A stretch of 43,255 bases of DNA from positions 1 to 43,255 of the forward strand of contig SCOE01000045.1 in the NCBI GenBank assembly GCA_005503065.1, read 5' to 3'. Of this stretch, positions 1 to 43,255 are shown in pieces; the stretch's first letter is position 1; every line of letters begins with the position of its first letter. The notes beneath the pieces are model-generated. The model was not told the origin of the DNA and made no database searches. It saw only the letters and a program-made list of their open reading frames with translations. The DNA is from Comamonadaceae bacterium ALPHA2B. Lineage in GTDB: Bacteria; Pseudomonadota; Gammaproteobacteria; Burkholderiales; Burkholderiaceae_C. The translations under genes were made by a program, and so were the position numbers.

Positions 1-2
1 GC

Positions 3-800
3 GCACCGCCGGCCCCTCCCCCACCGCCGCCCCCGCCGGGCTATGCCGACATCGCGGCCGCCTTCGACGGCGGCACCGTCGCCAGTGCGCGCCAGGCCCT
101 GGTGGGCAAGAGCTTCCAGCTCGACCTGCAGCGCCCGGCGGCGCGCAACGCGCCGCCCAGCAGCTGGGTGGCGAGCGAGGGCGATGCGGTGGGCTTCCGC
201 TGCCTGGTCGCCGCGCCCAACTTCCGCGGCGGCCCGGTGACGGCCGAGGTGCGTGCCGTGCGCGTGGCGGGCAAGCAGAAGACGGTGGACCTGGCCCGTT
301 GCGCCACCGCGGCGCCGCCCGCTGCCGCCGCAACCGCCGCGCCTGCGGCCGCACCTGCAGCCGCTGCGCCCGCCGCGGCGGCCGCCGCGGCGGCCGCCGG
401 CGCGGGCACGGTCGGCGCCGGCAAGCCCGGCATGGACGCGCGCGGCAACGTGGTCGACTCGTCCAAGGTCGAGGCCGGCAGCGGCCGCAGCGTGAAGGGC
501 CTGAACGGCTACGACGGCGAGATCACCGGCAACCCGGGCCCGGGCAGCAAGTTCGGCCAATTGCAGATCGGCATGTCGGCCTTCCAGGTCACCAGCCAGA
601 TCGGCCCGCCGAGCGACCAGGGCGCGTACATGACGGGCAAGGCGTGGATCCCCTTCTACTTCGGCGCCGACCGCCACCGCTTCGAGATGGTCTACAAGGG
701 CCAGGGCCGTCTGATCTTTGCCGGCGGCAGCGTGGGCGACTTCAGCAACGGCTACCTGATCTGGATCATCCACAACCCGAACGAGCCGGGCACGCGCTGA
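3..800 (+). CDS. Hypothetical protein with Pro/Ala-rich linkers and BamE-like C-terminus (5' partial)
   Basis: The reading frame is open to the left edge, so the true start lies outside the window; a GTG at 102 is in frame but the frame is clearly coding-like before it. About 265 residues are visible. They begin with a proline run, continue with a globular segment containing two cysteines, then an alanine-rich linker (about residues 100-135), and end in a compact domain. That last domain has the pattern F-G-Q-L-Q-I-G-M-S, then V-T-S-Q-I-G-P-P, then Y-K-G-Q-G-R-L-I-F, which resembles the SmpA/BamE fold (short helix pair then beta strands with a final glycine turn). The resemblance is by pattern only. 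No catalytic motif is seen. Only 13 bases separate its stop from the convergent VOC gene. Function unknown; an envelope role is a guess. Confidence 0.6.
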   Translation, partial: APPAPPPPPPPPGYADIAAAFDGGTVASARQALVGKSFQLDLQRPAARNAPPSSWVASEGDAVGFRCLVAAPNFRGGPVTAEVRAVRVAGKQKTVDLARCATAAPPAAAATAAPAAAPAAAAPAAAAAAAAAGAGTVGAGKPGMDARGNVVDSSKVEAGSGRSVKGLNGYDGEITGNPGPGSKFGQLQIGMSAFQVTSQIGPPSDQGAYMTGKAWIPFYFGADRHRFEMVYKGQGRLIFAGGSVGDFSNGYLIWIIHNPNEPGTR

Positions 801-813
801 AGAAGCTGCACGT

Positions 814-1242
814 TCAGGCGGCCGCATCCTCGGCCGCGTGGCAGCACACGCACAGCTTGTTGCCGTCGGGGTCGCGCACGTAGGCGCCGTAGTAGTTGGC
901 GTGGTAGTGCGGACGCGGCCCCGGCGGCCCGTCGCAGCGGGCGCCGAGCGACAGGGCCATCGCATGCACCGCGTCGACGGTGGCACGGTCGGGCGCGAGC
1001 AGCGCCACCATCTGGCCGTGGCCCGGCGTCGCGGGCTGGCCGTCGAAGGCGGTGCCCACGAGCAGCAGCGGCCGGTCCGCATCGGCAGCCTGCCAGCCGC
1101 ACCAGTGCTGCACCAGCGGCGGGCTCTCGCCGGCGCGCTCGACGAAGCGCAGGCGATGGCCCAGCCGCGCCATCAGGGGTTCGTAGAAGGCGAAGGCGCG
1201 GTCGAAGTCGGCGACGCCGATGAAGACATGGGACAGCAGCAT
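814..1242 (-). CDS. VOC-family (glyoxalase/bleomycin-resistance fold) protein
   Basis: A 142-residue protein of the usual single-subunit VOC size. It opens with the beta-strand pattern L-S-H-V-F-I-G-V-x-D-F-D-R-A-F-A-F-Y, which carries the first metal-ligand histidine and the helix typical of the family, and closes with the strand Y-G-A-Y-V-R-D-P-D-G-N-K-L, the hallmark end of the second beta-alpha-beta repeat. Members bind a divalent metal and act as lyases, dioxygenases or drug-binding proteins; the substrate cannot be read from sequence. The C-terminus is Cys/His-bearing (C-V-C-C-H). The gene stands alone, convergent with the upstream partial gene. A weak -10-like TAAGCT lies 6 bases before the ATG and no ribosome-binding site is evident. 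Confidence 0.8.
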   Translation of the reverse strand: MLLSHVFIGVADFDRAFAFYEPLMARLGHRLRFVERAGESPPLVQHWCGWQAADADRPLLLVGTAFDGQPATPGHGQMVALLAPDRATVDAVHAMALSLGARCDGPPGPRPHYHANYYGAYVRDPDGNKLCVCCHAAEDAAA

Positions 1243-1289
1243 GGCGCGAGCTTAGGCGCGCCGCCGGGGCATGCAAAGCCCCCGACAAC

Positions 1290-1359
1290 GCAAAGTGCAA
1301 TCGGGCTGCAGCCCACGCCAGCCGGGCGCTACGGCCGAAATCGTCACGTTCGTGACGAT
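1290..1359 (+). repeat. Dispersed palindromic repeat, copy R1
   Basis: About 70 bases between the VOC and SDR genes. It ends in a palindrome with 9-base arms ATCGTCACG and CGTGACGAT around TT (1340-1359). A clearly related element in opposite orientation lies at 43014-43086; the two share CAAAGTGCAATCG at one end, GCCAGCCGGGCG in the middle and the TCGTCAC/GTGACGA arms at the other end. Presence of two diverged copies in 43 kb suggests a dispersed family in this genome. Confidence 0.8.
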
Positions 1360-1399
1360 GCTCCGGGAGTGCACCGGATGTCGATCGACGCGGGCCGGC

Positions 1400-2167
1400 T
1401 CACATCCCTGTCATGCCGCCATCCACGGTATAGATGCTTCCCGTCACGTAAGACGCCTTGTCGGAAGCGAGGAACAGCACGATCTCCGCGACCTCCTCCG
1501 GCTCGGCGTAGCGCTTGAGGCCCACCAACGCCGCGAACTGCGCCCGGACGGCCTCGGTGTCCTCCGACAGGCCCGCCTCGATGCCGCGCATCATCCGCGT
1601 GTTGACCGGGCCGGGACACACCGCATTGACGCGCACGCCCGCATGCGCAGCCTCCTGCGCCGCCACGCGCGTCAGGCCGATGACGGCGTGCTTGGACGCC
1701 GTGTACACGCCCAGCGAGGGGAAACCGATCAGGCCGGCCATCGAGGAGGTATTGACGATCGCACCGCCTCGTTGCGCCAGCATGACGGCCAGGACATGCT
1801 TGATGCCGAAGAACGCGCCCTTGACGTTCACGTGAAGGATCGCATCCAGCGTGGCCGCGTCGGTGTCGACCAGCGAGCCTGGCTGGCCCTCGATGCCCGC
1901 GTTGTTGAAGAAGACGTCGATCCGGCCGAATGTGTCGAGCGTGGCCTGCACATAGCGCCGCACCGTGTCCTCCTGGCCGACATCGCCCGCCACGAGCACC
2001 GCGCGATCGGCGCTCAGTCCCAGTTCGGCGCGCAAGGCCTCGAGTGCATCCTGATGGATGTCCACCAGCACGAGGCTGGCACCCTGTTCGTGGAAGGCGC
2101 GTGCAGCCGCCTTGCCGATGCCGCCGGCGGCGCCGGTGATCAGCACGATCTTTCGCTTGAAGTCCAT
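1400..2167 (-). CDS. Short-chain dehydrogenase/reductase (SDR)
   Basis: A 255-residue classical SDR that should oxidise or reduce an alcohol/ketone with NAD(P). Visible motifs are the cofactor glycine pattern T-G-A-A-G-G-I-G (residues 11-18), N-N-A-G (88-91), the catalytic serine in N-T-S-S-M (139-143) and Y-T-A-S-K (155-159). The acidic residue D36 after the second beta strand (V-L-V-D) favours NAD over NADP by family rule. The C-terminus V-D-G-G-M-T-G-M is typical. It follows the NTF2-like gene by 25 bases on the same strand, so the two are probably one transcript; the adjacent divergent AraC-type gene is the likely regulator. Substrate unknown. Confidence 0.9.
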   Translation of the reverse strand: MDFKRKIVLITGAAGGIGKAAARAFHEQGASLVLVDIHQDALEALRAELGLSADRAVLVAGDVGQEDTVRRYVQATLDTFGRIDVFFNNAGIEGQPGSLVDTDAATLDAILHVNVKGAFFGIKHVLAVMLAQRGGAIVNTSSMAGLIGFPSLGVYTASKHAVIGLTRVAAQEAAHAGVRVNAVCPGPVNTRMMRGIEAGLSEDTEAVRAQFAALVGLKRYAEPEEVAEIVLFLASDKASYVTGSIYTVDGGMTGM

Positions 2168-2192
2168 GTCGGTTCCAGTCGGAAGGGAGGGT

Positions 2193-2615
2193 TCAGCCCT
2201 CGAGGTGGGTGAACTTGGCCTTCGCGAACACGTCGCGACGGCTGTACTTCCACGCTCCGTTCTCGCGCTCGAGCCAGTCGTCGTAGGTGCAGATGGTCCC
2301 TTCGAGCACGCCGTCCTTCTTGTAGAAGAACAGCAGGTAGCACTTCTGGCGCGCGGTGTCGCCGTCGAGGGTGATGATCTCGTTGGTCGTGAGGTGATGC
2401 ATCTGGCCGAAGGCGGCGTTGACCGTGAGGGCGAACTTCTTCAGCTGCTCGGTGCCCTTGGGCTTTTCGCCTTCGAGCAATGCATTGAACACGCCGTCGG
2501 CGGTGAAGCACGCGGCCCAGGCATCGGGTGCGCACTCGTCCACGGCAAAGTTGTATCGGGCATTCAGTTCCTTGATCTCCTGAATGGCTGCAGTTCGGGA
2601 TGAAGAGGCGGTCAA
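2193..2615 (-). CDS. NTF2-like / SnoaL-fold protein, TTG start
   Basis: A 140-residue protein of the nuclear-transport-factor-2-like superfamily (SnoaL type), whose members are small cone-shaped enzymes (cyclases, isomerases, dehydratases) or hydroxylase beta subunits. The pattern Y-N-F-A-V-D-E then A-W-A-A-C-F-T-A-D-G-V-F near the start, and M-H-H-L-T-T-N about residue 77, is typical. The start is chosen as TTG at 2615-2613 because an AGGAG (2627-2623) sits 7 bases upstream and the first in-frame ATG further down would remove the helix pair. A much longer upstream-open reading frame exists but runs through the divergent AraC gene and has no family resemblance. It is the first gene of a two-gene unit with the SDR. 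Substrate unknown. Confidence 0.8.
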   Translation of the reverse strand: MTASSSRTAAIQEIKELNARYNFAVDECAPDAWAACFTADGVFNALLEGEKPKGTEQLKKFALTVNAAFGQMHHLTTNEIITLDGDTARQKCYLLFFYKKDGVLEGTICTYDDWLERENGAWKYSRRDVFAKAKFTHLEG

Positions 2616-2816
2616 AGTCGTGCTCCTGGAGGAAAGGCGATCAACGGCAATCGCAGACACGAAGGTAGGGCGGGCACCCGGCAGCGTCTTGATCGCGCGT
2701 GCTCGGCAACTTGGCGATTCGTGCAGCCTTGCCTCGGCGGATGGCGAGCGCGTCGAGGCACGCTTTTTGCGGGACGTCGCGCCCCCGCCACCGACCAGCT
2801 TCATCAAGGTGCATCC

Positions 2817-3770
2817 ATGCAGAACTGGACAACCGACGCCGTCGCAGCCCGTGAGCAGTTCAGTTATTGGCGGGATGTGCTGTGCGAGGCCTTCGTTTCG
2901 CTGAATCCCGTCCGCATGGGAAGCAGGTCCGGCTTCCATGGAAGCGTGCGCTCGCGGGCGCTGGGCGCCACCACCCAGACGGTGATCTGCGCATCGCCCC
3001 AGCAGACCAATCGACGCCTGGAGGAAATTCGGCGCAACCCGGTCGAGTTCTGCTTCGCGAATTTCCAGCAGCAGGGGACCTGCCTGGTGCGCCAGGACGG
3101 ACGAGAGACGCTGGTGCAGCCCAACGACTTCTATGTCGTGGACACCACGCGCCCCTACTTCCTGGAATACGGCAGCAGCTGGCGCGTCCTGTCGTTTCGC
3201 GTACCGCGCCACCAGCTGAGTCGCCGCCTCGGTGAACTGCGGCATGCCACGGCCCGTCGCATCACCGGTGGGTCAGGCCTCGGCCTGGTGGCCACACAGT
3301 TCGCTCATTCGCTGGACACGCTGGACGAGACCGTGGCGCTCGATGCGCAGGAGGGACTCAGCCACGCGCTTGCCGATGTCCTGGCCGCTGCGCTCGGCGC
3401 GAACCACGCGGAGCATGATCCCGCGTCCCTGCGCAGTGCCGCGCGCCAGGCCATCGAGCGATACATCGACGAGCACCTGGCGGATCCGTCGCTCAGCCCC
3501 GAGGGCATCGCGGCGCGCTTCAGGATGTCCCGGCGATACGTCTATTCGCTCTTCGAAGCGCAGCCGCAATCGGTGGGCGGCGTCATCCGCGCCCGACGCC
3601 TCGAGCGCTGTGCGCGCGAACTGCTGCTTTCGGAGCGCCCCTCGGTGTTCGACATCGCGCTGAAATGGGGCTTCAACGACCCCGCTCACTTCTCCAGGTT
3701 GTTCAAGCGGCAGTACGGCGTGCCTCCACGCCTGTACGCCCGCAGTGCTTCGCACTCGGCGCACGCCTGA
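2817..3770 (+). CDS. AraC-family transcriptional regulator
   Basis: A 317-residue regulator. The N-terminal two-thirds match the AraC-binding-like ligand domain (W-R-D-V-L-C-E-A-F at residues 18-26; later L-V-Q-P-N-D-F-Y-V-V-D-T-T-R-P). The C-terminal 100 residues hold both helix-turn-helix motifs: I-A-A-R-F-R-M-S-R-R-Y-V-Y-S-L-F and I-A-L-K-W-G-F-N-D-P-A-H-F-S-R-L-F-K, the latter the AraC signature. ATG 2817 is preceded by AAGG 8 bases upstream. It is divergent from the NTF2-like/SDR pair across a 201-base gap and most likely activates that pair in response to an unknown effector. Regulators of this ligand-domain class often control catabolic genes for hydrophobic or aromatic compounds, which is family knowledge and not proof here. 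Confidence 0.9.
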   Translation: MQNWTTDAVAAREQFSYWRDVLCEAFVSLNPVRMGSRSGFHGSVRSRALGATTQTVICASPQQTNRRLEEIRRNPVEFCFANFQQQGTCLVRQDGRETLVQPNDFYVVDTTRPYFLEYGSSWRVLSFRVPRHQLSRRLGELRHATARRITGGSGLGLVATQFAHSLDTLDETVALDAQEGLSHALADVLAAALGANHAEHDPASLRSAARQAIERYIDEHLADPSLSPEGIAARFRMSRRYVYSLFEAQPQSVGGVIRARRLERCARELLLSERPSVFDIALKWGFNDPAHFSRLFKRQYGVPPRLYARSASHSAHA

Positions 3771-3852
3771 ACGCGCCGAGACGAAGCCGAACCTCAGGCC
3801 TGCGGCACCACCCCGAGGGGTCCCATGCGCCCCCGACGGGATGCGTGCGGCT

Positions 3853-5199
3853 TCAGCTGTCCAGGTCGGCGCCGTCGGCGCGCAGCTTCGCCTGCAGCGC
3901 GGGCACGTCGACGTCCGCAAAACAGCCGCTGCCCAGCGTCGCCGCCGCGGTGCCCGCGGCCTGGCCCATGACGAAGCAGCCGCCGCTGGCACGCGCCGCC
4001 GACTGCCCCTCGTGCGTCATCGACGCGCAGCGCCCGGCCACCAGCAGGTTGTCGACCGCCCGGGGCACCAGCATGCGCCAGGGCAGGTGGTTGTAGGCGT
4101 TGTCGGCATCGCGCGGGAAGGCCCATTCGATGCGGCCGTCGGCATGCATCTCCATCGGCCAGGCATTGTGGCCGATGACGTCGTCGAAGCTCGCGCTCGA
4201 GAGGATGTCTTCGCCCGCCAGCGCGTAGGCGCCTTCGATGCGGCGCGTTTCGCGCAGGCCCACCTGCGGCGCGATCTCGACGATGGCCGATTGCGCGAAA
4301 CCCGGCACCTCGGCCTTCAGGAAGCGGAAGTACTCGGCGATCTGGCGGCGGCCCTCGAGCTCGCCCTCGCTCAGCTCGCGGGCATCGACACCGTTCATCG
4401 CCTTGCCCTGCGCATTGCGGATCTGCGTGACGTTGGCGCGCCATTCACGCGGGTCGATGTTCGGCCGCAGGATCGCGCCCTCGCGCGGGAACCGGTAGGC
4501 GCCCGGCTTGGCGGCCTCGACCTCGGCCATGCGCTCGTTGATGGCCTTGAACTCGCCCACCGACGCGAGCGCCGGCTGTGCGTCGACCTGGCCGACGCGG
4601 AACATGGTGGTGGGGAACAGGCCGCTGCCGTGCCCGTCGCCGACCGCGAAGGGCACGCCGGCGAAGGCAGCCACGTCGGCGTCGCCGCTGGCATCGATCA
4701 CCGCATTGGCGCGGATCGCCTGGCGGCCGGACTTGGTCTCGACCACCAGCGCCTGCACGCGCGAGCCGTCCATCAGCACGGCCGCCGCCCAGGCGTGGAA
4801 GAGCAATTCGACGCCGGCAGCCGCCATGAGCTGGTCGGCGGCGATCTTGTAGACCGAGGTGTCGTACGAGCGCACGCGGATGCGCCCGCCCATGCCGTCC
4901 TGCGGCTTGTTCAGGCCGCCCAGCGCATCGATGCGCGCGAGCAGGTCGTCGGCCACGCCGTGCACCAGCTGCTGCATCTCGCCGCGGCGCTTGCCATACA
5001 GGCCCGCGAAGTTGGTGACGCCGCCGGCCGTGCCCATGCCGCCGAGGAAGCCGTAGCGCTCGACCAGCAGCGTGGGCGCGCCGTGCCTTGCCGCGCTGAC
5101 CGCCGCCGCGATGCCAGCCGGGCCGCCGCCCACCACGACGACGTCGTAGTCGCCGAACACCGGCAGCGCGCGTGCCGGTTCCTGAAGAACGGCGCTCAT
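3853..5199 (-). CDS. FAD-dependent oxidoreductase
   Basis: A 448-residue flavoprotein. The N-terminal Rossmann motif V-V-V-V-G-G-G-P-A-G-I-A-A-A (residues 20-33) binds FAD and is followed by an acidic L-L-V-E-R end of the second strand; G-F-L-G-G-M-G-T-A-G-G is a family marker of the FAD_oxidored group. A second flavin-binding stretch, D-N-L-L-V-A-G-R-C-A-S, occurs near residue 390. The ATG at 5199 overlaps the TGA of the upstream Bug gene (ATGA, 5199-5196), so translation is probably coupled, and this sets the start in spite of a longer open frame upstream. It is the last gene of the leftward operon starting at 8580. The reaction cannot be stated; the family oxidises diverse small molecules. 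Confidence 0.85.
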   Translation of the reverse strand: MSAVLQEPARALPVFGDYDVVVVGGGPAGIAAAVSAARHGAPTLLVERYGFLGGMGTAGGVTNFAGLYGKRRGEMQQLVHGVADDLLARIDALGGLNKPQDGMGGRIRVRSYDTSVYKIAADQLMAAAGVELLFHAWAAAVLMDGSRVQALVVETKSGRQAIRANAVIDASGDADVAAFAGVPFAVGDGHGSGLFPTTMFRVGQVDAQPALASVGEFKAINERMAEVEAAKPGAYRFPREGAILRPNIDPREWRANVTQIRNAQGKAMNGVDARELSEGELEGRRQIAEYFRFLKAEVPGFAQSAIVEIAPQVGLRETRRIEGAYALAGEDILSSASFDDVIGHNAWPMEMHADGRIEWAFPRDADNAYNHLPWRMLVPRAVDNLLVAGRCASMTHEGQSAARASGGCFVMGQAAGTAAATLGSGCFADVDVPALQAKLRADGADLDS

Positions 5200-6167
5200 T
5201 GGATCTTGATGCCGCGCGACTGGATGATCCGGGTCATGATCGCCGCCTCTTCCTGCACGCGCAGGCGCATGCCTTCGGGCGAGGTGCCCACGGGCTGCCA
5301 GCCGCGGTCGAACAGGGTCTGGCGCACGTCGGGCATCTTCATGACCTGGGCCACCGCCTCGGTGATGCGGGTGCGCGCGGCCGGCGACAGCTTGGCAGGC
5401 CCCAGCAACGCGGTCCACACCTCGAGGTTGGCGTCCTTCACGCCCAGGTCGGCCAGTGGCGCGTAGTCGGGCGCGAGCGTGCTGCGGCCGCTGGTCAGGC
5501 CGATGGCCTTGACCTTGCCGGCCTTGACCTGCGGGATCGCGATGCCCGGCGGCACCAGCGCCATCTGGATCTGGCCGCCGACCATGGCGGTCACCACCTG
5601 CGGGTTGCCGGCGTAGGGCACATGCTGGGCCTGCAGGCCCGGCAGCCGGCTCTTGATGAGCTCCATGCCCAGGTGGCCGACCGAGCCCACGCCGACGGAA
5701 CCGTAGTTCCACTTGTCGCCCGAGGCCTTGGCCGCATCGAGAAACGCCTTGCCCGAGGGCAGGTCGTTGGTCGCGATCAGGACCAGCGGCGCGGTGGCGA
5801 TCAGCGACAGGTAGCTGAAGTCCTTCGCCGGGTCGTAGGGCAGCGTGGGGTACAGCATCTTCGACGACGTGAGGTTGCCGTTGATGACCATGCCCAGCGT
5901 GTGATCGTCGGTGGCCTTGGCCACGGTGTCGGCCGCGATGTTGCCGGAGGCGCCCGGCTTGTTGTCGACCACCACCGGCTGGCCGAGCAGCTTGGCCAGC
6001 GGCTCGGCGATCGTGCGTGCCGCGATGTCGGGCGTCGAGCCGCCAGGGAAGCCGACCACCAGGCGGATCGGCTTGGTGGGCCAGGCGGACTGCGCCGACG
6101 CGGACCAGGGCAGGGCGACGGCGAGGCCGCAGGCGGCGGCGAGGAGCGCTCTCTTGGAATGCTGCAT
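5196..6167 (-). CDS. Bug-family (TctC) periplasmic solute-binding protein
   Basis: A 323-residue tripartite-tricarboxylate-transporter-type binding protein. A Sec signal peptide is visible (positive M-Q-H-S-K-R, hydrophobic core, A-S-A-Q cleavage region). The mature part starts W-P-T-K-P-I-R-L-V-V-G-F-P-G-G, the conserved first strand and anion-binding loop, and carries G-S-V-G-V-G-S-V-G-H-L and V-P-Y-A-G-N-P. Such proteins bind carboxylates or amides in the periplasm and usually deliver them to TctA/TctB, neither of which is in the window. ATG 6167 is preferred to an upstream in-frame start at 6233 because it begins a compact signal peptide. The operon context (monooxygenase, oxidoreductase) suggests an aromatic acid ligand; that is inference. 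Confidence 0.9.
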   Translation of the reverse strand: MQHSKRALLAAACGLAVALPWSASAQSAWPTKPIRLVVGFPGGSTPDIAARTIAEPLAKLLGQPVVVDNKPGASGNIAADTVAKATDDHTLGMVINGNLTSSKMLYPTLPYDPAKDFSYLSLIATAPLVLIATNDLPSGKAFLDAAKASGDKWNYGSVGVGSVGHLGMELIKSRLPGLQAQHVPYAGNPQVVTAMVGGQIQMALVPPGIAIPQVKAGKVKAIGLTSGRSTLAPDYAPLADLGVKDANLEVWTALLGPAKLSPAARTRITEAVAQVMKMPDVRQTLFDRGWQPVGTSPEGMRLRVQEEAAIMTRIIQSRGIKIQ

Positions 6168-6254
6168 GGAGTTCAGTGAAAGAAAAATGGGGGAGAAAAA
6201 ATGAAAAGCGAGCCGAAGGCTCGCGGGACGCAAGAAAGGCGCCGGGCCGGCGCG

Positions 6255-7250
6255 CTACTCGAGGCTGATGTTGCCACGCCTGACCAGTTCTCCGTAGGTC
6301 TTCGACTTGATCTCGGCCTGCCGCTCGATCTCTTCGGGCGACCAGGCCAGCGGTTCGAATGCGAAAGTATCGAATCGCGCGCGGATCTCGGGGTCGGCGA
6401 TGACCTTGGCCACATCGGCGTTGATCTTCGCCTTCACGGCCGCGGGCACGCCCTTGGGCGCGACCAGCGAGACGAAGGAGTTCACCTCCAGCCCCGGCGG
6501 GCCGCCGGATTCGGCCATGGTCGGCACGTCGGGCATCTGCGGCACGCGCTTAAGCGTGGCGACGGCGATGTACTTGAGCTTGCCGGCCTTGTAGATGCCC
6601 TGGCTCGACGGGATGCTGGCGAAGGCCCAGGGCACCTCGCCGGTGCCGACGTTCGAATACAGCTGCGACACCTCGCGGTAGGGCGCGTGGTTTTCCTGGA
6701 GACCGGCCAGCGCGTCGAGCTGCTGCCCACCCAGGTGGCCGGGACTGCCCACGCCCCAGGAACCGTAGGTGATCTGCCCGGGCTGCGCCTTCGCGTCGGC
6801 GATGAGGTCCTTCATGCTGTTCCACTTCGACTGGCTGCTCACGGCCACGAAGAAGGGCGTGCGAAAGAGCGAGGCGACCGGATCGAAGTGCTGCAGCGGC
6901 ACGAAGTTGCGCGACCTGTACAGGTGCGGCAGCGCGCCCAGGTGCTCGCTGTCCAGCTGCAGCAGCGTGTAGCCGTCGGCCGCCGCGCGCCGGGCCGCGT
7001 CGATGGCGATGAAGCCGCCGCCGCCCGGCTTGTTCTCGATCGTGACGCGCTGCATCCACAGCTTGCCCAGCTTGTCGCCCACCAGCCGCAGCACGGCGTC
7101 GGGCCCGCTGCCGGCGGCGAAGGGCGTGACGATGACGACCGGCTTGCCCGGGAAGTCCGTGGCCTGGGCGAAGGCGTGCGGCATGCCGGCGGCGGCCAGC
7201 AGGGCGACGCCGCCCGCGAGGGCGCGGCGGCGGGCAGGTGAGAAGGACAT
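6255..7250 (-). CDS. Bug-family (TctC) periplasmic solute-binding protein
   Basis: A 331-residue protein with a twin-arginine-like or Sec signal (P-A-R-R-R-A-L-A-G-G, then A-H-A-F-A-Q). The mature start D-F-P-G-K-P-V-V-I-V-T-P-F-A-A-G-S-G-P-D aligns with the Bug first strand and ligand loop, but the usual G-G before x-x-D is G-S here. Later family markers (A-A-D-G-Y-T-L-L, G-S-W-G-V-G-S-P-G-H-L, M-P-D-V-P-T-M-A-E-S-G) are intact. It is more divergent than the other six Bug proteins in the window. The ATG at 7250 has GGAG about 10 bases upstream. It sits second in the leftward operon, 67 bases after the monooxygenase gene and 87 bases before the next Bug gene. Confidence 0.88.
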   Translation of the reverse strand: MSFSPARRRALAGGVALLAAAGMPHAFAQATDFPGKPVVIVTPFAAGSGPDAVLRLVGDKLGKLWMQRVTIENKPGGGGFIAIDAARRAAADGYTLLQLDSEHLGALPHLYRSRNFVPLQHFDPVASLFRTPFFVAVSSQSKWNSMKDLIADAKAQPGQITYGSWGVGSPGHLGGQQLDALAGLQENHAPYREVSQLYSNVGTGEVPWAFASIPSSQGIYKAGKLKYIAVATLKRVPQMPDVPTMAESGGPPGLEVNSFVSLVAPKGVPAAVKAKINADVAKVIADPEIRARFDTFAFEPLAWSPEEIERQAEIKSKTYGELVRRGNISLE

Positions 7251-7317
7251 GGGAAGAAGTCTCCGTGGTGGTTCGGGAACGGCAACGAGGGACGGGAGCG
7301 CCATGCCGGCGCCGGCC

Positions 7318-8580
7318 TCATGCGGCGCTGGCGACGGGCACCGGCGCGGCCGGGCGGAGCGCCGCGGGCGCGTCGTCCAGGCAATGCTCCGGACGCCACG
7401 CATACAGCCACTCGACCGCATCGTAAAAGCGATCGGGCGTGCGGCCCACCCAAAGGCTGTTGCGCACGAGACGCTCCACGCCCTTGGCGTGGTACAGGCG
7501 CCCCATTTCGCGCACCGACAGCACCACGCGCGCGGTGCGGGCCACGCGGGCCGACTCGTACAGGCGGAAGGCTGCAGGGAGGTCGAAGTCGCAGGCCTTC
7601 ACCGCCTCGCCCAGCGTCACCGCGTCCTCGATCGCCATGCAGGCACCCTGCGCGAGGTACTGCATCATGGGATGCGCCGCATCGCCCAGCAGCGTGGCGG
7701 GCCCCTCGCCCCAGCGCTCGACCGGGTCGCGGTCGGCGGTGCTCCAGCGCCGCCACGAGGTGGGACGGTCCAGCAGCTGGCGAGGGCGCGCGTGCACGCC
7801 TTCGAAGTAGGACATCACTTCGGCCTTGCTGCCTTCGGTGACGCCCCACTCTTCCCGATCACGGCTGTGGAAGGTGACGACCAGGTTGTACTGCTGGCCG
7901 TCGCGCAGCGGGTAGTGCACCAGGTGGCAATTCGGCCCGGCCCAGACCACCGGCGCGTTCCATCGCAGGTCGGCCGGCATGTCGGCCACCGGCACCACGG
8001 CGCGGTAGACCACGTGGCCCGACACCCGCGGCGCGTCGCCCACCAGGTGGGAGCGCACCACCGACTTGACGCCGTCGCAGCCGACGATCGCATCGGCCTT
8101 GAAGCGCCGGCCGTCGCGGGTCGCCGCCAGCACGCCGGGTGTGCCGATTTCCAGCGCCTCGACGTGCGCCGAGGTGTGCAGGCGGATGAGGGGATGCGCG
8201 AGCACCGCCTGGTGGATGGCGCCGTGCAGGTCGGCACGGTGGCTCACGGCGTAGGGGTTGCCGAAGCGGCGGCGGAAGGCCTCGCCCACCGGCACCGAGG
8301 CCACCTCGCTGCAGTCGACGGCGTCCATCATGACCAGGCGCTCGGTGAACACCGAGCCGCGGCGCACCGCCTCGCCCACGCCCAGCGCATCGAGCGCGGC
8401 GAAGGCGTTGGGGCCGAGCTGCAGGCCGGCGCCGATCTCGCCGATGGCGCTGCTCTGCTCAAGCAGATCGACCGACACGCCCAGGCGCGCCAGCGCCAGC
8501 GCCGCGGCCATGCCGCCGATGCCGCCGCCGACGAGCAGCACGGCGGGGCGTGCCGCCGTGGATGAAGGGAGGGGGTTCAT
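7318..8580 (-). CDS. FAD-dependent monooxygenase, 3-hydroxybenzoate 6-hydroxylase-like
   Basis: A 420-residue group A flavin monooxygenase, first gene of the leftward operon. FAD-binding V-L-L-V-G-G-G-I-G-G-M-A-A-A lies at residues 14-27; G-C-D-G-V-K-S-V-V-R is the D-G motif that contacts NAD(P)H; L-L-G-D-A-A-H-P-M-M-Q-Y-L-A-Q-G-A near residue 300 is the second FAD site. Stretches such as Q-L-G-P-N-A-F, F-G-N-P-Y-A-V-S-H-R-A-D-L-H-G and H-L-V-H-Y-P-L are what I recall for 3-hydroxybenzoate 6-hydroxylases (which make gentisate) rather than salicylate 1-hydroxylases, though these subfamilies are close. ATG 8580 follows AGGAG by 7 bases. No gentisate dioxygenase is in the window, so the downstream fate of the product is unknown. 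Confidence 0.8.
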   Translation of the reverse strand: MNPLPSSTAARPAVLLVGGGIGGMAAALALARLGVSVDLLEQSSAIGEIGAGLQLGPNAFAALDALGVGEAVRRGSVFTERLVMMDAVDCSEVASVPVGEAFRRRFGNPYAVSHRADLHGAIHQAVLAHPLIRLHTSAHVEALEIGTPGVLAATRDGRRFKADAIVGCDGVKSVVRSHLVGDAPRVSGHVVYRAVVPVADMPADLRWNAPVVWAGPNCHLVHYPLRDGQQYNLVVTFHSRDREEWGVTEGSKAEVMSYFEGVHARPRQLLDRPTSWRRWSTADRDPVERWGEGPATLLGDAAHPMMQYLAQGACMAIEDAVTLGEAVKACDFDLPAAFRLYESARVARTARVVLSVREMGRLYHAKGVERLVRNSLWVGRTPDRFYDAVEWLYAWRPEHCLDDAPAALRPAAPVPVASAA

Positions 8581-8629
8581 GCGTTGTCTCCTGAAGGCTG
8601 TCGGCCGCTGGTGCCGCTGCATGCCCTGC

Positions 8630-8658
8630 ATTGTTCGCCCCGCCCACTATCGCCTCAA
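8630..8658 (-). promoter_or_regulatory. Predicted promoter of the monooxygenase operon
   Basis: On the minus strand TTGAGG (8658-8653) and AACAAT (8635-8630) are separated by 17 bases, giving a start near 8623 and a leader of about 40 bases with AGGAG before ATG 8580. The 45 bases between this -35 and the divergent LysR start are where a LysR-type operator would lie, but I could not define one clear T-N11-A box. Confidence 0.45.
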
Positions 8659-8703
8659 GCGCACAGCCAGATACTGCCCATTGCGTTTTTCGATAATGCA
8701 GGC

Positions 8704-9600
8704 ATGGCCAAGCTCGACCTGGAATGGATCGCCGTCTTCGACGAGGTCTACAAGACCGCCAGCGTGACGCGCGCCGCCGACCGCCTCGGCATCGCGCAGG
8801 CAGCGGCCAGCACGATGCTCAACAAGCTGCGCGCGCACTTCGGCGACCGGCTCTTCATCCGCACCGCCCAGGGCATGCTGCCCACGCCGCAGGCCCAGCG
8901 CGTCTACCCCTACCTGCGCGAAGTGCTGGCGCAGCTCGAACTCGCCCAGGGCAGCCGCGCCGGCTTCGTGCCTGCCCAGGCCGAGCGGAGTTTTCGCATC
9001 TGCATGACCGACATCAGCGAGGTGGTGCTGCTCCCCGCGCTGCTGGACCATCTGCGCCGCCACGCCCCCGGCGTACAGATCGAGACCGAGATCATCTCCA
9101 GCGACAGCCCGCGGCGGCTCGAGGACGGCGCGGTGGACCTGGCCGTGGGCTTCATGCCGCAGCTGGACGCCGGCTTCTACCAGCAGACGCTGTTCATGCA
9201 GAAGTTCGTGTGCCTGGCGTCGCAGAGCCACCCGCGCATCGACGGGCGGCTGACGCGCCGGCGCTTCGAGGCCGAGGCGCATGCCGTGGTCGCCACCTCG
9301 GGCACGGGCCACGCCATCGTCGACAAGACCCTCGCGCGGCTGGGCGTGCAGCGGCAGGTGGTGGTGCGTCTGTCGGGCTTCCTGAGCGTGGCGCGCATCG
9401 TGGCCCACACCGAGCTGCTGGTCATCGTGCCCTCCATCCTGGGCGAGATCCTTGCCACGCAGGAGCCGGTCCAGCGGCTGGAGCTGCCCTTCGCGCTGCC
9501 GGCCTACGCGGTCAAGCAGCACTGGCATGCCCGCTTCCATGCCGACGCCGGGAACGCGTGGCTGCGGCGCACCCTGGCGCAGCTTTTCGGCGGCGGCTGA
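8704..9600 (+). CDS. LysR-family transcriptional regulator
   Basis: A 298-residue LysR regulator. The winged helix-turn-helix is at the N-terminus (F-D-E-V-Y-K-T-A-S-V-T-R-A-A-D-R-L-G-I then A-S-T-M-L-N-K-L-R, residues 9-40), followed by the linker helix and a periplasmic-binding-protein-like effector domain (I-C-M-T-D-I-S-E-V-V-L-L starts the first subdomain). The sequence resembles the NodD/LinR/NahR side of the family, where effectors are often aromatic. It is divergent from the monooxygenase operon over 123 bases and is its probable regulator. A longer upstream reading frame is rejected because ATG 8704 begins exactly at the conserved helix. GATAAT lies 6 bases before the ATG and there is no ribosome-binding site, so the transcript may be leaderless. 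Confidence 0.92.
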   Translation: MAKLDLEWIAVFDEVYKTASVTRAADRLGIAQAAASTMLNKLRAHFGDRLFIRTAQGMLPTPQAQRVYPYLREVLAQLELAQGSRAGFVPAQAERSFRICMTDISEVVLLPALLDHLRRHAPGVQIETEIISSDSPRRLEDGAVDLAVGFMPQLDAGFYQQTLFMQKFVCLASQSHPRIDGRLTRRRFEAEAHAVVATSGTGHAIVDKTLARLGVQRQVVVRLSGFLSVARIVAHTELLVIVPSILGEILATQEPVQRLELPFALPAYAVKQHWHARFHADAGNAWLRRTLAQLFGGG

Positions 9601-9607
9601 GCGCCGG

Positions 9608-9613
9608 GATAAT
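9608..9613 (+). promoter_or_regulatory. Candidate -10 element for the acyltransferase gene
   Basis: GATAAT at 9608-9613 lies 8 bases after the LysR stop and 43 bases before ATG 9657, allowing a leader of roughly 35 bases. No convincing -35 is visible inside the LysR 3' end. Confidence 0.3.
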
Positions 9614-9656
9614 CCACGCTTTGCCTGCGCCGCTGCCGGGGCTGCGAAGCCGGTAC

Positions 9657-10754
9657 ATGTCCATGTCCAACATTCCCCTCGCGGCGGGCGCTGCCCCGAT
9701 GCCGCTGACCCACCGCTGGAACAACTTCGACGCGCTGCGCATGGGCGCCGCGCTGCTGGTCCTGGTGTCGCATCAGTTCTCGCTCACCGGCCGCAGCGAG
9801 CACGGGCTGTTCGAAGTGCACTCCTGGGGCGGTGTGGCCGTGCTCATCTTCTTCTCGATCAGCGGCTTTCTCGTGGCCCAGAGCTGGGACAACGATCCGC
9901 GGCCCCACACGTTCATGGCGCGCCGCCTGCTGCGCGTGTGGCCGGCACTGGCAGTGGCGGTGGTGCTGAGCGCCTGCGTGCTCGGGCCGCTGATCGGCAG
10001 CATGAGTTGGCAGGAGTACGTGCACGACCCGTTCTTCCGGCGTTATTTCCGCATCCTGCGCTTCAAGAACGAGCTGTTCCTTCCCACCGGCTTCGACGGC
10101 AACCTGCTGGCGCGCGTGATCAACGGCTCGCTCTGGACGATCCCGATCGAGATGAAGTGCTATGTGCTGCTGGCCGCGATCGGCACGCTGGGCCTGCTGC
10201 GGCCGCGCTGGCGCTGGCTCGTCGCGCTGCTCGTGCTTGCGACTGCCGTCGGCTATCTGTGGCCCACACCCTGGCGCTACGGCTGGAGCGAGCGCCGCGA
10301 CATGCCGCTCGAGTTCATGCTGTGCTTCTTCGCGGGCGTGGTGTGCCATCACCACCGAGCCCGCACCACGGGCCGCGCGGCATGGCCGCTGCTCGTTGCG
10401 GCATGGGCGGCGGGCGCGCTGGCATTCGCGGCCGGCCAGCAGGTACTGGCCCTGGTGCTGTGGGTGCCGCCCACGGCCATCGCCTTCGGGACATCGGCCT
10501 GGCCGGTGGTCCGGCGGCTCGGGCGCTTTGGCGATGTGTCCTACGGGCTGTACATCTATGCCTTCCCGACCCAGCAGCTGATGATCTGGCTCTTCAAGGA
10601 CCGCCTGCCCTGGGCGATGGTGCTGGCCCTCTCGATCGGTGCCACGCTGGTGCTGGCCTTCGCGTCCTGGCACCTGGTCGAGAAGCACGCGTTGCGATGG
10701 AAGCCGCGCGCGCCCCGACAGGCGGCTCCCGTTGCGCCGACCGCGCTCGCATAA
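9657..10754 (+). CDS. Membrane acyltransferase (acyltransferase 3 / OafA-like)
   Basis: A 365-residue integral membrane protein of the acyltransferase-3 family, which transfers acyl groups from the cytoplasmic side to sugars or other envelope components. The start of the domain, W-N-N-F-D-A-L-R-M-G-A-A-L-L-V-L-V-S-H-Q-F-S-L, carries the catalytic-type histidine; F-S-I-S-G-F-L-V-A and F-M-A-R-R-L-L-R-V-W-P-A (with the R-x-x-R pair) follow, as in the family. About ten hydrophobic helices can be counted. A second ATG six bases downstream (9663) is equally possible. A larger open frame extends upstream through the LysR gene but has no family support. Acceptor unknown; the neighbours give no polysaccharide cluster. 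Confidence 0.88.
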   Translation: MSMSNIPLAAGAAPMPLTHRWNNFDALRMGAALLVLVSHQFSLTGRSEHGLFEVHSWGGVAVLIFFSISGFLVAQSWDNDPRPHTFMARRLLRVWPALAVAVVLSACVLGPLIGSMSWQEYVHDPFFRRYFRILRFKNELFLPTGFDGNLLARVINGSLWTIPIEMKCYVLLAAIGTLGLLRPRWRWLVALLVLATAVGYLWPTPWRYGWSERRDMPLEFMLCFFAGVVCHHHRARTTGRAAWPLLVAAWAAGALAFAAGQQVLALVLWVPPTAIAFGTSAWPVVRRLGRFGDVSYGLYIYAFPTQQLMIWLFKDRLPWAMVLALSIGATLVLAFASWHLVEKHALRWKPRAPRQAAPVAPTALA

Positions 10755-10784
10755 TCGCGCCCACCCCCACCCTCGAAGGCGCCC

Positions 10785-11240
10785 ATGTCGTCGATCACCC
10801 TCCGCTTCCTGGCAGAACCCAGCACCGTCAACTTCGGCGGCAAGGTGCATGGCGGCACCGTCATGAAGTGGATCGACGAGGCGGGCTACGCCTGCGCCAC
10901 GAGCTGGTCGCGCAACTATTGCGTCACCGTCTTCATCGGCAGCATCCGCTTCCATCGCCCGATCATGATCGGCGACCTGGTCGAGGTGGAAGCCCGGCTG
11001 GCCTACACCGGCAATACCAGCATGAACATCTCGGTCGAGGTGCGCAGCGGCGACATGAAGGGCGGGCAGATGACCAAGACGACCGAATGCCTGATCGTCT
11101 TCGTGGCCGTCGATTCGCACGGTCGGCCTTTGCCGGTGGATGCCTTCACGCCGGGCACGCCGGGCGAGATGGCACTGGCGGAGCGTGCGCGCGCCCACCT
11201 CGACGCGGCCAAATCGGTGGCAACCTCGACCGCGGCCTGA
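10785..11240 (+). CDS. Acyl-CoA thioesterase (hot-dog fold, YciA-like)
   Basis: A 151-residue single hot-dog domain thioesterase that should hydrolyse acyl-CoA to the free acid and CoA. The motif N-F-G-G-K-V-H-G-G-T-V-M-K-W-I-D-E-A-G (residues 16-34) contains the asparagine, the H-G-G turn and the catalytic aspartate D31 of the YciA/ACOT group, followed by F-I-G-S-I-R-F-H-R-P-I-M-I-G-D-L-V-E. GAAGG lies 7 bases before the ATG and CATAAT at 10750-10755 may be its -10. It is on the same strand as the acyltransferase, 30 bases downstream, and could be cotranscribed. Chain-length preference cannot be read. Confidence 0.88.
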   Translation: MSSITLRFLAEPSTVNFGGKVHGGTVMKWIDEAGYACATSWSRNYCVTVFIGSIRFHRPIMIGDLVEVEARLAYTGNTSMNISVEVRSGDMKGGQMTKTTECLIVFVAVDSHGRPLPVDAFTPGTPGEMALAERARAHLDAAKSVATSTAA

Positions 11241-11264
11241 AGGCGCCTGGCGAGGGCAGCAGCC

Positions 11265-11516
11265 ATGCACGACCCCGCCGCCCTTCAGCCGCCCGGCGAG
11301 GCCCGCGCCGGGCTCACGCGCGGCGAGCGCATCGCCGGCTGGGCTGCCGGCCTGCTCTTCGTTGCGCTCGGGATCGCTGTGCTGGCCGGCAGCGGCGACA
11401 TGGCCGCCGGTCCACTCGTGGCCGCCGCTGCGCTGGCGGGGCTGGGCGCGCAGGCGCTGTGGGCCACGGCGCGGGGCCGGCGCTCCTGGCTCGCGCGCAT
11501 CGGGCCGCTGCCCTGA
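11265..11516 (+). CDS. Small predicted inner-membrane protein, unknown function
   Basis: An 83-residue protein with two hydrophobic segments (residues about 25-42, W-A-A-G-L-L-F-V-A-L-G-I-A-V-L-A, and 47-67, rich in A and L) joined by a short G-S-G-D-M loop, and a basic tail R-G-R-R-S-W-L-A-R, giving a likely hairpin with both ends in the cytoplasm. I do not recognise a family. It starts 24 bases after the thioesterase stop and may be in the same transcript. Composition matches its neighbours. It could be a spurious frame in GC-rich DNA, but two clean membrane segments and tight spacing argue for a real gene. Confidence 0.5.
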   Translation: MHDPAALQPPGEARAGLTRGERIAGWAAGLLFVALGIAVLAGSGDMAAGPLVAAAALAGLGAQALWATARGRRSWLARIGPLP

Positions 11517-11619
11517 GCGGCACATCCTCCCCGCCTCCAGTTCATTGAGTTCCGTGGGCAGTCCAGCCCCTTGGACACGGCCTGCCGTCGCGGTCGCGCG
11601 ACTGTTTCAACGTGCACAA

Positions 11620-11642
11620 CATGTTTCTCAGAGCGAAACATG
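11620..11642. promoter_or_regulatory. Perfect inverted repeat, predicted IclR operator
   Basis: CATGTTTC (11620-11627) and GAAACATG (11635-11642) form perfect 8-base arms with a 7-base spacer, ending one base before the -35 of the nine-gene operon. Position about -60 to -37 fits an activator site. The right half-site GAAAC-N3-ATTGT recurs at 21326-21338 next to iclR, at the same distance from an identical -10, so the IclR protein at 20542-21303 is the probable ligand. Confidence 0.65.
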
Positions 11643-11643
11643 A

Positions 11644-11672
11644 TTGTGACTGACGCAACGACTGCCTAGAGT
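11644..11672 (+). promoter_or_regulatory. Promoter of the nine-gene operon
   Basis: TTGTGA (11644-11649) and TAGAGT (11667-11672) are spaced by 17 bases; transcription would start near 11679, leaving a leader of about 38 bases before ATG 11717. The block CCTAGAGT-N-CGCTCC is shared with the promoter at 21335-21363. Confidence 0.6.
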
Positions 11673-11716
11673 TCGCTCCCATCCCGACGCGAAGACGTCG
11701 GCACGGAGACGAACCG

Positions 11717-12673
11717 ATGCAGCCCACCCTGGTCCCACGCACGACGCAGCCGCTCGCGGCCTGCGATGCCGTGGACGCACGGCCGGTTCCGTTCTCTGCC
11801 GGCACGCTGCCGCCCGCCATGCCGCTGCCGGCAGGCGCGTGCGATGCCCACATCCACGTCTACGACGCGCGCTTTCCCGCCGTGCCCGGCGCACGCCTGA
11901 TGCCGCCCGACGCCAGCGTGGCGGACTACCGCCGCCTCCAGCAGCGCACCGGGCTGCGCCGCGCCGTGTTCGTCACCCCGTCCACCTACGGCACCGACAA
12001 CCGCCCGATGCTGCAGGCGTTGCAGGCCTTCGGCGACGATGCGCGCGGCGTGGCCGTGATCGACGGCACCGAGGCCGATGCCGTGCTGGCACGCCTGCAC
12101 GCCCAGGGCGTGCGCGGCGTGCGGCTGAACCTCTCGCTGGGCGTGGGCACGCATGCGGACATGCTGATGCCCATTGCGCAGCGCATCGCGCCGCTGGGCT
12201 GGCATCTGCAGTTGCTGATGCCGGCGGATGTGCTGCAAGGCCAGGCCGCCGTGCTCTCCGCACTGCCCGTGCCCGTGGTCTTCGACCACTTTGCGCGGCT
12301 GTCGCCCGCCGATGCCGGCCGCCATCCCGCGCACGCCGTGGTGCTGCAACTGCTGCGCGCCGGCCGCGCCTGGATCAAGCTGTCGGGCGGCTACCTGGTG
12401 AGCCCCACGCACAGCACCGAGGACCCGGCGCTCGACGACCTCGCCCGCAGCTTCCTCGACGCCGCGCCCGAGCGCGTGGTCTGGGGCAGCGACTGGCCCC
12501 ATGCCACCGCCACCGCCGGCCTGCAGCCCTTGCCGGACGACGCCCGCCAGCTCGACCGGCTGGCGCAATGGACCGGCGGCGGCGAGCTTTTCGCGCAGGT
12601 GCTGGTGCGCAACCCGGCCGTGCTCTACGGCTTCGGCCCCGTTTCCGACCCCCCAGAGAGAACAGAGACATGA
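11717..12673 (+). CDS. Amidohydrolase A (LigI/GalB-like lactonase family)
   Basis: A 318-residue TIM-barrel hydrolase. C-D-A-H-I-H (H45, H47) is the metal-binding H-x-H of amidohydrolases, V-F-D-H-F-A-R carries a later histidine and V-W-G-S-D-W-P-H the conserved aspartate near residue 262. The overall layout resembles the 2-pyrone-4,6-dicarboxylate lactonase (LigI) and galactarolactone isomerase group, which act on lactones or cyclic esters; the exact substrate is unknown. It shares V-T-P-S-T-Y-G-T-D-N and many other stretches with the gene at 18506-19432, so they are paralogues. It is the first gene of the operon and its stop overlaps the next start (ATGA at 12670-12673). Confidence 0.85.
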   Translation: MQPTLVPRTTQPLAACDAVDARPVPFSAGTLPPAMPLPAGACDAHIHVYDARFPAVPGARLMPPDASVADYRRLQQRTGLRRAVFVTPSTYGTDNRPMLQALQAFGDDARGVAVIDGTEADAVLARLHAQGVRGVRLNLSLGVGTHADMLMPIAQRIAPLGWHLQLLMPADVLQGQAAVLSALPVPVVFDHFARLSPADAGRHPAHAVVLQLLRAGRAWIKLSGGYLVSPTHSTEDPALDDLARSFLDAAPERVVWGSDWPHATATAGLQPLPDDARQLDRLAQWTGGGELFAQVLVRNPAVLYGFGPVSDPPERTET

Positions 12674-13662
12674 CCTCCTCATCCACATCCCTGACCCGCC
12701 GCTCCCTCATCGCCGGTGCCTGCGCCCTGCTCGCCACGGGCGGCGCCTGGGCCCAGGGCGACTGGCCCACCGGCCGCGTCATCACCTGGGTCGTGCCCTA
12801 TCCGCCCGGCGGCGGCACGGACGTGCTGGGCCGCGCCGTGGCGCAGAAGCTCGGCGGCACGCTGGGCACCAACGTGATCGTGGACAACCGCGCCGGCGCC
12901 ACCGGCACCATCGGGGCGGCCTACGTCGCCAAGTCGGCGCCCGACGGCTACACGCTGCTGGGCACCACCATCGGGCCGCAGGCCATCGCGCCGCACCTGA
13001 TGGGCAAGCTTCCCTACGACCCGATCGGCGGCTTCGCGCCGGTGGCGATCATCGGCACCATCCCGCACATCCTGGTGGTGGGCGCCAACCAGCCCTACCG
13101 CAGCGTGGCCGACCTGCTGGCCGCGGCGAAGGCGCAGCCCGGCAAGCTGGCCTTCGCCTCGGGCGGCACCGGCACCATCCTGCAGATGCAGGGCGAACTG
13201 CTGGCACAGCAGACCGGCAGCCGCTTCATCCACGTGCCCTACAAGGGCGACGCCCCTGCGGTGCAGGACACGCTGGGCGAGCAGGTGAACTTCATGTTCG
13301 CCCCGGCCGCCGCGGCGCTGCCGCATGTGCAGTCCGGCCGGCTGCGGGCGCTGGCCGTCACCTCGGCCGCGCGCCTGAAGCCGCTGCCCGACGTGCCCAC
13401 CATGGGCGAGGCCGGCATCAAGGACTTCGTCGTCGAGCAATGGCAGGCCGTCTTTGCGCCGGCCGGCACGCCGGCGCCCATCGTCGATCGCCTCAACCGG
13501 GAGGTCAACGCCGCCCTCAAGACCCCCGACCTGGTCGCCCTGGCCGACAAGCTGGGCGTGAACCTGGTGGGCGGCACGCCCGCGCAGCTGGGCGCGCTGC
13601 AGAAGGCCGACTCCGCCAAGTGGGCCGAGGTCATCCGCAAGGGTGGCATCAAGGCCGATTGA
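12670..13662 (+). CDS. Bug-family (TctC) periplasmic solute-binding protein
   Basis: A 330-residue binding protein. The signal peptide carries L-T-R-R-S-L-I-A-G (possible twin-arginine signal) and a G-A-W-A-Q cleavage site. The mature protein begins D-W-P-T-G-R-V-I-T-W-V-V-P-Y-P-P-G-G-G-T-D, the first strand and ligand loop of the family, and ends with the standard K-W-A-E-V-I-R-K-G-G-I-K tail. ATG 12670 overlaps the upstream TGA, implying coupled translation with amidohydrolase A and so a shared ligand or pathway. Membrane subunits are absent from the window. Confidence 0.9.
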   Translation: MTSSSTSLTRRSLIAGACALLATGGAWAQGDWPTGRVITWVVPYPPGGGTDVLGRAVAQKLGGTLGTNVIVDNRAGATGTIGAAYVAKSAPDGYTLLGTTIGPQAIAPHLMGKLPYDPIGGFAPVAIIGTIPHILVVGANQPYRSVADLLAAAKAQPGKLAFASGGTGTILQMQGELLAQQTGSRFIHVPYKGDAPAVQDTLGEQVNFMFAPAAAALPHVQSGRLRALAVTSAARLKPLPDVPTMGEAGIKDFVVEQWQAVFAPAGTPAPIVDRLNREVNAALKTPDLVALADKLGVNLVGGTPAQLGALQKADSAKWAEVIRKGGIKAD

Positions 13663-13714
13663 TCCTTTCCGTTTCTTCCACCTCCTCCTCTCCTCCTACG
13701 ACTGAGCCAACGCC

Positions 13715-14401
13715 ATGAGCCAACTCCCAGAAATCATCCGCGACATCGAACGTGTCGCCCCCGAGGTCGTCGCCAAGGCCAAGACCTTCCAGGCGGCCAT
13801 CCTGGCCGACGTGGCCGGTCGCCGCGGCACCATGAACGCCCGCGTCGCGCCGGTGGACGACAAGATGATCGTCGCCGGCCCGGCCTTCACCGTCGAAGTG
13901 CGCCCCGGCGACAACCTGATGATCCATGCCGCCATCGCCCTGGCCAAGCCGGGCGACGTGCTGGTGATCGACGGCAAGGGCGACCAGACCGCCGCCCTCA
14001 TGGGCACGCTGATGCTCAGCGCCTGCAAGAAGCGTGGCCTGGCCGGCGTGATCGTCGACGGCGCGATCCGCGACAAGCTGGAACTGCTGCAGCTGGACTT
14101 CCCGGTCTTCAGCGCCGGCTTCAACCCGGCCGGCCCCACCAAGTTCGTGCCCGGCCGCATCAACCATCCGATCTCGGCCGGCGGCGCCAGCGTCAACCCG
14201 GGTGACCTGGTGGTGGGCGATGCCGACGGCGTGGTCGTCATCGAGCGCGAGAAGGCGCCCGCCATGATGGACCTGGCCGACAAGAAGGTGGCCGACGAGG
14301 CCGCTCGCCTCGAATCCATCGCGCGCGGCGACACCGCCGCCAAGTGGCTGCCCGCCGCGCTGCGTGCAGCCGGCGTGCTCAAGGAAGGCGAATCGCTGTG
14401 A
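13715..14401 (+). CDS. RraA/LigK-type aldolase (4-carboxy-4-hydroxy-2-oxoadipate aldolase-like)
   Basis: A 228-residue protein of the RraA/HMG-aldolase family, class II metal-dependent aldolases and oxaloacetate decarboxylases that cleave 4-hydroxy-4-methyl/carboxy-2-oxo acids to pyruvate plus a keto acid. Key pattern: D-G-K-G-D-Q-T-A-A-L-M-G about residues 86-97, then V-D-G-A-I-R-D with the substrate-binding arginine (R119) and metal-ligand aspartate (D120). Length and motifs fit LigK/GalC better than the RNase E inhibitor RraA (about 160 residues). It starts 52 bases after the Bug stop and its TGA overlaps the next start. In this operon it is the best clue that the pathway ends in pyruvate or oxaloacetate; that is inference. 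Confidence 0.85.
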   Translation: MSQLPEIIRDIERVAPEVVAKAKTFQAAILADVAGRRGTMNARVAPVDDKMIVAGPAFTVEVRPGDNLMIHAAIALAKPGDVLVIDGKGDQTAALMGTLMLSACKKRGLAGVIVDGAIRDKLELLQLDFPVFSAGFNPAGPTKFVPGRINHPISAGGASVNPGDLVVGDADGVVVIEREKAPAMMDLADKKVADEAARLESIARGDTAAKWLPAALRAAGVLKEGESL

Positions 14402-15312
14402 GCACGGTCCTCGTCACCGCCGCCGACCTGGCGCCGCAGGCCCTGGACCTGCTGAAGAACCTCGAGGTGGTCTACGCCGGCAAGACGCCGACCGAAGAGG
14501 ACCTGGTGGCCCTGGCCAAGCGCCATGACCCGGTGGCCATCATCGTCCGCTACGGCAAGGTGGGCGCGGCGGTGATGGACGCGGCGCCCTCGCTCAAGGT
14601 CATCTCCAAGCACGGCAGCGGCACCGACACCATCGACAAGGTGGCCGCCCAGGCGCGCGGCATCGAGGTGGTGGCCGCCGTGGGCGCCAACGCCGCCGCC
14701 GTGGCCGAACAGGCCCTGGCCCTGATGCTGGCCTGCGCCAAGTCGGTGGTGCCGCTGGATGCGCGCATGCACGCCGGCCACTGGGACAAGGCCACGCACA
14801 AGAGCCTGGAACTGGGCGGCCGCACCGTCGGCCTGGTGGGCCTGGGCGCCATCGGCCAGCGCTTCGCACGCATGGCACATGGCATCGGCATGCGGGTGAT
14901 CGGCTTCGACCCCTTCGCCAAGAACCTGCCCGACTACATCCAGACCGTGGACCTCGCCACGATCTGGCGCGAAGCCGACGTGATCTCGCTGCACTGCCCG
15001 CTGACCGACGAGAACCGCGGCATGCTCAATGCCGAGACGCTGGCCCAGTGCAAGCGCGGCGTGATCGTGGTCAACACCGCGCGTGGCGGCCTGATCGACG
15101 AGGCGGCGCTGCTGGCCGCGGTGCGTTCGGGCCAGGTGGCCGGCGCAGGCCTGGACAGCTTCGCGGTCGAACCGATGACGGCGGGCCATCCCTTCCAGGG
15201 CCAGGAGCGCATCGTGCTCAGCCCGCACATCGGCGGCGTGACCAGCGACGCCTACGTCAACATGGGCGTGGGCGCGGCGAAGAACCTGCTGGCGGTGCTC
15301 GCGCGCGGCTGA
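14398..15312 (+). CDS. D-2-hydroxyacid dehydrogenase (NAD-dependent)
   Basis: A 304-residue member of the D-isomer-specific 2-hydroxyacid dehydrogenase family. V-G-L-G-A-I-G-Q-R-F-A-R is the NAD-binding glycine motif; V-N-T-A-R-G-G-L-I-D-E-A-A-L holds the substrate-binding arginine, and L-S-P-H-I-G-G-V-T the catalytic histidine. GTG at 14398 is taken as start because it overlaps the previous TGA (GTGA) and AAGGAAGG lies 9 bases upstream; an upstream in-frame start lies inside the aldolase gene. It would reduce a 2-keto acid or oxidise a 2-hydroxy acid. The pairing with an aldolase suggests conversion of a hydroxy acid to the keto acid that is then cleaved, or the reverse. Confidence 0.9.
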   Translation: MSTVLVTAADLAPQALDLLKNLEVVYAGKTPTEEDLVALAKRHDPVAIIVRYGKVGAAVMDAAPSLKVISKHGSGTDTIDKVAAQARGIEVVAAVGANAAAVAEQALALMLACAKSVVPLDARMHAGHWDKATHKSLELGGRTVGLVGLGAIGQRFARMAHGIGMRVIGFDPFAKNLPDYIQTVDLATIWREADVISLHCPLTDENRGMLNAETLAQCKRGVIVVNTARGGLIDEAALLAAVRSGQVAGAGLDSFAVEPMTAGHPFQGQERIVLSPHIGGVTSDAYVNMGVGAAKNLLAVLARG

Positions 15313-15401
15313 AGTTCACGGCAGACATGCGCTGCCGGCGAGCCCGCTGGCAGCGCGCAGGGCCTCCTCGACGACGGCCCCATCGACAAAGAGACAAGAC
15401 C

Positions 15402-16415
15402 ATGACCCATCGACTTTCGCTTGGCCTGCTCGCCGCCGCACTCACCGCTGCGCTGTCGGGCTGCGCCGGTGCGCCGCCGGCGGCGCAGAAGCCGTCCGAG
15501 GCCAGCATCGCGGCCCATGTCGCCGCGGCCACGCGTGCCGCAGGCGGCGACCTGGGCGAGGTGCTGACGCTGTGCAAGCCGGTGCCCGCCGCCCGCCCGG
15601 TGCAGGACGAGGCCGCCGACCGCGGCCTGCGCGCGCTGATCGCCCGTCCGGCCCCGCCGCCCGGCCGTGCCTTCGACAACCTGTACTTCGTGGGCGGCGA
15701 CTGGGCCAGCGCCTGGGCCATCGACACGCCCGAAGGCATCATCCTGATCGACGCCCTCAACAACCAGGTCGAGGCCACGGCCCTGATCGAGGGCGGCATG
15801 CGCAAGCTGGGCCTGGACCCGGCGCGCATCCGCTACATCGTCGTCAGCCACGGCCATGGCGACCACTACGGCGGTGCGCCCTACCTGGCGCAGAAGTACG
15901 GCGCCCGCGTGGTCATGAGCGACATCGACTGGACCATGATGGAGACGCGGCTGGAATTCGCCACGCCCATCTGGGGCGCGCCGCCCAAGCGCGACATCAG
16001 CGTCAAGGACGGCAACAAGCTGACGCTCGGCGGCACCCGCCTCACGCTGTACGTGACGCCCGGCCACACCTGGGGCACGCTGTCGCCGGTGTTCGACGTC
16101 ACCTGGCAAGGCCAGAAGCACCGCGTGCTGCTGTGGGGCGGCACCGGCTTCAATTTCGGCGCCGACATTCCGCGGATGGAGGCCTACGGCCGCTCCACGC
16201 AGCGCATGGCCCAGGTCGTGCGCGCCGAAGGCATCGACGTGATGCTGTCCAACCATTCGCGCATGGACGGCTCGCAGGGCAAGCTGGCCCGGCTGCGCGA
16301 GGCGGGCAGCGGCCCCAACCCCTTCGTGATCGGCGAGCCGACGGTCGAGCGGACGCTCACCGTGATGAACGAATGCTCGTTGGCGCAGCGGGACCGTTTC
16401 GCCCTGCTTCCCTGA
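15402..16415 (+). CDS. Metallo-beta-lactamase-fold hydrolase, lipoprotein
   Basis: A 337-residue secreted metallo-hydrolase. The N-terminus has a lipoprotein signal with lipobox L-S-G-C (C21), so it should be anchored in the outer or inner membrane. The zinc motif H-G-H-G-D-H (H150, H152, D154, H155) is complete, G-H-T-W-G carries the next histidine and S-N-H-S-R-M a further one near the C-terminus, an arrangement like subclass B3 enzymes. Within this operon it more likely hydrolyses a lactone, ester or other catabolic intermediate outside the cytoplasm than a beta-lactam. It starts 89 bases after the dehydrogenase gene. A longer upstream frame is rejected because it would bury the lipobox. 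Confidence 0.85.
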   Translation: MTHRLSLGLLAAALTAALSGCAGAPPAAQKPSEASIAAHVAAATRAAGGDLGEVLTLCKPVPAARPVQDEAADRGLRALIARPAPPPGRAFDNLYFVGGDWASAWAIDTPEGIILIDALNNQVEATALIEGGMRKLGLDPARIRYIVVSHGHGDHYGGAPYLAQKYGARVVMSDIDWTMMETRLEFATPIWGAPPKRDISVKDGNKLTLGGTRLTLYVTPGHTWGTLSPVFDVTWQGQKHRVLLWGGTGFNFGADIPRMEAYGRSTQRMAQVVRAEGIDVMLSNHSRMDGSQGKLARLREAGSGPNPFVIGEPTVERTLTVMNECSLAQRDRFALLP

Positions 16416-16470
16416 GCGGGAATGCGCCTCTGCGCGCATGACCACCTCGATATTTCCAAGGAGACACATC

Positions 16471-17448
16471 GTGAAGACATCCAATTTCAAGGCCGCTCTG
16501 CTGGCCGCGTTCACCACGCTCTGCTTCGGCGCATCCGCGTGGGCACAATCCGCCTGGCCCGACCGGCCGATCAAGCTGGTGGTTCCCTATCCTGCAGGCG
16601 GCAACGCCGACAGCACGGCCCGCCTGCTGGCGACGCAGCTGTCGGACCGGCTGGGCCAGCAGGTCGTGGTGGACAACAAGCCGGGCGGCGGCGGCACCAT
16701 CGGCGCCACGGCGGTGGCGAAGTCGCCCGCCGACGGCTACACGCTGCTGCTCGACGCGACGGCCTTCACGGTCAACCCGAGCCTATTCAGCAAGCTGCCC
16801 TACGACCCGGTCAAGGACTTCGCGCCGATCTCGCAGATCACCCGCGTGCCCATGCTGCTCGTGGTGCCTGCCGCTTCGCCGCTGAAGTCGGTTGCCGACC
16901 TGGTTCGCGCCGCGAAGGCCTCGCCCGGCAAGCTGAGCTATGCGTCGGCCGGAAACGGGGGCGCGCAGCATCTGGCCGCCGAGCTCTACAAGCAGGGTGC
17001 CAAGCTCTCGATGGTGCACATCCCCTACCGCGGCGGTGCGCCCGCATTGACCGACCTGGCGGGCGGCCAGGTGGACCTGATGTTCAGCGCCACCTCGGCA
17101 TCGGGCACCTTCGTGAAGAGCGGCAAGCTGCGCGCACTGGCCATCACCTCCGCCGAGCGCTCCGCGGACTGGCCGGACCTGCCGACGGTGGCCGAAGGCG
17201 GACTGCCGGGCTTTGCGGTCTATGAGTGGAACGGACTCTTCGCCCCGACGGGCACGCCGCCGGCCGTGTTGCAGCGGCTGGAGACCGAGACGCGCGCGGC
17301 GCTGGCCTCGCCCGAGCTGAAGTCGCGCCTGTCGGACCTGGGCGTGCAGCCCGTGGGCTCCAGCAGCGCGGACTTCCGCCGCTTCGTCCAGGCGGAGACC
17401 ACGCGCTGGGCCGACGTCATCAAGCGCGCGGGCATCCGCATGGATTGA
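16471..17448 (+). CDS. Bug-family (TctC) periplasmic solute-binding protein, GTG start
   Basis: A 325-residue binding protein with signal V-K-T-S-N-F-K-A-A-L-L-A-A-F and cleavage at A-W-A-Q. The mature part shows P-I-K-L-V-V-P-Y-P-A-G-G-N-A-D and S-P-A-D-G-Y-T-L-L. GTG 16471 is chosen over the in-frame ATG 16438 because AAGGAG lies 7-8 bases before the GTG and the residues added by ATG are not signal-like. The first of two Bug genes in tandem; the pair may have arisen by duplication, though the two proteins differ at many positions. Fifth or later gene products in this operon would need to be exported together with the lipoprotein hydrolase. Confidence 0.9.
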   Translation: MKTSNFKAALLAAFTTLCFGASAWAQSAWPDRPIKLVVPYPAGGNADSTARLLATQLSDRLGQQVVVDNKPGGGGTIGATAVAKSPADGYTLLLDATAFTVNPSLFSKLPYDPVKDFAPISQITRVPMLLVVPAASPLKSVADLVRAAKASPGKLSYASAGNGGAQHLAAELYKQGAKLSMVHIPYRGGAPALTDLAGGQVDLMFSATSASGTFVKSGKLRALAITSAERSADWPDLPTVAEGGLPGFAVYEWNGLFAPTGTPPAVLQRLETETRAALASPELKSRLSDLGVQPVGSSSADFRRFVQAETTRWADVIKRAGIRMD

Positions 17449-17513
17449 GCGCAAGCGCTGCCTACCCGTCTTGTCCGCTGCGTGCAGCCAACCCAACATC
17501 CCGCCTTCACACC

Positions 17514-18509
17514 ATGACCTCCTCGAATACCCAGGCGCTGCGGCGCTGCGCCATCGCCGCGCTGCTGGCCCTGCCTCTTCTTGCAGCATCCACCCTTGCC
17601 TCGGCCCAGACCGACTGGCCCAACCGCACGGTGAAGATCGTCGTTCCCTATGCCCCCGGCGGCGCGGTGGACGTCGTGACGCGCAAGATGGCGCAGAAGC
17701 TCGGCGAGCAGACCGGCCAGAGCTTCATCGTCGAGAACAAGCCCGGCGCCAGCAGCACCATCGGCGCCATGCAGGTGGCCCGGTCCGAACCGGATGGCTA
17801 CACCCTGGTGGCCAACGACACGACCTATGCCCTGTTGCCGCACATCTTCAAGAAGCTGCCCTTCGACCAGGCCAACGACCTGCTGCCCGTCAGCGCCTTC
17901 GTGTTCGCGCCGCTGACCCTGGCGGTGAACGGCAACTCGCCCTACAAGACCCTGCCCGAGCTGCTGGCCTTCGCCAAGGCCCACCCGGGCCGCGTGACCT
18001 ACGGCAGCGGCGGCGCCGGCACGCTGCCGCACTTCAGCGCGGAAGCCCTGGGCCTGGCGACCGGCACCAAGCTGCTGCACGTGCCTTTCAAGGGCGCGGC
18101 CGAAGCCACGCAGGCGGTGCTGGGCGGCACGATCGACATGCAGTTCGCCTCGCCGTCGGGCGTGATCGGCAACGTGAAGGGCGGCAAGCTGCGCCTGCTG
18201 GCCATCAGCGGCGACCGCCGCGTGCCCCTGCTGTCCGACGTGCCCACCTTCGCCGAGGCCGGCGTGAAGGACTTCGGCGTGATCAACTGGACGGGCCTGT
18301 GGGCGCCGAAGGGCACGCCGCCGGCCGTCATGCAGCGGCTGCAGGCCGAGATCGCCAAGGCCATGAAGACCGAGGACATGAAGGCCTTCGCCGAAAGCGT
18401 GGCCGCCGAGCCGCGCCAGCTCGACGCCGAGGCCTTCGGCAAGCTGCTCAAGGACAGCACGGCACGCTGGGGGCAGGTGGTCGCCCAATCCGGCTTCGAG
18501 AAGCAATGA
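17514..18509 (+). CDS. Bug-family (TctC) periplasmic solute-binding protein
   Basis: A 331-residue binding protein with a long hydrophobic signal (A-I-A-A-L-L-A-L-P-L-L) cleaved near A-S-A-Q. The ligand loop reads V-P-Y-A-P-G-G-A-V-D, and the second domain carries Y-G-S-G-G-A-G-T-L-P-H-F, slightly different from the usual S-x-x-H-L. Its TGA overlaps the ATG of amidohydrolase B (18506-18509), mirroring the overlap of amidohydrolase A with its own Bug gene, which links each binding protein to one hydrolase. The start ATG lies 65 bases after the preceding Bug stop; no strong ribosome site is visible. Confidence 0.9.
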   Translation: MTSSNTQALRRCAIAALLALPLLAASTLASAQTDWPNRTVKIVVPYAPGGAVDVVTRKMAQKLGEQTGQSFIVENKPGASSTIGAMQVARSEPDGYTLVANDTTYALLPHIFKKLPFDQANDLLPVSAFVFAPLTLAVNGNSPYKTLPELLAFAKAHPGRVTYGSGGAGTLPHFSAEALGLATGTKLLHVPFKGAAEATQAVLGGTIDMQFASPSGVIGNVKGGKLRLLAISGDRRVPLLSDVPTFAEAGVKDFGVINWTGLWAPKGTPPAVMQRLQAEIAKAMKTEDMKAFAESVAAEPRQLDAEAFGKLLKDSTARWGQVVAQSGFEKQ

Positions 18510-19432
18510 GCACGCCGTCCACCGCTGCGGCGAGCGGTGCCGCAGGCGCGGCCTGGTCCGTTCCGCATTCGGCGGGCGACCGGGCGCCTGCCCTGCGGCT
18601 GCCGCCGCTGGCCTGCGACAGCCACATGCACATCTTCGACCCGCGCTTCGCGCCATCGAAGCACTGGAAGCGCCAACCGCCCGATGCGCCGGTGGCCGCC
18701 TACCGGCAGCTGCAGGCGCGCCTGGGCACGCAGCGGGCGGTGGTGGTCACGCCCTCCACCTACGGCACCGACAACGCCTGCACGCTCGACGCGCTGGCGC
18801 AGCTGAGCGAGGCCGCGCGCGGCGTGGCCGTGGTCGAAGCGGGCGTGGAGGCCGCCGAGCTGCAGCGCCTGCACGGCTTGGGGGTGCGCGGGTTGCGCGT
18901 CAACTTCGTGACGCCGCAGTCCTGGGGCACGACCACGCCCGACATGCTCGCCACGCTGGCGGCCAAGGTCGAGCCCCTGGGCTGGCACATCCAGGTCTTC
19001 GTGCATCCGGAGCAGCTGCTGGCCATGGCCGGGCTGCTGCGCGGGCTGCCCGTGCCGCTGGTGGTGGACCACATGGCGCGGCTCGACCCCGCCCAGGGCG
19101 CGAGCGGCGAGGCCTTCGACCTGCTGTGCAGCCTGCTGGATGCGGGCAACACCTGGGTCAAGCTCTCCGGCGCCTACATGCGCTCCTCGGTGGGCGGACC
19201 GACCTATGCCGACACCCTGGCCGCCGGCCAGGCGCTGGTGCGCCGCGCGCCCGAGCGCCTGGTGTGGGGCAGCGACTGGCCCCACACCACCGAGACGCCG
19301 GGCAGCGTGGACGATGCCGCCCTGGTCGACCTGCTCGGCCGCTGGTGCGAGGGCGATGCCGGGCGCATCGCGCGCATCGTGGTCGACAACCCGGCGAAGC
19401 TCTACGACTTCGGCCCCACGCCTTCTGCCTGA
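18506..19432 (+). CDS. Amidohydrolase B (LigI/GalB-like lactonase family)
   Basis: A 308-residue TIM-barrel hydrolase, paralogue of the gene at 11717-12673. C-D-S-H-M-H (H40, H42) is the metal H-x-H, V-V-D-H-M-A-R a conserved histidine, and V-W-G-S-D-W-P-H-T the late aspartate. The N-terminal 35 residues are alanine-rich and poorly ordered, as in the paralogue. The region between residues 130 and 150 (T-P-Q-S-W-G-T-T-T in place of S-L-G-V-G-T-H) differs, which may reflect a different substrate. Start set by the ATGA overlap with the Bug gene. Confidence 0.85.
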   Translation: MSTPSTAAASGAAGAAWSVPHSAGDRAPALRLPPLACDSHMHIFDPRFAPSKHWKRQPPDAPVAAYRQLQARLGTQRAVVVTPSTYGTDNACTLDALAQLSEAARGVAVVEAGVEAAELQRLHGLGVRGLRVNFVTPQSWGTTTPDMLATLAAKVEPLGWHIQVFVHPEQLLAMAGLLRGLPVPLVVDHMARLDPAQGASGEAFDLLCSLLDAGNTWVKLSGAYMRSSVGGPTYADTLAAGQALVRRAPERLVWGSDWPHTTETPGSVDDAALVDLLGRWCEGDAGRIARIVVDNPAKLYDFGPTPSA

Positions 19433-19446
19433 AAGAGCGAAGACCC

Positions 19447-20361
19447 ATGTTCCTTCTGCAACCGCCCCAGGTGCGCGAACTGACCCTGTTCAGCGCCATG
19501 CCCGACGAGTTCCGCCGCCCGCGCCGCAGCGACTGGGCCGACGCCAACCGCGGCGGCACGCCTGCCGATTCCTTCCTCGAAGGGCCCGTGTTCGATGACG
19601 CCGGACACCTCTACGTCACCGACATTCCCTGGGGCCGCGTGTTCCGCATCGACCCGCAGGGCCGCTGGTCGCTGGTGGCCGAGTACGAGGGCGAGCCCAA
19701 CGGCATGAAGTTCCTCGACGCCGGCACCCTGCTCATCACCGACTACAAGAACGGGCTCATGCAGCTGGACGTGGCCAGCGGCCGCGTCACGCCCTTCCTG
19801 GCGCGGCGCAACAGCGAGCGCTTCAAGGGCGTCAATGACCTGGTCTTCGACCGCGCCGGCAACCTCTACTTCACCGACCAGGGCCAGACCGGCCTGCAGG
19901 ATCCAACCGGTCGGCTCTACCGCCTGTCGCCGGACGGCCGGCTGGACCAGTTGCTGGGCAACATCCCCAGCCCCAACGGTGTGGCCCTGTCGCCCGACGA
20001 GAAGGTGCTCTACCTGGCCGTGACGCGCGGCAACTGCGTGTGGCGCGTGCCGCTGCTGCCGGACGGCAGCGTCTCGAAGGTGAGCCAGTTCTTCACCTCG
20101 TATGGTGCCAGCGGCCCCGACGGCCTGGCCGTGGACACGCAAGGCCGCGTGCTGGTGGCCAACCCGGGACTGGGCTACGTCTGGGTGCTCAACACGCGGG
20201 CCGAGCCGGTGCAGGTGCTGCGCGGCCCGGCCGGCGCATCGATCACCAACCTCGCCTTCGGCGGGCCGCAGCGGCGCACGCTCTTCGTCACCGACTCCAC
20301 CCACGGCCGCGTGCTGACGGCGGAGATGGACGAGGCGGGCCTGCCACTGGCGCGGCGTTGA
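19447..20361 (+). CDS. SMP-30/gluconolactonase-like protein
   Basis: A 304-residue six-bladed beta-propeller of the SMP-30/gluconolactonase/LRE family, metal-dependent lactonases. The metal ligands expected for the family are visible: glutamate in F-L-E-G-P-V-F-D (E45), asparagine in S-P-N-G-V-A-L-S-P-D, and aspartate in G-P-D-G-L-A-V-D. No signal peptide is seen, so it should be cytoplasmic. It starts 14 bases after amidohydrolase B and is the last gene of the operon. A second lactonase-type enzyme beside two LigI-like amidohydrolases strengthens the view that the pathway handles lactones. Confidence 0.88.
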   Translation: MFLLQPPQVRELTLFSAMPDEFRRPRRSDWADANRGGTPADSFLEGPVFDDAGHLYVTDIPWGRVFRIDPQGRWSLVAEYEGEPNGMKFLDAGTLLITDYKNGLMQLDVASGRVTPFLARRNSERFKGVNDLVFDRAGNLYFTDQGQTGLQDPTGRLYRLSPDGRLDQLLGNIPSPNGVALSPDEKVLYLAVTRGNCVWRVPLLPDGSVSKVSQFFTSYGASGPDGLAVDTQGRVLVANPGLGYVWVLNTRAEPVQVLRGPAGASITNLAFGGPQRRTLFVTDSTHGRVLTAEMDEAGLPLARR

Positions 20362-20438
20362 CCGAGCCAATTCATCGAGTCAGCAGTCCGGAAAGATCGC
20401 GGAGCAGACCACACCAGGGCACCCGCGGAACTGGCCTT

Positions 20439-20463
20439 GGCCTGTCCTGAGCTTGTCGAAGGG
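20439..20463. repeat. Dispersed short repeat element
   Basis: The 25 bases between operon end and iclR contain CTGTCCTGAGCTTGTCGAAG, a sequence I recognise as a widespread intergenic repeat in many proteobacterial genomes. It lies between partly complementary GGCC-rich flanks (20433-20440 and 20462-20470). Recognition is from memory, not a search. Confidence 0.5.
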
Positions 20464-20480
20464 CCAGGCCGCAGGGTGCG

Positions 20481-20536
20481 CCCCCCTCCAAGCCGAAGGC
20501 GCCAGAGAGGGGGGAGCCGCGAAGCGGCTTGGGGGG
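20481..20536. terminator. Large GC hairpin between convergent genes, possible repeat/terminator
   Basis: Arms CCCCCCTCCAAGCCG (20481-20495) and CGGCTTGGGGGG (20525-20536) enclose about 29 bases. It lies between the 3' ends of the nine-gene operon and iclR, where a bidirectional stop would be expected, but no T-run follows, so intrinsic termination is uncertain. The sequence looks like a repeat common in Comamonadaceae intergenic regions (from memory). Confidence 0.45.
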
Positions 20537-20541
20537 TGACT

Positions 20542-21303
20542 TCAAGGATGCCAGCGTGAGACCACCGGCGGCGTCGCCGGCGAGCGGCCGCCGGCCAGCG
20601 CGTACGACAGCTGGTTGGCCGCCGCCACCACGGTCCGTGCGTATTTTTCCAGCTTGGCCCGCGTAAGCCGCGAGCTGGGTCCCGAAATGCACATCGAGCC
20701 CAGCAGGTTCCAGCCGGTACGGAACACCGGCGCGGCCACGCTCGACACGTCCGGCTCGCGCTCGCCCAGCGAGATGTGGAAGCCGCGGGTGCGGATCGTT
20801 TCGTAAGGCTCCCCCTGCGCGCCGCTGAAGGCCAGGATCACCCGCCCCGGCGCGCCCAGGTCCAGGGGCAGCCGCGCGCCGATGCGCACGTGGTGCCGCA
20901 CCGACTGCGGTCCCTCGGCGCGCGCCACGCAGGCCCGGATGTCGCCTTCGCGCACATAGAAGGACGCGCTCTCGCCAGTGAGTTGCACCAGTTCGTGCAG
21001 CGTGGGCTCGACCACGTTGTTGACGTCGAAGCCGGCCTGGTAGCGTGCGCCCAGCCAGCCGGCCGCCGGCCCCAGCCGCCACTGGCCCGCCTCCGTCTGC
21101 ACCATGTAGTTCGACTGCGCCAGCGTGCGCGCCAGGCGCAGCACCGTGGTCTTGTGCATGCCGCTGCGGCGGCTCAGTTCGGCCAGGCTGAGGGCAGACT
21201 CGCCCACCTCGAAGGCCTCCATCAGCGACAGCGCGCGGGTGACGGCGATCACGCCGCCGTCGCCTCGCCCTTCGGCCGCTTCTTTCGGGGAATCGTTGCG
21301 CAT
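20542..21303 (-). CDS. IclR-family transcriptional regulator
   Basis: A 253-residue regulator. The N-terminal winged helix reads V-I-A-V-T-R-A-L-S-L-M-E-A-F, then L-S-L-A-E-L-S-R-R-S-G-M-H-K-T-T-V-L-R-L-A-R-T-L, typical IclR DNA-binding; the C-terminal effector domain has G-R-V-I-L-A-F-S and V-S-S-V-A-A-P-V-F. ATG 21303 is chosen because the DNA-binding domain starts about 20 residues later; longer upstream frames enter the divergent promoter. It lies between the nine-gene operon (convergent) and a Bug gene (divergent). The shared promoter design at 11620-11672 and 21312-21370 suggests it regulates both, as well as possibly itself. Confidence 0.9.
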   Translation of the reverse strand: MRNDSPKEAAEGRGDGGVIAVTRALSLMEAFEVGESALSLAELSRRSGMHKTTVLRLARTLAQSNYMVQTEAGQWRLGPAAGWLGARYQAGFDVNNVVEPTLHELVQLTGESASFYVREGDIRACVARAEGPQSVRHHVRIGARLPLDLGAPGRVILAFSGAQGEPYETIRTRGFHISLGEREPDVSSVAAPVFRTGWNLLGSMCISGPSSRLTRAKLEKYARTVVAAANQLSYALAGGRSPATPPVVSRWHP

Positions 21304-21311
21304 GTCGGACC

Positions 21312-21338
21312 TCGGTTCGCTGAACGAAACGACATTGT
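21312..21338. promoter_or_regulatory. Predicted IclR operator upstream of Bug gene
   Basis: An imperfect palindrome TTCGCTGAACGAA (21316-21328) leads into GAAAC-N3-ATTGT (21326-21338), matching the operator half-site at 11635-11647. A second GAAAC lies at 21346-21350, 20 bases further, about two helical turns. Located in the 110-base divergent region between iclR and the Bug gene. Confidence 0.55.
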
Positions 21339-21363
21339 ATGGATTGAAACCCCCACCTAGAGT
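21335..21363 (+). promoter_or_regulatory. Promoter of the Bug gene at 21414
   Basis: TTGTAT (21335-21340), 17 bases, TAGAGT (21358-21363). The -10 and following CGCTCC are the same as at the nine-gene operon promoter. On the opposite strand TACAAT within 21334-21339 could serve as -10 for iclR, so the two promoters would overlap. Confidence 0.6.
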
Positions 21364-21413
21364 GCGCTCCGGGACGCGATTCCTGCGTTCAGAACACAGT
21401 CGGAGACAAACCC

Positions 21414-22385
21414 GTGAAGACATCCCGCCGCGCCGCGTTGGCGCTCGCTGCCGCATCCCTGCTCGCCGCCACCGTGGCCCAGGCCGAGACCTGGCCCGCC
21501 CGCCCGATCCGCCTCGTCGTGCCCTTCCCGGCCGGCGGCGGCACCGACATCATCGCCCGCGAGCTGACCAACAAGCTCGGCAGCTACGGCTACAACTTCG
21601 TGGTCGACAACAAGCCGGGCTCCGGCGGCAACCTGGGCGTGGACGCCGCCGCCAAGGCCGCGCCCGACGGCTACACGCTGGTGCTGGGCCAGACCAGCAA
21701 CCTGGCGATCAACCCGACGCTCTACACCAAGCTGCCGTACGACCCGCTGAAGGACCTGGCGCCGATCAGCCTCGTGGCGACCTCGCCGCTGGTGATCGTG
21801 GCCGGCACCGCCACGCCCTACAAGACGCTGGGCGACGTGGTGAAGGCGGCGAAGGCCAAGCCCGACAGCATCAACTACGCCTCCTCGGGCAACGGCACCG
21901 TGGCCCACCTGGCCATGGAGTCCTTCCAGAAGGCGGCGGGCGTCAAGCTCACGCACATTCCGTACAAGGGCGCGGCCCAGGGCGTCACCGACGTGATCAG
22001 CGGCCAGGTGCAGCTGTACGTGTCCTCGGTGCCCACGCTGCTGCCCCACATCAAGTCCGGCAAGATGCATGCGCTGGCGCTCACCTCGCTGCAGCGCACG
22101 CAGGACCTGCCCCAGGTGCCCACCGTGGCCGAATCGGGCTACAAGGGCTTCGAGGCCATCACCTGGTTCGGCATCCTGGGCCCGGCCGGCCTGCCCAAGG
22201 AGATCGTCGCCAAGCTCAATGCCGACATCAACAAGGCGCTGCAGGACCCGGCACTGAAGCAGAAGCTCTCGGGCCAGGGCGCCGACGTGCAGGGCAGCAG
22301 CGCGGCCGACTTCGCCAAGCTGATCCGCGACGACATCCCTCGCTGGGGCAAGCTGGTGAAGGACTCGGGCGCGAAGGTCGATTGA
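21414..22385 (+). CDS. Bug-family (TctC) periplasmic solute-binding protein, GTG start
   Basis: A 323-residue binding protein. Signal [18 protein letters not shown], cleaved near V-A-Q-A. The mature first strand and loop are P-I-R-L-V-V-P-F-P-A-G-G-G-T-D; also A-P-D-G-Y-T-L-V and S-S-G-N-G-T-V-A-H-L. GGAG lies 10-11 bases before GTG 21414. It is a single-gene unit divergent from iclR and followed by a strong terminator. Because its promoter resembles that of the nine-gene operon, it is probably a further binding protein of the same regulon. Confidence 0.92.
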   Translation: MKTSRRAALALAAASLLAATVAQAETWPARPIRLVVPFPAGGGTDIIARELTNKLGSYGYNFVVDNKPGSGGNLGVDAAAKAAPDGYTLVLGQTSNLAINPTLYTKLPYDPLKDLAPISLVATSPLVIVAGTATPYKTLGDVVKAAKAKPDSINYASSGNGTVAHLAMESFQKAAGVKLTHIPYKGAAQGVTDVISGQVQLYVSSVPTLLPHIKSGKMHALALTSLQRTQDLPQVPTVAESGYKGFEAITWFGILGPAGLPKEIVAKLNADINKALQDPALKQKLSGQGADVQGSSAADFAKLIRDDIPRWGKLVKDSGAKVD

Positions 22386-22404
22386 GGTCGGCGCGGGCCA
22401 AGAG

Positions 22405-22443
22405 AAAACCCTGTCCGACGCGCCGCGCCGGACAGGGTTTTTT
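22405..22443. terminator. Bidirectional intrinsic terminator
   Basis: AAAACCCTGTCCG (22405-22417) pairs with CGGACAGGGTTTT (22429-22441) around an 11-base loop; T-runs follow on both strands (TTTTTT on plus, TTTTCTCTT on minus). It lies between the convergent Bug gene and fahA and would end both transcripts. Confidence 0.9.
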
Positions 22444-22457
22444 CACGTTGCGATCGC

Positions 22458-23723
22458 TCAGGCGACGACGGTCCCGCTCGCCTCGCCCAAGCCGATGCGC
22501 ACCGCGCCCTCGCGCTCGCACCAGCCGCGCAGGATCAGCGTGTCACCGTCCTGCAGGAAGGTGCGCTGCTCGCCGTTGGGCAGTGTGAAGGGTTGCTTGC
22601 CGCCCACGCTCAGTTCGGTGAACGAGCCGGCGGCGTCCATCGTGGGGCCCGAGAGCGTGCCCGAGCCGAGCAGGTCGCCCGCCTGCAGGTTGCAGCCGTT
22701 GACGGTGTGGTGCGCCACCAGCTGTGCCGGCGTCCAGTAGGCCGCGTCCTTGAGTTTGCCCAGCGTGAGCCGCGCCGGGGCCTGCCCGTCGGCGCGCATC
22801 TTCGCGGTCTGGATGAGCACTTCCAGCGTCATGTCGACATGGCCCTGCGCACGGTTGTCCGCACTGTCGAGGTAAGGCAGCGGCTGCGGGTCGCCTTCGG
22901 GCCGCGTGAAGGGCGCGCGGAAGGGCGCCAGGGCCTCCATGGTCACGATCCAGGGTGACACGGTGGATCCGAAGTTCTTCGACAGGAAGGGTCCCAGCGG
23001 CTGGTATTCCCAGGCCTGGATGTCGCGCGCCGACCAGTCGTTGAAAAGGGCCACGCCGAACAGGTGCTGCTCCGCGGCGTCGATGCCCACCGGCGCCCCC
23101 AGCGCATTGCCCTGGCCGATGAACCACGCCAGTTCGAGCTCGTAGTCCAGGCGCTTGCAGGGACCGAAGCTCGGCTCGGCGGCGTCCGGCGCCTTGGTCT
23201 GCCCTTGCGGGCGCTTGACCGGCGTGCCGCTCACGATGATGGAGCTGGCGCGGCCGTGGTAGCCGATGGGTACCCACTTGTAGTTGGGCAGCAGCGGGTT
23301 GTCGGGGCGGAACTGGCGGCCGATGTTGGTGGCGTGGTGCACGCTGGTGTAGAAGTCGGTGTAGTCGCCGACGTGGCAGGGCACGTGCATGGTCACGGCC
23401 GAATGGTCCACCAGCGCGCTTTCCCATGCAGCTTGAAGGGCGCTACCGGAAGCAAGGCCTTCCGAAATCCGCAAGCGCAGCGCGCGCCGCTCCTCCGGCG
23501 TGGCGGCCATCAACACATTCATGTCATCCGTGTCGATCAGCTTTGCCATCCGCAGATCAAGAATCTTGTCGCCGATCGCGACGCCAATGCGCGGATGAGG
23601 TCTTGGTGCGCGGCTATACGTTCCGAACGGCAGGTTCTGGATCGGGAAATCGCAGCCCGCCACATTGGCGGAGGCGACCCAGCTCGTGCGCTTCGGGTCG
23701 TGGGTGATGTCGAGGGCGGTCAT
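22458..23723 (-). CDS. fahA: Fumarylacetoacetase
   Basis: A 421-residue fumarylacetoacetate hydrolase, the last step of homogentisate breakdown (fumarylacetoacetate to fumarate and acetoacetate). Hallmarks: H-V-G-D-Y-T-D-F-Y-T-S-V-H-H-A-T-N-I-G with the catalytic histidine and metal aspartate, Y-E-L-E-L-A-W-F-I-G with two metal glutamates, and F-N-D-W-S-A-R-D-I-Q-A-W-E-Y with the third acidic ligand. Length matches the long eukaryote-like enzyme rather than the short FAH-domain hydrolases. ATG 23723 has AAGGA about 9 bases upstream; a GTG at 23747 overlaps the previous stop (GTGA) and is an alternative adding 8 residues. It ends the operon, 15 bases before the terminator region. Confidence 0.95.
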   Translation of the reverse strand: MTALDITHDPKRTSWVASANVAGCDFPIQNLPFGTYSRAPRPHPRIGVAIGDKILDLRMAKLIDTDDMNVLMAATPEERRALRLRISEGLASGSALQAAWESALVDHSAVTMHVPCHVGDYTDFYTSVHHATNIGRQFRPDNPLLPNYKWVPIGYHGRASSIIVSGTPVKRPQGQTKAPDAAEPSFGPCKRLDYELELAWFIGQGNALGAPVGIDAAEQHLFGVALFNDWSARDIQAWEYQPLGPFLSKNFGSTVSPWIVTMEALAPFRAPFTRPEGDPQPLPYLDSADNRAQGHVDMTLEVLIQTAKMRADGQAPARLTLGKLKDAAYWTPAQLVAHHTVNGCNLQAGDLLGSGTLSGPTMDAAGSFTELSVGGKQPFTLPNGEQRTFLQDGDTLILRGWCEREGAVRIGLGEASGTVVA

Positions 23724-23743
23724 GTGTGTGTGTTTCCTTGCAT

Positions 23744-24715
23744 TCACTCGGCGGTCATGCCGGCCTGTCGCGCGACGTCGCCGAGGCGCTGGTATTCGGA
23801 TCGGGTGAGCTGCGCGAGTTCTTCCGCGCTGCTGCCGCGGGGCGTGAAGCCGGCCTGCAGCAGCTTGTCCTTGATGCCGGGCTCGGCCAGGGCCTCATTG
23901 AAGGCCTGGTTGAGCGTCTTCACGATGGCGGGCGGCAGATTCGCGGGGCCGTACACGCCGAACCACGGCTCCAGCGCATAGCCCTTGAGGCCCGCCTCGG
24001 CGATGGTCGGCACCTCGGGCAGCGCAGGCGATCGCGACGGCCCGGCCACGGCCAGCGCGCGCAGCCGGCCGGCCTGGATGTGCGGCAGCGAGGCCGGCAG
24101 GTTGTCGAACATGATGCCCACCGTGCCGCCCAGCATGTCGGTGATGGCCGGGCCGCTGCCCTTGTAGGCCACGTGCGTGAGCTGCGTGCCGGTCATCTGC
24201 GCGAACATCACCCCGGCCAGGTTCATCGAGGTGCCGGCGCCCGCGGTGGCGTAGGGCAGGCCCGGCGTCTTCTTCGCGGCGGCGATGAGCTCGGGCACGC
24301 TCTTGATGGGCGAGCTGGCCGGCACTTCGAGCACGATCGTGGAGGTGCCGAGCAGGCCGATGGCGGTGAAGTCCTTGCGTGGATCGAAGGCCATCGACTT
24401 GTAGATGTGCGGGTTCAGCGCATTGGTCGAGATGGCGCCGAAGCCGATCGTGTAGCCGTCGGCCGGTGCCTTGGCCACCGCGTCCATGCCGATGTTGCCG
24501 CCGGCGCCGCCGCGGTTCTCGATCACGACCGGCTGGCCCAGCTTCTCGCCCACGCGCTGGCCGACGGTGCGCGCCACCAGGTCGGTGGTGCCGCCCGCGG
24601 TGTAGGGCACGATGAAGCGGATGGGCTTGGTCGGGAAGTCGGCCGCGGAAGCCAGCAGCGGCGCCACGAGCGCCAGGGCGAGCGCCGCGCGGCGCGTGGG
24701 TGTGAAGGTCTTCAT
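23744..24715 (-). CDS. Bug-family (TctC) periplasmic solute-binding protein
   Basis: A 323-residue binding protein lodged between hmgA and fahA. Signal [16 protein letters not shown], cleaved near A-S-A. Mature strand and loop [15 protein letters not shown], then P-A-D-G-Y-T-I-G and [13 protein letters not shown] 24715 overlaps the TGA of hmgA (ATGA). Its place inside a homogentisate operon suggests it binds the pathway substrate, for instance a hydroxyphenylacetate; that is inference from position. No TctA/TctB partner is in the window. Confidence 0.92.
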
Positions 24716-26019
24716 GCCTGGAATTGATCCTTGAGGCCGGCCCAGCAGTCGGCGTAGTCGGTGTCCAGCGCCGGGCTCTGCAGCGCGAACGCGGTGGGGA
24801 TGAAGCGGTAGCGGCTCTCGAACATGAAGGCCAGGGTGTTGTCGAGCTTCTGGGGCTTCAGGTCCATGCTCGACGCCTTCTCGAAGGCCTCTTCGTCGGG
24901 ACCGTGCGGCACCATCGCGTTGTGCAGGCTGGCGCCGCCGGGCTTGAAGCCGCCGGGCTTGGCGTCGTATTCGCCGTAGATCAGGCCCATGAACTCGCTC
25001 ATGAGGTTGCGGTGGTACCAGGGCGGACGGAAGGTGTCTTCCATCACCAGCCAGCGCGGCGGGAAGATGACGAAGTCGCAATTCGCCGTGCCGGGCGTGT
25101 CGCTGGGCGAGGTGAGCACGGTGAAGATGGACGGGTCGGGGTGGTCGAAGCTGATCGAGCCGATGGTCATGAAGTTCTTCGTGTCGTACTTCATCGGCGC
25201 GAGGTTGCCGTGCCAGGCGACGACGTTGAAGGGCGTGTGCTTCATCGGCGCGGTCCAGAAGCGGCCGCCGAACTTCTTGACCACCTCGTAGGGCGCGCTC
25301 GCATCTTCGAAGGCGGCCACGGGCGCTTGGAAGTCGCGCGCGTTGGCCAGGCCGTTGGAGCCGATCGGGCCCAACTCGGGCAGGCGGAACTGCGCGCCGT
25401 AGTTCTCGCAGACGTAGCCGCGCGAGGGGCCGTCGGGCACGGCCACCTTGAACAGCACGCCGCGCGGCAGCACCGCGATCTCGCCCGGTGCGACCTCGAG
25501 CACGCCCAGCTCGGTGGTGATGACCAGGCGCCCCTGCTGCGGCACGACCAGCAGTTCGCCGTCGGCGTTGACGAAGGCGCGCTTGTCCATCGACTTCGTC
25601 GCCAGGTACATCAGCGAGCCGACGCCCGTCTGCGCATCGGCATCGCCGTTGGCGGCCAGCGTGTGCATGCCGTCGACGAAGTCGGCTTCCACGCCCGGCG
25701 CGAAAGGGATCGCGCCCCAGCGCATCGGCTCGGGCGGCAGCGCGGTGGCGCGATCGCCACCGGTGGTCCAGTGCGCCTGCGCATAGGGCTGGTAGCGGCC
25801 CGACACCACCGAGGGCTGGCGGCGGTACAGCCAGCTGCGGCGGTTCTCGTGGCGCGGCGCGGTGAAGGCGGTGCCCGAGACGAGCTCGGGATAGAGATGG
25901 AAGGGCGCGCGCTGCGGGCTGTTGCGGCCCTGCGGCAGCGCGCCGGGCACGGCCTCGGTGGCGTGCTCGTTGCCGAAGCCGCTCTGGTAGCGCAGGTCGG
26001 TCGGGATGGAGGCGGTCAT
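24712..26019 (-). CDS. hmgA: Homogentisate 1,2-dioxygenase
   Basis: A 435-residue iron(II) ring-cleavage dioxygenase that opens homogentisate to maleylacetoacetate. The start [13 protein letters not shown] is diagnostic, as are [16 protein letters not shown] and the iron-ligand region [19 protein letters not shown] follows. Length is normal. GAGGA lies about 6 bases before the ATG. It follows the DUF2783 gene by 66 bases that hold a dispersed repeat, and overlaps the Bug gene downstream. The operon lacks a recognisable maleylacetoacetate isomerase. Confidence 0.96.
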
Positions 26020-26041
26020 GGTGTCCTCGTGAGACGGTGGA

Positions 26042-26099
26042 TTGCTATGAATTCAGTAGCTGCCTGCGCCCGTGGGGCGGGCGTTTCAGGCACTTTTCT
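26042..26099 (-). repeat. Dispersed hairpin repeat, copy A
   Basis: On the minus strand: GAAAAGTGCCTGA, then CGCCCG-CCCCA-CGGGCG hairpin, then CAGGCAGCTACTGAATTC and ATAGCAA. It matches copy B (30010-30066) and, less closely, copy C (36667-36715). It begins inside the last codons of the DUF2783 gene and supplies its stop codon. Confidence 0.7.
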
Positions 26100-26301
26100 C
26101 TTGAACCTCGCCGCTGGCGCGCGCGGCTGCGAGCGCTTCGCGCAGCACCGGCAGCGCGCCGATGTGGTTGGCCAGCAGCAGCACCAGGCGCGCGTTGAGC
26201 GCGTGGCTCTGATCGTCGGTCAGGCCCTGGTGCGTGTCGATCAGGGCCTCGTAGAAGTCGTCGGGCGACTGCAGGTTGGGCGTGGTGACGAGGGCGCTCA
26301 T
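26086..26301 (-). CDS. mhaB: DUF2783 small protein, probable MhaB-like coupling subunit
   Basis: A 71-residue acidic protein: S-P-D-D-F-Y-E-A-L-I-D-T-H-Q-G-L-T, then A-L-N-A-R-L-V-L-L-L-A-N-H-I-G, a helical pattern I recognise as DUF2783. Its ATG overlaps the TGA of the flavoprotein gene (26301-26298), implying fixed stoichiometry. The two-component 3-hydroxyphenylacetate 6-hydroxylase of Pseudomonas putida U is a large flavoprotein (MhaA) plus a very small coupling protein (MhaB); size and placement here match, though I cannot compare the sequences. The last three residues (K-S-A) and the stop are encoded by the dispersed repeat. The symbol is provisional. Confidence 0.65.
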   Translation of the reverse strand: MSALVTTPNLQSPDDFYEALIDTHQGLTDDQSHALNARLVLLLANHIGALPVLREALAAARASGEVQEKSA

Positions 26302-27977
26302 GCGGCGACCTCCTGCATGGCGAATTCGCCCAGGGCGCGGCGACGCGCGGCGCGCAGGGCGCCCGCGCTGGGGGCGCGCCATCGCGCGCACACATGCTGG
26401 TCGGGCCGCAGCAGGTAGGTCGTTCCGTCGCGCGCGCCATAGCGCGCAGCCGCCAGCGCGCCGCCTTCGCCGCCCGGTACGCGCACGACCTCGACCGGCT
26501 CGTCGGCCTCGGCCAGCGCCTGGAGGCTGCGCCGCGCCGCGGGTCCGTCGCCGAAGACGAGCGCCGTGAAGCGCGCGCCGGTGCAGCGGCGCAGCAGCCA
26601 GCCCGGCTGGCCCGACGCGTCGACCACCGGCGCATCGGCCGCTGCGGTACCCGGCGCCATGGCGGGGCCGAAGTCCGCATCGGCGTCGGGCGTGTTCAGC
26701 GCCGAATCGCGCAGCACCGCCGGCACCGACAGCCGCCCGCTGTTGACCAGGGTGCGCGCGAAGGCGTGCTCGCGCGAGAGCGCCAGCACGGCGTCGCGGA
26801 ACAGGCGGCTGACCGCACTCTTGGGCGTGATGAAGTCGGTGGCCCGGGTGGAGTTGAGGATGTTCTCGTCGGCCGCGTACTCGCGCTCGCGGCCGTAGCT
26901 GTCGATCAGCGCCTCGGCCGCCTCGCCGTCGACCTCGCCGTGCACGACGGCGGCCAGCTTCCAGGCGAGGTTGTCGGCGTCCTGCACGCCCGAGTTGGCG
27001 CCGCGTGCCCCGAAGGGCGACACGCCGTGCGCCGAGTCGCCGGCGAAGAGCACGCGCCCATGGCGAAAGCTCGCCATGCGCTGGCAGGCGAAGGTGTAGA
27101 CGCTGGCCCACTCGATGCGAAAGCCCTGCCCCGCCTGGCCGATGCTGTCGAGCACCGCGCGCACGCGCGGCGCGATGCGTTCGCTCTGGCGCTCGGCCTG
27201 CGGGTCGGCGTCCCAGCCGAGCTGGAAGTCCAGCCGCCACACGCCGCCGGCCTGGCGGTGCATGAGCACGCTCTGGCCGGGATGGAAGGGCGGGTCGAAC
27301 CAGAACCTTCTTTCGGTCGGCAGGGCATCGTCGCCGCCGTCGAGCCGGATGTCGGCGATGAGGAAGCGGTCGCGGAACACGCGGCCGGTCGCTTCCTGCC
27401 CCAGCATCTGCCGCATCGGCGAACGCGAGCCGTCGCAGGCGGCGACCCAGTCGGCGGCGAGCTGGTAGTGGCCTTCCGGCGTCTCGATGGTGAGCGTGGC
27501 ACCGCCCGCGCCCTGCTCGATGCCGACCACCTTGTTGCACCAGCGCACCTCGATGTTCGGCAGCTCGGCGACGCGCTCGTTGAGGTAGCCCTCGACGTAG
27601 TACTGCTGCAGGTTGATGAAGGCGGGGCGTTCGTGCCCCGCCTCGGGCAGCAGGTCGAAGCGATACACCTGCTCGCTGCCGAAGTACACCTTCCCGATGT
27701 TCCACGACACGCCGGTGTCGACCATGCGCTGGCCGCAGCCCAGGCGGTCGAAGATCTCCAGCGTGCGCTTGGCGAAGCAGATGGCGCGCGAGCCGGTGGA
27801 AAGCTGGCAGTCGTTGTCCAGCAGCACCACGGGCACCTCGCGCTGCGCGAGGTCGATGGCGAGCGCCAGGCCCACGGGGCCGGCGCCCACGACGACGACG
27901 GGGTGGCGCGCGGGCGTGGCCGCGTCCTGGTCGGGATGGCGGCGGTAGTCGAAGCGCAGGCTCTGGTAGTCGATCAC
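26298..27977 (-). CDS. mhaA: FAD monooxygenase, MhaA-like 3-hydroxyphenylacetate 6-hydroxylase
   Basis: A 559-residue group A flavin hydroxylase. V-V-V-V-G-A-G-P-V-G-L-A-L-A (residues 27-40) binds FAD; A-A-C-D-G-S-R-S-P-M-R is the D-G motif; V-L-F-A-G-D-S-A-H-G-V-S-P-F-G-A-R-G-A-N-S-G is the second FAD site, of the MhpA/phenol-hydroxylase type; the C-terminal 100 residues look like the thioredoxin-like tail of that group. Position directly before hmgA implies that its product is homogentisate, hence the 3-hydroxyphenylacetate 6-hydroxylase call; MhpA-type 3-(3-hydroxyphenyl)propionate hydroxylation is the main alternative. GTG 27977 is the start, with GGAG 7 bases upstream. Confidence 0.78.
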   Translation of the reverse strand: MIDYQSLRFDYRRHPDQDAATPARHPVVVVGAGPVGLALAIDLAQREVPVVLLDNDCQLSTGSRAICFAKRTLEIFDRLGCGQRMVDTGVSWNIGKVYFGSEQVYRFDLLPEAGHERPAFINLQQYYVEGYLNERVAELPNIEVRWCNKVVGIEQGAGGATLTIETPEGHYQLAADWVAACDGSRSPMRQMLGQEATGRVFRDRFLIADIRLDGGDDALPTERRFWFDPPFHPGQSVLMHRQAGGVWRLDFQLGWDADPQAERQSERIAPRVRAVLDSIGQAGQGFRIEWASVYTFACQRMASFRHGRVLFAGDSAHGVSPFGARGANSGVQDADNLAWKLAAVVHGEVDGEAAEALIDSYGREREYAADENILNSTRATDFITPKSAVSRLFRDAVLALSREHAFARTLVNSGRLSVPAVLRDSALNTPDADADFGPAMAPGTAAADAPVVDASGQPGWLLRRCTGARFTALVFGDGPAARRSLQALAEADEPVEVVRVPGGEGGALAAARYGARDGTTYLLRPDQHVCARWRAPSAGALRAARRRALGEFAMQEVAA

Positions 27978-28007
27978 GTGTTGTCTCCGTGCCGGTTCTT
28001 CTGTCTT

Positions 28008-28033
28008 GCCCCCTCCCTCTGCGGGGAGGGGGC
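28008..28033. repeat. GC hairpin inside the homogentisate operon
   Basis: GCCCCCTCCC (28008-28017) pairs perfectly with GGGAGGGGGC (28024-28033) around a 6-base loop, in the 64 bases between the metallo-hydrolase-fold gene and mhaA. No T-run follows in the direction of transcription. It may slow or process the transcript, or be a dispersed repeat. Confidence 0.6.
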
Positions 28034-28041
28034 GAGGGGCC

Positions 28042-29004
28042 TTACTGGTTCTCCAGCGCCTTCCACATCTCGATGTCGCGCTCGGCGGTCCACACGCGCG
28101 GGTCGGCGTACTTCGTGGCCTCGTCGTAGCAGCGCGTCACGTCGAAGGGCATGCAGTGGTCGAAGATGACCCACTGGCCGTACTTGGGCTTGAGCTTCTC
28201 GTAGGTCTCGCGGTAGACGGTGTTGAGGTCCTTGCCGGCGCGCGCGCCGGCGCTCACGTTCGTCCACACGTCGGCGATGAAGGCGCGCGTCTCGGCCAGG
28301 CCCTTGGCCACGTCGGCCGGCGTGGTGAGCGCGGCGCCGCGGCCGGGCACCAGCGCCTTGGGCTGCAGCGCGGCAATGTTGTCCAGCGTCCTGGGCCAGT
28401 CCTGGAAGTAGGCGTCGCCGGCATAGGGCGTGGCGCCGAACTCGACCAGATCGCCCGAGAGCAGCGCCTTTTCGCCCGGCAGCCACACGACCGTGTCGCC
28501 CTTGGTGTGGCCGCGGCCCAGCTGCAGCAACTGCACCTCCAGCTTGCCGAGCCACACGGTCATCTTGCCGGTGAAGGTCATGGTGGGCCAGGTCATGCCA
28601 GGCGGCACCGTCTCCACGCCGGCGAAGAGGCGCGGGAAGCGGCCGATCTCGCTGGCCTTGTCGGCTTCGCCGCGCTCGACGATGAGGTCGTAGGTGTCCT
28701 GGCTGGCCAGGATCTGCTGGGCGCCGTAGGCGCTGGCGCCCAGCACGCGCACCGCGTGGTAGTGCGTGAGCACCACGTATTGGATGGGCTTGTCGGTCAC
28801 CTCGCGGATGCGGCGGATCACGTCGGCCGCCATGGCGGGCGTGGCCTGCGTGTCGGCCACCAGCACGGCGTCGTCGCCGATCACGATGCCGGTGTTGGGA
28901 TCGCCTTCGGCCGTGTAGGCCCAGGCGTGCTCGGAAATCTGGCTGAAGGTGACCTTCTTCTCTTCGAGGTCGGCCTGGCTGGCGAACGCTTTGGTCTGGC
29001 TCAT
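28042..29004 (-). CDS. Metallo-beta-lactamase-fold protein with incomplete metal site
   Basis: A 320-residue protein, first gene of the homogentisate operon. The fold is clear (I-V-I-G-D-D-A-V-L-V-A-D-T-Q-A-T, then Q-Y-V-V-L-T-H-Y-H). The canonical H-x-H-x-D-H is H-Y-H-A-V-R: H81 and H83 remain, but the Asp and third His are V85 and R86. G-R-G-H-T-K-G-D keeps H167 and S-G-D keeps D186, while the last ligand in the usual P-G-H-G is R223 (P-G-R-G). So site 1 is intact and site 2 lost. ATG 29004 has AGGAG 8 bases upstream. It is divergent from the IclR gene. Function unknown; possibly a hydrolase or thioesterase using one metal, or a binding protein. Confidence 0.85.
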   Translation of the reverse strand: MSQTKAFASQADLEEKKVTFSQISEHAWAYTAEGDPNTGIVIGDDAVLVADTQATPAMAADVIRRIREVTDKPIQYVVLTHYHAVRVLGASAYGAQQILASQDTYDLIVERGEADKASEIGRFPRLFAGVETVPPGMTWPTMTFTGKMTVWLGKLEVQLLQLGRGHTKGDTVVWLPGEKALLSGDLVEFGATPYAGDAYFQDWPRTLDNIAALQPKALVPGRGAALTTPADVAKGLAETRAFIADVWTNVSAGARAGKDLNTVYRETYEKLKPKYGQWVIFDHCMPFDVTRCYDEATKYADPRVWTAERDIEMWKALENQ

Positions 29005-29051
29005 CGTGCTGTCTCCTGAGGGTCGTGGGTGTGGCTGCCGTCGGCTTCCTC

Positions 29052-29070
29052 GATTTGTTTTAGACAAATC
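29052..29070. promoter_or_regulatory. Inverted repeat, predicted IclR operator of the homogentisate operon
   Basis: GATTTGT (29052-29058) and ACAAATC (29064-29070) are perfect 7-base arms around TTTAG, in the 132-base divergent region. The inner TTAGACAA (29060-29067) recurs inverted as TTGTCTAA at 29119-29126, 11 bases before the IclR start, so two sites on nearly the same face could bind the regulator encoded next door. Confidence 0.6.
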
Positions 29071-29136
29071 AATTTGCATTCGACGAATTTTCGGCAGTGT
29101 AATGCGGGTCGGACGCCATTGTCTAATCCATTCACC

Positions 29137-29994
29137 ATGAACGAATCCCAAGCCGCATTGCCCGCCCGACCCGACGAGGCCGAGGGCGACCGCACGCAGC
29201 GCGGCATCCAGAGCATCGAGGTCGGCGGGCAGCTGCTCAAGGCGCTGGTCCACCACGGCCGGCCGATGGCGCTCAAGGACCTGGCGCGCGATGCCGACAT
29301 GACGCCGGCCAAGGCGCACCCCTACATGGTGAGCTTCGGCCGCCTGGGGCTGGTCGAGCAGGACCGCAGCAGCGGTCACTATCGGCTCGGGCCGCTGGCG
29401 CTGCAACTGGGGCTGATCGGGCTGCAGCAGGCCGATCCGGTGCACGTGGCCACGCCGCTGCTGGCCGGCCTGGCGCGCGAGGTGGGCCACACGGTGGCAA
29501 TTGCCGTCTGGGGCGACCGGGGCGCGACCATCGTGCGCCTGGCCGAGGCCCCCTCGCCGGTGCACGTGAACATGCGGCACGGCACGGTGTTCTCGCTCAC
29601 CAACACGGCCTCGGGCCGGCTCTTCGGCGCCTTCCTGCCAGCCGACACCGTGCGCGCACTGCTGGAGGCCGAGCGCCGCCGTGCGCCCAGGGAAGCCGCC
29701 GAGCGGGCGCTGCCCGGCATGCCGCCGCCGCAGCCGCTGCCCACCTGGGCGGCGTTCGAGGCGCAGCTGGCGGAGGTGCGCCGGCACGGCGTGAGCCGCT
29801 CCGAGGGCGAGATCGTGCCGGGCGTGAGCGCCATGTCGGCGCCGGTGTTCGACCACACCGGGGCCATCGTGCTGGCCGTCACGGCCATCGGCCCCGCCGG
29901 CATCTTCGACAGCCGCTGGGACGGCGCGACAGCGCGGGCGCTCAAGGCCTGCGCGGGCGAGATCTCGCAGCGGCTGGGCGCGCGCAGCGGCTGA
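29137..29994 (+). CDS. IclR-family transcriptional regulator
   Basis: A 285-residue regulator with helix-turn-helix G-I-Q-S-I-E-V-G-G-Q-L-L-K-A-L, M-A-L-K-D-L-A-R-D-A-D-M-T-P-A-K-A-H-P-Y-M-V-S-F and wing Y-R-L-G-P-L-A-L-Q-L-G; the effector domain contains L-T-N-T-A-S-G-R-L-F and V-S-A-M-S-A-P-V-F. It is divergent from the homogentisate operon across 132 bases that hold paired inverted repeats, and so is its likely regulator. TGTAAT (29098-29103) or TCTAAT (29122-29127) may be its -10; the ribosome-binding site is weak. A longer upstream frame runs through the operators and is rejected. Confidence 0.9.
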   Translation: MNESQAALPARPDEAEGDRTQRGIQSIEVGGQLLKALVHHGRPMALKDLARDADMTPAKAHPYMVSFGRLGLVEQDRSSGHYRLGPLALQLGLIGLQQADPVHVATPLLAGLAREVGHTVAIAVWGDRGATIVRLAEAPSPVHVNMRHGTVFSLTNTASGRLFGAFLPADTVRALLEAERRRAPREAAERALPGMPPPQPLPTWAAFEAQLAEVRRHGVSRSEGEIVPGVSAMSAPVFDHTGAIVLAVTAIGPAGIFDSRWDGATARALKACAGEISQRLGARSG

Positions 29995-30009
29995 GCCTGA
30001 AATCAGAGC

Positions 30010-30066
30010 GAAAAGTGGCTGCAGCGCCCGCCAGTCGGGCGCAGGCAGCTATCGAATCAGGAGCAG
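30010..30066 (+). repeat. Dispersed hairpin repeat, copy B
   Basis: Begins 15 bases after the IclR stop: GAAAAGTGGCTGCA, then GCGCCCG-CCAGT-CGGGCGC hairpin (7-base arms), then CAGGCAGCTATCGAATCAGG. It lies downstream of a gene in the same orientation as copy A does. It could fold in the 3' part of the iclR mRNA; no T-run follows. Confidence 0.7.
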
Positions 30067-30108
30067 CCCAAATCTCCGCCGGATGCCCTGCCGAACGCCG
30101 CGCCGCCT

Positions 30109-31578
30109 TCAGGGCTTCATGAATCCGACGTCGCGCGGGTAGGCGATGCCGTTGGCGTTGCCGCCGAAGTTCTTCAGGTTGGGCAGGATGCGCAGCTGGT
30201 CGGCATCCGACACGCCGAACCACTTGGCCAGCGTGGCGGCGTACTGGTCGACCGAGGTGCTCGGAATCAGGCGGCCCTGGCCGACGTGCCACTGGTCGAT
30301 GTCGCCGCTGGTGTTGCCGGTGCTCACCGGCGGCGCGACGCCGTAGATCGCCTTGCCCTTCACCGCGCCGCCCACCACCACGTGGTGGCCGCCCCAGCCG
30401 TGGTCGGTGCCGTCGCCGTTGCTCGCCAGCGTGCGGCCGAAGTCCGACGCGGTAAAGCAGGTGACGTTCTGGTCCAGGCCCTGTACGACCATCTCGGCCT
30501 GGAAGGCCTTGAGCGCGTCGGAGAGATTACGCATCAGCCCGACCTGGTTGGCGATCAGGTTGTCGTGCAGGTCGAAGCCGCCCATGGAAACGAAGAAGAC
30601 CTGGCGCTTGGCGCCCAGCGTGCTGCGCCCGCGGATCAGCCGCGCGACCATCGCGAGCTGGCTGGCCAGCCCGTTGTTGGCCGGGAAGGTGCCGGTGGGA
30701 TAGCCGCTGCCGATGGCGCCGTTGACGGTGTCGGCCGCGCCGATGGCCCGCGCGGTGACGCGGTTGTATTCGTTCTCGAGCGTGTGGGTGCGGGCCTGCT
30801 GCACCAGCGCGCTCATCGCGGCATTGACCTTGCGCGAGCCGAAGGTCGAGCCGCCGCTGCGCACCGAGTTGATCGACACCGCGCCGCCCGTGCCCACCTG
30901 GTAGCACAGCGTGTTGTCGCCCGAGAGGAAGACCGCGTTGCCGGCCACCGAGATGCAGGTGAACAGCGCATTGCCGTTCTGGCTCAGCACCTCGTCGCCG
31001 ATGTTGCCGCCCCAGCCGATGGTCGAGCCCTCGGGCGAGGAGGACTGCCAGGTCGACTGCTGGTCGTTGTGCGAGAAGAGCTTGGGCGGGATCGGGTACA
31101 GCGCGCGGTTGCTGCTGGCGTACTGCGAGCGGGTGAGCGGAACCACCAGCGGGCCGACGTTGAGCTGCACCGCCGCCTGGCCCGCGTCGAAGAGGCTGGC
31201 CAGCCCGGTCATGGCCGGGTGGAAGGCGTACTGCCGCCCGCCCGGCAGGGCGACGGTCGGGTTCAGCAGCGTGGCCGTGAGGTCGGCCTTGGCGATGGCG
31301 ATGCCGCCGGCCGTCTGGTTGGCGCCGCCGCCGCGGATCGTCGAGTAGGCGTTGTAGCTGGGGTCGTCATACGTGACGACGGTGTTGGCGTAGTCGTTGC
31401 CGCCGTAGAGGAAGACGCAGACCAGCGCCTTGTAGTCGGTGGCGGTCTGCGCCGCGGCTTCGCCCATGCCGGCCAGGCTCAGGGCCCAGGGTGCCGCGCT
31501 GCCGGCGATGCCGAGGTGGCCCAGGCGGCGCAGGAAGGCGCGGCGGCTGTGGCGGGCGTCGGATTCGATCAGGTGCAT
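30109..31578 (-). CDS. DUF1501 protein (alkaline-phosphatase/sulfatase-like fold), Tat-exported
   Basis: A 489-residue protein. The N-terminus S-R-R-A-F-L-R-R-L with a hydrophobic stretch and A-A-A-Q is a good twin-arginine signal, so it folds in the cytoplasm before export. Y-K-A-L-V-C-V-F-L-Y-G-G-N-D and S-D-F-G-R-T-L-A-S-N-G-D-G-T-D-H-G-W-G-G-H-H are DUF1501 hallmarks; the family is predicted to have the alkaline-phosphatase superfamily fold with a metal site, and no activity is established. ATG 31578 follows GGAG. It lies 16 bases after a DUF1800 gene, the usual partner of this family. Role unknown, possibly envelope or surface assembly. Confidence 0.88.
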   Translation of the reverse strand: MHLIESDARHSRRAFLRRLGHLGIAGSAAPWALSLAGMGEAAAQTATDYKALVCVFLYGGNDYANTVVTYDDPSYNAYSTIRGGGANQTAGGIAIAKADLTATLLNPTVALPGGRQYAFHPAMTGLASLFDAGQAAVQLNVGPLVVPLTRSQYASSNRALYPIPPKLFSHNDQQSTWQSSSPEGSTIGWGGNIGDEVLSQNGNALFTCISVAGNAVFLSGDNTLCYQVGTGGAVSINSVRSGGSTFGSRKVNAAMSALVQQARTHTLENEYNRVTARAIGAADTVNGAIGSGYPTGTFPANNGLASQLAMVARLIRGRSTLGAKRQVFFVSMGGFDLHDNLIANQVGLMRNLSDALKAFQAEMVVQGLDQNVTCFTASDFGRTLASNGDGTDHGWGGHHVVVGGAVKGKAIYGVAPPVSTGNTSGDIDQWHVGQGRLIPSTSVDQYAATLAKWFGVSDADQLRILPNLKNFGGNANGIAYPRDVGFMKP

Positions 31579-31594
31579 GGTCGTCTCCGGACTT

Positions 31595-33505
31595 TCACTT
31601 CTGGACAAGGTATTCGGGGCAGGCCATCACCAGCAGCACGGCCGCCGTGATGCGGTTGAGCTTGACGGCATCGGTGCTGCTGGCCGTCACTGCAGGGTCG
31701 CTCAGCGCGTCGACGATCAGGGCCCGGGTGGCCGCCGACAGCTGGTTGGCCGTGAACAGCAGCGCGAGTCGGTCGACCAGCGCGGCCGGATCGAGCACCA
31801 GCGCCTTCTCGTTCGCGTAGGCCGCGACCACGTCCTTGCCGTTGAACCCGTTCTGCAGGACGCCGGCGAGAAAGTTGATGTAGCCGCCGACCGAGGTCTC
31901 GGTGACGATCTGGAACTCCGGCGCCACCATGCCCTTGGCGGCGATCGCGGTGGAAGGCGGCACGTAGCCGGGCCGGTAGAAATTGAACACCGAGGGCGAG
32001 CGCAGCGGGCTTTGGCCCAGCCCATTGGACGTGCTCGACAGGTTGCCGATCCGCCAGGTGCCGGCCGCCGACGCGACCCCGCAGGTGCGCGCCCACTGCA
32101 CGAAGCGCACCATCGGCTCGCGCACATGGCCGAAGTCGGGGCTGTCCAGCCCGGCGGGACTGCGCGCCTCGTTGTCCAGCAGGATGGCGGCGATCACGCT
32201 CTTCATGTCGCCACGCACGCCGGCGCCGTTGTTCGCGAACACCTCGGCCACGCGCTTCACGTAGGCGGGCGAGGGGTTGCTCGTCACCAGGCGCTGGATC
32301 AGCTGCCGGCTGATGAAGGGCGCGGTGTTGGGATGCGCGACGAGCGCGTCGAGCGCGATCTTCAGGGCCTGGTCGCCCGGCGTGCCCGCGGGGACCGTGG
32401 TGCCCAGGAAGGTGGCGGCGAGCGTGGAGTGGCGCGAGGCGGTGAGCGCCATCGGCCGCTGCGTCCAGGCATTGCTTTCGATGGTGTAGCTGGCGCCGGG
32501 CGGCGTGACGGTGTTGCGCTCGGCCGTGCGGATGTCGAGGTCGTAGCCGGTGAAGACACGCGCCAGGTTGGTCACGTCGTCCTGCGTGTAGCTGTCCAGC
32601 GGCTTGCCGGCGCCGTCGGTCTTCACGCTGCCGTCGGCGTTGAGCTGCACCAGGCCGATGGTCATGAGCTGCATGACCTCGCGCGCGTAGTTCTCGTCGG
32701 GCTGGCGGCCGGTGGAGGCGTTCTCCTTCTGGTTGCCCTTGGTGTTCAGGTAGAACCCCATCGCCGGGTTGAGGGTGATGTCCTCGATCAGCTTGCGGAA
32801 GTTGGTCGTGGCGCCAGCGACCAGCACGTCCCAGTACTGGGCCATCGTGTGCACCGGCCAGTTGGAGCCGATGTCGTTGCCCGAGACCACGAAAATCTCG
32901 GAAAAGGCCAGCGCCACGCGCTTGCGCAGTCCGTCGGGCGAGGCAATGAGCTGCTTCCACACCATCGCGTCGAGGTCGAGCGTGTTGGTGGTGGTGGCGT
33001 AGGGCAGCGTTTCCAGCCAGGCCCAGGCGCCCTGGCTGGCGGGCGCATCGAACTGCTCGCCCAGCCAGGGCAGGTAGCCCTTGGCCCGCACGGCCGCGAT
33101 CTCTTCGGGCGAGGCCGAGAACTGCGCCTGGAGCAGGAAGCGTGCGGCCTCGGCGTCGCTCTTGGCTTCGGGGTAGAGATAGGTCGCGGCCGCCGGCGTC
33201 TGGGCCAGCGGCGTCAGCGAGCCGGCCGACGGCGCCGTGGTGCCGCTGCCCGTCGCGCTGTCGCTGCCGCTGCCGCTGCCGGCGAGCCCCAGCAGCCCGA
33301 TGCCGCCGCCGCCGCCGCCGCCACCGCCACCGCCACAGGCGGACAGCGCGGCGAGGGCCACCGCGCTCAAGGCGACGCCCCATGGCATGCCGGGGCGCGG
33401 CGCCGCCTCCGCACGGGCTGGCGCCCGCGCCTCGTCGCGCGGTGCCGAAGGCGGCTGCGCTCGATCACCGGCCACGGCGTGGCCGGCCTCGATGTCTTCG
33501 ATCAT
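31595..33505 (-). CDS. DUF1800 lipoprotein with poly-Gly tract
   Basis: A 636-residue DUF1800 protein. D-A-E-A-A-R-F-L-L-Q-A-Q-F near residue 110 and later Q-P-D-E-N-Y-A-R-E-V-M-Q-L-M-T-I-G and R-S-P-S-V-F-N-F-Y-R-P-G-Y are typical. A lipobox L-S-A-C (C57) lies behind an unusually long, Arg/Pro-rich 39-residue leader, followed by 11 glycines encoded by a GGC-like trinucleotide run. The start ATG 33505 is uncertain: M40 would give a normal-length lipoprotein signal but has no good ribosome site. It is transcribed with the DUF1501 gene 16 bases downstream. Function of the pair is not established. Confidence 0.85.
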   Translation of the reverse strand: MIEDIEAGHAVAGDRAQPPSAPRDEARAPARAEAAPRPGMPWGVALSAVALAALSACGGGGGGGGGGGIGLLGLAGSGSGSDSATGSGTTAPSAGSLTPLAQTPAAATYLYPEAKSDAEAARFLLQAQFSASPEEIAAVRAKGYLPWLGEQFDAPASQGAWAWLETLPYATTTNTLDLDAMVWKQLIASPDGLRKRVALAFSEIFVVSGNDIGSNWPVHTMAQYWDVLVAGATTNFRKLIEDITLNPAMGFYLNTKGNQKENASTGRQPDENYAREVMQLMTIGLVQLNADGSVKTDGAGKPLDSYTQDDVTNLARVFTGYDLDIRTAERNTVTPPGASYTIESNAWTQRPMALTASRHSTLAATFLGTTVPAGTPGDQALKIALDALVAHPNTAPFISRQLIQRLVTSNPSPAYVKRVAEVFANNGAGVRGDMKSVIAAILLDNEARSPAGLDSPDFGHVREPMVRFVQWARTCGVASAAGTWRIGNLSSTSNGLGQSPLRSPSVFNFYRPGYVPPSTAIAAKGMVAPEFQIVTETSVGGYINFLAGVLQNGFNGKDVVAAYANEKALVLDPAALVDRLALLFTANQLSAATRALIVDALSDPAVTASSTDAVKLNRITAAVLLVMACPEYLVQK

Positions 33506-33660
33506 GGAACCCCTCGCTCCAGCGGCGTCGGCCGCCTCGTTCGTGCTGGCTTTTCTTCTTCCCCATCCCGCCGCAGGCAATCCCCATGCCTGCGGCCGGC
33601 GAGGGCGAACGGACTGTAGGAGGGGCCGAACGGCGTTTTCGCCGCGAATTTGTGACTTTT

Positions 33661-33688
33661 CTGTCAGTTTCGCGTCACGCGGTGACAG
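33661..33688. promoter_or_regulatory. Nested palindrome between pyrF and the DUF1800 gene
   Basis: GTCAC-GCG-GTGAC (33674-33686) is a perfect palindrome, with CTGTCA (33661-33666) repeated inverted as TGACAG (33683-33688). It lies in the 213-base gap upstream of the DUF1800 gene and could be an operator or fold at the end of the pyrF transcript. No T-run is present. Nothing else is evident in this gap. Confidence 0.4.
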
Positions 33689-33718
33689 CAACACGCGCCG
33701 GATGGCACGCGGGGTGGG

Positions 33719-34543
33719 TCAGGCTTTGGCCGCCTCGAGCAGGTCGCGGGTGCGCAGCGCCTCACGGCGCGCGGCGGCGGCGAAGTCGTCCCCCGAAGAG
33801 GCGTAGCAGATCGCGCGGGAGGAGTTCACCACGATGGGCGCGTCGGGCCGCCAGCCGGCACGGACCGTCGCCACGGCATCGCCGCCCTGGGCACCGACCC
33901 CCGGGATCAGCAGCGGCGCCGTGGGCGCCAGCGCGCGCACGCGCTCGATCTCCTCCGGGTAGGTGGCACCGACCACCAGCCCGAGCTGGCCGTTGAGGTT
34001 CCACGGCCCCTGAGCGAGCCGCGCCACATGCTCGTACAGCAAAGGCTCTCCGGCGACGCTGCCCAGGCGCTGCGACTGCAGGTCGTCACCACCCGGATTG
34101 CTGGTTCGGCAGAGGAGAAAGGCGCCCTTGTCCCGGTACTGGAGGTAGGGCGAGACCGAATCGAAACCCATGAAGGGCGACAGCGTCACCGCATCGGCGC
34201 CATAGCGCTCGAAGGCCTCGATCGCGTACTGCTCGGCGGTGGAGCCGATATCGCCACGCTTGGCATCGAGGATCACCGGCACCGCCGGCGCCACCGCGCG
34301 GATGTGGGCGATGAGTTTCTCGAGCTGCAGTTCGGCGCGATGGGCGGCGAAGTAGGCGATCTGGGGCTTGAAGGCGATCACGCAGTCGGCCGTCGCCTCC
34401 ACGATCTGCGCACAAAAGTCGTAGATCCTGGACGCATCCGCTCTCAACGCGCCGGGAAATCGCGATGGCTCAGGATCCAGGCCCACGCACAGCAGGGAAC
34501 GGTTCTGGCGCTCTGCCGCGCGCAACTGGTCGATGAAAGCCAT
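33719..34543 (-). CDS. pyrF: Orotidine 5'-phosphate decarboxylase
   Basis: A 274-residue decarboxylase that makes UMP from OMP in pyrimidine synthesis. Its length and layout fit the longer subfamily 2 enzymes. L-L-C-V-G-L-D-P-E-P begins the barrel, and I-L-D-A-K-R-G-D-I-G-S-T (D93, K95, D98) is the catalytic Asp/Lys motif; P-G-V-G-A-Q-G-G-D binds the phosphate. TAGAAT sits 6 bases before the ATG with no ribosome-binding site, so the mRNA may be leaderless. It is separated from the upstream uracil-DNA-glycosylase homologue by 48 bases. Confidence 0.95.
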   Translation of the reverse strand: MAFIDQLRAAERQNRSLLCVGLDPEPSRFPGALRADASRIYDFCAQIVEATADCVIAFKPQIAYFAAHRAELQLEKLIAHIRAVAPAVPVILDAKRGDIGSTAEQYAIEAFERYGADAVTLSPFMGFDSVSPYLQYRDKGAFLLCRTSNPGGDDLQSQRLGSVAGEPLLYEHVARLAQGPWNLNGQLGLVVGATYPEEIERVRALAPTAPLLIPGVGAQGGDAVATVRAGWRPDAPIVVNSSRAICYASSGDDFAAAARREALRTRDLLEAAKA

Positions 34544-34591
34544 CCGGCGATTCTAGGTGGCGCCCCCGGCAGGACCGCGGCCCGGTCTCGC

Positions 34592-35386
34592 TCAGCCGGC
34601 GTGGCGTTCGAAGTGCGCCGCTGCCAGGCACAGGTCGGCCCAGGCGCGCGCCTTGTCGGCGCCATTGCGCAGCAGGTAGGCCGGGTGGTAGGTGGCGACC
34701 ACATGCGTCGCCGGGCCCAGGGCCGGCAACCGGCCGGCCTGGCCGCGCAGGCGGCCCAGCGGCTCCTGGCGGCCGAGCAGGCGCTGGGCCGACAGCGGCC
34801 CCATCGCCAGCACGATGCGCGGCGCCAGCGGTACGGCCCAGGCATCGAAGGCGACCTCGAAGTCGGCATCGTCCTCGGCCACCGGCGCGCCTGCCACGGC
34901 GCGGTGCGCACGCACCAGGTGCACCGGCGCCGTGCCGGTGTGCAGCTGCAACGCGCGCAGCATCTGGTCGAGCAGACGGCCGGCGTCGCCGGCGAGCGGT
35001 GCGCCATGCCGGCCGTCAGCGCCTGGCGGCATGTCGGCCACGACGAGCCAGCCTCCGGTGACGGCGCGGCCCTCGTCCGCATAGAGGGCCTGGGGCGCAC
35101 CGATGCGCAGATCGGAGGCGCCGGCTGCGCCCGTCGAGGCGGGCTGCGCCGGGCGCGCAGCAGGCGCCACGGGCCGCGGCGACGCGGCCACGGGTGGGGG
35201 TGACGGGGGCGGCGCGATCGGGCGGGCCGCGAGGGCGGCCACCGGCACGGACGCATCGTCCACCGGCACGTCCGCCTGCGGCTCGTCGGGCACCACCACG
35301 GGCGCCTGGCGCGCCGTGGGCAGCCAGACCTTGACGCCCATCTCTTCCAGCATCGCGCGCTGGCGTGCGTCGAGCACCAGGCTCAT
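34592..35386 (-). CDS. Uracil-DNA glycosylase family protein, divergent
   Basis: A 264-residue protein of the family 4/5 uracil-DNA glycosylase superfamily. The C-terminal motif Y-H-P-A-Y-L-L-R (H234) is intact, and the middle V-A-D-M-P-P-G-A-D-G-R-H-G-A-P-L-A-G-D-A-G-R-L-L-D aligns with the first motif, where family 4 has G-E-A-P-G. The N-terminal cysteines that hold the iron-sulfur cluster in family 4 are absent (a single Cys occurs near the C-terminus); instead there is a 60-residue Pro/Ala linker after a short helix. Activity is therefore uncertain. AGGAGG lies 7 bases before ATG 35386. It follows rimI, an arrangement I recall from other Betaproteobacteria. Confidence 0.8.
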   Translation of the reverse strand: MSLVLDARQRAMLEEMGVKVWLPTARQAPVVVPDEPQADVPVDDASVPVAALAARPIAPPPSPPPVAASPRPVAPAARPAQPASTGAAGASDLRIGAPQALYADEGRAVTGGWLVVADMPPGADGRHGAPLAGDAGRLLDQMLRALQLHTGTAPVHLVRAHRAVAGAPVAEDDADFEVAFDAWAVPLAPRIVLAMGPLSAQRLLGRQEPLGRLRGQAGRLPALGPATHVVATYHPAYLLRNGADKARAWADLCLAAAHFERHAG

Positions 35387-35447
35387 GGCCGACCCTCCTG
35401 TTCCGCGCGCGGCAGTTGCGGGGGCCGACGAAGCAGCAGAGCCCGGT

Positions 35448-35957
35448 TCATCGGCGCAGCGCCCCCCAGGCACTGGCCGGCTCGTTCAGGCGCAGGCTCA
35501 TGACGATGGCGTCTTCGCGCCGGCCGCCCGCCGCGGGGTAGTAAGCCTTGCGCACGCCGACCCGGCGGAAGCCGTGGCGCAGGTAGACGTCCTGCGCGCG
35601 CCCGTTGCTGGTGCGCACCTCGAGCCACAGCCACTGCGCGCGCTGGGCACGCGCCCAGCCGCCCAGGGCCTCGAGCATCAGCGGGGCCCAGCCCTGGCGC
35701 TGGAAGGCCGGCGCCACGGTGATGTTGAGCAGATGCACCTCGTCCACGCCCTGCATGGCGACGAAGTAGCCGAGCAGCGATTCGGGCTCGCCTGCGGTGA
35801 GCACCTGGCAGTGGTAGCCGGCATGCAGCGAATCGATGAAGTTGCCGCGCGTCCACGGGTGCGAGTAGGCCTGCTGCTCGACCGCGACCACCGCGTCCAC
35901 GTGGGCGACGGTCATCGGCTCGAGCCGGGCTTCGCGGGCGTCCAGGACGGCACTCAT
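35448..35957 (-). CDS. rimI: Ribosomal protein S18-alanine N-acetyltransferase
   Basis: A 169-residue GNAT acetyltransferase that modifies the N-terminal alanine of S18. M-T-V-A-H-V-D-A-V-V-A-V-E-Q-Q-A-Y-S-H-P-W-T is a RimI-type start, the acetyl-CoA loop is R-Q-G-W-A-P (R/Q-x-x-G-x-A form), and L-E-V-R-T-S-N-G-R-A-Q-D-V-Y-L-R-H-G-F-R-R-V-G-V-R is the signature end of the fold. The start overlaps the stop of tsaB (ATGA, 35957-35954), and tsaB-rimI pairing is common, supporting the call. Confidence 0.92.
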   Translation of the reverse strand: MSAVLDAREARLEPMTVAHVDAVVAVEQQAYSHPWTRGNFIDSLHAGYHCQVLTAGEPESLLGYFVAMQGVDEVHLLNITVAPAFQRQGWAPLMLEALGGWARAQRAQWLWLEVRTSNGRAQDVYLRHGFRRVGVRKAYYPAAGGRREDAIVMSLRLNEPASAWGALRR

Positions 35958-36658
35958 GAACGGTCAATCTGGGCTTGCTTGGCCGCGGCACGCTCGGCCG
36001 TGGTCTGCGCCACTTTATCGCGAACGTAGAGCGGCCAGGCACGGTCGGCCGGCACGGCCGCGCCCGCAGCCAGCAGGCCGGGCGCCAGGCGCAGCATCGC
36101 CGCCGCGGTGGGCAGCGCCTCCTGGCGCGGCGCGCCGGCGGGCAGGCGGTCGCCATATGCGGCGAAGGCGTTGCCGGCCAGCGTCCAGCCGGGCGGCACG
36201 ACGACGTCCTCCGGCGCCATCAGGCACGCTTCGCCGGCGGCATCGCCCAGCGGGTGCGGCGTGCCACCGAAGGCGAAGGCGGCGGTGTAGACCTCGTCCA
36301 TGCGGGCGTCGAGCACGGCGACGATGCGGGTCGCGCCGCCGAGCAGGCGGGCTTCTTCGGCCACCGCATGCAGCGTGTCGACGGGCAGCACAGGCAGGCC
36401 GGCGCCGTAGGCCAGCCCCTGCGCCACCGAGCAGGCGGTGCGCAGGCCGGTGAACGAACCCGGCCCGCGGCCGAAGCAGATGGCATCGAGTTCGCGCAGC
36501 GCGAGGCCGGCTTCGGCCAGCAGTTCCTGCACCAGCGGGATCAGCGTGGCCGAGGCCTGGGCGCCGCCGGGTGCCTGGCGCGACCGCACCGCGTCGCCCT
36601 GGCGCACGCCGACGGACAGCTGGTCGGTGCTGGTGTCGAAGGCGAGCAGCTTAGGCAT
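35954..36658 (-). CDS. tsaB: tRNA threonylcarbamoyladenosine biosynthesis protein TsaB
   Basis: A 234-residue ASKHA-fold protein that partners TsaD/TsaE in forming t6A37 on tRNAs reading ANN codons. L-L-A-F-D-T-S-T-D-Q-L-S-V-G-V is the first strand of the fold and F-G-R-G-P-G-S-F-T-G-L-R-T-A is the TsaB signature. It does not need its own catalytic metal. The start ATG overlaps by 8 bases with the 3' end of the upstream transporter gene, and rimI follows with an ATGA overlap, so the three are probably cotranscribed. Confidence 0.94.
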   Translation of the reverse strand: MPKLLAFDTSTDQLSVGVRQGDAVRSRQAPGGAQASATLIPLVQELLAEAGLALRELDAICFGRGPGSFTGLRTACSVAQGLAYGAGLPVLPVDTLHAVAEEARLLGGATRIVAVLDARMDEVYTAAFAFGGTPHPLGDAAGEACLMAPEDVVVPPGWTLAGNAFAAYGDRLPAGAPRQEALPTAAAMLRLAPGLLAAGAAVPADRAWPLYVRDKVAQTTAERAAAKQAQIDRS

Positions 36659-37673
36659 CGAACCGGCCTCCAGCGCCCGCTGGTATTGCGCCGACAGCTA
36701 CCTTTTTGATAGCAGTGCGCTGTACGCCGAAGAGGATGCCCGCCGTCACGAGCGCCAAGCCGGCAATCAGCGTCCAGTGCATCGGCTCGCCCAGGAAGAG
36801 CACGGCACCCAGGGCCGACAGGCCCGGCACCAGCGCCGTGATCATGGTTGACCGCACCGGGCCGAAGTAGCCGATCATCTTCGTGAAGGTGATGCCCGAA
36901 ACGACCACCGACCCCACGCCCTGGAACACCATCTGGAAGGCGATCTCGCCCCAGGGCGCCGTGGGCAGCCGGCTGTGCAGCGCGCCCACGCCGGCCAGCA
37001 GCGCGTACACCGGCACATAGGTCAGCAGCGCGAAGACGGTGATGGCAATGGTCGTGCGCACGGCATCGAGCGCATTGCGCCGCACGATGATGCTGTAGCA
37101 GGCCCAGGAGAAGGCCGCGCTCATGAAGAGCAGGTCGCCCTTCCACACGTCGCCGCCCTCGAAGGCGTGCAGCAGGCTGCGGCCGCCCACCAGCAGGTCG
37201 CCCGCCACGATCAGCGCCAGCCCCGCCGCGCGCATGGGCGTGATGCGATCGCCCAGCACCAGCGCGGCCAGCAGCGCCGTCCACAGCGGCAGGCTGCCGG
37301 GCAGCAGCACCGAGGCGTGCGCCGCCGGTGCGAAGAAGAAGCCGCTGTAGGCCAGTACCGCGTAGGCGACGCCGCCGAAGATCCCGGCCAGCGCGCTCAG
37401 TCGCAGCGACAGCGGCGAGAAGCCGAAGAGCGAACCGCGTTCCGTGCCTTCGGCGCGGCGCTGCTGTGCCACCAGCCAGGCGCCCCAGGGCACCAGGATC
37501 AGGCTCGCGCCCAGGATGCGGGCCACCGCGAGGTCCAGCGGGCTCAGCGACCGGGCGGCCGAGGCGCGCGCGACGATGATGAAACCCGTCCATACCAGCA
37601 CCGTGATGACGGCCGCAGCGACGCCCACGGCCCGGGGCGACAGGCGGAAGGTCGGGGACGCGGCAGCGGGCAT
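36651..37673 (-). CDS. EamA/DMT-family transporter
   Basis: A 340-residue membrane protein with ten predicted helices in two EamA repeats (first starting V-G-V-A-A-A-V-I-T-V-L-V-W-T-G-F-I; second at G-D-L-L-F-M-S-A-A-F-S-W-A-C-Y-S-I-I-V-R-R). Members export amino acids or metabolites; the substrate is unknown. The ATG at 37673 has GATAAT 6 bases upstream and no ribosome site, so it may be leaderless. The last ~20 residues, after the final helix, are encoded by a dispersed repeat (36667-36715), giving a tail (T-A-I-K-K-V-A-V-G-A-I-P-A-G) not expected in the family. The frame ends 8 bases inside tsaB. Confidence 0.88.
   Translation of the reverse strand: MPAAASPTFRLSPRAVGVAAAVITVLVWTGFIIVARASAARSLSPLDLAVARILGASLILVPWGAWLVAQQRRAEGTERGSLFGFSPLSLRLSALAGIFGGVAYAVLAYSGFFFAPAAHASVLLPGSLPLWTALLAALVLGDRITPMRAAGLALIVAGDLLVGGRSLLHAFEGGDVWKGDLLFMSAAFSWACYSIIVRRNALDAVRTTIAITVFALLTYVPVYALLAGVGALHSRLPTAPWGEIAFQMVFQGVGSVVVSGITFTKMIGYFGPVRSTMITALVPGLSALGAVLFLGEPMHWTLIAGLALVTAGILFGVQRTAIKKVAVGAIPAGAGGRFDA
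36667..36715 (+). repeat. Dispersed hairpin repeat, copy C
   Basis: Plus-strand sequence CCTCCAGCGCCCGCTGG, then TGCGCCGACAGCTACC and TTTTTGATAGCAGT, which aligns with copy B from its GCAGCGCCCG onward. The motif AGCTACCTTTTTGATAGC contains an inverted GCTA pair. It overlaps the 3' coding end of the EamA gene in antisense orientation. Confidence 0.6.
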
Positions 37674-37730
37674 CGGGGCATTATCGAGGGCGCCCTTCGC
37701 CGCTGCCGGGGGCGGGACATGGCGGCGGGC

Positions 37731-38639
37731 TCAGAACGTGTTCAAGGCCTCCATCGGCGCCAGCGCCTCGACCAGGAAATCGACCATCACCCTGACCTTC
37801 GCACTGAGGTGCCTGCGGCTGGCGTAGATCGCCTGGATGTCGATGGGCGGCATGCGGTAGCCGGGGAGCACTTCCACCAGCCGCCCGGCGCGCACGTCAT
37901 CGCCGATCACGAAGCGGGGCTGCCAGATGACGCCGGCGCCGGCCAGCGCAGCGACACGCGCCGTCTCGCCGTTGTTGGCGCGCAGGGCCCAGCGCACGCG
38001 CACGGACTCCAGCGCGCCTTCGGGCCCGGCGAACTGCCACTCGTCGGACGTGGCGGCATAGGTGTAGCCCAGGCAGGCATGGGCGCCGAGGTCCGCCGGC
38101 ACCACGGGCATGCCGTGCGCGGCCAGGTAGCCGGGCGATGCCGCGACGATGTTGTGCGAGCAGCCCAGGCGCCGCGCGATGTGCGTGCCCGACACGGTGC
38201 GCGAGATGCGGATGGCCAGGTCCCAGCCTTCCTCGACGATGTCCACCATGCGGTCGATGAGCCCGATGTCGAGCTCGACATCGGGATAGCGCGCCATGAA
38301 GCGCGGCCACAGCGGCGCCAGCACGAGGCTGCCGAAGCTCAGCGGCGCGCTGATGCGCAGGCGTCCGCGCGGCTGCAGCGAGGCGGTGGTGGCCAGTGCC
38401 TCGGTCTCGGCCAGTTCCTCCAGCATGGACTTGGCGCGGTCGTACAGCGCCTCGCCGCCCTCGGTGAGCGACAGGCGGCGGGAGGTGCGGTTGATCAGGC
38501 GCGTGCGCAGGTGTGCCTCGAGCTCGGCGATGTAGCGCGTCACGTTCGCCGGCGAGGTGTCCAGCGCATCCGCGGCCTTGGTGAAGCTGCCGCGCGCCAC
38601 CACGGTGACGAAGATTTCGTAAGCCCTCAACCGGTCCAT
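37731..38639 (-). CDS. LysR-family transcriptional regulator
   Basis: A 302-residue LysR regulator of the CrgA/AaeR-like group: M-D-R-L-R-A-Y-E-I-F-V-T-V-V-A-R-G-S-F-T-K-A-A-D-A-L is the DNA-binding helix pair, with T-R-Y-I-A-E-L-E-A-H-L-R-T-R-L next; the effector domain begins G-R-L-R-I-S-A-P-L-S-F-G. It is divergent from the alpha/beta hydrolase gene across 122 bases containing a clear LysR-type box at 38655-38673, and probably controls that gene. Weak ribosome site. Confidence 0.92.
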   Translation of the reverse strand: MDRLRAYEIFVTVVARGSFTKAADALDTSPANVTRYIAELEAHLRTRLINRTSRRLSLTEGGEALYDRAKSMLEELAETEALATTASLQPRGRLRISAPLSFGSLVLAPLWPRFMARYPDVELDIGLIDRMVDIVEEGWDLAIRISRTVSGTHIARRLGCSHNIVAASPGYLAAHGMPVVPADLGAHACLGYTYAATSDEWQFAGPEGALESVRVRWALRANNGETARVAALAGAGVIWQPRFVIGDDVRAGRLVEVLPGYRMPPIDIQAIYASRRHLSAKVRVMVDFLVEALAPMEALNTF

Positions 38640-38654
38640 CGTCCTCGCCCCGTT

Positions 38655-38673
38655 CGTTCAGGAAAGCTGAACG
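38655..38673. promoter_or_regulatory. LysR-type operator (T-N11-A box)
   Basis: CGTTCAG (38655-38661) and CTGAACG (38667-38673) are perfect 7-base arms around GAAAG and satisfy T-N11-A. The box starts 16 bases before the LysR ATG, in the divergent region with the alpha/beta hydrolase, so the regulator likely represses itself from here. A TAGATT at 38717-38722 may be the -10 of the hydrolase gene. Confidence 0.65.
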
Positions 38674-38761
38674 AGTAAACCACTTTCGGTGCCTTTTTCG
38701 AAGCGGTGGCGGCTTCTAGATTCACGCCACGCTTCCACCCCCGCAAAGAAAGGACCTTGCC

Positions 38762-39697
38762 ATGAACGCCCAAGCCCATCCCAGCCGCCGCGCCCTGATT
38801 GCCGCCGGGGCCCTGGCCGGCGCAGCGATCGCCGTCGGCACCGCGCACGCCGCGACCGACGCGGTGCCCGGATTCCGCGAGCGCACGGCCGAGGTCAACG
38901 GCACCCGCATCCACTACCGCATCGGCGGCAGCGGACCGGCCGTCGTGCTGCTGCACGGCTACGCGGAGACCAGCCACATGTGGAATCCGCTCATGCCGCT
39001 GCTGGCGAAGACGCACACCGTCGTCGTTCCGGATCTTCGCGGCGCCGGCGGCTCGTCCAAGCCCGAGGCCGGCTACGAGAAGAAGAACATGGCGGTCGAC
39101 ATCCACGAGCTGGTGAAGTCGCTGGGCATCGCCAAGGCCAGCGTCGTGGGCCACGACATCGGGCTCATGGTCGCCTATGCCTATGCGGCGCAGTTCCCCG
39201 CCGACACAGAGAAGGTGGTGTTGATGGATGCGTTCCTGCCCGGGATCGGCCCCTGGCAGAACGTCTGGCTGCTGCGCGACCTGTGGCATTTCCACTTCCA
39301 CGGCCCGACGGCGCTGGCGCTGGTCAAGGGGCGCGAGCGCATCTACTTCGAGCATTTCTGGAACGACTTCGCCGCTGACCCGAAGCACTCGGTGCCCGAG
39401 GCCGACCGCCGGTTCTACGCCAGGGCCTACGCGCAGCCCGGCGGGATGCGCGCCGGATTCGAGTACTTCAAGGCCTTCGAGCGCGACGCCGCGGATTTCG
39501 CCGAACTCGGCAAGACGCCCTTGCCGATGCCCATGCTCGTGCTGTCCGGCGAAAAGGCGGGCGGCACCTTCCTCATCGAGCAGGGAAAGATGGTGGCGAC
39601 GAACGTCCAGGGCGTGGTCGTGAAAGGCTCCGGCCACTGGTTGATGGAAGAGGCGCCGGACCAGGTCATCCCCGCCCTGCTCGATTTTCTCGGCTGA
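38762..39697 (+). CDS. Exported alpha/beta hydrolase, epoxide-hydrolase/dehalogenase type
   Basis: A 311-residue hydrolase. The first 31 residues (P-S-R-R-A-L-I-A-A-G-A-L-A-G..., ending A-H-A-A) are a signal peptide, possibly twin-arginine. The mature domain has H-G-Y-A-E-T (H65, oxyanion loop), D-L-R-G-A-G-G-S-S-K-P, the nucleophile in V-V-G-H-D-I-G (D132) and G-S-G-H-W with the base histidine (H292). An aspartate nucleophile instead of serine is typical of epoxide hydrolases and haloalkane/haloacetate dehalogenases, which usually stay in the cytoplasm. AAGGA lies about 8 bases before the ATG. Controlled by the divergent LysR gene. Substrate unknown. Confidence 0.88.
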   Translation: MNAQAHPSRRALIAAGALAGAAIAVGTAHAATDAVPGFRERTAEVNGTRIHYRIGGSGPAVVLLHGYAETSHMWNPLMPLLAKTHTVVVPDLRGAGGSSKPEAGYEKKNMAVDIHELVKSLGIAKASVVGHDIGLMVAYAYAAQFPADTEKVVLMDAFLPGIGPWQNVWLLRDLWHFHFHGPTALALVKGRERIYFEHFWNDFAADPKHSVPEADRRFYARAYAQPGGMRAGFEYFKAFERDAADFAELGKTPLPMPMLVLSGEKAGGTFLIEQGKMVATNVQGVVVKGSGHWLMEEAPDQVIPALLDFLG

Positions 39698-39724
39698 GGA
39701 GCATGGCTGTCATCATGCGATCCG

Positions 39725-40018
39725 ATGGGACCCACGGATGCACAGCTGCGCCAGTCGATCGCAACGCTTCTGGCAGCGCGCGAGCCGCCGGCCACCATCT
39801 GCCCGTCCGAAGTCGCCCGCGCCGCCGCGCCGGATGCGTGGCGCGCGCTGATGCCGCGGGTGCGCGAGGTGGCCTTCGCCATGGCGCGCGAAGGCCGCAT
39901 CGAGATCCGACAGAAGGGCCAGCCCGTGGCACCCGACCCGCCGCCGCGCGGACCGATCCGGCTCGGCCGCGTGCACGCTGCGGCCGATGCCCACCCCACC
40001 ACGCCCGGCAGACGCTAG
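39725..40018 (+). CDS. DUF3253 protein
   Basis: A 97-residue protein: A-T-I-C-P-S-E-V-A-R-A-A-A, then W-R-A-L-M-P-R-V-R-E-V-A-F-A-M-A-R-E-G-R-I-E-I-R-Q-K-G-Q-P-V, then R-G-P-I-R-L, which is the full DUF3253 pattern and looks like a small winged helix. Function not established; a nucleic-acid-binding role is a reasonable guess from the fold. ATG 39725 is the only ATG in frame; a CTG at 39707 with GAGGAG upstream is an alternative. It starts 27 bases after the alpha/beta hydrolase stop and may share its transcript. Confidence 0.8.
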   Translation: MGPTDAQLRQSIATLLAAREPPATICPSEVARAAAPDAWRALMPRVREVAFAMAREGRIEIRQKGQPVAPDPPPRGPIRLGRVHAAADAHPTTPGRR

Positions 40019-40072
40019 AAACGCCGTCTCGCAAGGGGTGCGACGCGCTCGCGCCCCGAGTTCCGGGCCGCA

Positions 40073-40828
40073 TCACGCCACCACCAGCACCGCCCCTGCC
40101 TTGCGCAAGGACGCCAGCGCGGCCCTGGGCGCCTCGGGCGCCACCAGCACGGTCGCCGCCGCATCGAGCGGCGCGATGACGTAGGGCGAGGCGGCGCCGA
40201 GCTTCTCGGACGAGGCCATCACGACCGTGTCGCCGGCCGCGGCCATGAGCGCGCGCTTGACGGCGGCCTCTTCCATGTCGGCGGTGCTGAGGCCGGCCTG
40301 GGCGTGCACGCCCGTCACGCCCATGAAATACAGGTCGGCATGGATGCGCGCGATGGCCTCGACTGCGGCCGCGCCCACGGCGACCACCGAGTGCTTGAAC
40401 AGCCGTCCGCCGATGAGGATGACCTCGACACCGGCATGCTGGACCAGCTCGACCGCCACCGAGGGGCTGTGCGTGACCACGGTGGCGCGCAGCGCGGGCG
40501 GCAGGTGGCGCGCCAGCTGCACGGCGGTGGTGCCGCCGTCGACGAACACGACCTGGCCCGGCTGCACCATGGCCGCCGCGGCGCGACCGATGGCGACTTT
40601 CTCCTGCGGCGCCAGGCGTTGGCGGCCGGCGAGGTCGGCCTCGGCCGGGGCGACCGGCAGCGCGCCGCCGTGCACGCGCTGCAGCCGGCCCTGGGCGGCG
40701 AGTTCGCGCAGGTCGCGCCGGATGGTGTCTTCCGACAGCCCGAGCGATTCGCTCAAGGCCTTGGCGATGACCTGGCCGTCGCGCCGGAGCGCGTCGAGGA
40801 TGTGCTGCTGGCGCTGACGGGTGAGCAT
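40073..40828 (-). CDS. DeoR/GlpR-family transcriptional regulator
   Basis: A 251-residue DeoR-type repressor. T-R-Q-R-Q-Q-H-I-L-D-A-L-R-R-D-G, L-S-E-S-L-G-L-S-E-D-T-I-R-R-D-L-R-E-L-A and G-R-L-Q-R-V-H-G-G-A form the DNA-binding wing; the C-terminal sensor domain starts K-V-A-I-G-R-A-A-A and has F-V-D-G-G-T-T-A-V-Q-L, a sugar-phosphate-isomerase-like pocket. Effectors are usually phosphorylated sugars or related metabolites. It is divergent from nudK over 80 bases with three direct GCACG repeats. ATG 40828 is taken as start; a GTG-type upstream extension at 40864 would add 12 residues lacking family similarity. Confidence 0.92.
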   Translation of the reverse strand: MLTRQRQQHILDALRRDGQVIAKALSESLGLSEDTIRRDLRELAAQGRLQRVHGGALPVAPAEADLAGRQRLAPQEKVAIGRAAAAMVQPGQVVFVDGGTTAVQLARHLPPALRATVVTHSPSVAVELVQHAGVEVILIGGRLFKHSVVAVGAAAVEAIARIHADLYFMGVTGVHAQAGLSTADMEEAAVKRALMAAAGDTVVMASSEKLGAASPYVIAPLDAAATVLVAPEAPRAALASLRKAGAVLVVA

Positions 40829-40850
40829 CGGGCGATGGTAGTCGGCCTGT

Positions 40851-40890
40851 GCACGTGTTTGCACGATTTTTCTTGAATCCGCACGAATTG
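40851..40890. promoter_or_regulatory. GCACG direct repeats, predicted DeoR operator
   Basis: GCACGTGTTT (40851), GCACGATTTT (40861) and GCACGAATTG (40881) form a direct-repeat array at 10-base and 20-base spacing, covering the -35 of nudK. Direct repeats at helical spacing are usual for DeoR-family regulators. Confidence 0.5.
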
Positions 40891-40901
40891 CCGCCTAGCA
40901 T
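40873..40901 (+). promoter_or_regulatory. Promoter of nudK, leaderless type
   Basis: TTGAAT (40873-40878), 17 bases, TAGCAT (40896-40901). The ATG of nudK is 8 bases after the -10 hexamer, at the expected start point, so the mRNA is probably leaderless. Confidence 0.55.
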
Positions 40902-40908
40902 CGCTGCC

Positions 40909-41505
40909 ATGGCCCACGTCAACGAACGCGTGCGGGTGCGCGAAGTCACCCTGCTCTCCGACAACTGGTACACGCTCAAGACCACGCGCTTCGACTGGCG
41001 CCGGCGCGACGGCCAGTGGCAGGAGCAGCACCGCGAGACCTACGACCGCGGCAACGGCGCCGCCCTGCTGCCCTACGACCTGGCGGGGCGCACGGTGCTG
41101 CTGGTGCGGCAGTTCCGCTACCCGGCCTTCGTCAACGGGCACGACGACCTGCTCATCGAGGTGGCCGCCGGCCTGCTGGACGACGAGGCGCCCGAGGTGC
41201 GCATCCGCGGCGAGGCGGAAGAGGAACTGGGTTATCGCCTGGGCGCGGTGCGCAAGGTGTTCGAAGCCTTCATGAGCCCGGGATCGGTGACCGAGAAGCT
41301 GCACTTCTTCGTCGCACCCTACGACGCCGGCATGCGCATCGGCGATGGGGGCGGCCTGGCCGAGGAGGGCGAGGACATCGAGGTGCTCGAAGTGGACATC
41401 GACGAGGCGCTCTCGATGGTGGCCGACGGCCGCATCGTCGATGCGAAGACGATCCTGCTGCTGTACCACGCGCAGTTGCACCTGTTCGCGCCCAGCGCGG
41501 CATGA
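40909..41505 (+). CDS. nudK: NUDIX hydrolase, GDP-mannose pyrophosphatase-like
   Basis: A 198-residue NUDIX enzyme of the ADP-sugar/GDP-mannose pyrophosphatase group, expected to hydrolyse nucleotide sugars to NMP and sugar phosphate. The NUDIX box reads G-L-L-D-D-E-A-P-E-V-R-I-R-G-E-A-E-E-E-L-G; the usual R/K before E-A is glycine here. V-F-E-A-F-M-S-P-G-S-V-T-E-K-L-H-F-F and the late E-D-I-E-V-L-E match NudK. The start is ATG 40909, at the predicted transcription start. It is divergent from the DeoR gene and probably controlled by it; dacB follows on the same strand. Confidence 0.88.
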   Translation: MAHVNERVRVREVTLLSDNWYTLKTTRFDWRRRDGQWQEQHRETYDRGNGAALLPYDLAGRTVLLVRQFRYPAFVNGHDDLLIEVAAGLLDDEAPEVRIRGEAEEELGYRLGAVRKVFEAFMSPGSVTEKLHFFVAPYDAGMRIGDGGGLAEEGEDIEVLEVDIDEALSMVADGRIVDAKTILLLYHAQLHLFAPSAA

Positions 41506-41522
41506 GGTGTTCGAGGGCTTTG

Positions 41523-41528
41523 GATAAT
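41523..41528 (+). promoter_or_regulatory. Candidate -10 element just before dacB
   Basis: GATAAT at 41523-41528 ends 8 bases before ATG 41537. No clear -35 is seen 17 bases upstream, and no ribosome-binding site lies between, so a leaderless transcript is possible. Confidence 0.35.
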
Positions 41529-41536
41529 CCTCGACC

Positions 41537-43000
41537 ATGCCGCTGCGCCCTCTCACGTTGTCTCCCCGCTCCGCCTTCGTCTTCACCCTGCGCACCCTGG
41601 CCATCGGCGCCCTGCTCGCCGGTGCGGCCACGCACGCGCAGCAGATGCTCCCGCCCGAGGTCGAAGCCGCCCTGGCACGCGCCAAGGTGCCGCGCGATGC
41701 GGTGACGATGCTGGTGGCCGACGCCGAAGGCCTGCGCCCGCCGCGCCTGGCGTGGCGCACGCAGGTGCCGGTCAACCCGGCGTCGATCATGAAGCTGGTG
41801 ACGACGTATGCCGCACTCGACCTGCTCGGCCCGGCCTACACCTGGAGCACGCCGGTCTACACCGACGGACGCGTGATCGACGGCACGCTGCACGGCAACC
41901 TCTACATCCAGGGCCGTGGCGACCCGAACCTGGTGGTCGAGCGGCTGTGGCTGCTGCTGCGCCGCGTGCAGGGCCTGGGCATCCGCCAGATCGCGGGCGA
42001 CATCGTGCTGGACCGCAGTGCCTTCGACACCACGGTGGACGGCGATCCGGCCGCCTTCGACGGCGAGCCGCTGCGGCCGTACAACGCCTCGCCCGATGCG
42101 CTGCTGATCAACTTCAAGTCCTTGGTGATGACCTTCACGCCGGGCGTGGGCGGCAACGTGGCGCAGGTGAACTACGACCCGCCGCTGGCCGGCGTGGCGA
42201 CGCAGGCGACGGTGCCGCTCGTCGCAGGCGAATGCGGCGATTGGCGGGCCGGCCTGCGCGCGGAGCTGACCGACCCCGCGCGCATCGGCTTCGCCGGCGG
42301 CCTGCCCGCGGCCTGCGGCGAAAAGAGCTGGGCCGTGGCCTACGCCGATCCGCGCAGCTATGCGTTGCGCGCCGTCGGCGGGATGTGGGCCGAGATGGGC
42401 AACACGCTGCGCGGGCAGGTGCGCGAGGGGCCGGTGCCCGCCGGCCTGAAGCCGGCCTTCGAGATCGAATCGCCGCCGCTGGCCGAGGTGGTGCGCGACA
42501 TCAACAAGTACAGCAACAACGTGATGGCCCAGCAGGTGTTCCTCACGCTGGGCCTCGCGCAGCGCAAGCGCGGCAGCTTCGAGGGTGCCCGCACCGTGGT
42601 GCGCCAATGGTGGAACGAGCGCATCGGGACGGGTGAAGGGCAGCCGGTGCTGGACAACGGTTCCGGCCTGTCGCGCCAGGAGCGGGTCAGCGCGGCGGCG
42701 CTGGGCAAGATGTTGCAGCTGGCGTGGCGCTCGCCGGCGATGCCGGAGCTGATGGGTTCGCTGCCGTCGATCGGCGTCGACGGCACCCTCAAGCGCCGGC
42801 AACTGCGCGGCGGCGGTTCGGCGCATTTGAAGACCGGCACCCTGCGCGACGCCGCGGGCGTGGCCGGCTACGTGGACGGCGCGAGCGGCCGGCGCTGGGT
42901 GGTGGTGGCGATTGCCAACGACCCCAACGCTGCCGCGGCGCGCACCGCGTTCGACGCGCTGGTGGACTGGGCGACGAGGGACCAGCAAGGCGAGCGCTGA
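41537..43000 (+). CDS. dacB: D-alanyl-D-alanine carboxypeptidase/endopeptidase (PBP4 type)
   Basis: A 487-residue class C low-molecular-weight penicillin-binding protein that trims or cuts peptidoglycan cross-links in the periplasm. It has a signal peptide (F-V-F-T-L-R-T-L-A-I-G-A-L-L-A-G-A, cleaved near T-H-A-Q). All three active-site motifs are present: S-x-x-K as S-I-M-K (S83, K86), S-x-N as S-N-N in K-Y-S-N-N-V-M-A-Q, and K-T-G in L-K-T-G-T-L. The long insert between S-x-x-K and S-x-N is as in PBP4. Length is normal. It is the last complete gene of the window. Confidence 0.94.
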   Translation: MPLRPLTLSPRSAFVFTLRTLAIGALLAGAATHAQQMLPPEVEAALARAKVPRDAVTMLVADAEGLRPPRLAWRTQVPVNPASIMKLVTTYAALDLLGPAYTWSTPVYTDGRVIDGTLHGNLYIQGRGDPNLVVERLWLLLRRVQGLGIRQIAGDIVLDRSAFDTTVDGDPAAFDGEPLRPYNASPDALLINFKSLVMTFTPGVGGNVAQVNYDPPLAGVATQATVPLVAGECGDWRAGLRAELTDPARIGFAGGLPAACGEKSWAVAYADPRSYALRAVGGMWAEMGNTLRGQVREGPVPAGLKPAFEIESPPLAEVVRDINKYSNNVMAQQVFLTLGLAQRKRGSFEGARTVVRQWWNERIGTGEGQPVLDNGSGLSRQERVSAAALGKMLQLAWRSPAMPELMGSLPSIGVDGTLKRRQLRGGGSAHLKTGTLRDAAGVAGYVDGASGRRWVVVAIANDPNAAAARTAFDALVDWATRDQQGER

Positions 43001-43013
43001 GCGCCCTTCGCCG

Positions 43014-43086
43014 ATCGTCACGTTTGTGACGAATTTGGCTGTGCCGCCCGGCTGGCTTGCGCCGATGGGCGATTGCACTTTGGGCT
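43014..43086 (-). repeat. Dispersed palindromic repeat, copy R2
   Basis: Inverted counterpart of the element at 1290-1359. Palindrome TCGTCAC-GTTT-GTGACGA (43015-43032) lies just after dacB, and the far end reads GCCCAAAGTGCAATCG on the minus strand. The remainder of the 255 bases to the window edge holds no gene I can support. Confidence 0.8.
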
Positions 43087-43114
43087 TTTTGCGCTGTTGG
43101 GTGGGTTCGCTTGG

Positions 43115-43146
43115 GGCTCTTCGGCTGGTCGGCTCTTCGGATGGTC
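43115..43146. repeat. 16-base tandem repeat, two copies
   Basis: GGCTCTTCGGCTGGTC (43115-43130) is followed at once by GGCTCTTCGGATGGTC (43131-43146), one mismatch, then by a partial GGCTGGTCGG. The region is T/G-rich compared with the rest of the window and not coding-like. Confidence 0.6.
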
Positions 43147-43255
43147 GGCTGGTCGGCACGAGCGCTGTGGGCCTGAACCCGGCGGCATGAGGCGGGTGCG
43201 TTTGGGTTTGGTTGCAGCGCCTCTCTACCTCTACCCCTGCCCCTGAGTCTCTCCC

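Follow-up and report, generated by a model that had tools for sequence, protein, structure and literature searches.

The two 60-base stretches at 11621-11680 (copy A) and 21312-21371 (copy B) of the window, that is, the whole 43,255-nucleotide stretch of DNA analysed, are very likely two copies of one control region, each joining an IclR-family operator to a weak sigma-70-type promoter and both run by the product of the iclR gene. As the preliminary description had it, iclR (20542-21303, minus strand) lies between both target promoters, and ten genes stand behind them, nine at 11717-20361 and one at 21414-22385. Its proposal that these genes form one regulon under iclR is strongly supported by comparison, which shows the IclR orthologue, the operon and the site to be passed on jointly and the site to fit the IclR group-1 motif. 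The tandem array, the probable autoregulation and the second promoter tied to operon splitting are additions to that description. The regulon proposed is a new one of known type, and no description of it was found among the openly licensed papers listed, judged by title and the opening of the abstract.

A recount confirmed that the two stretches are identical at 37/60 positions without gaps. Shifting the copies by one base lowered the matches to 13 or 15, the next-best ungapped match of either 60-mer on both strands of the window was 29 (A) and 30 (B), and the likeness ends at the flanks of the aligned stretch. The elements said to be common to both copies, GAAAC-N3-ATTGT and the pair TTGTGA/TTGTAT with 17 bases before the same TAGAGT, were present as claimed. 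When the genome to which the window belongs (6,000,488 bases) was searched, TTGT-N19-TAGAGT-N-CGCTCC occurred exactly at the two sites only, and with up to three mismatches it gave 12 matches, against 17 for the reversed control. For GTTTC-N7-GAAAC-N3-ATTGT, one of the two sites matched perfectly and the other with 1 mismatch; the next match had 2 and the rest 3, with 18 matches in total against 23 for the reversed control. The check for a pattern common before unrelated genes left the proposal standing. Two further elements held in part. CGCTCC does follow the -10 in both copies, and copy A does carry a perfect 8-base inverted repeat (11620-11627/11635-11642) one base before TTGTGA; however, CGCTCC and the CATG ends of the repeat vary in the genus alignment and were both dropped as functional parts.

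Both promoters are weak and of the sigma-70 type. Promoter A (11644-11672, plus strand) consists of TTGTGA at 11644-11649, 17 bases and TAGAGT at 11667-11672, with CTARAGT kept in 10/10 aligned sequences, while promoter B (21335-21363, plus strand) consists of TTGTAT at 21335-21340, 17 bases and TAGAGT at 21358-21363, with CTAGAGT kept in 11/11 sequences of the genus. Counted manually, the hexamer pairs match the sigma-70 consensus at 8/12 (A) and 7/12 (B) positions, and a consensus scan with a threshold of 9 of 12 listed no promoter in 11000-22800. An explanation by two ordinary sigma-70 promoters and nothing more was rejected, since the scan lists none and the likeness reaches upstream of the -35 with IclR-type symmetry. 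The terminator scan found 4 against 4.4 expected and was not used as evidence.

The shared part of A and B is very probably best read as an IclR-family operator with a 17-bp inverted repeat, GTTTC-N7-GAAAC in copy A, upstream of the -35. In Suvorova and Gelfand (2021, PMC8222616), the IclR group-1 motif is given as GKTYCRYW3-4RYGRAMC, of the GTT-11-AAC type. The form GKTYCRYW3RYGRAMC, which equals its own reverse complement, was found in the window with 1 mismatch at 21314 and 2 at 11623, and nowhere else with up to 2 mismatches. These two positions mark site 1, the core of the proposed operator, which reads GTTTC-N7-GAAAC in copy A (11623-11639, centre 11631, plus strand; 15/17 against the consensus) and GGTTC-N7-GAAAC in copy B (21314-21330, centre 21322, plus strand; 16/17). 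In both copies a weaker repeat, site 0, lies 19 bp upstream of site 1 and another, site 2, lies 20 bp downstream. In copy A, site 0 is GTTTC-N7-ACAAC (11604-11620, centre 11612, plus strand), with 3/8 arm positions symmetric, and site 2 is ATTGT-N7-GCAAC (11643-11659, centre 11651, plus strand), which overlaps the -35. In copy B, site 0 is GTTGC-N7-GGACC (21295-21311, centre 21303, plus strand), which overlaps the iclR start codon, and site 2 is ATTGT-N7-GAAAC (21334-21350, centre 21342, plus strand), which overlaps the bug3 -35 and whose complement holds TACAAT, a possible iclR -10. Taking +1 as seven bases past the -10, the site centres fall at about -67, -48 and -28, which puts the -35 inside site 2.

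In the window the symmetry of sites 0 and 2 is poor (3-5 of 8 arm positions), while their spacing lies within the tandem range of 18-22 bp given for IclR sites in 94 orthologous groups (PMC8222616). The repeat arms are clearer in the consensus of 34 family loci, gGTTgC.CAtggTGcaAt, GTTtCgcTGTgtGAAAC and ATTGTATgGatTGAAAC. According to the same paper, IclR sites are most often centred between -3 and +1 relative to the gene start, and the site over the iclR start fits this. The array differs from the group-1 operators described there in having three repeats in a row, with the outer two weak, and in being present twice, the latter because the operon is split. The paper also describes PcaU/PobR operators as two boxes in a palindrome with an external direct half-site, and the two systems are alike in having a repeat outside the main palindrome at IclR-family sites.

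The A and B promoter regions of the genus Pseudacidovorax were aligned separately, with 10 sequences for A and 11 for B. Kept in A were GTTTC and CACAAC (both 10/10, at site 0), a second GTTTC (GTTGC in one sequence), CGAANC, ATTGTGA and GCAACG (both 10/10, at site 2) and CTARAGT, while B is nearly invariant from the iclR start through CTAGAGT. The core common to A and B in the genus is CGAANC-N3-ATTGT-N7-GNAAC-N6-CTANAGT.

The iclR product belongs to the IclR family by its domains, with HTH_IclR at 44.8 bits (1.1e-11; cut-off 22) and IclR_C at 79.9 bits (2.1e-22; cut-off 24). It matches the NCBIfam model for the PcaR/PcaU/PobR subfamily (TIGR02431) weakly, at 101.3 bits against a cut-off of 284.75, and so is not assigned to that subfamily, and it reached 106.6 bits with BhcR (NF045644), below the cut-off of 350. 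Since the copy B array covers the iclR start codon and the possible iclR -10, we propose that iclR probably controls itself. No good -35 candidate for iclR was evident. In related genomes ATTGTA, the complement of TACAAT, was kept in 33/34 iclR-adjacent family sites, in 11/11 B sites of the genus and in 26/29 loci of a second collection outside the genus, while it occurred in 0/17 A-type sites, which read ATTGTGA, and was also absent from the G323 site and from the second G329 site. The iclR-adjacent exceptions, which tell against this -10, include ATTGTGC, found in G188 and at the B site of G312, and ATAGTA in L202. An in-frame iclR start codon was located within the scanned zone in 33/34 family loci; 29 of these starts lie at 18-23 bases from the core and 19 at exactly 21 (2/19 being GTG). 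The first codons, with the start chosen mechanically, are often ATG AGC AAC or ATG CGC AAC.

The site, the regulator and the operon occur together. Within Pseudacidovorax, an IclR orthologue (E ≤1e-60) was found in 11/15 genomes, its sequence being 86-95% identical among the genus loci, and the 2-hydroxyacid dehydrogenase (d2h) was present in the same 11/15. Exactly two sites were found in each of these 11 genomes and zero in the other 4, all at 0 mismatches with 3 allowed, and the reversed control gave two matches overall; the perfect fit arises by construction, as the pattern was read from genomes of the genus, while the two-site count and the clean absences do not. Gene order is common to ten genus loci with some differences: L055 ends at a contig edge, L051 is without the metallo-beta-lactamase-fold gene, and the Bug genes vary.

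In a family sample of 299 genomes, 4 of them from Pseudacidovorax, the motif (≤2 mismatches) was found in 31 and the IclR orthologue (E ≤1e-85) in 36; 28 genomes have the two together (Fisher p ~7e-29, with no correction for kinship). One genome with the motif and no orthologue at this threshold, G017, has an IclR relative (62%) adjoining the site. No IclR relative or cluster gene was found on the stretches fetched for two other motif genomes, G233 and G302, and their matches were set aside as chance or as sites of another regulator. The G233 match (L166, ~9794-9832; 2 mismatches; identical letters in G302) precedes ORFs that, read by eye, resemble an FAD-type monooxygenase, a MarR-like protein and a homogentisate dioxygenase, and for G302 the stretch covered was a single 3.5-kb contig, on which no cluster gene lies.

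Together with G017, the other 33 genomes with the orthologue gave 34 family loci outside the genus, and the site stands beside iclR, upstream of it, in 34/34 at 0-5 mismatches, with ≤2 mismatches in 26, ≤3 in 31 and 4 or 5 in three; for L132, which is without bug3, the upstream search used a set region of 200 bases. A matrix built from these 34 loci scored 75.0 at B and 45.0 at A, the next best score in the window being -22.2. In 39/39 loci of the second collection, of which ten are from Pseudacidovorax and at least L187 and L193 repeat training genomes, the best matrix match of its strand lay upstream of iclR (29.2 to 80.0), and all other scores were ≤ -11.9. G334 has no match at ≤3 mismatches, yet the matrix places a site in its locus, L204. 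Because iclR and the operon travel as one, their distribution is not by itself enough to tell the regulator fully apart from the operon.

The arrangement of the genes varies between genomes. In 33/34 family loci iclR is divergent to a bug3-like gene, which is followed by amh1 (18), rraA (14) or a bug1 fragment and rraA (1), L132 having none of these. The second collection has 29 loci from other genera: 20 share this divergent arrangement, six, from Variovorax-like relatives, show the split seen in the window, and bug3 is missing from L185, L187 and L192. If the site serves the gene set, split genomes are predicted to have two sites and others one, and this was examined in 28 genomes, with three matches for the reversed control. 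Two sites (≤3 mismatches) were found in five of the six split genomes, and in the remaining one the second site has 4 mismatches; of the 22 non-split genomes, 20 have one site, G329 has two and G334 has none. In 6/6 split loci it is the detached block that has the extra site at its head, and in G329 two Bug genes and an amidohydrolase are inverted as a block with a site of their own (three mismatches) upstream. In G323 (Ramlibacter monticola), the bug3 operon retains a full site, and iclR is absent from the 17-kb stretch; the iclR gene is on a different contig, where its site is weaker (29.2) and the nearest 2.5 kb contain no cluster gene. Site 0 is kept there without an adjacent iclR and is therefore not kept for coding only.

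When 72 IclR proteins were placed on a tree, the 17 split rows grouped with G188 in a single set (support 100/98), which fits one origin of the operon split; the tree counts two label changes, since G188, labelled single, falls inside the split set. This Pseudorhodoferax genome (L132) has iclR and the site, and the cluster genes were not found in its 19-kb stretch; its regulator may have a new target. The ORF beside its site (L132, 10402-11895; 497 aa) has a metallo-beta-lactamase-type domain. From the distribution of these arrangements we infer an ancestral state in which one operator would have served iclR and one divergent operon starting with bug3. With moderate confidence, we further suggest that the operator stays with the pieces of the operon, detached blocks being headed by an operator-promoter copy through one event in a Pseudacidovorax/Variovorax-like clade and separately in G329 and the operon of G323 having kept its site, that the array shapes the first iclR codons (often Met-Ser-Asn or Met-Arg-Asn), and that detached copies lost TACAAT. 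The related genomes make up a natural series of undivided, split, partly inverted and regulator-detached versions, which is useful for asking how regulation survives operon breakage.

In the mechanism proposed here, the IclR protein would bind the 17-bp inverted repeat, whose centre lies some 48 bases upstream of the probable transcription start. The weaker repeats, which flank it on the same helix face at 19 bp (upstream) and 20 bp (downstream), would assist binding by a tetramer-forming IclR protein. Since the downstream repeat covers the -35, repression is the likelier mode, with activation or dual action possible: an IclR multimer would block the -35 of both operons and limit its own synthesis at copy B, and a pathway metabolite, a substrate or intermediate bound at the IclR C-terminal domain, would cause release from the DNA and lift the repression. 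In the Pseudacidovorax/Variovorax-like clade, the other genes, lying beyond iclR, would come under copy A, which perhaps arose by duplication, so that both pieces share one regulator.

The same regulator could act through the same operator as an activator of the operons, perhaps while repressing itself, by aiding RNA polymerase at the weak hexamers from sites 0 and 1. Such a role has a substantial, if less than even, chance of being correct and is nearly as likely as repression: the hexamers are poor, site 1 lies directly upstream of the -35, and the IclR family holds activators, repressors and dual regulators (PMC8222616). What tells against it is the position of site 2, which in each copy extends over the -35 and into the spacer, where a bound protein is expected to block the polymerase.

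Two other readings deny the role of the iclR product itself. The site might belong to another regulator inherited with the cluster, either a global factor or an IclR paralogue, as the co-inheritance of IclR and operon and the G233 match before a different catabolic cluster would allow. We consider this unlikely, because the site fits the IclR group-1 motif, G188 retains iclR and the site where the cluster genes were not found in 19 kb, and a global factor would be expected at more than two places in each genome; the 53%-identical paralogue, moreover, reaches the threshold in 3/15 genus genomes, whereas the sites occur in 11. Similarly unlikely, or slightly more so, is that the likeness of A and B is leftover homology from a promoter duplication with no common regulator. 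It is quite plausible that copy A derives from the iclR-bug3 region, and the same layout of 19 and 20 bp between repeats in both copies would agree with this, but the likeness stops at the flanks, the operator positions are kept within the genus while neighbouring bases change, and the copies are kept in 11/11 genus genomes with the operon and in 6/6 split relatives. Control by the iclR product through a shared operator remains our preferred reading. The paralogue (53-54% identical) was seen at 17942-18670 of L046, 17859-18590 of L048 and 17881-18612 of L049, separated from bug3 by two Bug genes in each; it probably uses another operator, as these genomes still have only two sites.

The ten-gene uptake and breakdown set gains a specific candidate regulator and exact operator bases. 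Its nine-gene block (11717-20361, plus strand), with intergenic gaps of -4 to 89 bases, begins with an amidohydrolase (11717-12673) and continues with a Bug/TctC receptor (12670-13662), an RraA-like protein (13715-14401), a D-2-hydroxyacid dehydrogenase (14398-15312), a metallo-beta-lactamase-fold protein (15402-16415), two Bug receptors (16471-17448 and 17514-18509), a second amidohydrolase (18506-19432) and an SMP-30/gluconolactonase-like protein (19447-20361). The tenth gene, bug3 (21414-22385, plus strand), the first of the proposed ancestral operon, encodes a Bug/TctC solute receptor (TctC 3e-81) and brings the set to four Bug receptors and two amidohydrolases. Among solved proteins, amh2 is nearest to 2-pyrone-4,6-dicarboxylate hydrolase and the RraA-like protein to 4-carboxy-4-hydroxy-2-oxoadipate aldolase, and the set as a whole suggests uptake and breakdown of what is probably a lactone or an aromatic-derived acid. 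A pathway is not assigned, as all ten ORFs scanned stayed below the curated NCBIfam cut-offs. Beyond bug3 and facing it are genes for a fumarylacetoacetate hydrolase-like protein and a homogentisate 1,2-dioxygenase (22458-23747 and 24712-26019, minus strand), near which the matrix found no operator copy.

The gene set resembles the TphR/terephthalate operon of Comamonas, of the same bacterial family, in combining an IclR regulator with a TctC/Bug gene. TphR is accompanied by the Bug gene tphC. The bug3 product is similar to the solved terephthalate-binding protein (9e-65), with Bug27 higher as its best solved relative (1e-67). In contrast, no ring dioxygenase was seen among the families found in the window gene set, and the TphR site TTTTTGCGCATAGCGCAAAAA, as given in PMC8222616, is unlike the operator described here.

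The mid-block Bug genes (16471-18509 in the window, and the same place in L046-L054) are exchanged between genus loci. The bug2 product is 93-95% identical in 3/9 covering genus loci and has a best match of only ~38-48% in 6/9, while the block enzymes are >79% identical. An additional Bug gene lies between smp and iclR in five genus loci.
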